IMG/VR virus record: IMGVR_UViG_3300006790_000005
Coordinates: 1-43,283 of that record
Strand: one strand, 5' to 3'
Length of the DNA stretch: 43,283 nucleotides
Source of the DNA: a virus
Below are positions 1-43,283 of this stretch, one piece after another; the first letter of the stretch is position 1; each line of letters opens with the position of its first letter. Below the pieces are notes generated by a model that saw only the letters and a list, made by a program, of their open reading frames with translations, was not told the DNA's origin and made no database searches. The position numbers and the translations under genes are program-made.

Positions 1-123
1 CACCACACTTCGTACATTCTTCTGTACGACGTTAATCTTACCTATGCCCGTGCCGTAGATGGCTCCGAGCAGGAGAATCTGACTGATGGCATTCTGGACT
101 TTAGCGTCCTCGAAGTCCTCTAG
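1..123. repeat. Terminal overlap, left copy (circular contig end)
   Basis: Bases 1-123 are identical to bases 43161-43283. The repeat lies in the middle of the portal gene and the reading frame continues through it, so it is best explained as an assembler overlap of a circular or circularly permuted genome of 43,160 bp. The physical genome ends cannot be placed from it. Confidence 0.95.
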
Positions 124-480
124 AAGTAGCGCCTGTGCTACGGCTGCGTCGTCCTTCTCCTCATCGGAATAGTCATCCCCTACGTCGAACCACTGCCGAC
201 GCCCGAAGATAGCTTCTTCCATCTCTGAGACTGTCATGTCGATAGCCTGCGATAAAGCAGGGGATATCAGCATGGACCGCTCAGAGTTAGTATTCTTGTC
301 TGCCTTAGAAAAGAACCCTCGCCATAGGCGTGTATACTCATGCCAGCGGGATTCGTGATACTGGTCTCTTACGTCTCGACCGTGCTTAACACGGGAGACT
401 ACCCATCCAACGAGGCCGCCGTCCATTACGTCGCCACCCTGCTGTGAGTTGTTATCGCCTAGTTGATTAGGTATTGCCAT
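1..480 (-). CDS. Portal protein, N-terminal part (gene spans contig joint)
   Basis: This is the first 160 codons of the portal (head-tail connector) gene, which continues at 43160 and ends at 41721, giving 639 residues in all. The portal forms the dodecameric ring at the capsid vertex through which DNA is packaged and ejected. The ATG at 480-478 shares its A with the TAA stop of the terminase gene (TAATG), so the two are translationally coupled. Translation gives a portal-type N-terminus: RWHEYTRLWRGF at about residues 45-56, then a Ser/Glu/Arg stretch (SERSMLISPALSQAI) and EEAIFGRRQWF. Family assignment rests on this pattern, the length and the position next to the terminase. Confidence 0.85.
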   Translation of the reverse strand, partial: MAIPNQLGDNNSQQGGDVMDGGLVGWVVSRVKHGRDVRDQYHESRWHEYTRLWRGFFSKADKNTNSERSMLISPALSQAIDMTVSEMEEAIFGRRQWFDVGDDYSDEEKDDAAVAQALLLEDFEDAKVQNAISQILLLGAIYGTGIGKINVVQKNVRSVV

Positions 481-1757
481 TAGTATCCTGCTACTTCGTC
501 TAGCGGCTGCCAGTCGTCTATGACGTCAGGCCCGTCGAACCACGGGTCCGCTAGCTGGTCAATATAAGACACGGCGTCAATAAGGTCATCGTGTGCGAGC
601 TGGTTGGGAAAGTCTTGAACTTGCTCGAAGAATTTCTTGTTCCATCCGCCCCGGAGTACCTGTATGCGCCCCTTCTCTGCTCGACCCTGCATCGACCATG
701 CGATGCGGTCGGTCTTCTTGTTGTTACCGTGAGTAAGGTCGTCTACGTTGAAGAAAGTATTCAGTCGCGCCATCTCGTCTTGGAGGTATGGCATTACTGC
801 GTTCTTAGCCATGCCCTTCTCGATTCCAATACGAACTGGCCTGTGATCTCTGTAGGCCTTCACGATGCGTAGAGCGGTCTCTCGGGTATCCCACTGTCCG
901 TGGATAATCTCTTCGATACACCACCCGCCTTGATGATTAACGACTATAGCTATCGCGTGGTCGTCTCGCCGCGCTACGCGCTTACCTCCTTCGGAGGATG
1001 CAAAGCCCGCGAGGTCGATTGCGATATACTTGTCGCCCGGGTATGGTACGTCGTCGACTAGCGGGAACATGTCCTTAGTCATAATGCCGCCTGACCCAGC
1101 CTCAAATGATGCTAGAATCTCTTGGCGATAGGCCTCGGCAGACATTCTGTCTTCCTTAGCCGCGACTTCCTTAGCCGGTAGGAAAGGGTTTTCTTTAGAT
1201 GAGAAAGACCAAGATTTGTAATCAGTCTCGCTCTCGTCCATTCCCTTCATCCACAGCTCATAGAAGTGGTTCTTGCCGTCGGGTGTGCCGATAAAGAGCG
1301 CTCCGCCCTCCGAGCGCATGAGCATGGGTTCTACGATATACTCCCACACATCAGGCCTCATAAAGGCATATTCGTCCATCACGACGTAACTTAGGCCCAT
1401 TCCGCGAATATTGTCGGGACGGTCCGTGCCTTTAATCTTAATGCGACGCCCGTTAACAAGTTGTAGCTCGCCCGTGTTCTCCCACTTTTTAGCGATGATA
1501 TCATCACCGAGTGTGAGTAGCATGGGCCAGATATTCTCTTTAGTCGTCTGGAAAATAGGGCCGATGTAGTACACTTCCTCTAATTCGAGGTCTACGTACT
1601 CGCCATCGCTCCTATACTTGTCGTTACGACTAGCTTCCACCAGTAAGGTAACGGCTGCCAGAAACGACTTGCCGAAGCGGCGACCTGCTGCTACTACCTT
1701 AAAACGTGCAGGATCATAGAATATATCCTCCTGCCGTGGGTGGAGTGAGATGTTCAC
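480..1757 (-). CDS. terL: Terminase large subunit
   Basis: A 425-residue packaging motor and nuclease. The ATPase half has a Walker A motif AGRRFGKS (24-31), a Walker B motif VVMDE (125-129) and a coupling-type motif GGALFIGTP (151-159). The C-terminal RNase H-fold nuclease shows acidic residues in IAIDLAG (D248), RRDDHAIAI (D265/D266), GIEKG (E313) and AHDDLIDAV (D390/D391). The start is GTG at 1757, directly after the TAA of the 59-residue gene upstream and with no clear Shine-Dalgarno, so reinitiation from the upstream gene is likely. Its stop overlaps the portal start. The length is typical for short-tailed phage terminases. Confidence 0.97.
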   Translation of the reverse strand: MNISLHPRQEDIFYDPARFKVVAAGRRFGKSFLAAVTLLVEASRNDKYRSDGEYVDLELEEVYYIGPIFQTTKENIWPMLLTLGDDIIAKKWENTGELQLVNGRRIKIKGTDRPDNIRGMGLSYVVMDEYAFMRPDVWEYIVEPMLMRSEGGALFIGTPDGKNHFYELWMKGMDESETDYKSWSFSSKENPFLPAKEVAAKEDRMSAEAYRQEILASFEAGSGGIMTKDMFPLVDDVPYPGDKYIAIDLAGFASSEGGKRVARRDDHAIAIVVNHQGGWCIEEIIHGQWDTRETALRIVKAYRDHRPVRIGIEKGMAKNAVMPYLQDEMARLNTFFNVDDLTHGNNKKTDRIAWSMQGRAEKGRIQVLRGGWNKKFFEQVQDFPNQLAHDDLIDAVSYIDQLADPWFDGPDVIDDWQPLDEVAGY

Positions 1758-1937
1758 TTAGTTACTGTGTTCGTTCGTGCCCTTCTGTGTCTCTTGGCGA
1801 ACGTCGTTATCGCGACGCTTGCCTCCGTCGAGGGCATCATCAAGCGCGTCCTCAAGACGCTTGCGACGTCCCAATAGCTCGCGCTTAGCATTGTCTGCTA
1901 AGCCGTCGCCTAATGGGACTTTCTTCGGGTCAGGCAT
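1758..1937 (-). CDS. Small charged protein upstream of terminase
   Basis: A 59-residue reading frame, starting MPDPKKVPLG and ending NEHSN, fits exactly between its neighbours: it starts 3 bases after the stop of the gene before it, and its TAA is followed at once by the GTG of terL. It is highly charged (KRELLGRRKRLEDALDDALD), probably helical and without a hydrophobic segment. A small terminase-like or packaging accessory role would fit the position, but I do not recognise the family. The tight packing is the main support. Confidence 0.6.
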   Translation of the reverse strand: MPDPKKVPLGDGLADNAKRELLGRRKRLEDALDDALDGGKRRDNDVRQETQKGTNEHSN

Positions 1938-1940
1938 GCC

Positions 1941-2120
1941 TTACTGACCTTGTTTGCCGCGCTTGTCAGACTGGGAAGTACCAGTAGTGCCGTTACCAGC
2001 GTTACCAACAGCAGCGCCACTAATACGCGGATTAGGCGTAGGGCCGCTCGTTGACTTAAACTTAGTACCGATGCCGCTCTGCGCTGCGCTTTGCTTCTCT
2101 TTGCTGCCACCTGTGGACAT
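1941..2120 (-). CDS. Small Gly/Ser/Thr-rich protein
   Basis: A 59-residue frame, MSTGGSKEKQ to DKRGKQGQ, preceded by GAGG eight bases before its ATG. It has low complexity, rich in Gly, Ser, Thr, Asn and Lys, and is probably disordered. It sits between the DUF5681-like gene and the next small gene with gaps of only three bases. Small disordered proteins of this kind occur among virion genes of short-tailed phages; I do not recognise a family. A longer frame in another phase over the same bases (1910-2110) is hydrophobic nonsense and was not used. Confidence 0.55.
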   Translation of the reverse strand: MSTGGSKEKQSAAQSGIGTKFKSTSGPTPNPRISGAAVGNAGNGTTGTSQSDKRGKQGQ

Positions 2121-2123
2121 AGT

Positions 2124-2480
2124 TTAATCCTCTTCAGATTGTACGATTTCGGTTACTTCAGTTATTTCTGGCTTTTCGGAGGCGTTGATGACAATCTCCA
2201 CCTTCTCCTTGCCAGCGCTTTGGTCTGAGCTGGGTGCCTTAGTAACCATCGACTCCCAGACCAGCTTACGACAACGGAAGTCGCCCTCTAGGGCGTCTTC
2301 TATGACGGTCTGACAGACCTCCACCATCTTGTCGTAGTTTCCCTCCCGCACGGCCTGCTCGGCCATAAGCTTAACGAGGGTAATTTTATTACGGCTGCCC
2401 TTCGGGCGTCCTGCGGGGTTCCCGCTCTGGCCCTTTACAAACTTGCCGTCCTCTCTCTTTTCTACTTCTTTATTAGACAT
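2124..2480 (-). CDS. DUF5681-like protein, possible small terminase or DNA-binding subunit
   Basis: A 118-residue protein taken from ATG 2480, two bases after the stop of the gene before it; a TTG three codons upstream is less likely. The N-terminus has the DUF5681 signature GKFVKGQSGNPAGRPKGSRN, a basic Gly-Pro-rich stretch seen in many phage and prophage proteins near terminase genes. The middle is helical and the C-terminal 30 residues are acidic (EITEVTEIVQSEED). A small terminase or DNA-binding role is inferred from position only. Confidence 0.7.
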   Translation of the reverse strand: MSNKEVEKREDGKFVKGQSGNPAGRPKGSRNKITLVKLMAEQAVREGNYDKMVEVCQTVIEDALEGDFRCRKLVWESMVTKAPSSDQSAGKEKVEIVINASEKPEITEVTEIVQSEED

Positions 2481-2482
2481 TA

Positions 2483-4132
2483 TTACCAAGCATCTCTGCC
2501 GTTTGCGGATAGATAAGCTGCTTGATTTTCTGTAAGTTCAACTGTTCGCCATTGCAGGTTCTGGATGGCGAAGTAGCCCGTACCGTTCTCAAAGGCGAGG
2601 CCAGCGCCCTGAGCCGCCGCGCCGACCACAAGGCCCAGATTTGATCCACCACCAGGGGCCGTCCAATCCGGTGACGGATTGGGTGCGTTAGTACCGTTGC
2701 CCCATGACAGGAATCCGTCATCCTCCCCAACCTTCGATCCGTTAACGAACATTCTCAGGTAGCCTGCGCCGTTTCCATCGCCCGTATCGGCATACGTGAG
2801 CACCACGTTGTATGTTCGGCCTTCAAGCAGGATGTAGTCTTCGCCGGTATCTGCGGTGACTCCTACGCCCTCAGAGGGATGCCCTGCGGGTTGGTTGTGG
2901 GCTTTGGATGCCAGACCGCCATATGATCCCGCAACACCGTCCTGATCTTGGTCGGATATGTAATACAGGTATTGAGAGCGCACCGTGTCCAGATAGTCAC
3001 TCCCGCCTTCGTCCTCCGCAGCACCGCCGATAATGCCCGCACGGAAATTGTCCTCAACGGAGAACCCTTCGATGTATCCGCCCCACCATCGGGAATCGAC
3101 TTTGGGTGTGATTTCAAAGTAGATCGTGCCAATCGTCTGAATATCATCGCCAGCAGTCGCCGTGTCCGTACCCGTTACAGAGAACTGAGTCCCACTGCCC
3201 CCCGACCACGGCCATTTGTAGCGATCCGCAGCGCGAGTTGTTGGCACAGTACCTCCGATGCCAATCATCTGGCCCGCATACGCGCCCCAGTCGCCGGACG
3301 TGCCGTCGCCCGAGATTTCAGCTTGAAAATGATAGCAGTTCAGTTCATCACCGTCCAGAGTTGAAGTCAGCGTGTTGTCGTTCGCGTCTTTCCAGTAGAA
3401 ACTAATCGTCGCGTCTGTGGTGGTGTTGGTGTCAGCGATGTCGAACACCGCTGCATAGCGAACGTAATCGTTGTAGTAAGTGATATCCTCGAAATAGGCG
3501 CGATACACAGACACATCGCCCGCTGTGACACTCGGAACGACTTCGGCCACTTTGTTCTCCAAGTCGAAGAACACGCGCCCGTAGTTAGAGCCGTCAATGT
3601 CCAGCACCACGCCAACCGTCGAAATATCCGACCCTGTGCGCGGTACGTGGCAACCTGATACGACAATCCGCATAGAATTGCCGCTGGTCAAAATTCCAGT
3701 CAGTGACTGATAAGACCGACACGGTTGATCCGTGATCGTGCTGGCTGTGATCTTTTTCGACGTATCAGCAGGGCGCGGCCCTGCGTCACCATTGCCCGCC
3801 GTGCAGTTCTGGTGAGTCCACGCCGCGTTATCGGCCTGTAATGACCTTGCCAGCCACAGTTCTCGACTGGGCGCTATAATTAGGCCGTTAGGCTCCCATC
3901 CGACCGCGTTGGCCGCGCTGAACGCCAGTCCCGATTTCAGACGGTTATCGGTAAAGTCCCGATCCAAATAGTAATAACCGAGGTTATCGACACGGCTGTT
4001 AGCGCCGTCAGCACCGATTCCGTTATTCGCCGCATCATCTTCGGGATTGGATAGCTCATTCCACACGGGAGCGGACGGCTCTGGAGGAGCACTTAACGAG
4101 GGAAACAGATTTACGCCAATACCAATAAACAT
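2483..4132 (-). CDS. Virion protein with lectin-like (LamG-type) C-terminal domain
   Basis: A 549-residue, Gly/Thr/Asp-rich, beta-rich protein. After a short N-terminus (MFIGIGVNLF) there is a region typical of phage fibre or spike proteins with the boundary LIIAPSRELWLARSLQ. The C-terminal third reads like a concanavalin/LamG jelly roll: IYFEITPKVDSRWWGGYIEG, then YNVVLTYADTGDGNGAGYLR, MFVNGSKVG, and a closing AIQNLQWRTVELT. Such domains usually bind carbohydrate, so a receptor-binding or capsid-surface protein is likely. It is made early in the late transcript, far from the main tail genes, so a head-surface protein is an alternative. Confidence 0.6.
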   Translation of the reverse strand: MFIGIGVNLFPSLSAPPEPSAPVWNELSNPEDDAANNGIGADGANSRVDNLGYYYLDRDFTDNRLKSGLAFSAANAVGWEPNGLIIAPSRELWLARSLQADNAAWTHQNCTAGNGDAGPRPADTSKKITASTITDQPCRSYQSLTGILTSGNSMRIVVSGCHVPRTGSDISTVGVVLDIDGSNYGRVFFDLENKVAEVVPSVTAGDVSVYRAYFEDITYYNDYVRYAAVFDIADTNTTTDATISFYWKDANDNTLTSTLDGDELNCYHFQAEISGDGTSGDWGAYAGQMIGIGGTVPTTRAADRYKWPWSGGSGTQFSVTGTDTATAGDDIQTIGTIYFEITPKVDSRWWGGYIEGFSVEDNFRAGIIGGAAEDEGGSDYLDTVRSQYLYYISDQDQDGVAGSYGGLASKAHNQPAGHPSEGVGVTADTGEDYILLEGRTYNVVLTYADTGDGNGAGYLRMFVNGSKVGEDDGFLSWGNGTNAPNPSPDWTAPGGGSNLGLVVGAAAQGAGLAFENGTGYFAIQNLQWRTVELTENQAAYLSANGRDAW

Positions 4133-4143
4133 TGCTTGTTTTA

Positions 4144-4389
4144 TTAGCGAATTACTGTTATGTCAGCAGCAGTAGTGCCTGTAGCGTAAATTCTTGTGAC
4201 TGCTAGGGCAAATATAACCCCTGCAGCTACGTAAACAGGGACGTTCGTGTCGCCGTCTGCCGTATCCACGTAAACTGTTCCCGCTGTCGCCACGTTAAAG
4301 CCCCTAACATCACGTAAAAAGCCGGTGTCAGAGGGCGTAATGCGCTCTGCGCCGTAGCCTGTATGCGATTGATTCTGGTTATTTGCCAT
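4144..4389 (-). CDS. Small virion-like protein, first gene of the late arm
   Basis: An 81-residue protein (MANNQNQSHTGYGAERITPS...). ATG 4389 was chosen because the protein-like composition begins there; the frame stays open upstream but into leader sequence. It is rich in Gly, Thr, Ala and Val, with alternating beta-like segments (VYVDTADGDTNVPVYVAAGV) and no transmembrane segment. This composition is typical of head decoration or fibre-associated proteins. It lies about 150 bases downstream of the probable late promoter, so it may be abundant. Family not recognised. Confidence 0.6.
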   Translation of the reverse strand: MANNQNQSHTGYGAERITPSDTGFLRDVRGFNVATAGTVYVDTADGDTNVPVYVAAGVIFALAVTRIYATGTTAADITVIR

Positions 4390-4499
4390 AATTGTACCTG
4401 TGTGAGAGGAGGGGGACGTCTGCAGCCAGCGCCGAACGCCGCGATTGAGACTACAGACAGAATCCCGTGTATATACATTGAAAACAGTACTTACGTAAA

Positions 4500-4519
4500 G
4501 CAGGCTGTCAAGAGCCTGC
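4500..4519 (-). other. Hairpin in late mRNA leader
   Basis: Perfect inverted repeat GCAGGCT - 6-base loop - AGCCTGC. It follows directly on the hairpin at 4520-4537, so the late transcript would begin with two stacked stem-loops. It has no T-run and is not a terminator. An mRNA-stabilising or regulatory 5' structure is inferred. Confidence 0.55.
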
Positions 4520-4537
4520 ATACTTGATTACAAGTAT
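4520..4537 (-). other. Hairpin at the 5' end of the late mRNA
   Basis: Perfect 7-bp inverted repeat ATACTTG-ATTA-CAAGTAT located 8 to 25 bases beyond the -10 element of the late promoter at 4545-4574, so it lies at or just after the expected transcription start. It could be a 5' stabiliser of late mRNA or a protein-binding operator. Confidence 0.5.
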
Positions 4538-4544
4538 ATACTAT

Positions 4545-4574
4545 ATTATACGATTTTAAACTCAAAACGCTGTG
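4545..4574 (-). promoter_or_regulatory. Probable phage-sigma promoter for the late arm
   Basis: Read on the minus strand: CAGCGTTT (4572-4565), 12 bases, CGTATAAT (4552-4545). The same two blocks with the same 12-base spacing occur at 16440-16467 and 21067-21094. The match to the 16440 copy is longer: both share AGCACAGCGTTTTG and AATCGTATAATA. It points into the virion and lysis genes. Recognition by the phage-encoded ECF-type sigma factor is inferred from the shared motif, not shown. Confidence 0.75.
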
Positions 4575-4642
4575 CTGTTTTGCAAGTTTTTTATAGATTA
4601 TTTAGTTATATGCTGTAAATATCCTGTAATTTCCAGCCTAGA

Positions 4643-4678
4643 GGCCCGTCAGGGCCGACGGTTTTCTGCCAAAAACCG
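4643..4678. other. Tandem hairpins
   Basis: Two inverted repeats in a row: GGCCC-GTCA-GGGCC (4643-4656) and CGGTTTT-6 bases-AAAACCG (4659-4678). They lie upstream of the late promoter and could block transcription entering from either side, but no classical terminator T-tract follows on either strand. Confidence 0.35.
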
Positions 4679-4891
4679 ACATTTCTACCGAAATTCGCCC
4701 CTTTGGGCCTTCTCGTGGCCTAATTTGTACTGATTAACTCCCCCCGTGATATCCCTTCCGGGCATCTACCCCGGTAAAATCGCTTCTGCTGTGAGAAAGC
4801 GGGAGCCGATTGCTTTCCACCCACGCCACAGGGGGTCACCCCCCGGTTACAACCAGAAATTCTTAGGACGATTTAGCATAAGCGCCGGAAT

Positions 4892-4908
4892 TGGCACGAA
4901 ATTTGCAT
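4892..4908 (+). promoter_or_regulatory. Sigma-54-type promoter, copy 1
   Basis: TTGGCACGAAATTTGCAT (from 4891) matches the sigma-54 (RpoN) consensus TGGCACG-N4-TTGC(A/T). GG at 4893-4894 and GC at 4905-4906 are separated by exactly 10 bases, the spacing RpoN needs. A second copy with the same fixed bases lies 126 bp downstream. Expected start near 4917. Function would need host RpoN and an enhancer-binding activator; that part is inference. Confidence 0.6.
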
Positions 4909-4992
4909 GGGCGCGAATGGTTGCGCGGGAGCCACATCTGTATCATTCTCGCAACACATCGGGAGCCTGTTCACGTGGTGGGCAGTGCTGCG

Positions 4993-5008
4993 CTTAGTAT
5001 GTACTAAG
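4993..5008. repeat. Dispersed palindrome, copy 1 (variant)
   Basis: CTTAGTATGTACTAAG, one change (C to T at 5000) from CTTAGTACGTACTAAG. Non-coding; it ends 9 bp before the second sigma-54-type promoter. Confidence 0.85.
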
Positions 5009-5017
5009 TCGGCGACT

Positions 5018-5034
5018 TGGCACGGTTATTGCAT
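5018..5034 (+). promoter_or_regulatory. Sigma-54-type promoter, copy 2
   Basis: TTGGCACGGTTATTGCAT (from 5017) has the same fixed bases as the copy at 4892-4908; only the four spacer bases differ (GTTA for AAAT). GG (5019-5020) and GC (5031-5032) are 10 bases apart. The expected start (near 5043) falls in the loop of the C6/G7 hairpin at 5036-5052. Confidence 0.6.
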
Positions 5035-5035
5035 A

Positions 5036-5052
5036 CCCCCCTAGTGGGGGGG
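5036..5052. other. C6/G7 hairpin at predicted start site
   Basis: CCCCCC-TAGT-GGGGGGG, a perfect G/C stem of 6 bp right at the predicted start of the second sigma-54-type promoter. A similar GGGGG-TCA-CCCCCC lies at 4831-4844. It could be a protein site or a 5' mRNA structure. Confidence 0.5.
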
Positions 5053-5361
5053 ATATAACGTGCGGTTATAAGCACCGCTAGGTGGACGGGCTGAGTGCTA
5101 TGTCACCATGCGGTTACATCTGGCCGGTGATGCGTGACCACTACGCGGATGACGAGTCAATCAGGAGCCGAAAACGCTTGCAATTCGTCAGACGCACTCA
5201 GAGCCGCTGTAGCGGACGTTCACCCCGTTTTGATGGGGGGTCAGTAGGTTGCTATTCGTTCGGCGCGTTCGTGCGTTAGACGGGAAATGGTGGCTTTTCC
5301 TGAGCATATTCAGTCACTTACGAAGGCGGGAAACCGCGCAATCGCGGGCAAACGCCACTAA

Positions 5362-5385
5362 GTTATTGATTTATAACGCTTTTTT
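5362..5385 (+). terminator. Weak terminator-like hairpin in control region
   Basis: GTTAT - 6 bases - ATAAC, two bases, then six T. The stem is short and A/T-rich, so it would be a weak intrinsic terminator. It could end a short leader or small RNA started at the sigma-54-type promoters; no gene precedes it. Confidence 0.3.
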
Positions 5386-5431
5386 GGACTCTTATTATAC
5401 GCGTGAGGGATGATATATCGGGCCGATATAG

Positions 5432-5447
5432 GTTAGTACGTACTAAG
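5432..5447. repeat. Dispersed palindrome, copy 2
   Basis: GTTAGTACGTACTAAG with the full 14-base core TTAGTACGTACTAA. Non-coding, 22 bp upstream of the -35 element of the sigma-70-like promoter at 5470. Confidence 0.9.
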
Positions 5448-5469
5448 TCACGGATGTGCGCTCAGGCGC

Positions 5470-5497
5470 TTGCAATCTCTGGACAAGTCACTAGAAT
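5470..5497 (+). promoter_or_regulatory. Sigma-70-like early promoter
   Basis: TTGCAA (5470-5475), 16-base spacer, TAGAAT (5492-5497). The 13 bases GCTCAGGCGCTTG running into the -35 (5460-5472) recur at the second host-type promoter (6756-6768). It points into the first early gene, which starts at 5723. Confidence 0.55.
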
Positions 5498-5643
5498 GGG
5501 TGCTGCTGTTGATGTTGTTGATTCACTAGCCTATTAGCTGCGGTGATAGCCACGCGCTAATAAGAACATGGTTATCTGACAGGCTGCGAATAGTGCGGTG
5601 TGCGCGCCCCGCGTGTGTAAAACGGGGCTAACTACTCAAGGCG

Positions 5644-5659
5644 CTTAGTACGTACTAAG
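5644..5659. repeat. Dispersed palindrome, copy 3
   Basis: CTTAGTACGTACTAAG, perfect. It lies in the leader of the first early gene, 63 bp before its ATG. Confidence 0.9.
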
Positions 5660-5722
5660 GACACGCTGAGACGAAGAACCTATCTAACCTTCATTCACTT
5701 ATAGATTCGGGAGAATCGACTC

Positions 5723-6322
5723 ATGAAAACTGAAACCGTTGTTAAGAAACTCATTGCCATTGCCGCCAGTCTCAAGACGACCGGCAACGCGGTCAAAGCA
5801 GCAAAAGCCAAGAACGCCGGAGCCTACGTGCAGGGCGTGCAACTGGCGATTGATTGCGGTGACCATGCGGTCATGGATAAGGCATTTGATGAGCTATTCG
5901 CGGCGATCCGCGTAGACGGAAAACTCGCAGTTAAATGCGGTGCGCCGAAGCTCAAGAAGGAAAAGAAGGACGGCCAGAAATATGGCATCCCTTCTAGCCT
6001 TTCCACCGTTCGCACCGCGTTAAATCGGGCGAATAAGTACGCGGTCCCGTTGACGGATGACGAAGGCGCTCCGCGCCCTTTCAACCAGATACGCCGCGAT
6101 GCGAAGGAAGCAGCAGACGCAGCTGCCGCCAATGAATTGACCGGCGATAAGCTTGTCAAACACATGGCCGCTGAGGCGCTGACGCAAATCCGTGACGCTG
6201 TGGGAGATATGGAAGGCGACACATTAAACGCTGTGGCTCAGGCCATTTTTGATGTGCGCGACGCCATTAAACCCGCGACTGACACTGACAGCGAAGGCGA
6301 CACACTCGCTGAGGCTGCGTAA
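5723..6322 (+). CDS. First early protein, unknown function
   Basis: A 199-residue Ala/Lys/Asp-rich helical protein with no recognised family. It starts at ATG 5723, whose ribosome site GGGAGA sits in the loop of the inverted repeat GATTC-GGGA-GAATC (about 5705-5718), so translation may respond to a factor or to RNA folding. The N-terminal 80 residues are helical, the middle is very basic (KLKKEKKDGQKYG), and the C-terminus is acidic. Being the first gene of the early arm, with its own promoter and a palindrome in its leader, it is a candidate host-takeover or site-binding protein; that is inference. Confidence 0.75.
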   Translation: MKTETVVKKLIAIAASLKTTGNAVKAAKAKNAGAYVQGVQLAIDCGDHAVMDKAFDELFAAIRVDGKLAVKCGAPKLKKEKKDGQKYGIPSSLSTVRTALNRANKYAVPLTDDEGAPRPFNQIRRDAKEAADAAAANELTGDKLVKHMAAEALTQIRDAVGDMEGDTLNAVAQAIFDVRDAIKPATDTDSEGDTLAEAA

Positions 6323-6347
6323 CGCGACGCAATGGAAAGGGTAACGG

Positions 6348-6369
6348 CTCGCAGCCGCAAGGCTGCGGG
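6348..6369 (+). other. Hairpin with GCAA tetraloop between early genes
   Basis: CTCGCAGCC-GCAA-GGCTGCGGG gives a 9-bp stem with one G-T pair. No T-run follows, so it is more likely an mRNA processing or stability element than a terminator. The stem sequence is close to that of the terminator at 6709-6741. Confidence 0.45.
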
Positions 6370-6375
6370 TCGTTG

Positions 6376-6391
6376 CTTAGTACGTACTAAC
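6376..6391. repeat. Dispersed palindrome, copy 4
   Basis: CTTAGTACGTACTAAC with the full 14-base core. Intergenic, 19 bp before the ATG at 6411. Confidence 0.9.
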
Positions 6392-6410
6392 CGCAACAAA
6401 GGGTAAGACA

Positions 6411-6701
6411 ATGAGCAATTTAGAAAATGAATGGATGACCGTTTACCGCGTGACCGTGACGGACTCTAAAAAGGTTGAAGCGCACCAGCAGATATCCGAT
6501 GTGGGCTTTACTAGCCCGCGCAATGCTGCGGATGCGGTGAAACTAGTCCGGCCGATGTGCACTAAATCAATCACGTGGCAGGTGTGGACATACAAGATCG
6601 ACACATTCGGCAGACAGCGCACAACGCGCACCCTGCTGGCAGACGGGAATCATCACAGGTGGACGTCATCACCCTATGCGCCGGAATGGCTCAGCCTGTA
6701 G
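6411..6701 (+). CDS. Early protein, unknown function
   Basis: A 96-residue protein (MSNLENEWMTVYRVTVTDSK...), with AAAGGG upstream of its ATG. The N-terminal half alternates beta strands (TVYRVTVTDSKKVEAHQQIS) and a helix (SPRNAADAVKLVRPM), followed by a strand (SITWQVWTYKIDTF), giving a small alpha/beta fold. No family recognised. It is the last gene before a strong terminator, so it is co-transcribed only with the gene before it. Confidence 0.7.
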   Translation: MSNLENEWMTVYRVTVTDSKKVEAHQQISDVGFTSPRNAADAVKLVRPMCTKSITWQVWTYKIDTFGRQRTTRTLLADGNHHRWTSSPYAPEWLSL

Positions 6702-6708
6702 GATTTAG

Positions 6709-6741
6709 CCTCGCAGCCTCGCGGCTGCGGGGTTTTTTTTT
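6709..6741 (+). terminator. Strong intrinsic terminator
   Basis: CCTCGCAGCC-TCGC-GGCTGCGGGG forms a 10-bp stem with one G-T pair and is followed by nine T (6733-6741). It closes the first two-gene early unit 8 bases after its stop codon; a new promoter follows 25 bases later. Confidence 0.9.
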
Positions 6742-6765
6742 GCCCGAGATTTATCGCTCAGGCGC

Positions 6766-6794
6766 TTGACATTGGCCCCGAAATGTGGTGTAAT
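6766..6794 (+). promoter_or_regulatory. Sigma-70 early promoter
   Basis: Consensus TTGACA (6766-6771), 17 bases, TGTAAT (6789-6794). It is preceded by GCTCAGGCGCTTG, as at the promoter at 5470. It lies just after the terminator at 6709-6741 and would drive the long block up to the sigma factor gene. Confidence 0.75.
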
Positions 6795-6831
6795 ATGTGG
6801 GTGCTGGTAGAACTGCGCCTCCAGCCTTTCG

Positions 6832-6847
6832 CTTAGTACGTACTAAG
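6832..6847. repeat. Dispersed palindrome, copy 5
   Basis: CTTAGTACGTACTAAG, perfect; about 30 bp downstream of the start expected from the promoter at 6766. Confidence 0.9.
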
Positions 6848-6849
6848 CA

Positions 6850-6899
6850 CAGGCAGGCAGGCTCACAGGCACAGGCAGGAACAGGCAGGCAGGCAGGCA
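6850..6899 (+). repeat. CAGG microsatellite-like tract
   Basis: Fifty bases built almost only from CAGG units with a few interruptions (CTCA, CA, AA). It lies in an untranslated leader between palindrome copies 5 and 6. Further CAGGCAGG copies occur nearby at about 7008 and 7128 inside genes. Slippage during replication would make its length variable. Confidence 0.8.
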
Positions 6900-6948
6900 C
6901 GTAGCCGCAGCGCCCGCCCGTTCTTTTCGGACGCACGAAGCAGCACCA

Positions 6949-6964
6949 CTTAGTACGTACTAAG
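6949..6964. repeat. Dispersed palindrome, copy 6
   Basis: CTTAGTACGTACTAAG, perfect; 24 bp before the ATG at 6989. Confidence 0.9.
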
Positions 6965-6988
6965 CAGGCTGCGCAACGGAGCAGACCA

Positions 6989-7177
6989 ATGGCAGTACGC
7001 AACGCAGGCAGGCAGGTCTGGAGTATCGACAACGTCGTCTTTCTCGACGTGTGGGATACGCTAGACCACGCCGTAGATGTGGGCAGCCAGACAGATGAGC
7101 AGGTTCCGATTGAGAACTGGGTCATAGGTCAGGCAGGCGGGCTTGTCTCCCTCGACGACGGGGGTGAGGCCGCATGA
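6989..7177 (+). CDS. Small acidic early protein
   Basis: A 62-residue protein (MAVRNAGRQVWSIDNVVFLD...), with GGAG seven bases before its ATG and the stop overlapping the next ATG (ATGA). It is acidic, with strand-forming segments. No family recognised; tight coupling and a good ribosome site support it. Confidence 0.6.
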   Translation: MAVRNAGRQVWSIDNVVFLDVWDTLDHAVDVGSQTDEQVPIENWVIGQAGGLVSLDDGGEAA

Positions 7178-7572
7178 CAACAGGCAGACGATTCGTGACC
7201 CGTTCGGGTCGCGCAATCGGGGAAGGTAGCACGACGCGGGCAAGTCTCAGCGTCAGGCGAACGCACCGCAGGCAGGAACGACCTTTGCCTACGCATATGC
7301 AATGCCACCCAATGGCATTGACGCGAACGCCACTTCACCCCGATTGCAGCACATCGCTGCACCATTACGGCATGGGCATACGCATGGCGCGTGAGTTCAC
7401 ACCGCAGCAATGGGGCAGCGGCAAGGGGCTGCGCCGGAAACTTAGTACGTACCGAGTGGAAGGCGCAGATGGCAGGGTGTACGGGTACACCGATGATGTC
7501 GTGTACGCTAAGGCGTTTGAGTATGGCATCAACAAGGCGCAAGGAGTGGGGGCGAGAGTGTTTCCCTCATAA
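7174..7572 (+). CDS. Early protein, unknown function
   Basis: 132 residues from ATG 7174, which overlaps the TGA of the gene before. The last 60 residues (MAREFTPQQW... to GVGARVFPS) look like a compact domain. The first 70, rich in Arg and His, look less protein-like and contain an 8-bp hairpin (7300-7320), so the true start could be ATG 7384. The palindrome copy at 7441 supports this frame: it is read as LSTYR and its TAA is replaced by CGA, which would be needless in the other open frame. Confidence 0.55.
   Translation: MTTGRRFVTRSGRAIGEGSTTRASLSVRRTHRRQERPLPTHMQCHPMALTRTPLHPDCSTSLHHYGMGIRMAREFTPQQWGSGKGLRRKLSTYRVEGADGRVYGYTDDVVYAKAFEYGINKAQGVGARVFPS
7441..7456. repeat. Dispersed palindrome, copy 7 (variant, coding)
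   Basis: CTTAGTACGTACCGAG. In the frame of the gene at 7174-7572 the unmodified site would read CTT AGT ACG TAC TAA and stop; the last codon is CGA instead. Confidence 0.8.
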
Positions 7573-7576
7573 TTTT

Positions 7577-7879
7577 ATGGCTAAAGAACGAGATGAAACA
7601 GTTACGTGGTGGCGTGACGTAGACTGCCCCCATTGTGGGGCTAAAGCAGGAGATTTGTGCTGGCGTAAAAGCACAGGCTATACGCAGGCACTTCCGCATC
7701 GGGCACGTAAACAGGTAGCGGCAGGAGACTATCCCAACGTGCCAATATATCTAACAGCCAATGAGCTGGAAGATATGCGGGTATTGTTGCGGTATGAGCA
7801 TCATCGGCGGGGGGCGATAAGTCGCGTGTTCCGTGAAGTGACACAGGCTATAAAGGACTTGCGTAATGCGGAAAGTTAG
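7577..7879 (+). CDS. Small zinc-finger-like protein
   Basis: 100 residues from ATG 7577. An N-terminal CPHCGAKAGDLCW followed by LPHRARKQV resembles the small C-x2-C...C...H zinc module found in phage and bacterial proteins; here C17, C20, C27 and a His near 40 could bind zinc. The C-terminal half is a long charged helix (LEDMRVLLRYEHHRRGAISR). A nucleic-acid-binding role is plausible but not shown. An upstream extension of the frame to 7391 overlaps the previous gene and is not favoured. Confidence 0.65.
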   Translation: MAKERDETVTWWRDVDCPHCGAKAGDLCWRKSTGYTQALPHRARKQVAAGDYPNVPIYLTANELEDMRVLLRYEHHRRGAISRVFREVTQAIKDLRNAES

Positions 7880-8093
7880 TCTGTTAGTGGTGGGGGCAGC
7901 AGCTTGGTACGTACTAAGCCCGCCACCTGCTACGCCGGTCGTGCCCGAGGTACAGGCAGGCTGGTGCGAGTGCGTGTCTATCATGTGTCAGGTGTGTCCT
8001 GCACCTGAGGACTACGTGGAACGTGGTTGGTGCGAAAGAGTGCATGGCTACGGTGGTATGTATCAATGGAACGGAGAAAAGTGGGCACTGTGA
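7866..8093 (+). CDS. Small Cys-rich exported or membrane-anchored protein
   Basis: 75 residues. The N-terminus MRKVSLLVVGAAAWYVLSPP is a basic start plus hydrophobic stretch, as in a signal peptide or membrane anchor. The rest has five Cys (WCECVSIMCQVCP, then GWCERV), suggesting disulfides in the periplasm. It overlaps the gene before by 14 bases. Its signal segment contains the palindrome copy at 7903, with TAG changed to TGG. An envelope role is inferred; no family recognised. Confidence 0.6.
   Translation: MRKVSLLVVGAAAWYVLSPPPATPVVPEVQAGWCECVSIMCQVCPAPEDYVERGWCERVHGYGGMYQWNGEKWAL
7903..7918. repeat. Dispersed palindrome, copy 8 (variant, coding)
   Basis: CTTGGTACGTACTAAG. In the frame of the gene at 7866-8093 the consensus would read GCT TAG and stop; the base change gives GCT TGG (Ala-Trp). 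Confidence 0.85.
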
Positions 8094-8575
8094 ATATATT
8101 TTACTTAGACAATGACCCTGTTACGTGTGCCAAGCTGCATTGTGATAAGCACGTAGTCAAGATGATTCTTGAATACGCACAACTGATGAGCACCGCGCAC
8201 GATGAGGCAGGCACATGGGCAGCGCCTATGTACAAGCCCACGCACAGGAATCATCCGTGTGCTAAATGGGTGCGCGAGAGCGAGAACAATTACACTTGGT
8301 TATACTGTCTGTTTATAGCCTTGTGTGACGAGTACACGTACAGGTACGAGCGTACTCACAAAACAGACGAAAAGCTGCGGGATTTGCTGCGCTCCCCGCC
8401 GTCTAGTAGTGGGGGGGACTTCACTCAGCCTCCGCAAGCTATGCCCGATGAGTGTCGGAGAGAGTGCAGCATTGAAGCATACAGGGCGTACTATCGTGAG
8501 CATAAGACTGACATGGCTACGTATAAGAGCCGCCCTGTCCCATCGTTTATGGAGACAGATGATGAGCGTTCGTGA
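8090..8575 (+). CDS. Conserved phage protein, possible pyrimidine-dimer-glycosylase-like
   Basis: 161 residues from a GTG at 8090 that overlaps the TGA before it (GTGA). The start MNIFYLDNDPVTCAKLHCDK, then HVVKMILEYAQLMSTAH, THRNHPCAKWVRESENNYTW and CDEYTYRYERTHK, are the hallmarks of a family widespread in marine and enterobacterial phages, with conserved His, Lys and Glu residues. I recall these as distantly like T4 endonuclease V, but that link is weak; the biochemical function should be treated as unknown. Confidence 0.7.
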   Translation: MNIFYLDNDPVTCAKLHCDKHVVKMILEYAQLMSTAHDEAGTWAAPMYKPTHRNHPCAKWVRESENNYTWLYCLFIALCDEYTYRYERTHKTDEKLRDLLRSPPSSSGGDFTQPPQAMPDECRRECSIEAYRAYYREHKTDMATYKSRPVPSFMETDDERS

Positions 8576-8744
8576 GCACATTACAGGGCGCACTAAAGTG
8601 CGTAAGGGTACGGGTGACAAGGTGCGTCACACGTTGGTACATGACGATAAGCGTAAAGGAAAACGCCCGCAGCACAAGCCGCTTATCCGTGACCTGTTGG
8701 ATGAGTGGGCGGAGGGGCTTGACGGAGACGACATATTCAAGTAG
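8562..8744 (+). CDS. Small basic protein
   Basis: 60 residues (MSVREHITGRTKVRKGTGDK...), with GGAG seven bases before ATG 8562 and a 14-base overlap with the gene before. The N-terminal 40 residues are very basic (HDDKRKGKRPQHK), and the end is an acidic helix (LIRDLLDEWAEGLDGDD). It may bind nucleic acid or a partner; no family recognised. Confidence 0.6.
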   Translation: MSVREHITGRTKVRKGTGDKVRHTLVHDDKRKGKRPQHKPLIRDLLDEWAEGLDGDDIFK

Positions 8745-8804
8745 TATCTGCACAGGCTAGTCATTGGTAGTCGGGACTGGCCTGTGTTCAACTTATTGCG
8801 ACTA

Positions 8805-8820
8805 CTTAGTACGTACTAAC
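8805..8820. repeat. Dispersed palindrome, copy 9
   Basis: CTTAGTACGTACTAAC with the full 14-base core. It lies in the 91-base gap before the gene at 8836. Confidence 0.9.
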
Positions 8821-8835
8821 CAGCGAGGAATTGCT

Positions 8836-9732
8836 ATGTTAGATAAAATAGTTCCGTTACTTGCGTACACCTACACTCCAGACTGCGACATTACTAGCAG
8901 CAGCAGGAGCCAATGGTGGTACGATGTAGTGCGGCATTGGGGCGTGTTCAAGTTCGACAGCAGCGGGGACGGCAACTTCTCCACTATCGAGGCTTGTATC
9001 ATCGGTCAGTGGAGTCGCGACTTCTGTGGGGGAATGTATTTCTCTAGCCCGCAGGTGTACACGCATAGACGTGCAGGGTTCGGTAACTTCGCTATCAGCA
9101 CGGCGTATCCAGATGTTGACTGCTCATGGGACTGGTTCGATGCGCATGGGGCTGAGATTATTCCCAGCATCAACGCCATCACGGGGCAGGCCCGCGTGTC
9201 TGGCGATGAGGCTCGTAACTACATGATGCACTGCTTGGCTCTGTCCATGCTTGGCACAATGTACAGCCATGATAAACGCTGCCTCATGGCCTCGGACGTG
9301 ACTGATGGCAGGATGCACAGGGTGTTCAATATTGCTATGAATATGGCGGGGTCAGATTACGTGATTCCGCGCACACCTGTGGCTGACGGGATTCATCACA
9401 CGGACTTTGAGGACGACAGACTGGCTCATGGCGGTATCCATAACGTAAGCAGGCACTGTGTACATATGTACGATCCTCAAACCTATGTCACCGAGGACTT
9501 TCGCAATTACAATAGCGGAAATGATTGCGTGGGCATGATGGGCGTACTAGATTGGGACAGGCACAATGTGTGTGATATGTGCGATTATACACTCGACGAC
9601 GACGGCGAGTGCGCACATTGTGGGCACGAGCAGGACGTTCCTAAGTATCGCTGGAACGAGGCAGTAGTTAATGCCTACAAAAACCCTGAGTACGTGCTTC
9701 GTGCTCGGACTTCAACGTGGTCTAACGGATAG
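8836..9732 (+). CDS. Unknown protein opening the amidoligase cluster, with C-terminal zinc ribbon
   Basis: 298 residues from ATG 8836 (ribosome site GAGG). Rich in Trp, Tyr, His, Asp and Cys. The N-terminus includes RSQWWYDVVRHWGVFKFDSS and CGGMYFSSPQVYTHRR. The C-terminal part carries a zinc-ribbon pair CDMC...CAHCG at about residues 250-270. The middle has scattered His and Cys (GIHHTDFEDD, HNVSRHCVHMY) that could form an active site. It immediately precedes the amidoligase gene and may belong to the same pathway. Family not recognised. Confidence 0.7.
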   Translation: MLDKIVPLLAYTYTPDCDITSSSRSQWWYDVVRHWGVFKFDSSGDGNFSTIEACIIGQWSRDFCGGMYFSSPQVYTHRRAGFGNFAISTAYPDVDCSWDWFDAHGAEIIPSINAITGQARVSGDEARNYMMHCLALSMLGTMYSHDKRCLMASDVTDGRMHRVFNIAMNMAGSDYVIPRTPVADGIHHTDFEDDRLAHGGIHNVSRHCVHMYDPQTYVTEDFRNYNSGNDCVGMMGVLDWDRHNVCDMCDYTLDDDGECAHCGHEQDVPKYRWNEAVVNAYKNPEYVLRARTSTWSNG

Positions 9733-9745
9733 CGAGGAGGTTATC

Positions 9746-10582
9746 ATGGCGACTACCATTGGGGCTGACCCCGAATTCTTTATTCGGGACAGCAGGACGG
9801 GGCAAGTTGTCCCTATAATCGGACTGCTCGGGGGCACAAAGGCCCGTCCCCTTGAGTTGGATATCGGGACGGACTACGCTTGTCAGGAAGACAATGTGAT
9901 GGCGGAGTTTAACATCCCCGCAACGACCAACTATGGGAGGTTTGCGCGGTCGATTGGCTACGCTATGGACAGCGTCATGGACTTAGTACGTACTAAGTTT
10001 CCCGAGGCTGAGCTGGACTTCGGATGCAGCCGTGTGTTCACACACGATATGCTGCAGTCGAGACAGGCAAGACAGTTTGGCTGCTCACCTGATCTGAACG
10101 CGCACAAACAGGGAGCGTTTGCTGAGTCGGTCAAGCCTATTCAGTTGGAGACTGTGATAGGTCAGTGGCGCTTTGCAGGCGGGCACGTCCACATAGGGTA
10201 CGATGATACTGATGTTCCTCCGTTCGCTGTCGCGGCGTTTGCTGACCTATGCCTCGGGCTGCCTTCTGTGGCACTCGACAAGCAGGGTGAGCGGCGGCAA
10301 TATTACGGGACTGCGGGCAGGTACAGGGAGAAGCCCTATGGTATTGAATACCGTGTGCTTTCAAACTTCTGGATATTTGACAGAGGCTTAACTGAGCAGG
10401 TTGGCTATCGTGCTATGAGGGTAGGACACCTGTTGAGTGAGTACGATGCGGCCACACTGACACAATGGTACAACGAAATTCCGTGGCGTGACGTTGAGCG
10501 CGCTATCAATACGGAAGACGAGCGTTTGGCAAGCAGCCTGCTGACGTTCGTGCAACAGGACTTAGGCTGCCCAGTAGGATAG
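9746..10582 (+). CDS. Amidoligase (COOH-NH2 ligase, type 2)
   Basis: 278 residues from ATG 9746, with GAGGAGG just upstream. The N-terminal TTIGADPEFFIRD and later QEDNVMAEFNIP, WRFAGGHVHIGY and YGIEYRVLSNFWI match the glutamine-synthetase-fold amidoligases described in phiEco32-like phages (Iyer, Aravind and co-workers). Conserved Glu, Asn and His residues in these blocks would bind metal and ATP. Such enzymes join a carboxyl and an amine with ATP. The product is unknown. It sits with a GGCT-like enzyme, a second amidoligase, a glutamine amidotransferase and an ATP-grasp protein. It contains palindrome copy 10 as DLVRTK. Confidence 0.8.
   Translation: MATTIGADPEFFIRDSRTGQVVPIIGLLGGTKARPLELDIGTDYACQEDNVMAEFNIPATTNYGRFARSIGYAMDSVMDLVRTKFPEAELDFGCSRVFTHDMLQSRQARQFGCSPDLNAHKQGAFAESVKPIQLETVIGQWRFAGGHVHIGYDDTDVPPFAVAAFADLCLGLPSVALDKQGERRQYYGTAGRYREKPYGIEYRVLSNFWIFDRGLTEQVGYRAMRVGHLLSEYDAATLTQWYNEIPWRDVERAINTEDERLASSLLTFVQQDLGCPVG
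9982..9997. repeat. Dispersed palindrome, copy 10 (coding)
   Basis: CTTAGTACGTACTAAG, perfect; read as (D)LVRTK in the amidoligase gene. Confidence 0.9.
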
Positions 10583-10594
10583 GAGATATACCTT

Positions 10595-11026
10595 ATGGCA
10601 AAGAGCAATAATGCACGGGTGTTCGTATACGGCACGTTGAAGGCCGGTCACCCGAACCATAGCGCGCTGGAGAATAGCGAGTTGTTGGGCGCGTGTTACC
10701 TTGATGGACGGTACACGATGCTTGACCTCGGCTGGTATCCGGCGGTAGTTGATAGTGGCACTGACGAGACTAGCCGCATCTACGGCGAGGTGTATTCCGT
10801 AGACGAGGACACCCTCTATACACTCGACTGCATTGAGGGTCACCCCGACTACTACACACGTAGGAAAGTAGACACTCCGTGGAAAGGTGCATGGATGTAC
10901 TTCCTTCCCGCCTCGTACCGTGACAAGCAATTGGGGGTGGTTCAGTCAGGTGTTTGGAGGCCGTCTGCTGTTGAGCAGGCATGGGTTGAGAAGATGGAGC
11001 AAACTCGTGGCAGCAATAGTGAGTAG
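10595..11026 (+). CDS. Gamma-glutamylcyclotransferase-like (AIG2/GGCT) protein
   Basis: 143 residues with ribosome site TAGGAG. VFVYGTLKAGHPNHS near the N-terminus is the YGTLxxG signature of the GGCT/AIG2 fold. The expected catalytic Glu lies in the block CIEGHPDYYTRRKV, and the strand KGAWMYFLP follows. Family members release 5-oxoproline from gamma-glutamyl amines, so this enzyme could process or reverse the products of the neighbouring amidoligases. It is 12 bases downstream of the amidoligase gene. Fold assignment is firm, substrate unknown. Confidence 0.85.
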   Translation: MAKSNNARVFVYGTLKAGHPNHSALENSELLGACYLDGRYTMLDLGWYPAVVDSGTDETSRIYGEVYSVDEDTLYTLDCIEGHPDYYTRRKVDTPWKGAWMYFLPASYRDKQLGVVQSGVWRPSAVEQAWVEKMEQTRGSNSE

Positions 11027-11483
11027 CAACGGCGAGACTACAATCCAGTTTGAGTTCGTCTATAAGGCGGAGATGGTGCACGAGACTGGTATTGTAACGA
11101 ACGTACATCAAAGTTTGTTTGCTGACAATCCAGTTAAAGCCTACCAAAAGATGGAGGACATGGCGGAACAATGGAAAGCCGTCATTAAATGCTGGGAAGT
11201 TAAGCGTCTTTGCAGCAAGACAGGTGAGTTGCATAATGTGTTTGCACGTGCTGTACCACGCCGTTACACTGAAGAAGCAGGCACGTGGTCAGGCGCGCCG
11301 AAGTCTTTAGGCGAGGCTCTGCGTGAGGCACAGGACAATGCAGCCCAGCGTACTGCTGACGAAGTAGATGAGTGGCTCGGCCACTGGTACAATCAGTCAG
11401 GGTTCATGGTCTACGATAAGCCTAGTAAGCCGGTTGCCCTAAAGGCTCTGAAGGAGGTAGACAATGCCAAGACTGACATATGA
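11007..11483 (+). CDS. Unknown protein of the amidoligase cluster
   Basis: 158 residues from GTG 11007, chosen for its GGAG seven bases upstream and 20-base overlap with the GGCT-like gene; the frame is open further upstream inside that gene. It has an N-terminal beta segment (TTIQFEFVYKAEMVHETGIV), then amphipathic helices (KAYQKMEDMAEQWKAVIKCW; LGEALREAQDNAAQRTADEV). No catalytic motif or family was recognised. It ends inside the start of the next gene (20-base overlap). Confidence 0.6.
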   Translation: MAAIVSSNGETTIQFEFVYKAEMVHETGIVTNVHQSLFADNPVKAYQKMEDMAEQWKAVIKCWEVKRLCSKTGELHNVFARAVPRRYTEEAGTWSGAPKSLGEALREAQDNAAQRTADEVDEWLGHWYNQSGFMVYDKPSKPVALKALKEVDNAKTDI

Positions 11484-12090
11484 CATGGATAGTGACGACG
11501 TTCGTCAATGGCTGGACGGTGGGTATTACTTAGTACGTACTAAGCAAGGCGAAGAAGTCGCACGATTCATCGGTATCAACGAGGAAGGTGCTACGGCAAG
11601 CCAGCTACTAGAGACCGGACTTGTGGAGGCCGTGCCTTACGAGGACTGCATTGGGTACTGGCCGGAGTGCGGGTCGCTGAACATTGGCAGCCGTTTCGCC
11701 GTGTATCTTGAACGCAGGCAGCGCAGGCAATGGCGGCGCACGTTTAACCATCGTTGTCTCACATTACGTGTGCCTCGCAAGTGGGATGCCCTACGCATTG
11801 ACGCTGACTTTATCAATAGGCTAACGTCTGACTGTATTGATGTTGTGCGCGAGGCATTTAATCCTACTTATATGACGTTTCGCGAGGCGGCACGCCAGAT
11901 ACAGTCGGGACTTGCCTTTAGTCGTGCAATTAACCCGCACATCATACTGGTAGGGGATGAGCGCGTCCTGCTAGTGTATTACCGAGGAGAATTAGCCGCT
12001 CGAATTGAGTCCGACAGATTGGTCGGCATTGGGACGAGCGACAAGACACTCGCTCGTATTCGTAAAATGCTTGGAGGTATTCCATTATGA
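11464..12090 (+). CDS. Unknown protein of the amidoligase cluster
   Basis: 208 residues with ribosome site AAGGAGG. Mixed alpha/beta, with an Arg-rich central part (LERRQRRQWRRTF) and a C-terminal strand-rich segment (PHIILVGDERVLLVYYRGEL). Palindrome copy 11 encodes YYLVRTKQG near the N-terminus, in a segment that reads like a small beta unit (GGYYLVRTKQGEEVARFIGI). No family recognised. It overlaps the second amidoligase gene by four bases (ATGA). Confidence 0.65.
   Translation: MPRLTYDMDSDDVRQWLDGGYYLVRTKQGEEVARFIGINEEGATASQLLETGLVEAVPYEDCIGYWPECGSLNIGSRFAVYLERRQRRQWRRTFNHRCLTLRVPRKWDALRIDADFINRLTSDCIDVVREAFNPTYMTFREAARQIQSGLAFSRAINPHIILVGDERVLLVYYRGELAARIESDRLVGIGTSDKTLARIRKMLGGIPL
11529..11544. 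repeat. Dispersed palindrome, copy 11 (coding)
   Basis: CTTAGTACGTACTAAG, perfect; read as (Y)LVRTK in the gene at 11464-12090. Confidence 0.9.
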
Positions 12091-13079
12091 ATCCTATAGG
12101 GCATTTCGTTGACTCATCCTATCCTATATATGATGGAACAGGTGAGCGACTGCTCGGCATTGAGATTGAAGTAGAACAGTGCCAAAATCGTGAGTGGGTT
12201 GACAGCGTACCTAACTATCTATGGAGTTATACAGGCGACGGGTCATTGCGTAATTATGGGTGCGAGTTCGTATCTATACCACTGCCCGACGAGCGGCTTG
12301 GAGTGGCGTTAGCTTATTTCTATGAAGCGTTTAGACGCCATGATTACGATGCCAATGAACGCACAGGTATCCATGTTCACGTCGATGTTCGTGACCTGAC
12401 TATGGAGTATGTCGGCGGCATCATCGCTACCTATGCGGTAGTGGAGCCTCTGCTCATGCAGTATGTAGGTGCGAACAGAGAGGAAAATATCTATTGCGTT
12501 CCTTTCTACCGTGCCGATACAGATATACCTAATATAAGGCAGGCTATCACCGAGGGCACTCCTAGGTGGACTTACGAGACGTGCAAGTATAGCGCCTTAT
12601 ACCTTGAGCCTCTCAATCGCTTCGGCACTATTGAGTTTAGGCAGGCGCCCACCTATACGCAACGGGCTGATCTTGATTACTGGATAACTATTATCCGTAA
12701 GTTAGTGCAGTTTGGTGCACAACGAACAGTCAATGAGGTCATTGAGCTGACTACGCGTACGACAGGCGAGGAGTTTTGTCGGGCTGTGTTTGGAGAGGAG
12801 TATGACAGGCTGGCTACTTTCTCAGCCGTACCTGTGGATATGTTGCTGGACAACTGTGACTCATGGGCTGTTGTCGAGAGGCTTGCGGCCCACACCACTC
12901 AAGTAGTTTCGGCTGACTGGCAGCTTACATCTTTGGATGTGGGCGGGGAGCCGCTTAGTACGTACTATGCAAACTCGACTAGTGAGGAGAGCAGGGGATT
13001 ATATAATGAACCTGATCCGTTCGAGCTGCAGTACGAAGTAGAAATGGATGACTATTATGAAGACGAGGAGTATGAATAA
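12087..13079 (+). CDS. Amidoligase_2-family enzyme
   Basis: 330 residues. The blocks RLLGIEIEVEQ, YTGDGSLRNYGCEFVS, TGIHVHVDV, CKYSALYLEPLNRFGTIEFR and QADLDYW-like following helices are those of the putative amidoligase family (Pfam Amidoligase_2), a glutamine-synthetase-like fold: Glu of EIEVE, Asp-Gly-Ser, His-x-His and the late Glu-x-Arg are the expected metal/ATP residues. The C-terminal 90 residues are an extra acidic tail (EVEMDDYYEDEEYE). It overlaps the gene before by ATGA and the glutamine amidotransferase after by TAATG, which argues for joint function. It contains palindrome copy 12 near the C-terminus. Confidence 0.85.
   Translation: MNPIGHFVDSSYPIYDGTGERLLGIEIEVEQCQNREWVDSVPNYLWSYTGDGSLRNYGCEFVSIPLPDERLGVALAYFYEAFRRHDYDANERTGIHVHVDVRDLTMEYVGGIIATYAVVEPLLMQYVGANREENIYCVPFYRADTDIPNIRQAITEGTPRWTYETCKYSALYLEPLNRFGTIEFRQAPTYTQRADLDYWITIIRKLVQFGAQRTVNEVIELTTRTTGEEFCRAVFGEEYDRLATFSAVPVDMLLDNCDSWAVVERLAAHTTQVVSADWQLTSLDVGGEPLSTYYANSTSEESRGLYNEPDPFELQYEVEMDDYYEDEEYE
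12954..12969. repeat. Dispersed palindrome, copy 12 (variant, coding)
   Basis: CTTAGTACGTACTATG. In frame the consensus would read CTT AGT ACG TAC TAA; the stop is avoided by a single change to TAT (Leu-Ser-Thr-Tyr-Tyr). Confidence 0.9.
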
Positions 13080-14542
13080 TGTGTGGAATTGTAGGTGTTA
13101 TAAGCAACGAGCGTACACTACACCGTGTAGCTCGTGCTAAGTACATGACACAGGCGCTAACTGTCGATATGTTACGAGGCGAGGACAGTACGGGCATCTT
13201 CTATGTGCCCCACGAATATGCTGACAGTAGCGACAGGACGGCAGGCTGGCTCAAGTCTTTGGACGCAGGTCCGAAGTTCGTTGAGAGCGCGGACTACCAG
13301 AAGGTAGTGCGGGATATTGAAAAGTATAAGTACATGGTAGGCCATAACCGCTTTGCTACTATGGGTGCTGTTGACGTGGACAACGCGCATCCCTTCCAAG
13401 TTGGCCCGATTACGCTGGTGCATAACGGCACGCTTGATACTACGCGCACCCTACCTACTCCCATGTACAAGCTGCAGGACGTGACAGTAGACAGCCACGC
13501 CATCTGCCACAACTTGGCAGAGCACGGCGTAGCCGAGGTAATCGCGCAGTTGGATGGGGCGTTTGCTCTAGTGTGGCACGACGCACGGGACGATAGTCTC
13601 AACATCGTGCGTAACACCAAGCGGCCTCTGCACTTTGCTAAGGTCAAGAGCCAGCAGACTATAGTGTTCGGTAGTGAGGCTGGGATGGTCAACTGGTTAT
13701 GCGAACGCAATAACTTACAGACCGAGGACATTGTGTACCCCACAGCAGGTACATACATGAAGTTCATGCCTAACGACCTTATGAATCCAGAGATTACGGA
13801 GCTGGAGCTGATGGTCGAATCATACTACGAACGTGCGTGGGGAAACTACTCAGGCAGTAGTGACTACTACGTAACAAGTAAGCCTTATAGTCGGGGAGAA
13901 AGCCCTGACCCAAAGCCCCTGACGGAAGATGGCAGCCAGCGGGAGTTCCGCGTAATGCTAGGTGGCAGGCTGCGGCCCGTGCCTCTGCCAAGTCAGGCGA
14001 TGCTGCTGGAATTCGAGCTGAGTCCGGACGACGACGAGAGATTCACTCCGGTGAGCTGGTCGGAGACAAAGGACGGGAACGGGGTAGTCTCGGGTTTCTT
14101 CGTTCGCTCAGGCATGTCTGCGGCGGTCTATAATACACCCCGTGACCTGTACGCTGAGTATGAGAACGTCCCGTGGACAGTACGACCCATCGCCGTCAAG
14201 AGGCACGACACCAATGAGGCTGTAGCTATATGCCGAGTACGTAAGTACAAATGGGACGGCCAAGCAGTCGGAGTAGCTGACGCTATTACTGATGCGTTTG
14301 AGGATGATATTCCATTCGAGCCTGACATGGACGAGCAGATATCTGATATGGTTCTCGGGCCATATGGGACTCTTGTAACGGTAGAGCAGGCGGAGACTCT
14401 AGTATCCGGCGGCTGTACGATGTGCACTAAGCCCATCCACACGGACGACCTTAACGACGTCGAGTGGGTGAACAACGGTAGAGACCCAGTATGCGGGCAA
14501 TGTGTTGCTGACTGGGACTTAGAATATGGGAGTGGAAGATAA
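13079..14542 (+). CDS. Class II glutamine amidotransferase
   Basis: 487 residues starting MCGIVGVISN, with Cys2 as the N-terminal nucleophile of an Ntn-fold glutaminase. Further class II blocks are LRGEDSTGIF, YMVGHNRFATMGAV, HPFQVGPITLVHNGTL and LDGAFALVWHDA, as in GlmS/PurF-type glutaminase domains. No synthetase domain of known type follows; the C-terminal half is unfamiliar and ends in a zinc-ribbon pair (CTMC about residue 452, CGQC about residue 473). It would free ammonia from glutamine for the nearby ligases. Starts with TAATG overlap to the amidoligase and ends with TAATG into the ATP-grasp gene. Confidence 0.9.
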   Translation: MCGIVGVISNERTLHRVARAKYMTQALTVDMLRGEDSTGIFYVPHEYADSSDRTAGWLKSLDAGPKFVESADYQKVVRDIEKYKYMVGHNRFATMGAVDVDNAHPFQVGPITLVHNGTLDTTRTLPTPMYKLQDVTVDSHAICHNLAEHGVAEVIAQLDGAFALVWHDARDDSLNIVRNTKRPLHFAKVKSQQTIVFGSEAGMVNWLCERNNLQTEDIVYPTAGTYMKFMPNDLMNPEITELELMVESYYERAWGNYSGSSDYYVTSKPYSRGESPDPKPLTEDGSQREFRVMLGGRLRPVPLPSQAMLLEFELSPDDDERFTPVSWSETKDGNGVVSGFFVRSGMSAAVYNTPRDLYAEYENVPWTVRPIAVKRHDTNEAVAICRVRKYKWDGQAVGVADAITDAFEDDIPFEPDMDEQISDMVLGPYGTLVTVEQAETLVSGGCTMCTKPIHTDDLNDVEWVNNGRDPVCGQCVADWDLEYGSGR

Positions 14543-15318
14543 TGCGACCAAGACTATTGCCATACAAAAGGGGTAGCCGCAGCGCACGGGCGTTGAGCAC
14601 GGCTGCTCGTGTCAGACGACTTAACTTAGTACGTACTAAGCCATTTAACCTGTGGGGTAACGAAGTCGTCATCAACTGGGGAGCAGGAACTAAGCAGTTC
14701 GCCGAAGTGTTTGGCGGCAAAGAGCCTAACTGGATCATCAATCATCCCGAGGCAGTCGAACGTGCCTCCGATAAGCTGGCGTCGCTGAAAGCCTTTGCTG
14801 ATTCGGGCGTCAACCACCCTCTGTTCACAACTAGTAGGGACGAGGCGCAAGAGTGGGTGGACGCAGGCCGTACCTGCGTTGTACGCCACCTGACACGGGG
14901 CAACAGCGGGCGAGGTATAGAACTTATTGACAGCGGCAGAGTGTCTAGTGCGCCTCTTTACACACGGTATGTGCCTAAGTTTGACGAGTACCGAGTCCAC
15001 ATATGGATGGGAGAAGTCCTTGATACTCAACAGAAACGTCGGAGGATTACAGATAATGATACAGGATATGATAACAGAATTAGAAATTCGGCGTCGGGTT
15101 GGGTGTTCTGCCGAGAGCGGCTTAACATCCCAGATGCCGTACTCGCTGTGTCGAAAGCAGCCGTTCAGGCACTTGGACTTGACTTCGGAGCCGTCGATGT
15201 CGGCTTCACAAGAAACACTGAGAGAGCTACGGTATACGAGGTCAATACAGCGCCCGGACTTGAGGGAACAACCCTCGACAGATATGCCCGAGAACTCCGG
15301 AACATTTACCGCACATAG
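14542..15318 (+). CDS. ATP-grasp ligase
   Basis: 258 residues. After a basic N-terminus (residues 1-35, including palindrome-encoded LVRTK), the ATP-grasp blocks appear: KLASLKAFADSGVNHP, CVVRHLTRGNSGRGIELI (nucleotide-binding Lys/Arg and Gly loop), YTRYVPKFDEYRVHIWMGEV, and a C-terminal LDFGAVDVGFTR plus VYEVNTAPGLEGTTLDRY, with the Glu and Asn of ExNxxPG as metal ligands. Such enzymes activate a carboxylate as acylphosphate and join it to an amine. Last enzyme of the amidoligase cluster; substrate unknown. Confidence 0.9.
   Translation: MRPRLLPYKRGSRSARALSTAARVRRLNLVRTKPFNLWGNEVVINWGAGTKQFAEVFGGKEPNWIINHPEAVERASDKLASLKAFADSGVNHPLFTTSRDEAQEWVDAGRTCVVRHLTRGNSGRGIELIDSGRVSSAPLYTRYVPKFDEYRVHIWMGEVLDTQQKRRRITDNDTGYDNRIRNSASGWVFCRERLNIPDAVLAVSKAAVQALGLDFGAVDVGFTRNTERATVYEVNTAPGLEGTTLDRYARELRNIYRT
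14625..14640. repeat. Dispersed palindrome, copy 13 (coding)
   Basis: CTTAGTACGTACTAAG, perfect; read as (N)LVRTK near the N-terminus of the ATP-grasp protein. Confidence 0.9.
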
Positions 15319-15367
15319 CACGTTCAACGACTTAGTGCAACAGGCACGGGAGAGACGTAATGGATAA
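15284..15367 (+). CDS. Possible 27-residue peptide gene
   Basis: A short frame MPENSGTFTAHSTFNDLVQQ... overlaps the end of the ATP-grasp gene and the first bases of the next gene. It would fill the only gap between them, but its ribosome site is poor. It may be spurious. Confidence 0.25.
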   Translation: MPENSGTFTAHSTFNDLVQQARERRNG

Positions 15368-15557
15368 ACCAGAGATAGGACGCATGGTCAGGGTCAGTGT
15401 AGACTGGCACTCGTCCGATATTGTATATACAGGCGCGGTGCATGAGCTGCTTGCAACGCAGTTCGTGCTGTCCCCCTGCTACGTTGAGGGCGTCGGCCAT
15501 GCTGGCGACAGTACGCCTATGGTATTCTTTTACAAAGATGATTGGAGTTACGTATGA
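15360..15557 (+). CDS. Small beta-rich protein
   Basis: 65 residues (MDKPEIGRMVRVSVDWHSSD...), with GGGAGAG upstream. The pattern (MVRVSVDW...IVYTGAVHEL...QFVLSPCYVEG...PMVFFYKDDWSYV) suggests a small beta-barrel (SH3- or Sm-like), typical of phage accessory proteins. Overlaps the next ATG (ATGA). Function unknown. Confidence 0.65.
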   Translation: MDKPEIGRMVRVSVDWHSSDIVYTGAVHELLATQFVLSPCYVEGVGHAGDSTPMVFFYKDDWSYV

Positions 15558-15880
15558 ATAAGATAATGAGGCGGCTTAGGCGACAGGGCGAGGTAGATGA
15601 GACTATGTGGCTGAGCACAGGTGAGGAGAGTTACGATAAGAATTCCGCTATGATGCTACAGCTTGCGAGTGTGTTTGAAAGACTAGCAGTCATTGACGGG
15701 CAGCTATTCCACGACCAGACCGCTGAATGGGAGCAGCTAAAGGCGTATGTATCTGAGAAGGGCGACTCGGTTGAGAACGTCTTTGTGGAGTCCGGTAATA
15801 TAATTGTGCAGTTCCCCGACAGAGATATAATACTATACCTTGAGCGCGGAGAGAGCGGCTGGGTATCGGAGGAGGAGTAA
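15554..15880 (+). CDS. Unknown protein before the sigma factor
   Basis: 108 residues from ATG 15554 (GGAG seven bases upstream; overlaps the previous TGA). The N-terminus is basic (MNKIMRRLRRQGEVD); the rest is acidic, with helices (MMLQLASVFERLAVI) and strands (NIIVQFPDRDIILYLERG). It ends two bases before the sigma factor gene, so a sigma partner or anti-sigma role is possible by position, as phiEco32-like phages carry such a pair elsewhere, but there is no sequence support. Confidence 0.6.
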   Translation: MNKIMRRLRRQGEVDETMWLSTGEESYDKNSAMMLQLASVFERLAVIDGQLFHDQTAEWEQLKAYVSEKGDSVENVFVESGNIIVQFPDRDIILYLERGESGWVSEEE

Positions 15881-15882
15881 CC

Positions 15883-16419
15883 ATGACATTTGATGAGGTA
15901 TACAATAAATACGACAAGCCTCTGCGTACATTGGCAGCATCGTTCTGCCGCAGCGCCCCTGATGATGTGGACGATATCATGCAGGAGATATGGGTGAAGG
16001 TAGCCAGATATCTGCCCACCTACGACCCTGCTAAGGCACGGCCACGCACGTGGATTATGAACATCGGACTGAGTGTCGGGCGTGATTACGTTCGCAACCG
16101 TTCGCGACAGTTCCACGAAAATAACGTAAGTTTGCAGACGTTCGTGGACATTGAGACGGGCGAGGTAGCACTGGAGAATGCAGAGGATAACGCAGACCCC
16201 GAGGCTATCATGCTTGCAGAAGAAGCAGGGGTAGAGTTATACGACGCACTAGATGGGCTGCCTGAGCGGGAAAGAGAAGTGTTCCTGTTGCGGGAGTTCG
16301 AGGGGCTTAGCCACGGTGACATTGCAGATACGTTGGGTATATCACGCCGTACTGCGAGGTCATACCTGACCCGCGCCAAGCAGAACCTGCGTACTGCCAC
16401 ACAGCGTTTCGACTTGTAA
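15883..16419 (+). CDS. ECF-type RNA polymerase sigma factor
   Basis: 178 residues with ribosome site GGAGGAG. Region 2 spans about residues 5-70: DDVDDIMQEIWVKVARYLPT (core binding) and ARPRTWIMNIGLSVGRDYVR (-10 recognition). An acidic linker follows, then region 4 with LPEREREVFLLREFEGLSHG and DIADTLGISRRTARSYLTRA, a helix-turn-helix for the -35 element. It has the ECF domain layout (no regions 1 or 3). It closes the early block and directly precedes a copy of the CAGCGTTT-N12-CGTATAAT element, its probable target. phiEco32-like phages encode a similar sigma for middle and late genes. Confidence 0.95.
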   Translation: MTFDEVYNKYDKPLRTLAASFCRSAPDDVDDIMQEIWVKVARYLPTYDPAKARPRTWIMNIGLSVGRDYVRNRSRQFHENNVSLQTFVDIETGEVALENAEDNADPEAIMLAEEAGVELYDALDGLPEREREVFLLREFEGLSHGDIADTLGISRRTARSYLTRAKQNLRTATQRFDL

Positions 16420-16435
16420 TTCGTAGCGTTGCTTT

Positions 16436-16467
16436 AGCACAGCGTTTTGCAATTTCAATCGTATAAT
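16436..16467 (+). promoter_or_regulatory. Probable phage-sigma promoter for primase-helicase-polymerase genes
   Basis: CAGCGTTT (16440-16447), 12 bases, CGTATAAT (16460-16467). It shares AGCACAGCGTTTTG and AATCGTATAATA with the minus-strand copy at 4545-4574. It lies in the only sizeable gap (16420-16574) between the sigma gene and the replication genes. Confidence 0.75.
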
Positions 16468-16574
16468 AGCTATGCTAGTCGAGCGTTTGCGAGACTTGCT
16501 GAGCACTAGCTAACCAGCGGTGCGAAGCGAGTAGAGCGTTAAGCGAACGAGTAGCCGAGCGAGTGAGACTAGCT
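16468..16574 (+). other. Repeat-rich leader of the primase gene
   Basis: Leader of about 100 bases after the phage-sigma promoter, with no gene. It contains two GAGCGTT units (16481, 16534), several AGCGA/GCGAG units and the 8-base direct repeat TAGCTATG at its two ends (16467 and 16570). Possibly a structured leader or an initiator-binding iteron-like region; evidence is limited to the repeats. Confidence 0.35.
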
Positions 16575-17357
16575 ATGACGGAAATATATTCAGAGATAAA
16601 GCTGATAGGTACGGAGCTAGACGATGGTGAGTCTATCCGTACTACCTGCCCACAGTGCAGAGGTGGCAATAGCGGCGAAGTTAGTTTGTCTGTGACCCGT
16701 GAAGGGAGCGCGCTGCTGTACAATTGCTTTAGGGCAGCGTGTGGTCTGCAAGGTGCTGTAGGAGGAAAACGCTTAGTACGTACTAAGTCAGCCCGCAAAC
16801 AGGGAGTTCAGCCTTTTACCGGAGAGCTGTACCCATTAGACGATGAGTGGGCAGCGTTCCTGTACGAGCGTCAGTACTTTGACCAAGAACATATAGAGAT
16901 TAGTGGAGTGAAGGTCACTAGCGATGGGCGGTGCGCGTATCCAATCTTTGACCCTATGGGTCTGCGCAGAGGGTACGTGCTCCGTGCTTACGACGACCGG
17001 ACACCCAAAGCGTTGACACGGCCAGATAAAGCAGAGCCTCATAGCTCTTGGTACTTGAACTGGTCGAGCAGTAATAACAACACTGTGCTGGTAGTTGAAG
17101 ACATACCTAGCGCAGTACGTGCTGCCAAGTATCGAGACAGCCTAGCCTTATTAGGGACAGGTATAACCGCAGAAGGGCTGGACGAGCTGGCAGCGCACAG
17201 ACGTAACGTAGTGTGGGCTTTAGACGCAGATGCAACTGAACAAGCTATAAGTCTACACAGGAAGTACGGGGTGTACTTTGATAGCAGCAGAGTGATGCAG
17301 TTACCAAAGGACTTAAAAGATATGACAGAGATAGAATTAGTGGAGCAAATAACATGA
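16575..17357 (+). CDS. DNA primase (zinc finger plus TOPRIM)
   Basis: 260 residues from ATG 16575; a GTG four codons upstream is less likely. The N-terminal zinc finger has C25, C28, C51 and C56 (TCPQCRGG, NCFRAACG). The TOPRIM domain shows VLVVEDIPSAVRAAKY (E175) and VVWALDADAT (D217, D219). It resembles the primase half of T7 gp4, here as a gene separate from the helicase. It makes RNA primers at the fork. Palindrome copy 14 encodes KRLVRTKS between the zinc finger and the catalytic part, a linker position. Confidence 0.9.
   Translation: MTEIYSEIKLIGTELDDGESIRTTCPQCRGGNSGEVSLSVTREGSALLYNCFRAACGLQGAVGGKRLVRTKSARKQGVQPFTGELYPLDDEWAAFLYERQYFDQEHIEISGVKVTSDGRCAYPIFDPMGLRRGYVLRAYDDRTPKALTRPDKAEPHSSWYLNWSSSNNNTVLVVEDIPSAVRAAKYRDSLALLGTGITAEGLDELAAHRRNVVWALDADATEQAISLHRKYGVYFDSSRVMQLPKDLKDMTEIELVEQIT
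16772..16787. repeat. Dispersed palindrome, copy 14 (coding)
   Basis: CTTAGTACGTACTAAG, perfect; read as (R)LVRTK in the primase linker. Confidence 0.9.
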
Positions 17358-17419
17358 TATATAATTTAAGCAGGCGTAGACTCAGCTCCCTTCCAACCTT
17401 TACATGGGAAAGTAAATGA
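17354..17419 (+). CDS. 21-residue minigene between primase and helicase
   Basis: MIYNLSRRRLSSLPTFTWES plus Lys. Its ATG overlaps the primase stop (ATGA), its TGA overlaps the helicase ATG (ATGA), and GGAG lies eight bases upstream. It fills the only gap between the two genes and would couple helicase translation to primase. It may act as a peptide or only as a coupling leader; no family can be assigned at this size. Confidence 0.5.
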   Translation: MIYNLSRRRLSSLPTFTWESK

Positions 17420-18627
17420 GCGAGAGAAACCTAGTCGCTGCCTGTATGCGGGACAGGTCAGCGTTCGAGCAGGTATACCCGCATCTAACGGAGGGAGATA
17501 TCAGTGAGCAGAGCAACATTATCGTCGAGCATATTCGGCAGTACTACGACCGCGACTCGGAGGCGCTTTCGTGTGATAGTGAGATACTGGCACGCGACGT
17601 CCAGAGAAGCATGGCGAACCCTAAACACAAAGAAACCTTTGCTACTCTCGTTACCCAAATATCAGAGGTTGAGGTCTCGCCTGCGAATGTCGTACACGAT
17701 TTTGTCGGGGTCAAGCGTGAAGCCGTGGGCGCACAGCTTGCGTCCGCACTTCTGGCTGGAAGGGACTCGCCCGAAGTACTCACGCTCGTATCGGAATACG
17801 AGAAATGGGCAAATGCCGACTCCATTGCGGACGAGGAAACCGAGATACTTAGTGGGGTTAGCGCCGTAGACTTAGTACGTACTAACTATACCGAGGAGAA
17901 TCTCATAAAGGTATACCCTAAAGCCTTGAACGATAGGCTGGACGGCGGCTGCCTACGTGGGCATCACATCGTCATCTTTGCCCGTCCTGAGATGGGCAAG
18001 ACTCTAATGCTGGTGAATATGATATTCGGATTCCTTCGGCAGGGCTTACGTGTGTTGTACGTGGGTAACGAAGATCCTCTGGCTGACATTATCATGCGAG
18101 TCTTCTCGCGCTTGTCAGGCAAGACTAAGTACGACGTGATAGAAGACCCAGAGGGTGCCGACACTTTGGCACGAGAACGGGGCTACAATAATATAGTCTT
18201 CGCTGGTTTAACCCCGGGCACGCCACGAGAGATAGAGAAGCTCATCGTAGATAATGAGCCTGACGTGGTGCTTATTGACCAGTTACGCAACCTTAACGTG
18301 GGAGAGGAGCAGTTTGTTCAGAAACTTGAGAAGGCGGCTACGGCGGCACGTAACCTCGGCAAGCGCCACAATGTACTTATGGTCAGTGTCACTCAGGCGG
18401 GCGACAGCGCAACTGGTAAGGCTGTACTTGAGATGGGGGACGTTGACTCCAGCAATACAGGCATACCTGCACAAGCTGACGTTATGGTTGGACTCAGTGC
18501 TGCTGTGGACGACGAGGCTAATAACCGCAGGGTAATATCCCTGCCTAAGAACAAGCGGTCAGGTCGGCATGACTATTTCACAGTAGGAATCGACCCAACG
18601 CTTAGCAAAGTGAGGAGTATCGAATGA
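17416..18627 (+). CDS. Replicative DNA helicase (DnaB/T7 gp4 type)
   Basis: 403 residues. An N-terminal helical domain (1-145) is followed by a linker and a RecA-type motor with Walker A ARPEMGKT (189-196), VLYVGNED (motif 1a region), Walker B VVLIDQL (284-290) and a sensor SVTQAGDS. A late VISLPKNKRSGRH supplies the expected C-terminal Lys/Arg loop. It is the ring helicase of the fork. The ribosome site is weak; translation is coupled to the 21-residue minigene. Palindrome copy 15 encodes DLVRTNY (152-158) in the linker between the two domains. Confidence 0.92.
   Translation: MSERNLVAACMRDRSAFEQVYPHLTEGDISEQSNIIVEHIRQYYDRDSEALSCDSEILARDVQRSMANPKHKETFATLVTQISEVEVSPANVVHDFVGVKREAVGAQLASALLAGRDSPEVLTLVSEYEKWANADSIADEETEILSGVSAVDLVRTNYTEENLIKVYPKALNDRLDGGCLRGHHIVIFARPEMGKTLMLVNMIFGFLRQGLRVLYVGNEDPLADIIMRVFSRLSGKTKYDVIEDPEGADTLARERGYNNIVFAGLTPGTPREIEKLIVDNEPDVVLIDQLRNLNVGEEQFVQKLEKAATAARNLGKRHNVLMVSVTQAGDSATGKAVLEMGDVDSSNTGIPAQADVMVGLSAAVDDEANNRRVISLPKNKRSGRHDYFTVGIDPTLSKVRSIE
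17871..17886. repeat. Dispersed palindrome, copy 15 (coding)
   Basis: CTTAGTACGTACTAAC with the full core; read as (D)LVRTN in the helicase interdomain linker. Confidence 0.9.
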
Positions 18628-18917
18628 CAGGAGCAATCGTAGCAGGTGTGATGTTTGTGTGCGCTGCTATTCCAGAGGGTATGGAAGCGGCACAGGTTGA
18701 GCAGATAGCAGGCGTGTATTTCTACAGCGTGCCAGTGGAGAACCTAGCGGAAGAGCCTTCGTGGTTTAATCTTATCGCTCGTGCCGAGGGATGTGTCGAG
18801 GTGCCTGACCAGTTTGCTCAAGACCACTGTTTCCGAGGCACGTATGTCGACAAAGAGTGGGAGGAGTCGGAGTTTTCCGGCATCGCCTGCGCAGAAGGAG
18901 TATGTCACAATGATTAA
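18624..18917 (+). CDS. Small exported Cys-containing protein
   Basis: 97 residues, starting ATGA over the helicase stop. The N-terminus MTGAIVAGVMFVCAAIPEGM looks like a signal peptide or membrane anchor. The mature part has four Cys (EGCVEVPDQFAQDHCFRG and SGIACAEGVCHND) that could form two disulfides in the periplasm. It sits, with the lipoprotein gene that follows, between helicase and polymerase. An envelope role is inferred; no family recognised. Confidence 0.6.
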   Translation: MTGAIVAGVMFVCAAIPEGMEAAQVEQIAGVYFYSVPVENLAEEPSWFNLIARAEGCVEVPDQFAQDHCFRGTYVDKEWEESEFSGIACAEGVCHND

Positions 18918-19215
18918 GAACATTATCATTATAATGCTCATCATGCTACTGGTGATGGGCTGTGCGTCCGTCCCCTACGTAGAGGTAGGGGCGGGCAAGA
19001 ACACATCGTTCCACAACAGCATGGAGTGGGAGGATGCAGACGACATTGCACTTACCGGAGAGCTGGGGCTGGAGTGGGAGCACAGTGACTTAGTACGTAC
19101 TAAGTGTAGGTACTTACACGTGTCTCAGTGGTTCGCAGGCCCTCCGTTTAACAACGAGCAGGAGAGTAGCCTCGACCATTTCGGCTGCTCCGCACAGTAC
19201 AAGTGGGCACAGTAA
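18910..19215 (+). CDS. Small outer-membrane lipoprotein
   Basis: 101 residues from ATG 18910 (GGAG upstream). The signal peptide MIKNIIIIMLIMLLVMGCAS carries a lipobox with Cys18 as the lipidated residue. The mature part is beta-rich and acidic (SVPYVEVGAGKNTSFHNSME), with alternating strands. Early phage lipoproteins of this size (T5 Llp, phi80 Cor) block the receptor and prevent superinfection; that role here is inference from type and timing. Palindrome copy 16 encodes DLVRTKC. The stop overlaps the polymerase ATG (TAATG). Confidence 0.75.
   Translation: MIKNIIIIMLIMLLVMGCASVPYVEVGAGKNTSFHNSMEWEDADDIALTGELGLEWEHSDLVRTKCRYLHVSQWFAGPPFNNEQESSLDHFGCSAQYKWAQ
19089..19104. repeat. Dispersed palindrome, copy 16 (coding)
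   Basis: CTTAGTACGTACTAAG, perfect; read as (D)LVRTK in the lipoprotein gene. Confidence 0.9.
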
Positions 19216-21086
19216 TGCACACAGAACTACCGTGGTTCTTGGAGAATCCACGTCCCGAGATATTTGATGACCCGAGTACCAAGTACGTAGTAGTTGACTT
19301 CGAGACTACCGTGCTTCAAAAGGGCAGCCCACTCAACGAGGACAACCGTATCGTTCTCGCTGTGTGGGACTGTTCTTGGAAAGAGGAGACGTACCAGTTC
19401 GGCGGCGAGTATGACTTGGACGCTTTAGTAGCGGACTGCAACGAGGCTGACTTCATTGTCGCTCACAACGCTAAGTTTGAGTTACAGTGGTTGGCACGAT
19501 GTGGTCTCGAATTAGAGAATGTTCTGGTCTTCGACACGATGGTAGCGGAGTACGTACTCGGCGGCAATCGCTGGCAGTTCCACGCGCTTAGCCTTGAGGC
19601 GTGTGGTCAGCGCAGGCTCAACGAGGGCAAGGTCGGTATCATCAGTAAAATGTACAAAGCTAACTTGTGCAGCACAGAGATACCGGAGTCGTGGCTACTT
19701 CACTATTGCAGGCAGGACGTTCATCTTACGCATCGCCTGTTTAAGGCGCAGCTAGAGGCCATCAAGGAGGAGGATTTGTGGAACGTAGTGTGGACCCGGA
19801 TGCTTACTATTCCGATCCTAGCTGACATAGAGACCAATGGCATGGTACTTGATCCGCACTTAGTACGTACTAGGTTTGCTGCAGTACAGACAGAGGCGCT
19901 TAACTTAGAGCGTGACCTTAATCGTATCACGGGAGGTATAAATGTTAACAGTACCAAGCAGTTAGCTGAGTTCTTGTACGACACTATGGGATTCAACGAG
20001 GTACGTAAACGTGTTGGACGGGACTGGATTCCAGACCGAACGGCGAAGGGTAAACCAAAGACAGATGCAGCTACCATTGCACAGCTCAAGGCTACGACCG
20101 CAGAGCAGCGTGAGTTCCTTGAGAAGTTCAAGCGGAGCAAGGAGCTATACAATGAACTTACTAAGTATCTTACCAAGTTTGACGCTTGCTGCGACGAGTC
20201 CGGAGGACTTCTCAAAGCACAGTTCAACCAGACTAATACTAAGACACATCGACTCTCATCTACCGGACTGGAGTATACCGCTCAGTTCCAGAACTTTCCT
20301 CGGGCGTATAAGCCGATGTTTATGGCGCGTCGTGACGGCTGGCTCGTCGGCGAGGGAGACGGGTCACAGTTGGAGTTCAGGGTCGCTGCGCATCTCGGAA
20401 GGGACAAGGTGGCAATTCAGGATATCGTTGAGGGAATCGACGTCCACTCTGCTACTGCTGATATCATTGGGGTATCCAGACAAGAAGCAAAGGCACACAC
20501 ATTTAAGCCTCTCTATGGAGGTCGAAGCGGAACACCTGATGAGGTCGCATATTATGAGTATTTTCAAGAGCGGTATGCGGGAATTACATCTACTCAGCAG
20601 GATTGGATTGAACGGGTCTTACAGGACAAATGTCTACGCACGGAATGGGGGCTTACCTACTATTGGCCCAACACTAGAGCGGAATATAACGGTCGCGGAA
20701 AACGTTACGTTACCAACACAACGTCCATCTGCAACTATCCTGTACAAGCGTTCGCCACCGCAGAGATTATCCCTATCGCGCTCGTCTACGCATGGCACCG
20801 CCTCAAGCGTAGCGACTTGGAGATGTTCCTAGTCAACACAGTGCACGACAGCATCATCGCAGAACTGCCCGAGTCGGAGGTCGAGGCGTTCCATGAGCTG
20901 TGCCAGCAGTGCTTTATAACTGATGTGTATGACTATATGCAGAAAGTTTATAAGATAGGACTAGTCGTACCCCTCGGGTGCGGCGTTGCAACAGACAGCC
21001 ATTGGGGGAGCAAGGACGAGACTAGCTATTCAGCCCCAGAGGAGCTATGGAAACCAGCATACGACGCAGCGTTTGAGACTGCGTAA
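19215..21086 (+). CDS. Family A DNA polymerase with 3'-5' exonuclease
   Basis: 623 residues from ATG 19215 (TAATG overlap with the lipoprotein stop; an upstream GTG is less likely). The exonuclease domain has D28/E30 (VVVDFETTV), AHNAKFELQW (Glu89 where Asp is usual) and HYCRQDVHL (Y164, D168). The polymerase domain has motif A GEGDGSQLEFR (D382), motif B RQEAKAHTFKPLYGG with R422, K426, F430 and Y434 at O-helix spacing, and motif C NTVHDSIIAE (H544, D545). The length suits a T7-type replicative polymerase. Palindrome copy 17 encodes HLVRTRF at 216-221, between the two domains. Confidence 0.97.
   Translation: MHTELPWFLENPRPEIFDDPSTKYVVVDFETTVLQKGSPLNEDNRIVLAVWDCSWKEETYQFGGEYDLDALVADCNEADFIVAHNAKFELQWLARCGLELENVLVFDTMVAEYVLGGNRWQFHALSLEACGQRRLNEGKVGIISKMYKANLCSTEIPESWLLHYCRQDVHLTHRLFKAQLEAIKEEDLWNVVWTRMLTIPILADIETNGMVLDPHLVRTRFAAVQTEALNLERDLNRITGGINVNSTKQLAEFLYDTMGFNEVRKRVGRDWIPDRTAKGKPKTDAATIAQLKATTAEQREFLEKFKRSKELYNELTKYLTKFDACCDESGGLLKAQFNQTNTKTHRLSSTGLEYTAQFQNFPRAYKPMFMARRDGWLVGEGDGSQLEFRVAAHLGRDKVAIQDIVEGIDVHSATADIIGVSRQEAKAHTFKPLYGGRSGTPDEVAYYEYFQERYAGITSTQQDWIERVLQDKCLRTEWGLTYYWPNTRAEYNGRGKRYVTNTTSICNYPVQAFATAEIIPIALVYAWHRLKRSDLEMFLVNTVHDSIIAELPESEVEAFHELCQQCFITDVYDYMQKVYKIGLVVPLGCGVATDSHWGSKDETSYSAPEELWKPAYDAAFETA
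19859..19874. repeat. Dispersed palindrome, copy 17 (variant, coding)
   Basis: CTTAGTACGTACTAGG, one change from consensus, giving (H)LVRTR in the DNA polymerase. This variant changes Lys to Arg, not a stop. Confidence 0.85.
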
Positions 21087-21094
21087 CGTATAAT
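21067..21094 (+). promoter_or_regulatory. Probable phage-sigma promoter before the ssDNA-binding protein gene
   Basis: CAGCGTTT (21067-21074), 12 bases, CGTATAAT (21087-21094). The upstream block lies within the last codons of the polymerase gene; the -10 block starts one base after its stop. Same spacing as the copies at 4545 (minus) and 16440. It would boost the ssDNA-binding protein and the nuclease genes. Confidence 0.75.
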
Positions 21095-21128
21095 ATATAT
21101 GTAGGATAATAAAATAGGAGTTCGTTAT

Positions 21129-21731
21129 ATGCAAAACTACACAGGTGTAGTATCTGAGAAGAGCTACAAGGATTTTACTGATCGCAAGACAGGCGCAGAC
21201 ATTGTGCTCAAGTCTTTCCGTGTCGATGGTAATGGCAAGTGGTTCCGTACTGGTACAGAAGATCTGCCACACCCAGAGGGCACGCCTATCCGCTTCTCTG
21301 CTAACCCGCAGAACGGGCAGGTAGACCTCAAGACTGTCACGGTAGTTGACCAGCAGGATGTTCAAGCAGCCCCAAAGCCCCCAGCCCGTCAAGGTGGTGG
21401 CGGTGGCTACCAGAAGAAAGGCGGTGAGAATTGGGAGGCACGGCAGAAGTACTGGGAAAACAAAGAAGAGCGCGACATTGAGGTCGTAGAGCCTCGCATT
21501 ACATTCTCTGCTGCACAGCGTGACGCAATCACAGTAATCACTTCTGCGCTTGCTAACGACTGCCTGAGCTTTGGCAACAGTGCGAAAGGCAAGCGGCTAG
21601 ATATGCTGCTTGGCTACATCGACCAAGTTGCGCATCAGTTCTACGAGCAGCGTTTTAATGGCACGTTCAAAGATGCGGGAGCTACTACTCTGTCCAACGC
21701 AGCAGGGTCGAGCGAAGATTACGATGAGTAA
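21129..21731 (+). CDS. Probable single-stranded DNA-binding protein
   Basis: 200 residues, with TAGGAG upstream. The N-terminal half reads like an OB fold (NYTGVVSEKSYKDFTDRKTG, KSFRVDGNGKWFRTG), followed by a flexible Gly/Pro linker (PPARQGGGGGYQKKGG), a helical segment and an acidic C-terminal tail (SSEDYDE), the usual layout of phage ssDNA-binding proteins whose tail contacts polymerase or helicase. It directly follows the polymerase and has its own promoter, fitting high demand. The assignment is by layout, not by strong family match. Confidence 0.7.
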   Translation: MQNYTGVVSEKSYKDFTDRKTGADIVLKSFRVDGNGKWFRTGTEDLPHPEGTPIRFSANPQNGQVDLKTVTVVDQQDVQAAPKPPARQGGGGGYQKKGGENWEARQKYWENKEERDIEVVEPRITFSAAQRDAITVITSALANDCLSFGNSAKGKRLDMLLGYIDQVAHQFYEQRFNGTFKDAGATTLSNAAGSSEDYDE

Positions 21732-21987
21732 TTACTTGCATGAGAATGAGCGTTACTACGTCGAGGTTGTGGAGAGAGACTTCTACAGCAGCCAGAACGA
21801 CTATGAAGTAGGCTACGGTCTGTTCAATAAGGCGACGGGGGTGATGGAGTACATCACCGCCTCGCTGCCCGAGGCTATCTTTAACGCCGAGCAGTTCGAC
21901 GTGACTCTGGAGAATAGGACATGGGAGTGGATTCGCTCACGCGGAGGTGCGCTGCCGATGGACTTTGACGAGACACAGGTTAACTGA
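21724..21987 (+). CDS. Small unknown replication-region protein
   Basis: 87 residues from ATG 21724, overlapping the end of the gene before by eight bases and the exonuclease start by one (TGATG). Acidic and aromatic: ERYYVEVVERDFYSSQNDYE, TASLPEAIFNAEQFDVTLEN, TWEWIRSRGG. A compact alpha/beta fold is likely. No family recognised; the context suggests a replication accessory. Confidence 0.6.
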   Translation: MSNYLHENERYYVEVVERDFYSSQNDYEVGYGLFNKATGVMEYITASLPEAIFNAEQFDVTLENRTWEWIRSRGGALPMDFDETQVN

Positions 21988-22838
21988 TGCACGTACACAT
22001 AGACGGAGACATACTAGTCTATCGCGCTGGCTTTGCGGCTGAGCAGATGTATTACTTGCTCACCCACGAGGATGCCCAGTTCGATGAGGTTATACAAGTA
22101 CAGTTCCCTTACAAGAAGGAAGCCCTTGCATACGTCGAGGAGAAGAATCTAAAAGAGGGGGAGTACTCGCTGGAGAAGAAGTCGGATGCTGAACCAGTAG
22201 AGAACGCTTTGTATAACCTCCGGTCTATGATTACCAAATGTATGGAAGACCTAGCCGTAAGCCAGAACGAGATCACAGTCTACCTGACAGGGCCGACTAA
22301 CTTTCGTGATGGCATCGCTACAGTAAAACCCTACAAAGGTAACAGAGACGCGGCGCACAAGCCCGTCCACGCTCAAGCTATCAAAGACCACATCTGCGAG
22401 CTGTATCCCTCGAACATTAGTGAGGACGAGGAGGCGGACGACGTTATCTCGTATAGCCACTATGCCATGTACCTTAATGGCGAGGACACAGTGATATGCA
22501 GCCTTGACAAAGACCTAGACATGGTGCCGGGAATGCACTACAACTTCGTCAAGGAAGAGTCATATATGGTAGACGACGAGCAGGCAATGTACTACTTTTA
22601 TAGGCAGCTACTCACCGGCGATGCTGTAGACAACATCCCGGGATTGCATCGTGTGGGTAACAAGACTGCCGATAAGATGTTAGCCGATTGCCATATGGAC
22701 GAGCGCGCTATGTTAGACTTAGTACGTACTAAGTATAAAGAAGAGTACGGAGACAAGGCCGAGGATATGCTACTCGAAGTCGGTCGCCTACTCTGGATGA
22801 GGAGGAAACCAAATGAACTTTGGACACCCCCTGCTTGA
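21987..22838 (+). CDS. 5'-3' exonuclease (T7 gp6 / FEN type)
   Basis: 283 residues. The N-terminal MHVHIDGDILVYRAGFAAEQ, the arch-side KPYKGNRDAAHKP, the acidic block SEDEEADDVISY and ICSLDKDLDMVPG supply the metal-binding Asp/Glu set. LLTGDAVDNIPGLHRVGNKT with ADKML is the helix-3-turn-helix that grips DNA. It removes RNA primers and degrades host DNA. It overlaps both neighbours. Palindrome copy 18 encodes LDLVRTKYKEEYG after the helix-3-turn-helix. Confidence 0.92.
   Translation: MHVHIDGDILVYRAGFAAEQMYYLLTHEDAQFDEVIQVQFPYKKEALAYVEEKNLKEGEYSLEKKSDAEPVENALYNLRSMITKCMEDLAVSQNEITVYLTGPTNFRDGIATVKPYKGNRDAAHKPVHAQAIKDHICELYPSNISEDEEADDVISYSHYAMYLNGEDTVICSLDKDLDMVPGMHYNFVKEESYMVDDEQAMYYFYRQLLTGDAVDNIPGLHRVGNKTADKMLADCHMDERAMLDLVRTKYKEEYGDKAEDMLLEVGRLLWMRRKPNELWTPPA
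22718..22733. repeat. Dispersed palindrome, copy 18 (coding)
   Basis: CTTAGTACGTACTAAG, perfect; read as (D)LVRTK in the exonuclease gene. Confidence 0.9.
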
Positions 22839-23115
22839 CAGCCTCGGAGTATCAGTCGCAGTGTTCGTGGTATATTTCTGCTATGTGTTCCTTCGGTCCA
22901 TGCAGCAGCAGAACGTTATCCACGCTAACTGGATATTGATTGCTCCCATCTCTATGCTAATGGCGTTCGGTGATGCGTTTATCATCAGTGCTGTAGCCAC
23001 GCACGGCGTAGACCTGTGGTGGGCGATGGGCATAGGAGGCTTCACAGGTTGTTGGGCCAGCATGTGGTTACACAGGAATTATTTAAGGAGAGACACAAAT
23101 GAGACTGTATCTTAA
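22813..23115 (+). CDS. Inner-membrane protein, unknown function
   Basis: 100 residues with a strong ribosome site (GAGGAGG). Three hydrophobic segments: LGVSVAVFVVYFCYVFL, WILIAPISMLMAFGDAFIIS and WWAMGIGGFTGCWASMWLHR, ending in a basic tail. The GGFTGCWASMWLHR ending is familiar from membrane proteins in the replication region of many phages. A holin role is less likely because it lies in the early arm and dedicated lysis genes are elsewhere. Confidence 0.7.
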   Translation: MNFGHPLLDSLGVSVAVFVVYFCYVFLRSMQQQNVIHANWILIAPISMLMAFGDAFIISAVATHGVDLWWAMGIGGFTGCWASMWLHRNYLRRDTNETVS

Positions 23116-23560
23116 TAGGGCAAACAAATACCAGCTCACGCAAATCATTGATTCGCAAGAGTTCTTTGCCCGAGAATTTGAGGTAGACGAGCCTCTGGGC
23201 GCAGCACTGTTGCGCTTTCAAGCGGAAGTGATTGCGGTAGAGCGCTGGCTTGCCGCGCAATACCAAGCAGCTAGTCGTAGAGACTACGACATTGACGCTG
23301 TAATGCCAGATGAGATTAGGAGTATCGTATGTCGAAGCGGCGCAAAACAAGAGCCAAAGCAAGAGCAGCAGGCTACCGTAGCAAGTTCGAGCAAGACGTC
23401 TTCGAGCGGGCGAAAGAAGAAGGCATCGAAGTCGAGTACGAGCCGAAAGAAGAAATCATCGAGTACTTCAAAAAGCCAAGCAAGTACCTCCCAGACGGAC
23501 GACTCCCCAACGGAGTCCTCGTCGAGTGCAAAGGACGCTTCACAGTCTTCGACCGAGTGA
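23099..23560 (+). CDS. Unknown protein with Ser/Lys-rich tail overlapping the endonuclease gene
   Basis: 153 residues, with AAGGAG nine bases before ATG 23099. The first 77 residues look folded (MRLYLNRANKYQLTQIIDSQ, EPLGAALLRFQAEVIAVERW). From about residue 78 the frame runs 232 bases into the endonuclease I gene in another phase and gives a low-complexity tail of Ser, Lys and Thr (SSGRKKKASKSSTSRKKKSS). No stop occurs before 23558, so the tail must be translated if the gene is. It may have a basic, disordered DNA-binding tail. Family not recognised. Confidence 0.6.
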   Translation: MRLYLNRANKYQLTQIIDSQEFFAREFEVDEPLGAALLRFQAEVIAVERWLAAQYQAASRRDYDIDAVMPDEIRSIVCRSGAKQEPKQEQQATVASSSKTSSSGRKKKASKSSTSRKKKSSSTSKSQASTSQTDDSPTESSSSAKDASQSSTE

Positions 23561-23721
23561 AGCACCTTTTAATCAAGGAGCAACACCCAGAGAAGGACAT
23601 ACGATTCGTGTTCCAGTACAACAACACTTTGAGTAAAAAGTCCAAGACTACCTACACAGAGTGGTGCGACAAGCACGGCTTCATGTGGGCAATAGGAGAT
23701 ATACCCCATGAGTGGCTTTGA
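23329..23721 (+). CDS. Endonuclease I (Holliday junction resolvase, T7 gp3 type)
   Basis: 130 residues with AGGAG before ATG 23329. SKFEQDVFERAKEEGIEVEY, YLPDGRLPNGVLVECKG, KHLLIKEQHPEKDIRFVF and YTEWCDKHGFMWA follow T7 endonuclease I closely. E21, D56, E66 and K68 occupy the positions of T7 Glu20, Asp55, Glu65 and Lys67. It cuts four-way junctions and branched DNA during packaging and breaks host DNA. Its first 232 bases also encode the tail of the gene starting at 23099. Confidence 0.95.
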   Translation: MSKRRKTRAKARAAGYRSKFEQDVFERAKEEGIEVEYEPKEEIIEYFKKPSKYLPDGRLPNGVLVECKGRFTVFDRVKHLLIKEQHPEKDIRFVFQYNNTLSKKSKTTYTEWCDKHGFMWAIGDIPHEWL

Positions 23722-24076
23722 CTATAACGTAGGAGATGTAAACAGTGACGAAAGAGGAAGCGGAGCACGTGCTAATGCAGGTAAACCAGAACTCCACCTC
23801 GTTCCCTTGCCTTTGCTCGAAGGGACTGCCCGAGTGTTCATGTATGGACGGGGTAAATACGCAGAGTGGAACTGGGCAAAAGGAATGGCGTGGAGCATAC
23901 CGTACGACTGCGCCCTGCGGCATCTCGGAGGATGGTTTTATGGTGAAGAGTTGGACAGCGAAAGCGGGCTACATCATCTTGACCATGCTATTTGTAATCT
24001 ACTTATGCTCAGACATTTCATAACTTACTACCCAGAAGGGGACGACAGACCGGAGTACTTCAATAATGAACGATAA
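23708..24076 (+). CDS. dATP/dGTP diphosphohydrolase-like protein (DUF5664)
   Basis: 122 residues, with GGAG upstream and a 14-base overlap with the endonuclease gene. ARANAGKPELHLVPLPLLEG, VFMYGRGKYAEWNWAKG, ALRHLGGWFYGEELDSESGL and HHLDHAICNLLMLRHF are the characteristic blocks of DUF5664, a MazG-like all-alpha NTP pyrophosphohydrolase family linked in some phages to dGTP/dATP handling. The Glu and Asp of GEELDSESGLHHLDH would bind Mg. No PurZ-type gene is present, so a base-Z genome is not indicated. Confidence 0.85.
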   Translation: MSGFDYNVGDVNSDERGSGARANAGKPELHLVPLPLLEGTARVFMYGRGKYAEWNWAKGMAWSIPYDCALRHLGGWFYGEELDSESGLHHLDHAICNLLMLRHFITYYPEGDDRPEYFNNER

Positions 24077-24281
24077 CGTAAACGAGTCAGTAAGCAAAAC
24101 TATCCAGAACCTCATTGAGATTGTTAAGCAGTCTACGTTACAGGTGAACGGGGAGGCTGTCCCGGTCGTAGCACAGGTTCTTACAGACGCACAGAACTAT
24201 GTGTGGCGACTGCAGAACGAAGAGCTTATTATCAAGGAGGGCGGCGGTGATACTGATAGACTTGACAACGACGGAGTATAA
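24066..24281 (+). CDS. Small helical protein
   Basis: 71 residues from ATG 24066, with GGAG about ten bases upstream and an overlap with the gene before. One or two amphipathic helices (VSKTIQNLIEIVKQSTLQVN, VVAQVLTDAQNYVWRLQNEE) and an acidic end. No family recognised. Confidence 0.6.
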   Translation: MNDNVNESVSKTIQNLIEIVKQSTLQVNGEAVPVVAQVLTDAQNYVWRLQNEELIIKEGGGDTDRLDNDGV

Positions 24282-24417
24282 CTTTATCTCTGAGTATCTC
24301 GACGAGATTGACGAGTTAATTGAGGAGGACGACGGCACATTCTTTCCGCTACCGTTTCTTACAACGCATAGCCAAGTAAAGAAGATGCTTCGTGGAACTA
24401 ATTATGAAGATTCTTGA
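24247..24417 (+). CDS. Small acidic protein with GTG start
   Basis: 56 residues. GTG 24247 was chosen for the AAGGAGG immediately upstream; a farther ATG (24199) lies inside the previous gene without a ribosome site. Very acidic centre (EYLDEIDELIEEDDGTFFPL). It overlaps the previous gene by 35 bases and the exonuclease start by 14. Function unknown. Confidence 0.55.
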   Translation: MILIDLTTTEYNFISEYLDEIDELIEEDDGTFFPLPFLTTHSQVKKMLRGTNYEDS

Positions 24418-25180
24418 ACTAGATATTGAGACAGCGCCTCATAAGGTATATGCGTGGGGTCTGTTCAAAGAGACTATCAACATCGACCGTGTGATTGAGT
24501 CAGGCTACACGATGTGCTTCGCCGCCAAGTGGCAACACGAGGACGAGGTAGTATTCGAGAGCTTGTACGAGAACGACATGGTAGGGATGCTGACCACAGC
24601 GTGGGAGTTACTGAACGAGGCTGACGTCGTAGTACATTACAACGGCAAGCGGTTTGATATACCCACTCTGAACAGGGACTTTGTAAAGCACGGACTCGTG
24701 CCGCCAGAGAACTACCACCAGATTGACCTGTACCAAGTGGTGCGTCGGAACTTCCGGTTTGCCTCAAACAAGATGGACTTCGTGTGCGACCAGCTCGGTC
24801 TGCAGACTAAGGTGCAGCACAAAGGAATGGAGTTGTGGCGAGACTGTATGCAGGGTGTCGAACTAGACTGGGGCGCTACCGTGCCCGAGCACATCGACGC
24901 CTCATGGAAGCAGATGAAAGACTACAACGTTGGAGACATTGAGATGCTCAACGCATTGTACAGCCATCTACTTCCGTGGATTAAGCACCCTAACAGAGCG
25001 CTGTATATGGAAACCGAGGAAGAGGTTTGTCCTAACTGCGGCAGCCACAACATTGTTAAAAAGGGCATCGAACGTCCTGCACGTGTGCACGCATACCAGC
25101 GTTACAAGTGCAACGACTGTGGTGCTAACTCAAGAGGCAGGCTGGCTTTGAAAGATGTGCCTAAACCTGCTATAGTATGA
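24404..25180 (+). CDS. RNase H-fold 3'-5' exonuclease with C-terminal zinc ribbon
   Basis: 258 residues from ATG 24404. ILELDIETAPHKVYAWG (D7, E9) is the first exonuclease motif, ADVVVHYNGKRFDIPTLNRD the second, and the Asp of YNVGDIEML fits the third. This is a DnaQ-like / RNase_H_2 family found in phages. The C-terminal 45 residues carry two Cys pairs (CPNCGSHN, CNDCGANS) as a zinc ribbon. It could trim DNA or recombination ends; substrate not known. Confidence 0.85.
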   Translation: MKILELDIETAPHKVYAWGLFKETINIDRVIESGYTMCFAAKWQHEDEVVFESLYENDMVGMLTTAWELLNEADVVVHYNGKRFDIPTLNRDFVKHGLVPPENYHQIDLYQVVRRNFRFASNKMDFVCDQLGLQTKVQHKGMELWRDCMQGVELDWGATVPEHIDASWKQMKDYNVGDIEMLNALYSHLLPWIKHPNRALYMETEEEVCPNCGSHNIVKKGIERPARVHAYQRYKCNDCGANSRGRLALKDVPKPAIV

Positions 25181-25332
25181 CCCTGACGCCACTAACAATA
25201 GCGACGTTGTGTTACGTATGGGCAGGCGTTGGCCTGCTCCTGCGCGACCAGCCGGCGCTGGGCCTAGCGTACCTTGCGTACGCCGTGGCTAACGTGGGAC
25301 TCATACTCATTGCAATAGGAGCGAGCAAATGA
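25177..25332 (+). CDS. Small two-segment membrane protein
   Basis: 51 residues (MTLTPLTIATLCYVWAGVGL..., then ALGLAYLAYAVANVGLILIA), with two hydrophobic segments around a short charged loop (LLRDQPA). It overlaps both neighbours by ATGA. Such small membrane proteins are common in phages; function unknown. Confidence 0.55.
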   Translation: MTLTPLTIATLCYVWAGVGLLLRDQPALGLAYLAYAVANVGLILIAIGASK

Positions 25333-25544
25333 TTATTGATGCTATACTAGCATGGCTAGTGTTTGGAATAATAGTCGCGGGAGTTATACCCGCGTATTAC
25401 CGATGGATTCATCAAAGTTTTCGCGATAAACGTAAGCGATTCTGTGTCGAGCTGCCCAGCGGGGAGCACTCAGTAATAGGCAGGCGAGACCTGCACTTGC
25501 TGCAGAGGCACATGAATGTTAAGGTACTAGGGGAGAGTGACTGA
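25329..25544 (+). CDS. Small membrane-anchored protein
   Basis: 71 residues, with GGAG upstream. One transmembrane segment (IIDAILAWLVFGIIVAGVIP) followed by a basic cytoplasmic part (RDKRKRFCVELPSGEHSVIG, RDLHLLQRHMNVKVLG). Paired with the gene before it by ATGA overlap, so the two may act together at the membrane. Family not recognised. Confidence 0.6.
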   Translation: MIIDAILAWLVFGIIVAGVIPAYYRWIHQSFRDKRKRFCVELPSGEHSVIGRRDLHLLQRHMNVKVLGESD

Positions 25545-26119
25545 TGCAGGCTATAGCATCGGAGAAGGAGCGGCAGGTTGTCATGAACAGCGACGCTAAG
25601 ATACTGGACAATTCTACCCAAGAGGGCGGGTTCATGGTGTTCCCTGCCCATCTAATGCCCGATGGTGAGGAGTTTCGTGGACAGCTACCGGAGTCGGGGC
25701 TGGACAAAGATGTCCTTGCTAGTTGGGTCGCTAACGTAAGAGGACAATACAATGCGCGGGAAAAACGCAAGGACGCTGAGGCGAGTGAGCGCGGAGCGGT
25801 ACTTCGAGATGCTGAGGAATCAGGAGCTACCCTTACCGACGAACGAGGCAGACGCATTAGCTCAGAAGAGAAAGTTGTACCGCCTTCTAAAGAAGCGCTG
25901 GACACGTACCTCAAATCCCAAATCTCTGACATTGACGGAAGCCTAAGCTACTTAGGTGAGCAGCATACAGAGCTTGCTAACGAGCTAGGCAAGATTGCCC
26001 GAGAAATATCCAAGCTGCATAAAGAGCAGGACATTCTGCTTGACATGCTGCAGCATTACGAGGAGGTTACTGATGATACATCCGATGTTTGCCGAGAGAC
26101 TGGCGAAGAGAATCATTGA
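25544..26119 (+). CDS. Coiled-coil protein, unknown function
   Basis: 191 residues from ATG 25544 (TGATG overlap). The middle has PDGEEFRGQLPESGLDKDVL and a charged region; residues about 125-175 form a heptad-like coiled coil (SDIDGSLSYLGEQHTELANE, LGKIAREISKLHKEQDILLD). The end is acidic. Position near the end of the early arm; no family recognised. A second frame inside it (25752-25946) also looks coding. Confidence 0.65.
   Translation: MQAIASEKERQVVMNSDAKILDNSTQEGGFMVFPAHLMPDGEEFRGQLPESGLDKDVLASWVANVRGQYNAREKRKDAEASERGAVLRDAEESGATLTDERGRRISSEEKVVPPSKEALDTYLKSQISDIDGSLSYLGEQHTELANELGKIAREISKLHKEQDILLDMLQHYEEVTDDTSDVCRETGEENH
25752..25946 (+). CDS. Possible nested 64-residue gene
   Basis: A +2 frame inside the coiled-coil gene, with GAGG upstream of ATG 25752. 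The product is basic and looks protein-like (RYFEMLRNQELPLPTNEADA, LAQKRKLYRLLKKRW). Either this frame is an overlapping gene or an out-of-frame shadow of the larger one. Support is limited to composition and ribosome site. Confidence 0.35.
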   Translation: MRGKNARTLRRVSAERYFEMLRNQELPLPTNEADALAQKRKLYRLLKKRWTRTSNPKSLTLTEA

Positions 26120-26252
26120 CACTAAACGCAAAAAAGGCAAGGCCGCGTGTGTTCAGTTCTGTTCTGAATACACGGACAACTTGCCCGAAGAAGATAAGAA
26201 GATAATCCTATCTTATATCACATTCTGGAAGGGTCAGACCTTTACCGTCTAA
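26073..26252 (+). CDS. Small basic protein, last gene of the early arm
   Basis: 59 residues from ATG 26073, with AGGAGG six bases upstream. Basic N-terminus (FAERLAKRIIDTKRKKGKAA) and an acidic helix (NLPEEDKKIILSYI). Its stop overlaps, by 11 bases, the end of the opposing HslV-like gene, where the two transcription units meet. No terminator is visible at the junction. Function unknown. Confidence 0.6.
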   Translation: MIHPMFAERLAKRIIDTKRKKGKAACVQFCSEYTDNLPEEDKKIILSYITFWKGQTFTV

Positions 26253-26703
26253 TAGTCATTACCTGTATGTCGCCGCCTGTATAGCAGTCATGCTTAATGG
26301 CGGCTGCTACTGCCTCTTCCGCTGTTGCTCCCATAGCCATAGCGCCTAGAGCGACCTTGCCTCCTGAGCCAGTCGCGAAATATTCTGTCTTGTGGGGAAT
26401 GAAAGTAAAGAGCCTGTTACATGACCAGAGAGTTCCGTCAGGCCTCAGTACTATAGCCTCGAAATCTTCTTCTAGGTCTAGGTTAGTGAGGTCTGGCTTC
26501 TCGTCCCTGTCCCCATCCCTGTACCATTCAAGGAACAGCTCCCCTGCATAGCTGCCACCCGCTAGCCCGACAATGTGTCCGGCTACGTCTTCGGCATCCC
26601 ACGGCATCCTGTAAAGTTTTACACAAGGCGTGAAGGAGCCGTCCTCCCACGTCTCCTGCGTATCAGCAGCAATTACACCATCACGTATGGCGATGGTTGT
26701 CAC
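26242..26703 (-). CDS. HslV-like Ntn hydrolase
   Basis: 153 residues from GTG 26703 (overlaps the TGA before it). TTIAIRDGVIAADTQETWED places Thr2, the N-terminal nucleophile after Met removal, and Asp17 as in HslV; a Lys follows in CVKLYRM. HIVGLAGGSYAGELFLEW and YFATGSGGKVALGAMAMGAT continue the proteasome-beta fold. No ATPase partner is encoded. It is the last gene of the late arm, after lysis genes; it may process a virion or host protein. Fold assignment firm, target unknown. Confidence 0.85.
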   Translation of the reverse strand: MTTIAIRDGVIAADTQETWEDGSFTPCVKLYRMPWDAEDVAGHIVGLAGGSYAGELFLEWYRDGDRDEKPDLTNLDLEEDFEAIVLRPDGTLWSCNRLFTFIPHKTEYFATGSGGKVALGAMAMGATAEEAVAAAIKHDCYTGGDIQVMTIRR

Positions 26704-27101
26704 AGCCTACGCCACACAGATACGCCTACAGCAGCAAAGACTACGACCCGTAGCACTTCACCAAAGTCAATCTGCAGACTCTCCAGTACGAGCAGTGCAT
26801 TAGTCACGCCCGTTAGTAATTCTGTGCGCTCGAACGCAGCTAAGATGCCGCCTAGTACAATCAAGTTAAGGATGGATACGATGGATACAGTGACGTACTC
26901 GTCTTTCCACGTCTCCCCCAAGCCCTTAATACGTAAGGCTTCTGCCTCTTGCTCGTTTAGCACGACCTGCTGCTCACCCTGATGCTTGGCCTGCTGTAGC
27001 TTGGCCCTCGCAGCTTCCTGCGCTATCTTACGTTCTTGCTTAGTACGTACTAAGTCAGTGAGCGGCTGTACGAGACCTTGTATAATCTCTTTTACTAGCA
27101 T
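26700..27101 (-). CDS. Holin-like membrane protein with coiled coil
   Basis: 133 residues; TAATG overlap with the endopeptidase stop. An N-terminal amphipathic coiled-coil part (ERKIAQEAARAKLQQAKHQG, EQQVVLNEQEAEALRIKG) is followed by ETWKDEYVTVSIVSILNLIV with LGGILAAF and a second hydrophobic segment near the C-terminus (VLRVVVFAAVGVSVW). The layout matches 3-TM-type phage/GTA holins beside an endopeptidase, so a role in lysis is likely. It carries palindrome copy 19 as DLVRTKQ. Confidence 0.65.
   Translation of the reverse strand: MLVKEIIQGLVQPLTDLVRTKQERKIAQEAARAKLQQAKHQGEQQVVLNEQEAEALRIKGLGETWKDEYVTVSIVSILNLIVLGGILAAFERTELLTGVTNALLVLESLQIDFGEVLRVVVFAAVGVSVWRRL
27039..27054. repeat. Dispersed palindrome, copy 19 (coding, late arm)
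   Basis: CTTAGTACGTACTAAG, perfect; read on the minus strand as (D)LVRTK in the holin-like gene. It is the only perfect copy in the late arm. Confidence 0.9.
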
Positions 27102-27439
27102 TACTTAACTCCTTCATGTTCCATACTGTAGTGGTTTCCGTCATTGAATCTACCGCCCCAACTGTTCTCAGGGTGCAGGGATTCCCAGTACTCCCCTAAA
27201 GGTCTGTGGTCTTCCGTCTCGGTGAGGTACTCCCCATCCCAGAACAGGTTGAAGTCCACCGCGAGTCGCTGTGTGTGTAGAGAGTTGGCGATTCCCGTCC
27301 CGTTCGCAGCGTTGCGCGCTGCTTCCTCGGGCGTTCTATACGTCTGACCAAAGGTAAGCTCGTAGCCATTCTCGTACGCATACTGGATTAACCTCGACAC
27401 GTTGTAGGTGAATATGGACTGCTTGGTTCGCAGGCTCAT
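27101..27439 (-). CDS. Endolysin: M15-type L,D-/D,D-endopeptidase
   Basis: 112 residues, typical for T5-Lys-like single-domain M15 peptidases. TFGQTYRTPEEAARNAANGT, SLHTQRLAVDFNLF and RFNDGNHYSMEH give the zinc ligands His and Asp of HxxRxAxD and the late His, with a catalytic Glu/Asp nearby. It cuts peptidoglycan stem peptides at lysis. TAATG overlaps on both sides link it to the internal virion protein before it and the holin-like gene after it. Confidence 0.9.
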   Translation of the reverse strand: MSLRTKQSIFTYNVSRLIQYAYENGYELTFGQTYRTPEEAARNAANGTGIANSLHTQRLAVDFNLFWDGEYLTETEDHRPLGEYWESLHPENSWGGRFNDGNHYSMEHEGVK

Positions 27440-30400
27440 TACGGCGCTCGCATCCTGTCTATGACTTTCTCTTTCATGCGGTCGGTGCTAGGAATATTGC
27501 TATCTTGTCTCGGGTCTTCCGCGTAGGTAATACCGTTCATCTCAAGGATACCCTCGATGCCCAGCCTAGCTGCGAGTGAGCGGAACACAAATGAGCGCGG
27601 CGGAATCTTCTCCAGCTTCACGAACTGCTCCAGCATCTTAGGGTCGGACATAATCTCAATGGCTTTACGTGCGCCCACGCTACGGGAGTAGCGGTTGTAC
27701 GCAGTAAGGAAACGTTGCTTACGGGACAGCGGGCCGAAGATTGCACGGAACGCCTGCAGCGGGATACTCTGTACCACGTCACCGGAGGGTCTTACCGTAC
27801 GGGAGGCCTCGTCAATGTCCAGAACACGCGCTACCTTTTTCAGATTCTCGACGTACTTTGCGCCCATAACAGCCCCTATCTTAGCCTCGTTCTTACCGAT
27901 GAGAGTACGGATAGCGTTGCCACCACTCTTGAGTGCAGGCCCAGACGTAAGCTGATTAGTCATCCACTGCGCTGTCTCTGCGCGGAACTGCGCGGCCAGT
28001 GCAGGGTCTATCTCGTTGATTCGGTTATAGAAGTTACGGGTTTGCTGGGCTGTGAGGTTATCTCCTTGAAAGATACCCTTGACAAAGCTGTCAGGTGCGA
28101 GCCTGCCCTTAGCATCCTTAATAAACTGGTCGCCAAAAGTTTCGATGTACAGGTTCTGCACAGCCTCGGCCTTCTTGGCTGAGCGCTGTACCGCAGCTTG
28201 CATGGTCTCCGCGTTGCTTATACGTGCCCAGTCGTCAGGCCCAAAGATGAGGTCAGCTTGGTCGCTAAACTGGTTCCTGAACTCAGTCATGCCCGTAGTG
28301 GAGAACTTACCACCGGGGTATACCTTGTTGTTGAACAGGGTCTGCATCTCTTTAGCGAACGCAGCTTTCACGGCAGGGTCGTTCTTGGTGATATCCAAGA
28401 CCTGCTGCAGGGACTCACGACTGCCGAGCATCTTCGTAATCGCCTCACGCGGGGCGTTATCAAACTGGTACTCCTGCAGCCGCATGTTGCCGTTAGCGTC
28501 CTCTACCATTCTCGGTCGAGTAGCTGTCATATCTCGGATGGTGTCTGCCTGAGCCACCTGCTTCTGCCAGATGGTGGCGTCCCGAGCGATGGAGTAGGCG
28601 TCTACAATCTTAGCCTTTTCTGCTGCGGTAAGGACTACCTCTTTACCATCGGGGCCGATACGCACGAAGTCCATCTGCGCAATCTGCGCATCAATGGCAT
28701 CGTTAATCTTCTGTATCTGCTCAGTGGCGTAGCCGTCGAAGTTGCTAGGACGGGCGTTCTTCATAGCCCTAAGCTCTTTCTTGAGCTGAGATTGCAGCCT
28801 TGTGAGCTGGTCGAAGGTAACGTTCGGACCGTTCATAGCCTGTAGGTCTTCCACCAACTTGGCTGATTTAGTGCCAAGCTTGTTAGACAGGGCTTCTCTG
28901 CCCTCCTTAGACACGTCTTGTAGAGCAGCGCGGACGGGACTCGGGGCCATACCCTGCCCGTCAGGCAGGTAGCGGAAGGTGTTACGTACTTGCACAGCGG
29001 ATTTGCCGCTAGGCAGCACACCTGTCAGTTGACGGAGGTTCTGCCACGTAAGCTGGACAGCCTCGTTCGCACGGGCTACCCCGTCCATCGTGGCGGTCTC
29101 AATCAGTCCGAAGTTACTGGGCTGTATCTCCCTCTCCATAATGGAGATGAACTCTTCCTGTGCATCAGCAGCCAACTGAGCGTCGTCTAGCGCACGATTG
29201 AGGCTGGTGCCGTCTAGGTCTGTCTCGTTGATTATCTCACGAGCACGGAGCATACGCTCGTCTGATGGGACGTCTGGGTTGGGGGCGTAGACCCCCTGCT
29301 CTTTGGCAAGCTGGGCCAGCACAGCGGGGTCGTCCACGTCTGTGATAGCTTGGTTGACCACGGACTCGTAGCCGCTCCGAATCTGGAGCTGCTGGTTAAG
29401 GTCGCCTGCGAGCTGCACTTCCTTGTCTGCGGGAGTGCCGCGCCTCATCTTATTTTGTAGCCATATGCCTATCTGTGTGCCGCTAAAGCTGTCGGACTTG
29501 AGGCCCGCTGCGGACATGACCGCTTCGGGTGTGAACTCAAGGTCACGCCCAGCGACTATGCCTAGCTCCTCAATCTCCCTGAGGATGCGCTCATGCTCTT
29601 CACGAATCTTCGGGATATCTTTCGGGTCAATGACACCGGCTTTATTACGTACTCGGCGTATAGCCTCCATCACACCGCCGAGTCCTAGCTCACCGCCGCC
29701 CGCTAGCAGGCCTTGTATGAGCCACTCGTTGTTCTTCGAGCCTTCGTCTATTTGCTCGTCAGTCATACCGTAGAACTCTTTGAGTATCTTCTTACGGACG
29801 GGGACTGACAGGCTGTTAATGAGGCCGCTGTATGCAGATGATGTAGCCAATGCGCGACCTCCGCTAATAGCGGGGTTGCGTGTGGCGAACGCACCAGCAG
29901 CAATCTCGGCTGCCATTACGGGGGCGTTAGGGGCGAACTCCACCATATCCCCGAGGTCGAAGCCTACGGGGTCTACGAGAGTAGCGCGGATGCCGCCTAC
30001 GTTGTTAGGGTCTTCTCCGTATCTCTCTACGTCGTCGCCCGTAATGGGGCGCATGACGGTGAGGCGGCCTGTGTTAGGCTCGTAGTATACGGGGTTGATG
30101 TTCTCTGGAACCTCTTTGCCGTTGGCACGGAAGTTCTCACGCGCTAGCTCCTGCGCAAGCTGGAACTTGAAGAAGCCGTCTTGGAACTCAGCAAGGCCAA
30201 GTGCCCAACGGTCGCCCAAGTCCGCGCCTGAGCGGACGTCAATGCCGTCTTCCCATGCTTGTCGGTTTAATCGGGAGGGGTCGTTAGATGGAGTAGGGAT
30301 AGTAGGTGCTGGCCCCATAGGACCGGCAGGTCCGATAGGCTGACGCTCTGGTACAGGCGGCGGCTCGCCCAGAGGCGTAGTAACCAGCCCGCCGAAGAAC

Positions 30401-30918
30401 TCCTCAATCTGCGCGTCGTTCTCTGCCTTGACAGCAGCGTTACGGCTAGCAGTTGCAATGTCCTCTTCCAGCTCTGCAATGATGGACTCTGCTTCTTCCT
30501 GAGAGCTAGCCTCGAAAGTTACAGAACGACCATTGCTCAGCGTGGTAGTAGCTGACCTCTTCTGCGGTTGCTGTTCCATATTCCGGTAGTAATCCTTAAA
30601 TTCTTCGGGCTTGTAGCCCTTACTAAAAGCTATTGCAGACTCCTTATTAGGCATCCTAATAGCTTCACCCCTTTCTTGATTGTACTTACGCGCCTCTTGC
30701 CCGTCCTCAAAGATACGGTACTTACCATCTTCGAGTACGACATTAGGAAACACGTACCATTCGCCGGTCTCTGGGTCTACCTCCGCTCCCATCTGGTGGG
30801 TCATATACTCACCTCGCGAGTTCTGCGGGGGAGTAGGGTACTTGGACGGGTTAAAGATTCTGTCTACAAACTGCTTATCTTTATTATTATCCAGTACAAC
30901 TTGAGGACTTAGTTCCAT
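27439..30918 (-). CDS. Large internal virion (ejection) protein
   Basis: 1159 residues, the largest gene. The N-terminus has FNPSKYPTPPQNSRGEYMTH and YVFPNVVLEDGKYRIFEDGQ, as seen in internal proteins of short-tailed phages; long helical stretches with Gln and Glu follow, and there is no lytic-transglycosylase Glu motif that I can identify. The size and position after two other internal-protein genes fit the role of T7 gp16: release from the capsid to build the trans-envelope DNA channel. No Shine-Dalgarno; its start overlaps the gene before by 10 bases. Confidence 0.75.
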   Translation of the reverse strand: MELSPQVVLDNNKDKQFVDRIFNPSKYPTPPQNSRGEYMTHQMGAEVDPETGEWYVFPNVVLEDGKYRIFEDGQEARKYNQERGEAIRMPNKESAIAFSKGYKPEEFKDYYRNMEQQPQKRSATTTLSNGRSVTFEASSQEEAESIIAELEEDIATASRNAAVKAENDAQIEEFFGGLVTTPLGEPPPVPERQPIGPAGPMGPAPTIPTPSNDPSRLNRQAWEDGIDVRSGADLGDRWALGLAEFQDGFFKFQLAQELARENFRANGKEVPENINPVYYEPNTGRLTVMRPITGDDVERYGEDPNNVGGIRATLVDPVGFDLGDMVEFAPNAPVMAAEIAAGAFATRNPAISGGRALATSSAYSGLINSLSVPVRKKILKEFYGMTDEQIDEGSKNNEWLIQGLLAGGGELGLGGVMEAIRRVRNKAGVIDPKDIPKIREEHERILREIEELGIVAGRDLEFTPEAVMSAAGLKSDSFSGTQIGIWLQNKMRRGTPADKEVQLAGDLNQQLQIRSGYESVVNQAITDVDDPAVLAQLAKEQGVYAPNPDVPSDERMLRAREIINETDLDGTSLNRALDDAQLAADAQEEFISIMEREIQPSNFGLIETATMDGVARANEAVQLTWQNLRQLTGVLPSGKSAVQVRNTFRYLPDGQGMAPSPVRAALQDVSKEGREALSNKLGTKSAKLVEDLQAMNGPNVTFDQLTRLQSQLKKELRAMKNARPSNFDGYATEQIQKINDAIDAQIAQMDFVRIGPDGKEVVLTAAEKAKIVDAYSIARDATIWQKQVAQADTIRDMTATRPRMVEDANGNMRLQEYQFDNAPREAITKMLGSRESLQQVLDITKNDPAVKAAFAKEMQTLFNNKVYPGGKFSTTGMTEFRNQFSDQADLIFGPDDWARISNAETMQAAVQRSAKKAEAVQNLYIETFGDQFIKDAKGRLAPDSFVKGIFQGDNLTAQQTRNFYNRINEIDPALAAQFRAETAQWMTNQLTSGPALKSGGNAIRTLIGKNEAKIGAVMGAKYVENLKKVARVLDIDEASRTVRPSGDVVQSIPLQAFRAIFGPLSRKQRFLTAYNRYSRSVGARKAIEIMSDPKMLEQFVKLEKIPPRSFVFRSLAARLGIEGILEMNGITYAEDPRQDSNIPSTDRMKEKVIDRMRAP

Positions 30919-32639
30919 ATAATCTTAGTACCAGATTTGGTGGTGGTCTCAGTGCCCGGAGGCGGTGCCCCGTTGTACTGCGGGGGCGAGGGCTGGTTAA
31001 GCACAGCCGCGTCAGCGGGCTGGTCTTCGGCGAGCTGCTGGGTTACCGCTTGGTCAGGGTTAAGGAAGGCTTCTAGTCTAAGACGTTCCGCGTCTATCTC
31101 AGCAACCAGTTCGTCAGAGCGAGCCATGTTAGCCTTTCCGTAAATAACGCCCAGCATAGATTTACCCGAGATGCCGAGGTCGCGGAACGCGTTACGAGAG
31201 TCCTCTGTGCCCATGCTCAGTATAGCGTCAACTCGACTGGCAGTGCCTTTAAAGTCCTGCTTCAAGGCGGTGTGACCGCGCAGCATGCGCTTCCGGATAA
31301 TTTCCATAACGGCTCTGGGGTTACCCGAGGCTGCGCCAATCTCACGAAGAGCATTCCGGAAGTCGGTGTCAGAGAGCTGTCTTGCCCCCGGTTCGTTAGC
31401 ACGCGCCACCGCGTAGGCCAATTGCACAATGTTTGCCTGATATTTGGCCGCGTCGATTCCTCGGCGCTCCAGTTCGGGAGGGAGTTTGATGTTCTCTAAA
31501 GCATCCGCCTCGTACTTCTCAGCAAACTCCATTAGAGTTTCGCGGCTAGTACGTTTACCATTAAGGTCTTTATCTGCCCCGTCAATGACCACATTGAAGT
31601 CGTCCACGACTGAACCAATGAACTGCGTCATATTATCAGCAAAGGTTACAAGCTTGCCTTGTCCGTCAAGGATAACGCTGGCGTCTGTGCCGCGAGCGTA
31701 CTGCTCGTTCATAAGTTTGAGGACGTCTAGGGTAATCTCGCCCTGTTTATTGTACGCAGCGACTAGGGGAGCCATCTCCTTCTTATCCATCTTAAGGAGC
31801 TGCATAATTTTGCTCTGTATGTCAAGGGACGGATCGTCTTTAAGAGTATCAGCCAAGCTAATCGGCTTGCCGTTCTTGTCTTTAGGCAGATTGTCGACCA
31901 TAGTATCGTAATCGTCGATGTGCAGGTAGTCGCCCTGATACACTTCGTCCTGTCCTATGATACGGAGGTTACCGTTCTCGTCCACGCGGGCCTGTACGCT
32001 GTTACTCTGCAGAGCGTCCAGCCCTGTCGGGTACGCGCCTGTAGGTCCGGGCAGGAAGTACGTTCCGTACTCCTCGGACTTCTTACGGCGTTCCTCATCC
32101 GCATCGTGGCGAATCTCTTGAAGCGTCCTTTTCCGGTCTGCGTCGCGGCCCTTAGTCTGCTCCCTCTTGTCCGCAATCTCCGCCTCAGTGCCCTCTATAT
32201 CGAGGCCCGCCTGCTCTATCTCTAGCTTCGCAAGCTTAGCTGCTCTTTTTTCTTGGGCGAGTTCAAGAGCAATCTGACCCCCCATAGCGTAGTCGCCCTG
32301 CTGATAAGCAGCGCGAGCTAGCTCTTCTCTGTACTTCCAGTTCTTTTCCTCAATAGGCAGGTTAGCATATGCTGAGTCCGCCTCGAACTCCGCCATGTTC
32401 TGGTCTGCTGTAGTCTTAATGGCAACTTTCCGCTGCTCGTCTTCGGATAACTCGGGGTTGCCAAATACGGCTTTACCCAGTAGTGCGCCAAGCGCAGCCG
32501 CTCCCTTGTTGGTAGTGGCGTTCTGCGTGGCGTTAGCGACCATCGCTCGACCTTTGCGTGCACGAAGCTCTTCTTCGCTATATGGCGTTAGCCCATAGCT
32601 TTCAAGGAACCCTGCGTCTACTCTAGTTGGTTGCGTCAT
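30909..32639 (-). CDS. Internal virion protein, coiled-coil
   Basis: 576 residues, mostly helical. Residues about 140-190 form a charged coiled coil (QEKRAAKLAKLEIEQAGLDI, REQTKGRDADRKRTLQEIRH), followed by a beta-rich part (YFLPGPTGAYPTGLDALQSN) and a Pro-rich C-terminus. The position between two other internal proteins fits the middle ejection protein (T7 gp15-like). Assignment by layout only. Confidence 0.65.
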   Translation of the reverse strand: MTQPTRVDAGFLESYGLTPYSEEELRARKGRAMVANATQNATTNKGAAALGALLGKAVFGNPELSEDEQRKVAIKTTADQNMAEFEADSAYANLPIEEKNWKYREELARAAYQQGDYAMGGQIALELAQEKRAAKLAKLEIEQAGLDIEGTEAEIADKREQTKGRDADRKRTLQEIRHDADEERRKKSEEYGTYFLPGPTGAYPTGLDALQSNSVQARVDENGNLRIIGQDEVYQGDYLHIDDYDTMVDNLPKDKNGKPISLADTLKDDPSLDIQSKIMQLLKMDKKEMAPLVAAYNKQGEITLDVLKLMNEQYARGTDASVILDGQGKLVTFADNMTQFIGSVVDDFNVVIDGADKDLNGKRTSRETLMEFAEKYEADALENIKLPPELERRGIDAAKYQANIVQLAYAVARANEPGARQLSDTDFRNALREIGAASGNPRAVMEIIRKRMLRGHTALKQDFKGTASRVDAILSMGTEDSRNAFRDLGISGKSMLGVIYGKANMARSDELVAEIDAERLRLEAFLNPDQAVTQQLAEDQPADAAVLNQPSPPQYNGAPPPGTETTTKSGTKIIWN

Positions 32640-32645
32640 GTAAAG

Positions 32646-33911
32646 TTACCCTTTGAAGAATCCTTCAAGTTTATCGAACGCGCCATTGTCGCTTGCAAAG
32701 CCAGCAAAGCTGTTACTAAGGTCGCCAATAGCCCCCCAGCCTGCAGTATTGCCACTGTTGGCTAGAAACTCAGCTTGGTTAGCACCTGCCATCGCCTGCC
32801 CACTAGAGAAAGCATTAGACGCCTGTAGTGTAGCACGGCGCTCGCCCTCAATAGCCGCAAGAAGTCCCTGCAGCCCGCCCATAGTATTGATATCGGCGTT
32901 CTGCACATTCTGCCCAAAGTTAAAGAGCCGCTCGTTCAGAGCGATTCGGCGGTTAGCGTTGTTAATCCGCGCCTCGTCAGCATTATACATAGACCTCATA
33001 AGGCCGCCGGTTTGGTCATAGATAGAACTGCCGAACCTATCTACGTTTTGTGCTAAGTTAGAATAGCGGCTTGTATTGGCTCCGAAGCCAGAGATTAAGC
33101 CCTGTAGGCTTTGTCCTGTCAGAGCTTGTCCAATCCTCATGTCGTTGGCGCGCTGTTGGTCAGCAAAGTTACCGGCAGCAATCTGACGATCTACGTCTGC
33201 CTGTGCCTGTCCTCGGGCAAAGCCCTCGGCTAATATACCAGAGCTAGTACTGTTATTTAGCAGACCAAATTTATATAGGTTATTCTGGAAATCAGCAGCG
33301 GCGCGCTGTTCCTGCGGCGCGGCCTGCTGTCTAAGAAGGTCAAGACGCTGGTCTGCAAGTTGACTATAGTCTTGGCTAAGTAGCTGCCCGCCACGCTGGA
33401 ATAGCATATTGGACTGCAGTTCGCCGGGGGACATGCCTCTTAGAGCCTGTCTGGATGCGCGAGCTGCGTCGCCTTGCATGATCCGGTTAAGCACATTATT
33501 CGATAGCACAGCGTTCTCAAGCCCTGCTAAGCCCCGCTCTCCCCTGCCATAGCCGAGTTCTGCGGATTGTCCAATAAGGCCGCCCATGCCAGCTATAGAG
33601 GCCTCTCGATTGCGATTAAGCGCTAACGCGGCTGGGCCGCTCATACGGCTCATACTAAGCCGGTCTCCTAGCTGCTGCTCAATCCCAGATAGAAAGCTAT
33701 TTCCGCCCTGCAAATTAGCATTCCAGACGCCTGTCTCGGGGTCTTGGTAGACATTTACGTTGCCGGTAGAAAGGCCTCCTATTTTAAAAGGCTTATACGC
33801 GGCTGCATCGGCTGCCCGTTTGGCCGCCTTCTCTTGGGCCTTGCCTTGTTTGTAGCTGCTGTAAGCGCTGACGCCCACTGCACCTGCTGCTAATGCTGTT
33901 GCTGCTGCCAT
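32646..33911 (-). CDS. Internal virion protein, Ala/Gly/Gln-rich
   Basis: 421 residues. The start MAAATALAAGAVGVSAYSSY is a small-residue helix followed by KQGKAQEKAAKRAADAAAYK; most of the remainder is Gln/Asn/Gly-rich helix (QSAELGYGRGERGLAGLENA). The hydrophobic N-terminal segment and composition match P22 gp7/T7 gp14-like ejection proteins that insert in the outer membrane. Starts by TAATG at the GNAT gene stop. Confidence 0.7.
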   Translation of the reverse strand: MAAATALAAGAVGVSAYSSYKQGKAQEKAAKRAADAAAYKPFKIGGLSTGNVNVYQDPETGVWNANLQGGNSFLSGIEQQLGDRLSMSRMSGPAALALNRNREASIAGMGGLIGQSAELGYGRGERGLAGLENAVLSNNVLNRIMQGDAARASRQALRGMSPGELQSNMLFQRGGQLLSQDYSQLADQRLDLLRQQAAPQEQRAAADFQNNLYKFGLLNNSTSSGILAEGFARGQAQADVDRQIAAGNFADQQRANDMRIGQALTGQSLQGLISGFGANTSRYSNLAQNVDRFGSSIYDQTGGLMRSMYNADEARINNANRRIALNERLFNFGQNVQNADINTMGGLQGLLAAIEGERRATLQASNAFSSGQAMAGANQAEFLANSGNTAGWGAIGDLSNSFAGFASDNGAFDKLEGFFKG

Positions 33912-34372
33912 TACAGCTCCTTAGTGAATACTGTCTCGTTTAATGTGTAGTCTAGTTTCTTATATACGGCATCTGGACGTTCGGGATTAATATCATCCAT
34001 GTGCACCATATTCAAGTACTTCAAGCCTAGCTGTCTGCCGACGTTTTCAGCCTGACGTATAAGTCTTATGCCTGCCCCGCCCTTGCGGTAATCAGGATGC
34101 ACATAGTATGCAATCTCTGCAGCAGACTTATATTCTGCATTGAACAAGAACGGGGTCACGATTGCCATTAAAAAGCCAACTATCTTGCCGTCGGCTACGG
34201 CTATCTGAGCAATGCCGTCATTGTCAATAATAAATGAGAACAGATGGGCTACATCCTCCGGGCTGTACTCAATGCCATCTGCGTAGTACTTGGTCTGTAA
34301 CCAAAACCCTTCGCCTAGCTCTACCATCTCCGGTACGTCGTCTAGGTGTGCGCGCCTTACCTTAGTTCCCAT
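33911..34372 (-). CDS. GNAT-family N-acetyltransferase
   Basis: 153 residues with AGGAG upstream. GNAT blocks: KVRRAHLDDVPEMVELGEGF, IAVADGKIVGFLMAIV, AEIAYYVHPDYRKGGAGIRL (the RxxGxG/A acetyl-CoA loop) and KYLNMVHMDDINPERPDAVY. GNAT genes occur beside internal-protein genes of several phages. Target unknown; a virion or host protein is possible. Third in a row of modifying enzymes after SET and 2OG-oxygenase genes. Confidence 0.88.
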   Translation of the reverse strand: MGTKVRRAHLDDVPEMVELGEGFWLQTKYYADGIEYSPEDVAHLFSFIIDNDGIAQIAVADGKIVGFLMAIVTPFLFNAEYKSAAEIAYYVHPDYRKGGAGIRLIRQAENVGRQLGLKYLNMVHMDDINPERPDAVYKKLDYTLNETVFTKEL

Positions 34373-34931
34373 ATTCTTTCTCCTTTAAATCAAAGAACGC
34401 TGTGAGCACGATACGTCCGTCTGTAGCGTCGTTGCCGTAGCCACCTATAGGCTCGGCTCGGTGCATAATCTCCGAAGAGAATATACATGCCCTGTTAGGC
34501 TTGGCCTTTGTCATGGCCCACACTTCCCACTTCGACGGCATCTTGGTGTCTCTCTCCCAGATAGCGAACTCCTCGGGAGTCTCTGGGTCTGCCATCATGC
34601 CTGTCTCTTTGTGCCGTACAAAGGACGTTCCGCCCCTGTCTACCAGATACAACATGAGAGACCACTCCCCCATACTGCTATCGGTATGTGCGTAATGCGG
34701 AGGCTCCGGAGTGTTGGCTGTCGTCATACGCAAGAACATGTGGTTAATGCGGACGGGGCCGAACCTGTCGTTCAGCTTCTCCTCTACCTCCAACGCTACC
34801 TGCTCGGGAACGTGCGTGCAGATATCAGGGTATACTTTTCCATCTGCTACTGCGTTGGCGTATGCTCCTGTGTCTGCATACTCTCGTAACGCTTCGTACG
34901 TACTAAGGAAATCGTCGAATATCAACCTCAT
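34362..34931 (-). CDS. 2-oxoglutarate/Fe(II)-dependent oxygenase-like protein
   Basis: 189 residues from ATG 34931 (TAATG overlap with the SET gene). PPHYAHTDSSMGEWSLMLYL gives the HxD pair, CIFSSEIMHRAEPIGGYGND the distal His, and DGRIVLTAFFDL the Arg that binds 2-oxoglutarate, on a double-stranded beta helix. Related enzymes hydroxylate proteins or small molecules. It lies between SET and GNAT genes in the virion block. Palindrome variant copy 20 falls in its N-terminus (FLSTYEALREY). Confidence 0.82.
   Translation of the reverse strand: MRLIFDDFLSTYEALREYADTGAYANAVADGKVYPDICTHVPEQVALEVEEKLNDRFGPVRINHMFLRMTTANTPEPPHYAHTDSSMGEWSLMLYLVDRGGTSFVRHKETGMMADPETPEEFAIWERDTKMPSKWEVWAMTKAKPNRACIFSSEIMHRAEPIGGYGNDATDGRIVLTAFFDLKEKEYGN
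34892..34907. repeat. Dispersed palindrome, copy 20 (variant, coding, late arm)
   Basis: CTTCGTACGTACTAAG on the plus strand. Read on the minus strand in the oxygenase gene it is CTT AGT ACG TAC GAA; the consensus would give TAA, so the single change removes a stop. Confidence 0.7.
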
Positions 34932-35335
34932 TAGTACTTGCCCCAATGGTCCGCGTAGTTGACAAGTATCTCCTCGCCCGACTGGATGGGGCGAGTAGCC
35001 ACTGCCAGCACAAGGTCGTACTCGTCTACCAGCTTGGCGTTGTTGTCAGCAGAGTGGTTCGTGTACCGGCCTATCAAGCCTCGGTACTTGTCCTTACCCT
35101 TGCTCATAGCGAGGCCAATAAGGCAGCTATTTGGAATGTCTATCTTGGCAAATACTCCTAGACCGTGCACATCTGACGCCCTTACCTCGTAAGTCTCGGA
35201 CTCAGTGTGAACTACCGGCCCTGCGATAGCCTCCATAAATTTAGAGTCTGCTAGAGAGTCGTTAAAGCGCTCGGCCTCTTTTGCAGATATTCCTATCTCG
35301 TCTAAGAACCTACTCCAATCTTCCCTTTCTTTCAT
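34931..35335 (-). CDS. SET-domain protein
   Basis: 134 residues from ATG 35335, with AGGAGGGAG upstream. SET signatures: YEVRASDVHGLGVFAKIDIP, then GRYTNHSADNNAKLVDEYDL (the NHS motif) and AVATRPIQSGEEILVNYADH (the GEExxxxY motif). SET proteins usually methylate lysine. There is no room for extra domains. It is the first of three modifying enzymes in a row, between holin and internal virion protein genes, so a virion or host target is plausible. Confidence 0.88.
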   Translation of the reverse strand: MKEREDWSRFLDEIGISAKEAERFNDSLADSKFMEAIAGPVVHTESETYEVRASDVHGLGVFAKIDIPNSCLIGLAMSKGKDKYRGLIGRYTNHSADNNAKLVDEYDLVLAVATRPIQSGEEILVNYADHWGKY

Positions 35336-35528
35336 TTTTACGCTCCCTCCTTGCATGAAGCGCTTTCTCCACGTGCCACCACGCTGCCGTCGCACCTGCT
35401 ACAATAGCCACTACAGTGGCAAATAGCTGCAGGACTTCATTCATGTCGTGTACCCATGTAATTCCGGCTGTAGTTATGCTGGTAGCTGCCGCAACATCTG
35501 CGGGCAGGCTTTCAAGACCTCGCTGCAT
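35310..35528 (-). CDS. T7-type class II holin
   Basis: 72 residues from ATG 35528 (AAAGGA upstream). Layout as T7 gp17.5: a short N-terminus, the segment VLQLFATVVAIVAGATAAWW, then a strongly basic tail (HVEKALHARRERKNERKGRL). A weaker hydrophobic stretch (VAAATSITTAGITWV) precedes. It follows the tail fibre gene, as the holin does in T7. It would make inner-membrane lesions that let the endopeptidase out. The endopeptidase lies about 8 kb downstream. Confidence 0.75.
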   Translation of the reverse strand: MQRGLESLPADVAAATSITTAGITWVHDMNEVLQLFATVVAIVAGATAAWWHVEKALHARRERKNERKGRLE

Positions 35529-35550
35529 CCTATAGTTCCTTTCTAGAGTA

Positions 35551-36927
35551 CTAAGCATCGGCCCAGTAACTGAAGTTCAGTCCGTAGAAACGATAGGTGC
35601 CGGTGGTTTTCCAGTCGTTATCGTTATAGAATGTAATCCGAAGGTCGGGGCCGGAGCCTCCGTAGTTAAGGTATGCTCCGCTGTCATTAATAAGCTCGGA
35701 CTCGTCGGCGTCTGTGCCCAGTACCTTTACGAACCGATACAGATTTACAGGAATGTTTTCATCGTCAGTCGGACGAGGAATCTCTGCCGTATCAAGCTCA
35801 ATAATAAAAGTGCCTTGATCTGAGCTAGTTGGACTGAACTCAAAGTAGCGGTTATTGGTAGTGCTCCCGTTATGAGCTACCTGCACCAACTTACCTGCGG
35901 TGCCGTAGTCCCACACGCAGTACCGCAGCTCGGCTGCTGCTGGGCTAGTCCACGTCATGTCAGAGTCTAGTGTTAGAGTCAGGTCTCCCGTAGTTCTACT
36001 AATAGTAGAAGATGACACTAGATCATCAATAAGGGCTTTGGCTGTAATTCCGAAAGTGGCATCGTAGAACGGTAAGTAATCTGCCGAACTATCAGGGGTC
36101 GCTATGGGCAGGTCATCGACGTTGAGTATGAGCTTGCCAAATGCAAAGCCAAGTCCGCCGTTACTAGAGGCAAGATCAACGGAAAGAGTAGGGTCAGACG
36201 ATAAGTCTGCGCCGCCAGTCAGGCCGTCACCTGTAAGAACTTGACGAGTGTCGACCACTACACCGTTGCCTAGAATAGTAGGAGCGGTGTTAAAGTTCAC
36301 TACACCCGTTGAATTAGTCAAAGTAAGTGCTGTGGTATAGGTCTCCGCGCCTGCTGAGCCTGTGGCCGTCATAAGGCGTAGACTTGCTAAGCTAGCACCG
36401 ACCTCCCATCGAAATCGTTCAGCGTCACTAGAGTTCCCGTCTGTGATGGCGTTTACTACTTGATTACCCGTACGGCTCTGGTTAATCCTAACTGCGTTAA
36501 GGCGCGCACTTAAAGTGGTTTGCCCTGTTACACTCAGAGTGCCTCCGATAGAACCTGTCCCAGTTACGTCAAGGTTACCACCAACGTCGGCATTGCCAGT
36601 GAAGTCAGCATTGCCTGATACTCCAATATCATTACCTATAGTAGCGTCGGCCGTAGTAGTTATACTAGTTGCCGACAGGTCTAGCGTTACACTTGGCCCT
36701 TCGAGCGCCTCTTTAAGGTTCTCGGGAGTAATAAGTGTAATGGCGCTGGTCAGCGCCTGTGCCGTTGCCGTGTCGGCAATGTCGCCCGAGTCATACTTAG
36801 TAGCAGTGACTGTGGCTAGCTCTGCAAACTCAGCATCCAGTTCTGTGCCAAGAATTTTCTTCTGCGCATCGCCCGGAGTCAAAGAGTCTTTTGGTCCGTA
36901 GAATGTATTCTGTGTGTAATCTGACAT
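35551..36927 (-). CDS. Tail fibre protein
   Basis: 458 residues. The N-terminus (TFYGPKDSLTPGDAQKKILG, then TELDAEFAELA) is the typical attachment segment of short-tailed phage fibres. A repetitive part follows with SGNADFTGNADVGGNLDVTG, TGSIGGTLSVTGQTTLS, suggesting a beta-helical or triple-beta shaft, and the rest is beta-rich. The C-terminus (TYRFYGLNFSYWADA) would be the tip. Starts by TAATG at the tail hub stop. It probably binds the host receptor together with the lectin-like protein at 2483-4132. Confidence 0.85.
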   Translation of the reverse strand: MSDYTQNTFYGPKDSLTPGDAQKKILGTELDAEFAELATVTATKYDSGDIADTATAQALTSAITLITPENLKEALEGPSVTLDLSATSITTTADATIGNDIGVSGNADFTGNADVGGNLDVTGTGSIGGTLSVTGQTTLSARLNAVRINQSRTGNQVVNAITDGNSSDAERFRWEVGASLASLRLMTATGSAGAETYTTALTLTNSTGVVNFNTAPTILGNGVVVDTRQVLTGDGLTGGADLSSDPTLSVDLASSNGGLGFAFGKLILNVDDLPIATPDSSADYLPFYDATFGITAKALIDDLVSSSTISRTTGDLTLTLDSDMTWTSPAAAELRYCVWDYGTAGKLVQVAHNGSTTNNRYFEFSPTSSDQGTFIIELDTAEIPRPTDDENIPVNLYRFVKVLGTDADESELINDSGAYLNYGGSGPDLRITFYNDNDWKTTGTYRFYGLNFSYWADA

Positions 36928-38534
36928 TACTTATATCGTCCTAGTTTAGCGAATATATCGAGCTGTTGAATGGACACTGGAGCACCGTTAATGGCCGTGG
37001 AGAGGGCCAGTTTAATAAACTCGCCGGTGCCTCTACCTGCCACTTTGCCTTGCCGCAGTTGAGCGCCTCCGCCGTACTCGGCCTCACCCCATTCGCCCTC
37101 GCCATACTCAGATACGCCGATAGCACCAATGAAGTTAATAGTCTGCGAAAGAAAGCTAGTTTCAAAGTCAAATGCCCACTTGAAGTTAATGTTTGCCGTA
37201 GCTTCGAGGAACAGTAGCCCCTCAATGCGCTTAGGTATAATTAGATAACCTGAGCCGCCAGTAATATCAATCCAGCCGGACTCGTACTCGAAAGCGTAGG
37301 ACACGCCCGCGCCGTCGTTGTAGCCTCCAAACTTACCCAGCTCTCCTTCTTGCTCAAACAGAGAGAAGTAAAACTCTTTATCGTCTTGCTTAATAAATCC
37401 GGATGTAGGTACTAGGGAATTCCACGTGCCCATACAACGTACTGCGCCGTCTTCTAGCCTAGCCCGGGTATCAAATATAACCGCCTGTCCGAACTCCTGC
37501 GACAGCCCTCCTAACTCTTTAGGCAGGGAAAGGAGGAAAAACCTGTCCTTTGGAGAATAGAAGGACCGCGCACGAGTCAAATCGGTGTCGTCTTGTTCCA
37601 CTAGGTCGCGGATAAAGTCCTGCACCTGCGGGGCTATGTTGTCCAGCGGATTAGATACCTCTTGGATAGCACGGCCTAGACTATGTAAGCCCTGCGACGA
37701 GATGAACCAGAGATCTCCTTCTACGTTCTGTACTAGCTCGCGTCCGAGACACCCTATGCCTGACAGCGTGTCTACCACCTGCATCTTGGTGACGTCTACG
37801 CCAAGCTCAGTGCCCTCGGGGTCTTGGATGAGGATAATATTTCTCTCTCCGAAGACAACTAATCTGTTGTTAGATACTGCAAGTGCCTTGATAGTATCAG
37901 TGTCAGGCCATACGTTTGTTAAATCTATCGTAGCTGCCGTAATAGACGTACCCGTAGTCGTCCAGTCTACGGCATCTAGCAGGCCTGAAACTTTAATTTG
38001 CGTATCGTCTGAGTCTGTAACCCACAGTCGGCCCCAAGCTGCTACGGCGACACGCCCGTCGGGGGCGTTGGCGTCTGCTACGTCTGAGAAAGTAGCGTCG
38101 GCTGAGTTATACTTGAGTATAGTGCCTCCACTGCCTTGAATGCCAAATATATCATCATTGAAGTTGATGAGCTGCATGTTACGTACGGTAATAGTACCGC
38201 CGGTAATATCAGACCACGTATCGCCATCATCTGTACTTTCCCAGAGAGTGGCGGTGCCGTCATCTACTGCTGCTATAAGGCTAGTAGTTCCGTCGTGCTG
38301 CGTGTACTCCTGTACCTGCAGTATCTCGTGGGGAATAGCGGAGCTAGTCTGGCTACTAAATCCTTTCCGGGCTGCGACGCGGTTGTTGTCGTCGATGACT
38401 GCATTCTGCAGGCTTGTCGCCCACTCGGGTCCGAGCAGAGCAGTTGACTGCTGCTTGTTCAATCCCTTGAATCCCGGCAGCGTTAGAGGAATTACCTGTA
38501 GCTGCGCACCTCCGTGGTAGCGTGGAGTCGGCAA
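36927..38534 (-). CDS. Tail hub / nozzle protein (beta-propeller type)
   Basis: 535 residues. GFKGLNKQQSTALLGPEWAT, SLQNAVIDDNNRVAARKGFS and later repeats (LIAAVDDGTATLWESTDDGD; RVAVAAWGRLWVTDSDDTQI) are typical of propeller-like tail tubular B/hub proteins of short-tailed phages. The start is TTG 38534, an unusual codon, chosen because a strong site GGAGGAG lies seven bases upstream and no ATG fits; the previous stop is adjacent. With the adaptor before it, it forms the tail tube end. Confidence 0.8.
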   Translation of the reverse strand: MPTPRYHGGAQLQVIPLTLPGFKGLNKQQSTALLGPEWATSLQNAVIDDNNRVAARKGFSSQTSSAIPHEILQVQEYTQHDGTTSLIAAVDDGTATLWESTDDGDTWSDITGGTITVRNMQLINFNDDIFGIQGSGGTILKYNSADATFSDVADANAPDGRVAVAAWGRLWVTDSDDTQIKVSGLLDAVDWTTTGTSITAATIDLTNVWPDTDTIKALAVSNNRLVVFGERNIILIQDPEGTELGVDVTKMQVVDTLSGIGCLGRELVQNVEGDLWFISSQGLHSLGRAIQEVSNPLDNIAPQVQDFIRDLVEQDDTDLTRARSFYSPKDRFFLLSLPKELGGLSQEFGQAVIFDTRARLEDGAVRCMGTWNSLVPTSGFIKQDDKEFYFSLFEQEGELGKFGGYNDGAGVSYAFEYESGWIDITGGSGYLIIPKRIEGLLFLEATANINFKWAFDFETSFLSQTINFIGAIGVSEYGEGEWGEAEYGGGAQLRQGKVAGRGTGEFIKLALSTAINGAPVSIQQLDIFAKLGRYK

Positions 38535-39308
38535 TTAGTCTCTCCTCCAGTCGAGATTATTAGTGAGCTGCTGTGTGGTGAGCGAGTCACTATGGATAGC
38601 TGTTGCTAGAGCGCGCTCGTACTGGCGCTCGGCCATATTCCCCGGCTCGCCTAACTCTTCCCCTCGCTCGTTGAGCGCGAGAAGCAGGGTGCCGAAGGCT
38701 AGTAATTGGTCGTCGTAACGGAAGGTCTCAGTCTCCTGAGTGCCGTCTACTTCTTTGGTCTCTTGCTGGTCTGTCCAGAAGCTCTGGATGTAGAAGTCTT
38801 GGTGCAGCTCGACACCGGGATCGAAGTATATCGTCCACCCATTAGAGTTCTGCTCGTAGCGGAACCACTCCGGAGCTTCTCTCCGGTAGGCCTCGCCGCC
38901 TCCGTAGGTGCGCTCCCTAAGTATCCTCTCGTATACCTCAGGGGCTGCGTAATGCGGGATTTGTTCTAAAGCACTTAGGTCATAGCCTGCATAGCATATA
39001 GGCAGGTTGTTCTCATCTACCAGAGGGATAGCCCTGTTACTATTAAGGCCGTTACCAAGAAGGTAGGTAGAGCCTTCAGATAGACCGGCTGCTGAAGTGT
39101 AGGTGCCAGCGCCTGTGGCGGGGAAGTAGAGGACGACGTTCGCTCTGTCTACGGACCAGTTGTGTGCTGAACCAACCTCCTCTACCGTCTGGTTAAGGAA
39201 GTCCGCTATAAGCTGGGAGTACTCGGTGTCCCCAATAGAAGTGACCGTGTTCTCACGAAGACGGCGTAGTACTCGGTTTACAATCTGTAGTTGTGTCTGG
39301 GCGGCCAT
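38535..39308 (-). CDS. Tail tubular protein A / head-tail adaptor
   Basis: 257 residues from ATG 39308; a TTG upstream would lie in a hairpin and is rejected. The beginning TQLQIVNRVLRRLRENTVTS, IADFLNQTVEEVGSAHNWSV and a long C-terminal helix region (RYDDQLLAFGTLLLALNERG) are typical of T7 gp11/P22 gp4-like adaptors that dock under the portal. It follows the capsid gene and a hairpin terminator at 39328-39345. Confidence 0.88.
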   Translation of the reverse strand: MAAQTQLQIVNRVLRRLRENTVTSIGDTEYSQLIADFLNQTVEEVGSAHNWSVDRANVVLYFPATGAGTYTSAAGLSEGSTYLLGNGLNSNRAIPLVDENNLPICYAGYDLSALEQIPHYAAPEVYERILRERTYGGGEAYRREAPEWFRYEQNSNGWTIYFDPGVELHQDFYIQSFWTDQQETKEVDGTQETETFRYDDQLLAFGTLLLALNERGEELGEPGNMAERQYERALATAIHSDSLTTQQLTNNLDWRRD

Positions 39309-39315
39309 GTAATAC

Positions 39316-39345
39316 TCTAATAAGAGAGAGGGGCCGAGGCCCCTC
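39316..39345 (-). terminator. Hairpin terminator after the capsid gene
   Basis: Read on the minus strand: GAGGGGC-CTCG-GCCCCTC followed by TCTCTTATTAG. A perfect 7-bp G/C-rich stem 17 bases after the capsid stop, with a moderate T-tract. It would end or reduce transcription after the highly expressed capsid gene, so that downstream tail genes are made at lower level. Confidence 0.7.
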
Positions 39346-39361
39346 AATCAATACCTAATGA

Positions 39362-40378
39362 TTAGGCGGGGACAACAATCGGCAAGCCAGCTTCGGCTCG
39401 CAGAACGCCATCACCATACAGAATGTCTGAGGTCATCAGGTCACCCAGATATTCCAGTTTGTACTGCGTCTGAGCACGGGGACGGAGCTGTTCGATGTGA
39501 ACAAGAGCCTCGTCCTGCAGCATCAGTGCAACACGGTAGTTGGTAGATGCGTCAGCCGCCTGTACCGTAGCACAGTTAGTACTGACATACACATCTACAC
39601 CGTACAGGTTACCGATGATACCGTTCCGGATGCTATTCGCACCGCCTGCTTCACCAACGAACTGGTGCTCAGTAAAGCGGTCCTGAGAGAGAAGGTTGTT
39701 CTTCTCAACCGGGGGAATAACAAGGTAGCGACCGGTCGACGGTACGTCGTTATCATCCAAAGTCTGGATGAAACCACGGATACCAGCGTCGGACAGAGCC
39801 GTACCGTTACCAGTATTGGTGTTAGCAGTAGCATCCCACTGAGTCGCTTCGCTCGTACCGATTACGCCACCGTTAAGGGCGGAAGCGGCGAGGTCTTCGG
39901 GGTCAGTGTTAGTACCAACACCTGCGGCGTTAAGGAACTGCGCTACTTCGTGCAGGTCCGTATCTACCTGCTTAGCGAGAGCGTAGCCCGCGTCATCGGT
40001 ATAGAACCGACGCAGACTGTCATCAGCCTGAATCGACACGATATCTTCGATGAGTCGCGAGTATTCCCAGTGCTCGTCAATGGTGTAGGAGCGCTTGCCT
40101 TCCTGATTCTGAATCAGGGTGACCTGCGTCTCCGTCGATTTAGCGCTGGCGGAGCCGCGTACCGGACGGGGAACGTGGATAGTGTCGCCCTTCTTACCGT
40201 TATGGTTCATAACAGTAACAAGCTGCGGCATCACAAGGTTAGCCTTGTACGATGCTACAATCTCGTCTTCCCACAGCTCGCGAACAAACGCGCTGTTGGA
40301 GTACGTACGAGACGCGGCACTAACTGGACCCTGGCCGGTAGTTACGTCTTGATAGACGTGATTTGTACCAAGTGGCAT
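39362..40378 (-). CDS. Major capsid protein (HK97 fold)
   Basis: 338 residues with GAGAGG upstream. Typical blocks are NSAFVRELWEDEIVASYKAN, KKGDTIHVPRPVRGSASAKS (spine/E-loop region), SYTIDEHWEYSRLIEDIVSI, DTDLHEVAQFLNAAG, RYLVIPPVEKNNLLSQDRFT and NGIIGNLYGVDVYVSTN, the usual order of HK97-fold capsid proteins of short-tailed phages. It follows the scaffold gene and precedes a hairpin terminator, consistent with the highest late expression. Confidence 0.93.
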   Translation of the reverse strand: MPLGTNHVYQDVTTGQGPVSAASRTYSNSAFVRELWEDEIVASYKANLVMPQLVTVMNHNGKKGDTIHVPRPVRGSASAKSTETQVTLIQNQEGKRSYTIDEHWEYSRLIEDIVSIQADDSLRRFYTDDAGYALAKQVDTDLHEVAQFLNAAGVGTNTDPEDLAASALNGGVIGTSEATQWDATANTNTGNGTALSDAGIRGFIQTLDDNDVPSTGRYLVIPPVEKNNLLSQDRFTEHQFVGEAGGANSIRNGIIGNLYGVDVYVSTNCATVQAADASTNYRVALMLQDEALVHIEQLRPRAQTQYKLEYLGDLMTSDILYGDGVLRAEAGLPIVVPA

Positions 40379-40411
40379 AGTTAGTTACCTCTCAAGGGGG
40401 TTAAATGATAG

Positions 40412-41197
40412 TTAGTCTACAACACGGCCCTCGGCGTAAGCTAGAGTAATGGCTGCTTGGTTTTGAGCCAACCATGCCCTAGAGTCTTCCATGCCCAGTT
40501 TCGCACGTCGCTTGTGGTTAACAATGTCAGTACGACTGAACTTCTGCTCAGTATCCTGTGCAATGGATGACCCACTCTCCAGTGTGGCATCTCTAAGAGT
40601 TGCTTCCAACTGGGTAGTGTCGCCTTCCTGTTTGTTGCCGTAATACATAGCGAACAAATCGTCCGCTGCATCTAAGTCCCATCCATCCGCGTCTGCTGCA
40701 AGGCGCTGCCGGTATTTAGATTCGTTAACCCAAGCACGGAACTGGTCAGAGTTTACATCCTCTTTCCAACCCGGATACTTAGAGGTCAGGTCATCTACTT
40801 GCCGAGAGCGTTCTCCTTCGGCCAGACGGTTTTCAAGTTCTTGGATTCGTTTCTCTGCACGTTGCTCTACCACTCGCCCGATTGCGCCATCAGGGTCGTC
40901 ATAAATATCGTCCACAGTCACAGGTGCAGGAGGCACCTCCGGTTCTTGACGCTGTGATTCCATCGCGATAAGGCTATCGACAGTCTTTCTCAGTTCTCCG
41001 AGGTCGTTCCCCTGTCGGCTAAAAGCTTTCTCCAGTTCTGCATGGGATTCAATGGCCTTTCGCGCCACCTCATCCATAGAGTCTGCTCTAAACCTATCGG
41101 GAATCTCGAAGCCTTGACGTTGTGCTGCATTAGCACCAGCGTCGCTGATTTCGTCTTCGATAGTATCTTGATTCACGTAGTCTTGATACCTAGCCAT
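40412..41197 (-). CDS. Capsid scaffolding protein
   Basis: 261 residues from ATG 41197, selected for AGGAG nine bases upstream; the open frame extends further without a site. It begins MARYQDYVNQDTIEDEISDA, has a helical, acidic body (ESHAELEKAFSRQGNDLGEL) with a Pro-rich break (EPEVPPAPVTVDDIYDDPDG) and ends in RRAKLGMEDSRAWLAQ. Position just before the capsid gene, helical acidic composition and length are those of scaffold proteins that direct prohead assembly and are absent from mature virions. Confidence 0.82.
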   Translation of the reverse strand: MARYQDYVNQDTIEDEISDAGANAAQRQGFEIPDRFRADSMDEVARKAIESHAELEKAFSRQGNDLGELRKTVDSLIAMESQRQEPEVPPAPVTVDDIYDDPDGAIGRVVEQRAEKRIQELENRLAEGERSRQVDDLTSKYPGWKEDVNSDQFRAWVNESKYRQRLAADADGWDLDAADDLFAMYYGNKQEGDTTQLEATLRDATLESGSSIAQDTEQKFSRTDIVNHKRRAKLGMEDSRAWLAQNQAAITLAYAEGRVVD

Positions 41198-41274
41198 ATT
41201 GTCTACTCCTAATAATGGTACGCCCTTGAGCGTATTGTCCAAAGTAATCTAGGGTGCCGGATGCCGCATTATCC

Positions 41275-41490
41275 CTAGCGTTCTCCCCGTTCATGCCGTC
41301 GTGCCCAGTTATCGTAGGCGTCAGGAAATCCGGGGTCGTGAGGGTCACATCGGCCCGGAATTGCTTTGAGTATTACCTGCTTTGCAGTACCGCCGCATTC
41401 TGGACATTCCGATGTTTTCCTATTAGCAATCGACTGGATTGTCTCATGCTCGTGCCCACACTTCGGGCACCTATAATCATATGTTGGCAT
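41275..41490 (-). CDS. FmdB-type zinc-ribbon protein
   Basis: 71 residues from ATG 41490. MPTYDYRCPKCGHEHETIQS, then SECPECGGTAKQVILK, gives the two CxxC pairs of the FmdB / CxxC_CxxC_SSSS zinc ribbon. It overlaps the preceding gene by 14 bases. FmdB-like ribbons are found in many phages near head genes; the function is unknown, possibly regulatory or assembly-related. Confidence 0.85.
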   Translation of the reverse strand: MPTYDYRCPKCGHEHETIQSIANRKTSECPECGGTAKQVILKAIPGRCDPHDPGFPDAYDNWARRHERGER

Positions 41491-41740
41491 TGTCTTCATC
41501 CGCCGCATCAGCAAGGAGGTTGGCCCTCGTTACGTCTGCTATCTCTTCGAGTCGGATAAGACGGTTATACGCCTGCGCCTGACCCTTAGCAAAGACTACC
41601 TGTTCCCAAGTATCCAGTTCTAAGGCGTCGGCCTGTAAGTTATAAATCTCAGATTTTAATTCTTCGAGGATACGCTGCCACCCTTTGGTAGAGAATACCT
41701 CGTCAAGCTCTTCAAAGTACTTAGCTGTTGCTTCGTCCAT
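41477..41740 (-). CDS. Small helical protein between portal and FmdB-like genes
   Basis: 87 residues from ATG 41740, with AGGAG eight bases upstream; it overlaps the portal end by 20 bases. Almost all helical (TAKYFEELDEVFSTKGWQRI, VVFAKGQAQAYNRLIRLEEI). Proteins of this pattern follow the portal gene in many short-tailed phages, as possible portal or packaging accessories. Function not known. Confidence 0.65.
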   Translation of the reverse strand: MDEATAKYFEELDEVFSTKGWQRILEELKSEIYNLQADALELDTWEQVVFAKGQAQAYNRLIRLEEIADVTRANLLADAADEDNANI

Positions 41741-43283
41741 TCTGTCCACTCCTCACTTTCAGTAGTTCGATTCGGTTACGGTCCTCGGCCACCTCAGTCT
41801 GCCTGCGAGTGACGCGAGCCTTCTCCGCACCGATAGCTGTGTTGGCTGCCGCAATCTCGACGCGCTCGTCCTCAAGGTCCGTATCCACAATCTCGTGCTG
41901 GGTCTTGGCCTTGATGAGGGCGATATTAGCCTCCGTCTCGTCATTCTCCAGCTTAAGCTTGCGGTGCTGTTCTTGAGCCATCGCAAACTGCAGTGCTTCC
42001 ATCTGCTGTTGCTTCTGCTGCTCTTCCTCAGACGGGGGCTGAGACATTGCTGCAACTGCCTGCTGCAGCTCTTGCTTCTCGCTAGACGTCGTGTTCTGGA
42101 AGATAGCCTGTATCAGTACGCTGTGTGCGGGGGACTCCGGTGGCACAAACCCGAGCATCTGTACAAGCTGCTGGGTCTCCACTTCCTTCGCCATGATACC
42201 GAGGGTAGCCTTCGGGACAAACTTGTAGTCCCTCGGGTAACGCTGCGGGTCGAACTGCACGTAGCGCCACAGCGCCTTCTGGATGAAGGGCTGAAGTAAA
42301 TGTTCCTCGACGTTGCGCATTGTCTTCTTGCTGCGCTTCAGGAAGCCAGCCTGCATCTGAGACATGCCACCGCTGGTTTCGTTGCGTCGTGACGTGGCGA
42401 GCGGGGTAGCGCTGTCCATAGCGCCGGTGCCCATCTGCACCATCCGTTCTAAGTCGCCCGACTGCTGGAACGTCAAAGCCAAGCCTTGCGGCGAGAATCC
42501 GACTGGCTCCAGAATTTCACTGGGCCGGCCTCGCGTCAGAATAGTCTTGCCGGGACGTACGCGCAAATCCGGATTGCGTGGCAATCGCGTAATGTCCGCG
42601 CCCATCATAGGGGCCGTGACTAACGCAAGTCCATCGTTCCGTGCGCGGAGTTCCGCATCAAGAGCCTTTTGTGGATTGTAGCCTTTCTCAGACACACCAC
42701 GACCCCAGAACTCTCCGGGTACGCTATCATGCTGATACGCCACAATCGGGCGGTCTTGCATAAGGAAGGGGTTTTTAATCGCCTTAAGTAGCGTGGTCTC
42801 GTTGGCAATCGTGACGATAGCCTCAACCATTCCCTCATCTCCCGCATCCTTAATGAACCGTGCGGGAACCTTACCGTAGTACTCTGTGATGTATACGCCG
42901 TTGTCTTGCGACTGGACGGTCCGTCGCCGTCCTGTGCCGGTCGTATCGCTCTGACGTTGGCCTGTCCATGCCTCCACGTTACCGGGGAGGTATAGGCCTT
43001 GCTTCTGTTTAGCTTTGATGTTGTGTATGGGTTTCACGAACTCGTGTGCGCAAAACTCCTCTTCACCAAGATATCGAGCCGATGCGTCGATGACGAACTC
43101 ATCAGGACGTACCGCCTCTAGGGTACACAGAACCTTATTGCGTTCTACAACTTGGCCCTGCACCACACTTCGTACATTCTTCTGTACGACGTTAATCTTA
43201 CCTATGCCCGTGCCGTAGATGGCTCCGAGCAGGAGAATCTGACTGATGGCATTCTGGACTTTAGCGTCCTCGAAGTCCTCTAG
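41721..43283 (-). CDS. Portal protein, C-terminal part (continues at position 480)
   Basis: The frame is open to the right edge of the window and, after removal of the 123-base overlap, is continuous with the start at 480; this part gives 479 of 639 residues. It contains the wing and clip domains (KTILTRGRPSEILEPVGFSP, ATSRRNETSGGMSQMQAGFL, RNVEEHLLQPFIQKALWRYV). The last 115 residues are a Gln/Glu-rich coiled coil (SEEEQQKQQQMEALQFAMAQ), as in the barrel of P22- or T7-like portals. A GTG at 43166 inside the gene is not a start. Confidence 0.88.
   Translation of the reverse strand, partial: LEDFEDAKVQNAISQILLLGAIYGTGIGKINVVQKNVRSVVQGQVVERNKVLCTLEAVRPDEFVIDASARYLGEEEFCAHEFVKPIHNIKAKQKQGLYLPGNVEAWTGQRQSDTTGTGRRRTVQSQDNGVYITEYYGKVPARFIKDAGDEGMVEAIVTIANETTLLKAIKNPFLMQDRPIVAYQHDSVPGEFWGRGVSEKGYNPQKALDAELRARNDGLALVTAPMMGADITRLPRNPDLRVRPGKTILTRGRPSEILEPVGFSPQGLALTFQQSGDLERMVQMGTGAMDSATPLATSRRNETSGGMSQMQAGFLKRSKKTMRNVEEHLLQPFIQKALWRYVQFDPQRYPRDYKFVPKATLGIMAKEVETQQLVQMLGFVPPESPAHSVLIQAIFQNTTSSEKQELQQAVAAMSQPPSEEEQQKQQQMEALQFAMAQEQHRKLKLENDETEANIALIKAKTQHEIVDTDLEDERVEIAAANTAIGAEKARVTRRQTEVAEDRNRIELLKVRSGQNGRSNS
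43161..43283. repeat. Terminal overlap, right copy
   Basis: Identical to bases 1-123. Counting it once gives a circular genome of 43,160 bp. Confidence 0.95.

Follow-up and report, generated by a model that had tools for sequence, protein, structure and literature searches.

SET methyltransferases are mostly associated with eukaryotic chromatin. A viral SET histone methyltransferase, vSET, has been described from the algal virus PBCV-1, and infection with this virus raises H3K27 methylation in the host (PMC3089700). On phage SET proteins, our literature search of open-licence papers found no paper; the words ‘set domain’ in a crassvirus paper mean immunoglobulin C2-set domains. Phage acetyltransferases of the phrog_1249 family are known from SIO1 (gp26.2), CRP-810 and K1E (gp27), and T7 encodes a short protein, gp13 (PF11090, internal virion protein A), directly before its internal virion proteins. 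Here, we analyse a virus record of 43,283 bases (IMGVR_UViG_3300006790_000005, positions 1 to 43,283; the window hereafter), whose late operon encodes a SET-domain protein, a 2OG-Fe(II) oxygenase (2OG) and a GNAT acetyltransferase one after the other. Its GNAT belongs to phrog_1249 and, like the SIO1 and CRP-810 genes but unlike K1E gp27 (upstream of the portal gene), lies between tail appendage or fibre and ejection-type genes, which is also the slot of T7 gp13. Unlike the window GNAT, none of these three phrog_1249 genes has a SET or 2OG gene alongside.

Late operon and enzyme genes of the window

The portal gene spans both record ends (window 1-480 and 41721-43283, minus strand), so the window is probably circular or circularly permuted. 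The late genes run leftward on the minus strand in the order portal, scaffold, capsid, tail, fibre, an 82-aa ORF, SET, 2OG, GNAT and proteins of 421, 576 and 1159 aa, and the phage is a short-tailed one. Its major capsid protein (MCP; 39362..40378) matches phrog_267 (2.2e-45), its tail tube/stabilisation-type protein (36927..38534) phrog_5107 (1.6e-22), and the tail-fibre-like protein (35551..36927) has relatives in 19 of 80 MCP-related loci, mostly after the tail gene. Downstream of the enzymes, the 421-aa protein (32646..33911) is presumed to be the first internal virion (ejection) protein, going by its position, its coupling and an N-terminal resemblance to the relatives' first such protein; the 576-aa protein (30909..32639), with relatives at the same place in two loci (L122, 1.6e-16; L130, 7.5e-6), and that of 1159 aa (27439..30918), judged by position, are presumed internal virion proteins, too. 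Neither the 421- nor the 576-aa protein matches a named or informative family, and their label reflects position and resemblance to relatives. The initial annotation had set the enzymes between a holin and these internal virion proteins. The late position stands; the holin label is unsupported, the 82-aa ORF (35310..35558) having one apparent transmembrane (hydrophobic) segment with a basic tail and a weak match to the Rz-like spanin family phrog_1152 (0.0025).

No DNA-level relatives of the window were found in the phage collection. A recent foreign origin of the three enzyme genes was considered on grounds of composition, but their GC content (0.47-0.52, lowest for GNAT) against 0.525 for the window is not decisive. 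In the early half of the window, a plus-strand cluster (9671-15318) carries genes for a COOH-NH2 ligase, an amidoligase, a glutamine amidotransferase (GlmS-like) and a RimK-like/S6 glutaminyl transferase; these are of a peptide- or cell-envelope-ligation type and protein-modifying as well.

The three enzyme genes lie in a row at 33911-35335 with the TAATG and 11-base overlaps that had been noted at the outset. SET starts with the ATG at 35335 behind a AGGAGGGAG ribosome site, a longer GTG ORF reaching 35395 being less likely, and is overlapped by the 82-aa ORF over 26 bases. SET and 2OG share a common TAATG (A at 34931), 2OG and GNAT overlap by 11 bases and another common TAATG at 33911 joins GNAT to the gene of the 421-aa protein, so that all junctions from the fibre gene through the 421-aa protein overlap, two of them by TAATG. 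Through these overlaps, SET, 2OG and GNAT show translational coupling among themselves and with the 421-aa protein gene.

Family models and active-site motifs, all intact, bear out the three fold calls of the initial annotation, as do predicted folds for SET and 2OG. The SET protein (134 aa, 34931..35335) matches PF00856 (1.3e-9, 38.8 bits against a curated cut-off of 22.4) and consists of a helical N-terminal region (residues 2-38), an AGPVV linker (38-42) and the SET core (about 49-131) with GxG (58-60), R85, NHS (93-95), E122 and Y127. Its AlphaFold2 model (pLDDT 87) adopts a SET fold, with vSET (3kma, E 2.6e-6) as best PDB match. Of 80 distinct phage SETs, with an overall identity of about 30%, 79-80 retain GxG, the second N, E and Y; R, G and NH are not independent, as the pattern used to search for these 80 contained them. 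The 2OG protein (189 aa, 34362..34931) matches DUF6445 (PF20043; 2.7e-12, 47.5 bits, cut-off 24), and its iron triad and distal arginine (H82-x-D84, H157, R173) are invariant in an alignment of ten proteins (A3). Its model (pLDDT 70) has a double-stranded beta-helix fold and 2OG-Fe(II) oxygenases as top PDB matches (Foldseek, from 6.6e-6). GNAT (153 aa, 33911..34372) matches Acetyltransf_1 (PF00583; 3.5e-12, 47 bits, cut-off 20.7) and phrog_1249 (7.7e-29) and carries an acetyl-CoA loop, RKGGAG, whose arginine (R96) is invariant in alignment A4. This motif conservation argues for SET, 2OG and GNAT being catalytically competent enzymes rather than relics.

The 2OG protein also matches phrog_1644, which is named ‘minor coat protein’; this name and that of phrog_274 (‘DNA endonuclease V’) look like mislabels of 2OG oxygenases. 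Given the shared slot, T7 gp13 was considered as a degenerate GNAT, but the profile comparison was negative, with no PF11090 match for the window GNAT and an hhalign probability of about 1%. Two other loci have proteins of 100-108 aa in the slot before their ejection genes (L095:9368-9670, L145:14285-14581), which faintly resemble the C-terminal half of T7 gp13 (marginal match, P 0.0014, probability 17%).

Phage SET genes and their neighbours

Single-sequence scans of IMG/VR with SET, 2OG or GNAT were empty, and the relatives came from alignment-based scans. The gene-neighbourhood survey that the initial annotation had called for found phage SETs beside ejection, GroEL/GroES, baseplate, portal and terminase genes. 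In the podophages P26218 (gp30), PH1 (gp49), ctfPj964 and zth2-2, SET forms the C-terminal half of a protein of about 290 aa, and the cupin-like N-terminal half has its matches among ‘short tail fibre/adhesin’ families; whole cupin-SET proteins make up phrog_34170 in PHROGs (also MW202744). The window SET aligns to linker and SET of this family only (152-277 of 296), and no cupin domain was matched in it or elsewhere in the window. Since 8 cupin-SET records stand against 49 cupin-only ones among 57 matched records of cultured or deposited phages, SET is an optional addition to the cupin part; L041 has a split form, a cupin gene followed by a SET gene. Of 30 podophage loci, at least 26 have a DNA-ejection protein gene (24 phrog_598, 2 phrog_21132) directly after cupin-SET, usually with a junction that overlaps by 4 or 16 bases, and in zth2-2 cupin-SET is followed by a small TM/lysine-rich protein, a GNAT and then more genes. 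In the ctfPj964 record (MW202557), the cupin-SET gene (L002:4338-5240) is without annotation, and a reverse-strand ORF named ‘contryphan-vn-tryptophan’ lies beside and partly over it.

The window SET has its closest relatives among stand-alone proteins (mostly 122-146 aa, 35-41% identity), and many stand-alone SETs share the AGPVV linker. The one contig tested among them has a terminase like those of Flavobacterium/Cellulophaga podophages, and many contigs have its gene layout; from this layout a Crassvirales identity had been guessed, but this was rejected on account of the terminase matches. In the tree, the window SET groups with flavobacterial-type stand-alone SETs (94/85 support), a placement in which we have moderate confidence because of its long branch. 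Other stand-alone SETs sit directly beside phage GroEL (Cpn60) and GroES (Cpn10) genes by Pfam (L295:4992-7380, L318:4986-7281), such adjacency applying to 3 of 76 non-redundant SETs; those of cyanomyoviruses adjoin baseplate wedge genes, and further phage SETs lie beside baseplate, portal and terminase genes.

Pairing with 2OG recurs. A 2OG gene lies directly upstream of SET at 9 loci of a first scan and 32 of 69 new loci of a second; conversely, SET adjoins 2OG in 19 of 80 loci fetched through 2OG alone, and 15 of the 76 non-redundant SETs, the window's included, adjoin 2OG. Some loci have 2OG only (L208, L268, L271), others SET only (L020, L026, L294), and a related genome (MW202828) has neither in the slot where others have the pair. 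These loci show 2OG and SET to be optional additions to one slot.

Around the slot that precedes the ejection genes, one locus that is not a capsid relative of the window (L229) has the order tail, fibre, 108-aa protein, 2OG, GNAT and ejection-type proteins, i.e. that of the window without SET, and GNAT alone lies between tail/fibre and ejection-type genes in L163, SIO1 and CRP-810. Among the MCP relatives with a visible slot, its content varies (GNAT, 89-155-aa proteins or nothing) and neither SET nor 2OG was found there. Hence, the initial verdict that the combination is unusual applies to the triple, which among the loci compared occurs in the window only, and not to the pairs SET+2OG, 2OG+GNAT and SET+GNAT, each of which recurs in unrelated phages.

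Possible targets of the three enzymes

To our minds, the simplest account of pairs that recur in late modules, mostly beside ejection, chaperonin, portal-terminase or baseplate genes, is modification of the phage's own particle. We therefore favour, albeit tentatively and at a little under even likelihood, that these optional late enzymes modify virion or ejected proteins during assembly. The three genes would form an optional late cassette translated together with virion genes, and their products would act within the infected cell, as particles assemble, on proteins of the same operon: chiefly those that are ejected (internal virion proteins), perhaps also those of the tail or capsid. SET would methylate lysines, 2OG hydroxylate (or demethylate) a side chain and GNAT acetylate lysines or N-termini, marks that could tune solubility and packing of ejected proteins and their passage through tail and membrane. 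The initial annotation had likewise proposed virion or ejected proteins as targets. As a class, this fits the comparative placement, namely the ejection genes next to cupin-SET and the 2OG-GNAT order in an unrelated podovirus, whereas no specific target or residue emerges from our data, nor any support for the suggested effect on recognition by the host. Against own-particle modification, the close MCP relatives with a visible slot do without SET and 2OG, so a virion of that kind can dispense with the marks.

One possible target is the 421-aa first internal protein. Six of its nine lysines fall within residues 16-60 (window 33732-33866, minus strand), after a hydrophobic N-terminus (SYKQGKAQEKAAKRAADAAAYKPFK), while the proteins of capsid relatives have 0-3 lysines in the matching region; this cluster was noticed after the fact. 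N-terminal lysine enrichment as a substrate signature was dropped, since ejection proteins beside podophage cupin-SETs show no consistent cluster. A further reading, although a rather doubtful one, is that the SET-2OG-GNAT set places methyl, hydroxyl and acetyl groups on lysine-rich ejection-protein segments and so controls packing and ejection as a dedicated particle-modification system of tailed phages.

A place in a late operon sets when and where the enzymes are made but not what they act on, and they may, packaged or not, act on the host. The enzymes, or SET at least, might be packaged, leave the particle along with the internal proteins and modify proteins of the host as infection begins, much like vSET acts on host histones. 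This would agree with vSET being the nearest solved structure and with the rise in host H3K27 methylation upon PBCV-1 infection (PMC3089700), and a podophage SET joined to what is annotated as a short tail fibre/adhesin domain could be a virion part. The window SET, however, has no cupin part, and the GroEL/GroES or terminase genes next to the SETs of other phages accord with assembly better than with ejection, so we consider packaging unlikely.

Alternatively, the enzymes may have late targets in the host (ribosomal proteins, chaperonin, RNA polymerase) or modify an assembly chaperonin, with the operon providing no more than timing. Cellular GNAT and SET enzymes modify ribosomal proteins, and the stand-alone SETs beside phage GroEL/GroES would be in line with a chaperonin target. 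Yet the window genes examined include no recognised chaperonin gene, and it would need a separate explanation why SET recurs next to ejection genes. Late action on such targets thus appears improbable, too.

Still less probable is that three unrelated accessory genes share one permissive slot, with no common pathway and each with its own targets, possibly small molecules in the case of GNAT. Such a scenario draws on the variable slot of the MCP relatives and on the triple being confined to the window, but sits poorly with pairs that recur in unrelated phages and with the related genome that lacks both 2OG and SET where others carry the pair. Finally, the idea that the SET and cupin proteins serve the virion as structural components and have abandoned the enzymatic use of their fold, for which the short tail fibre/adhesin annotation of the cupin part and the 49 of 57 records without SET might speak, is very hard to reconcile with GxG, NH (itself within the search pattern), E and Y in nearly all of the distinct SETs and with an invariant 2OG triad.

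Comparison with known systems

Own-particle modification is what the wider comparison suggests: unrelated phages have the same enzymes, two at a time, at corresponding positions, and may thus chemically modify particle proteins themselves. SETs whose catalytic motifs are conserved occur in several phage lineages, repeatedly next to genes for ejection, chaperonin, packaging or baseplate proteins and in combination with an oxygenase and an acetyltransferase. Whether phage enzymes methylate, hydroxylate or acetylate virion or ejected proteins, and with what effect on assembly or infection, is now directly testable, and cultured cupin-SET phages exist (Rhodoferax phage P26218, Pseudoalteromonas phage PH1).

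The flavobacterial-type podophages (L012-L018, L022, L023, L274-L280 and others) offer a 2OG-SET pair in which SET groups with that of the window and 2OG is of the same family; it differs in having 2OG before SET, in lying between a GroES-like protein and terminase/portal genes and in lacking a GNAT. With the podophage cupin-SETs, the window SET has in common a homologous core, an N-terminal linker (REDF..ML..G) and a place upstream of ejection genes, but not the fused cupin-like domain. Like vSET (PBCV-1, PDB 3kma), it is a minimal SET domain of about 100-130 residues with the same fold and catalytic motifs; unlike vSET, it comes from a bacterial virus, is encoded in a virion operon and has an N-terminal helical region with AGPVV. 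Each fold is thus known by itself, and vSET is already a viral SET methyltransferase; phage-encoded enzymes that modify proteins are of a known kind, too, and are tied here to virion genes.
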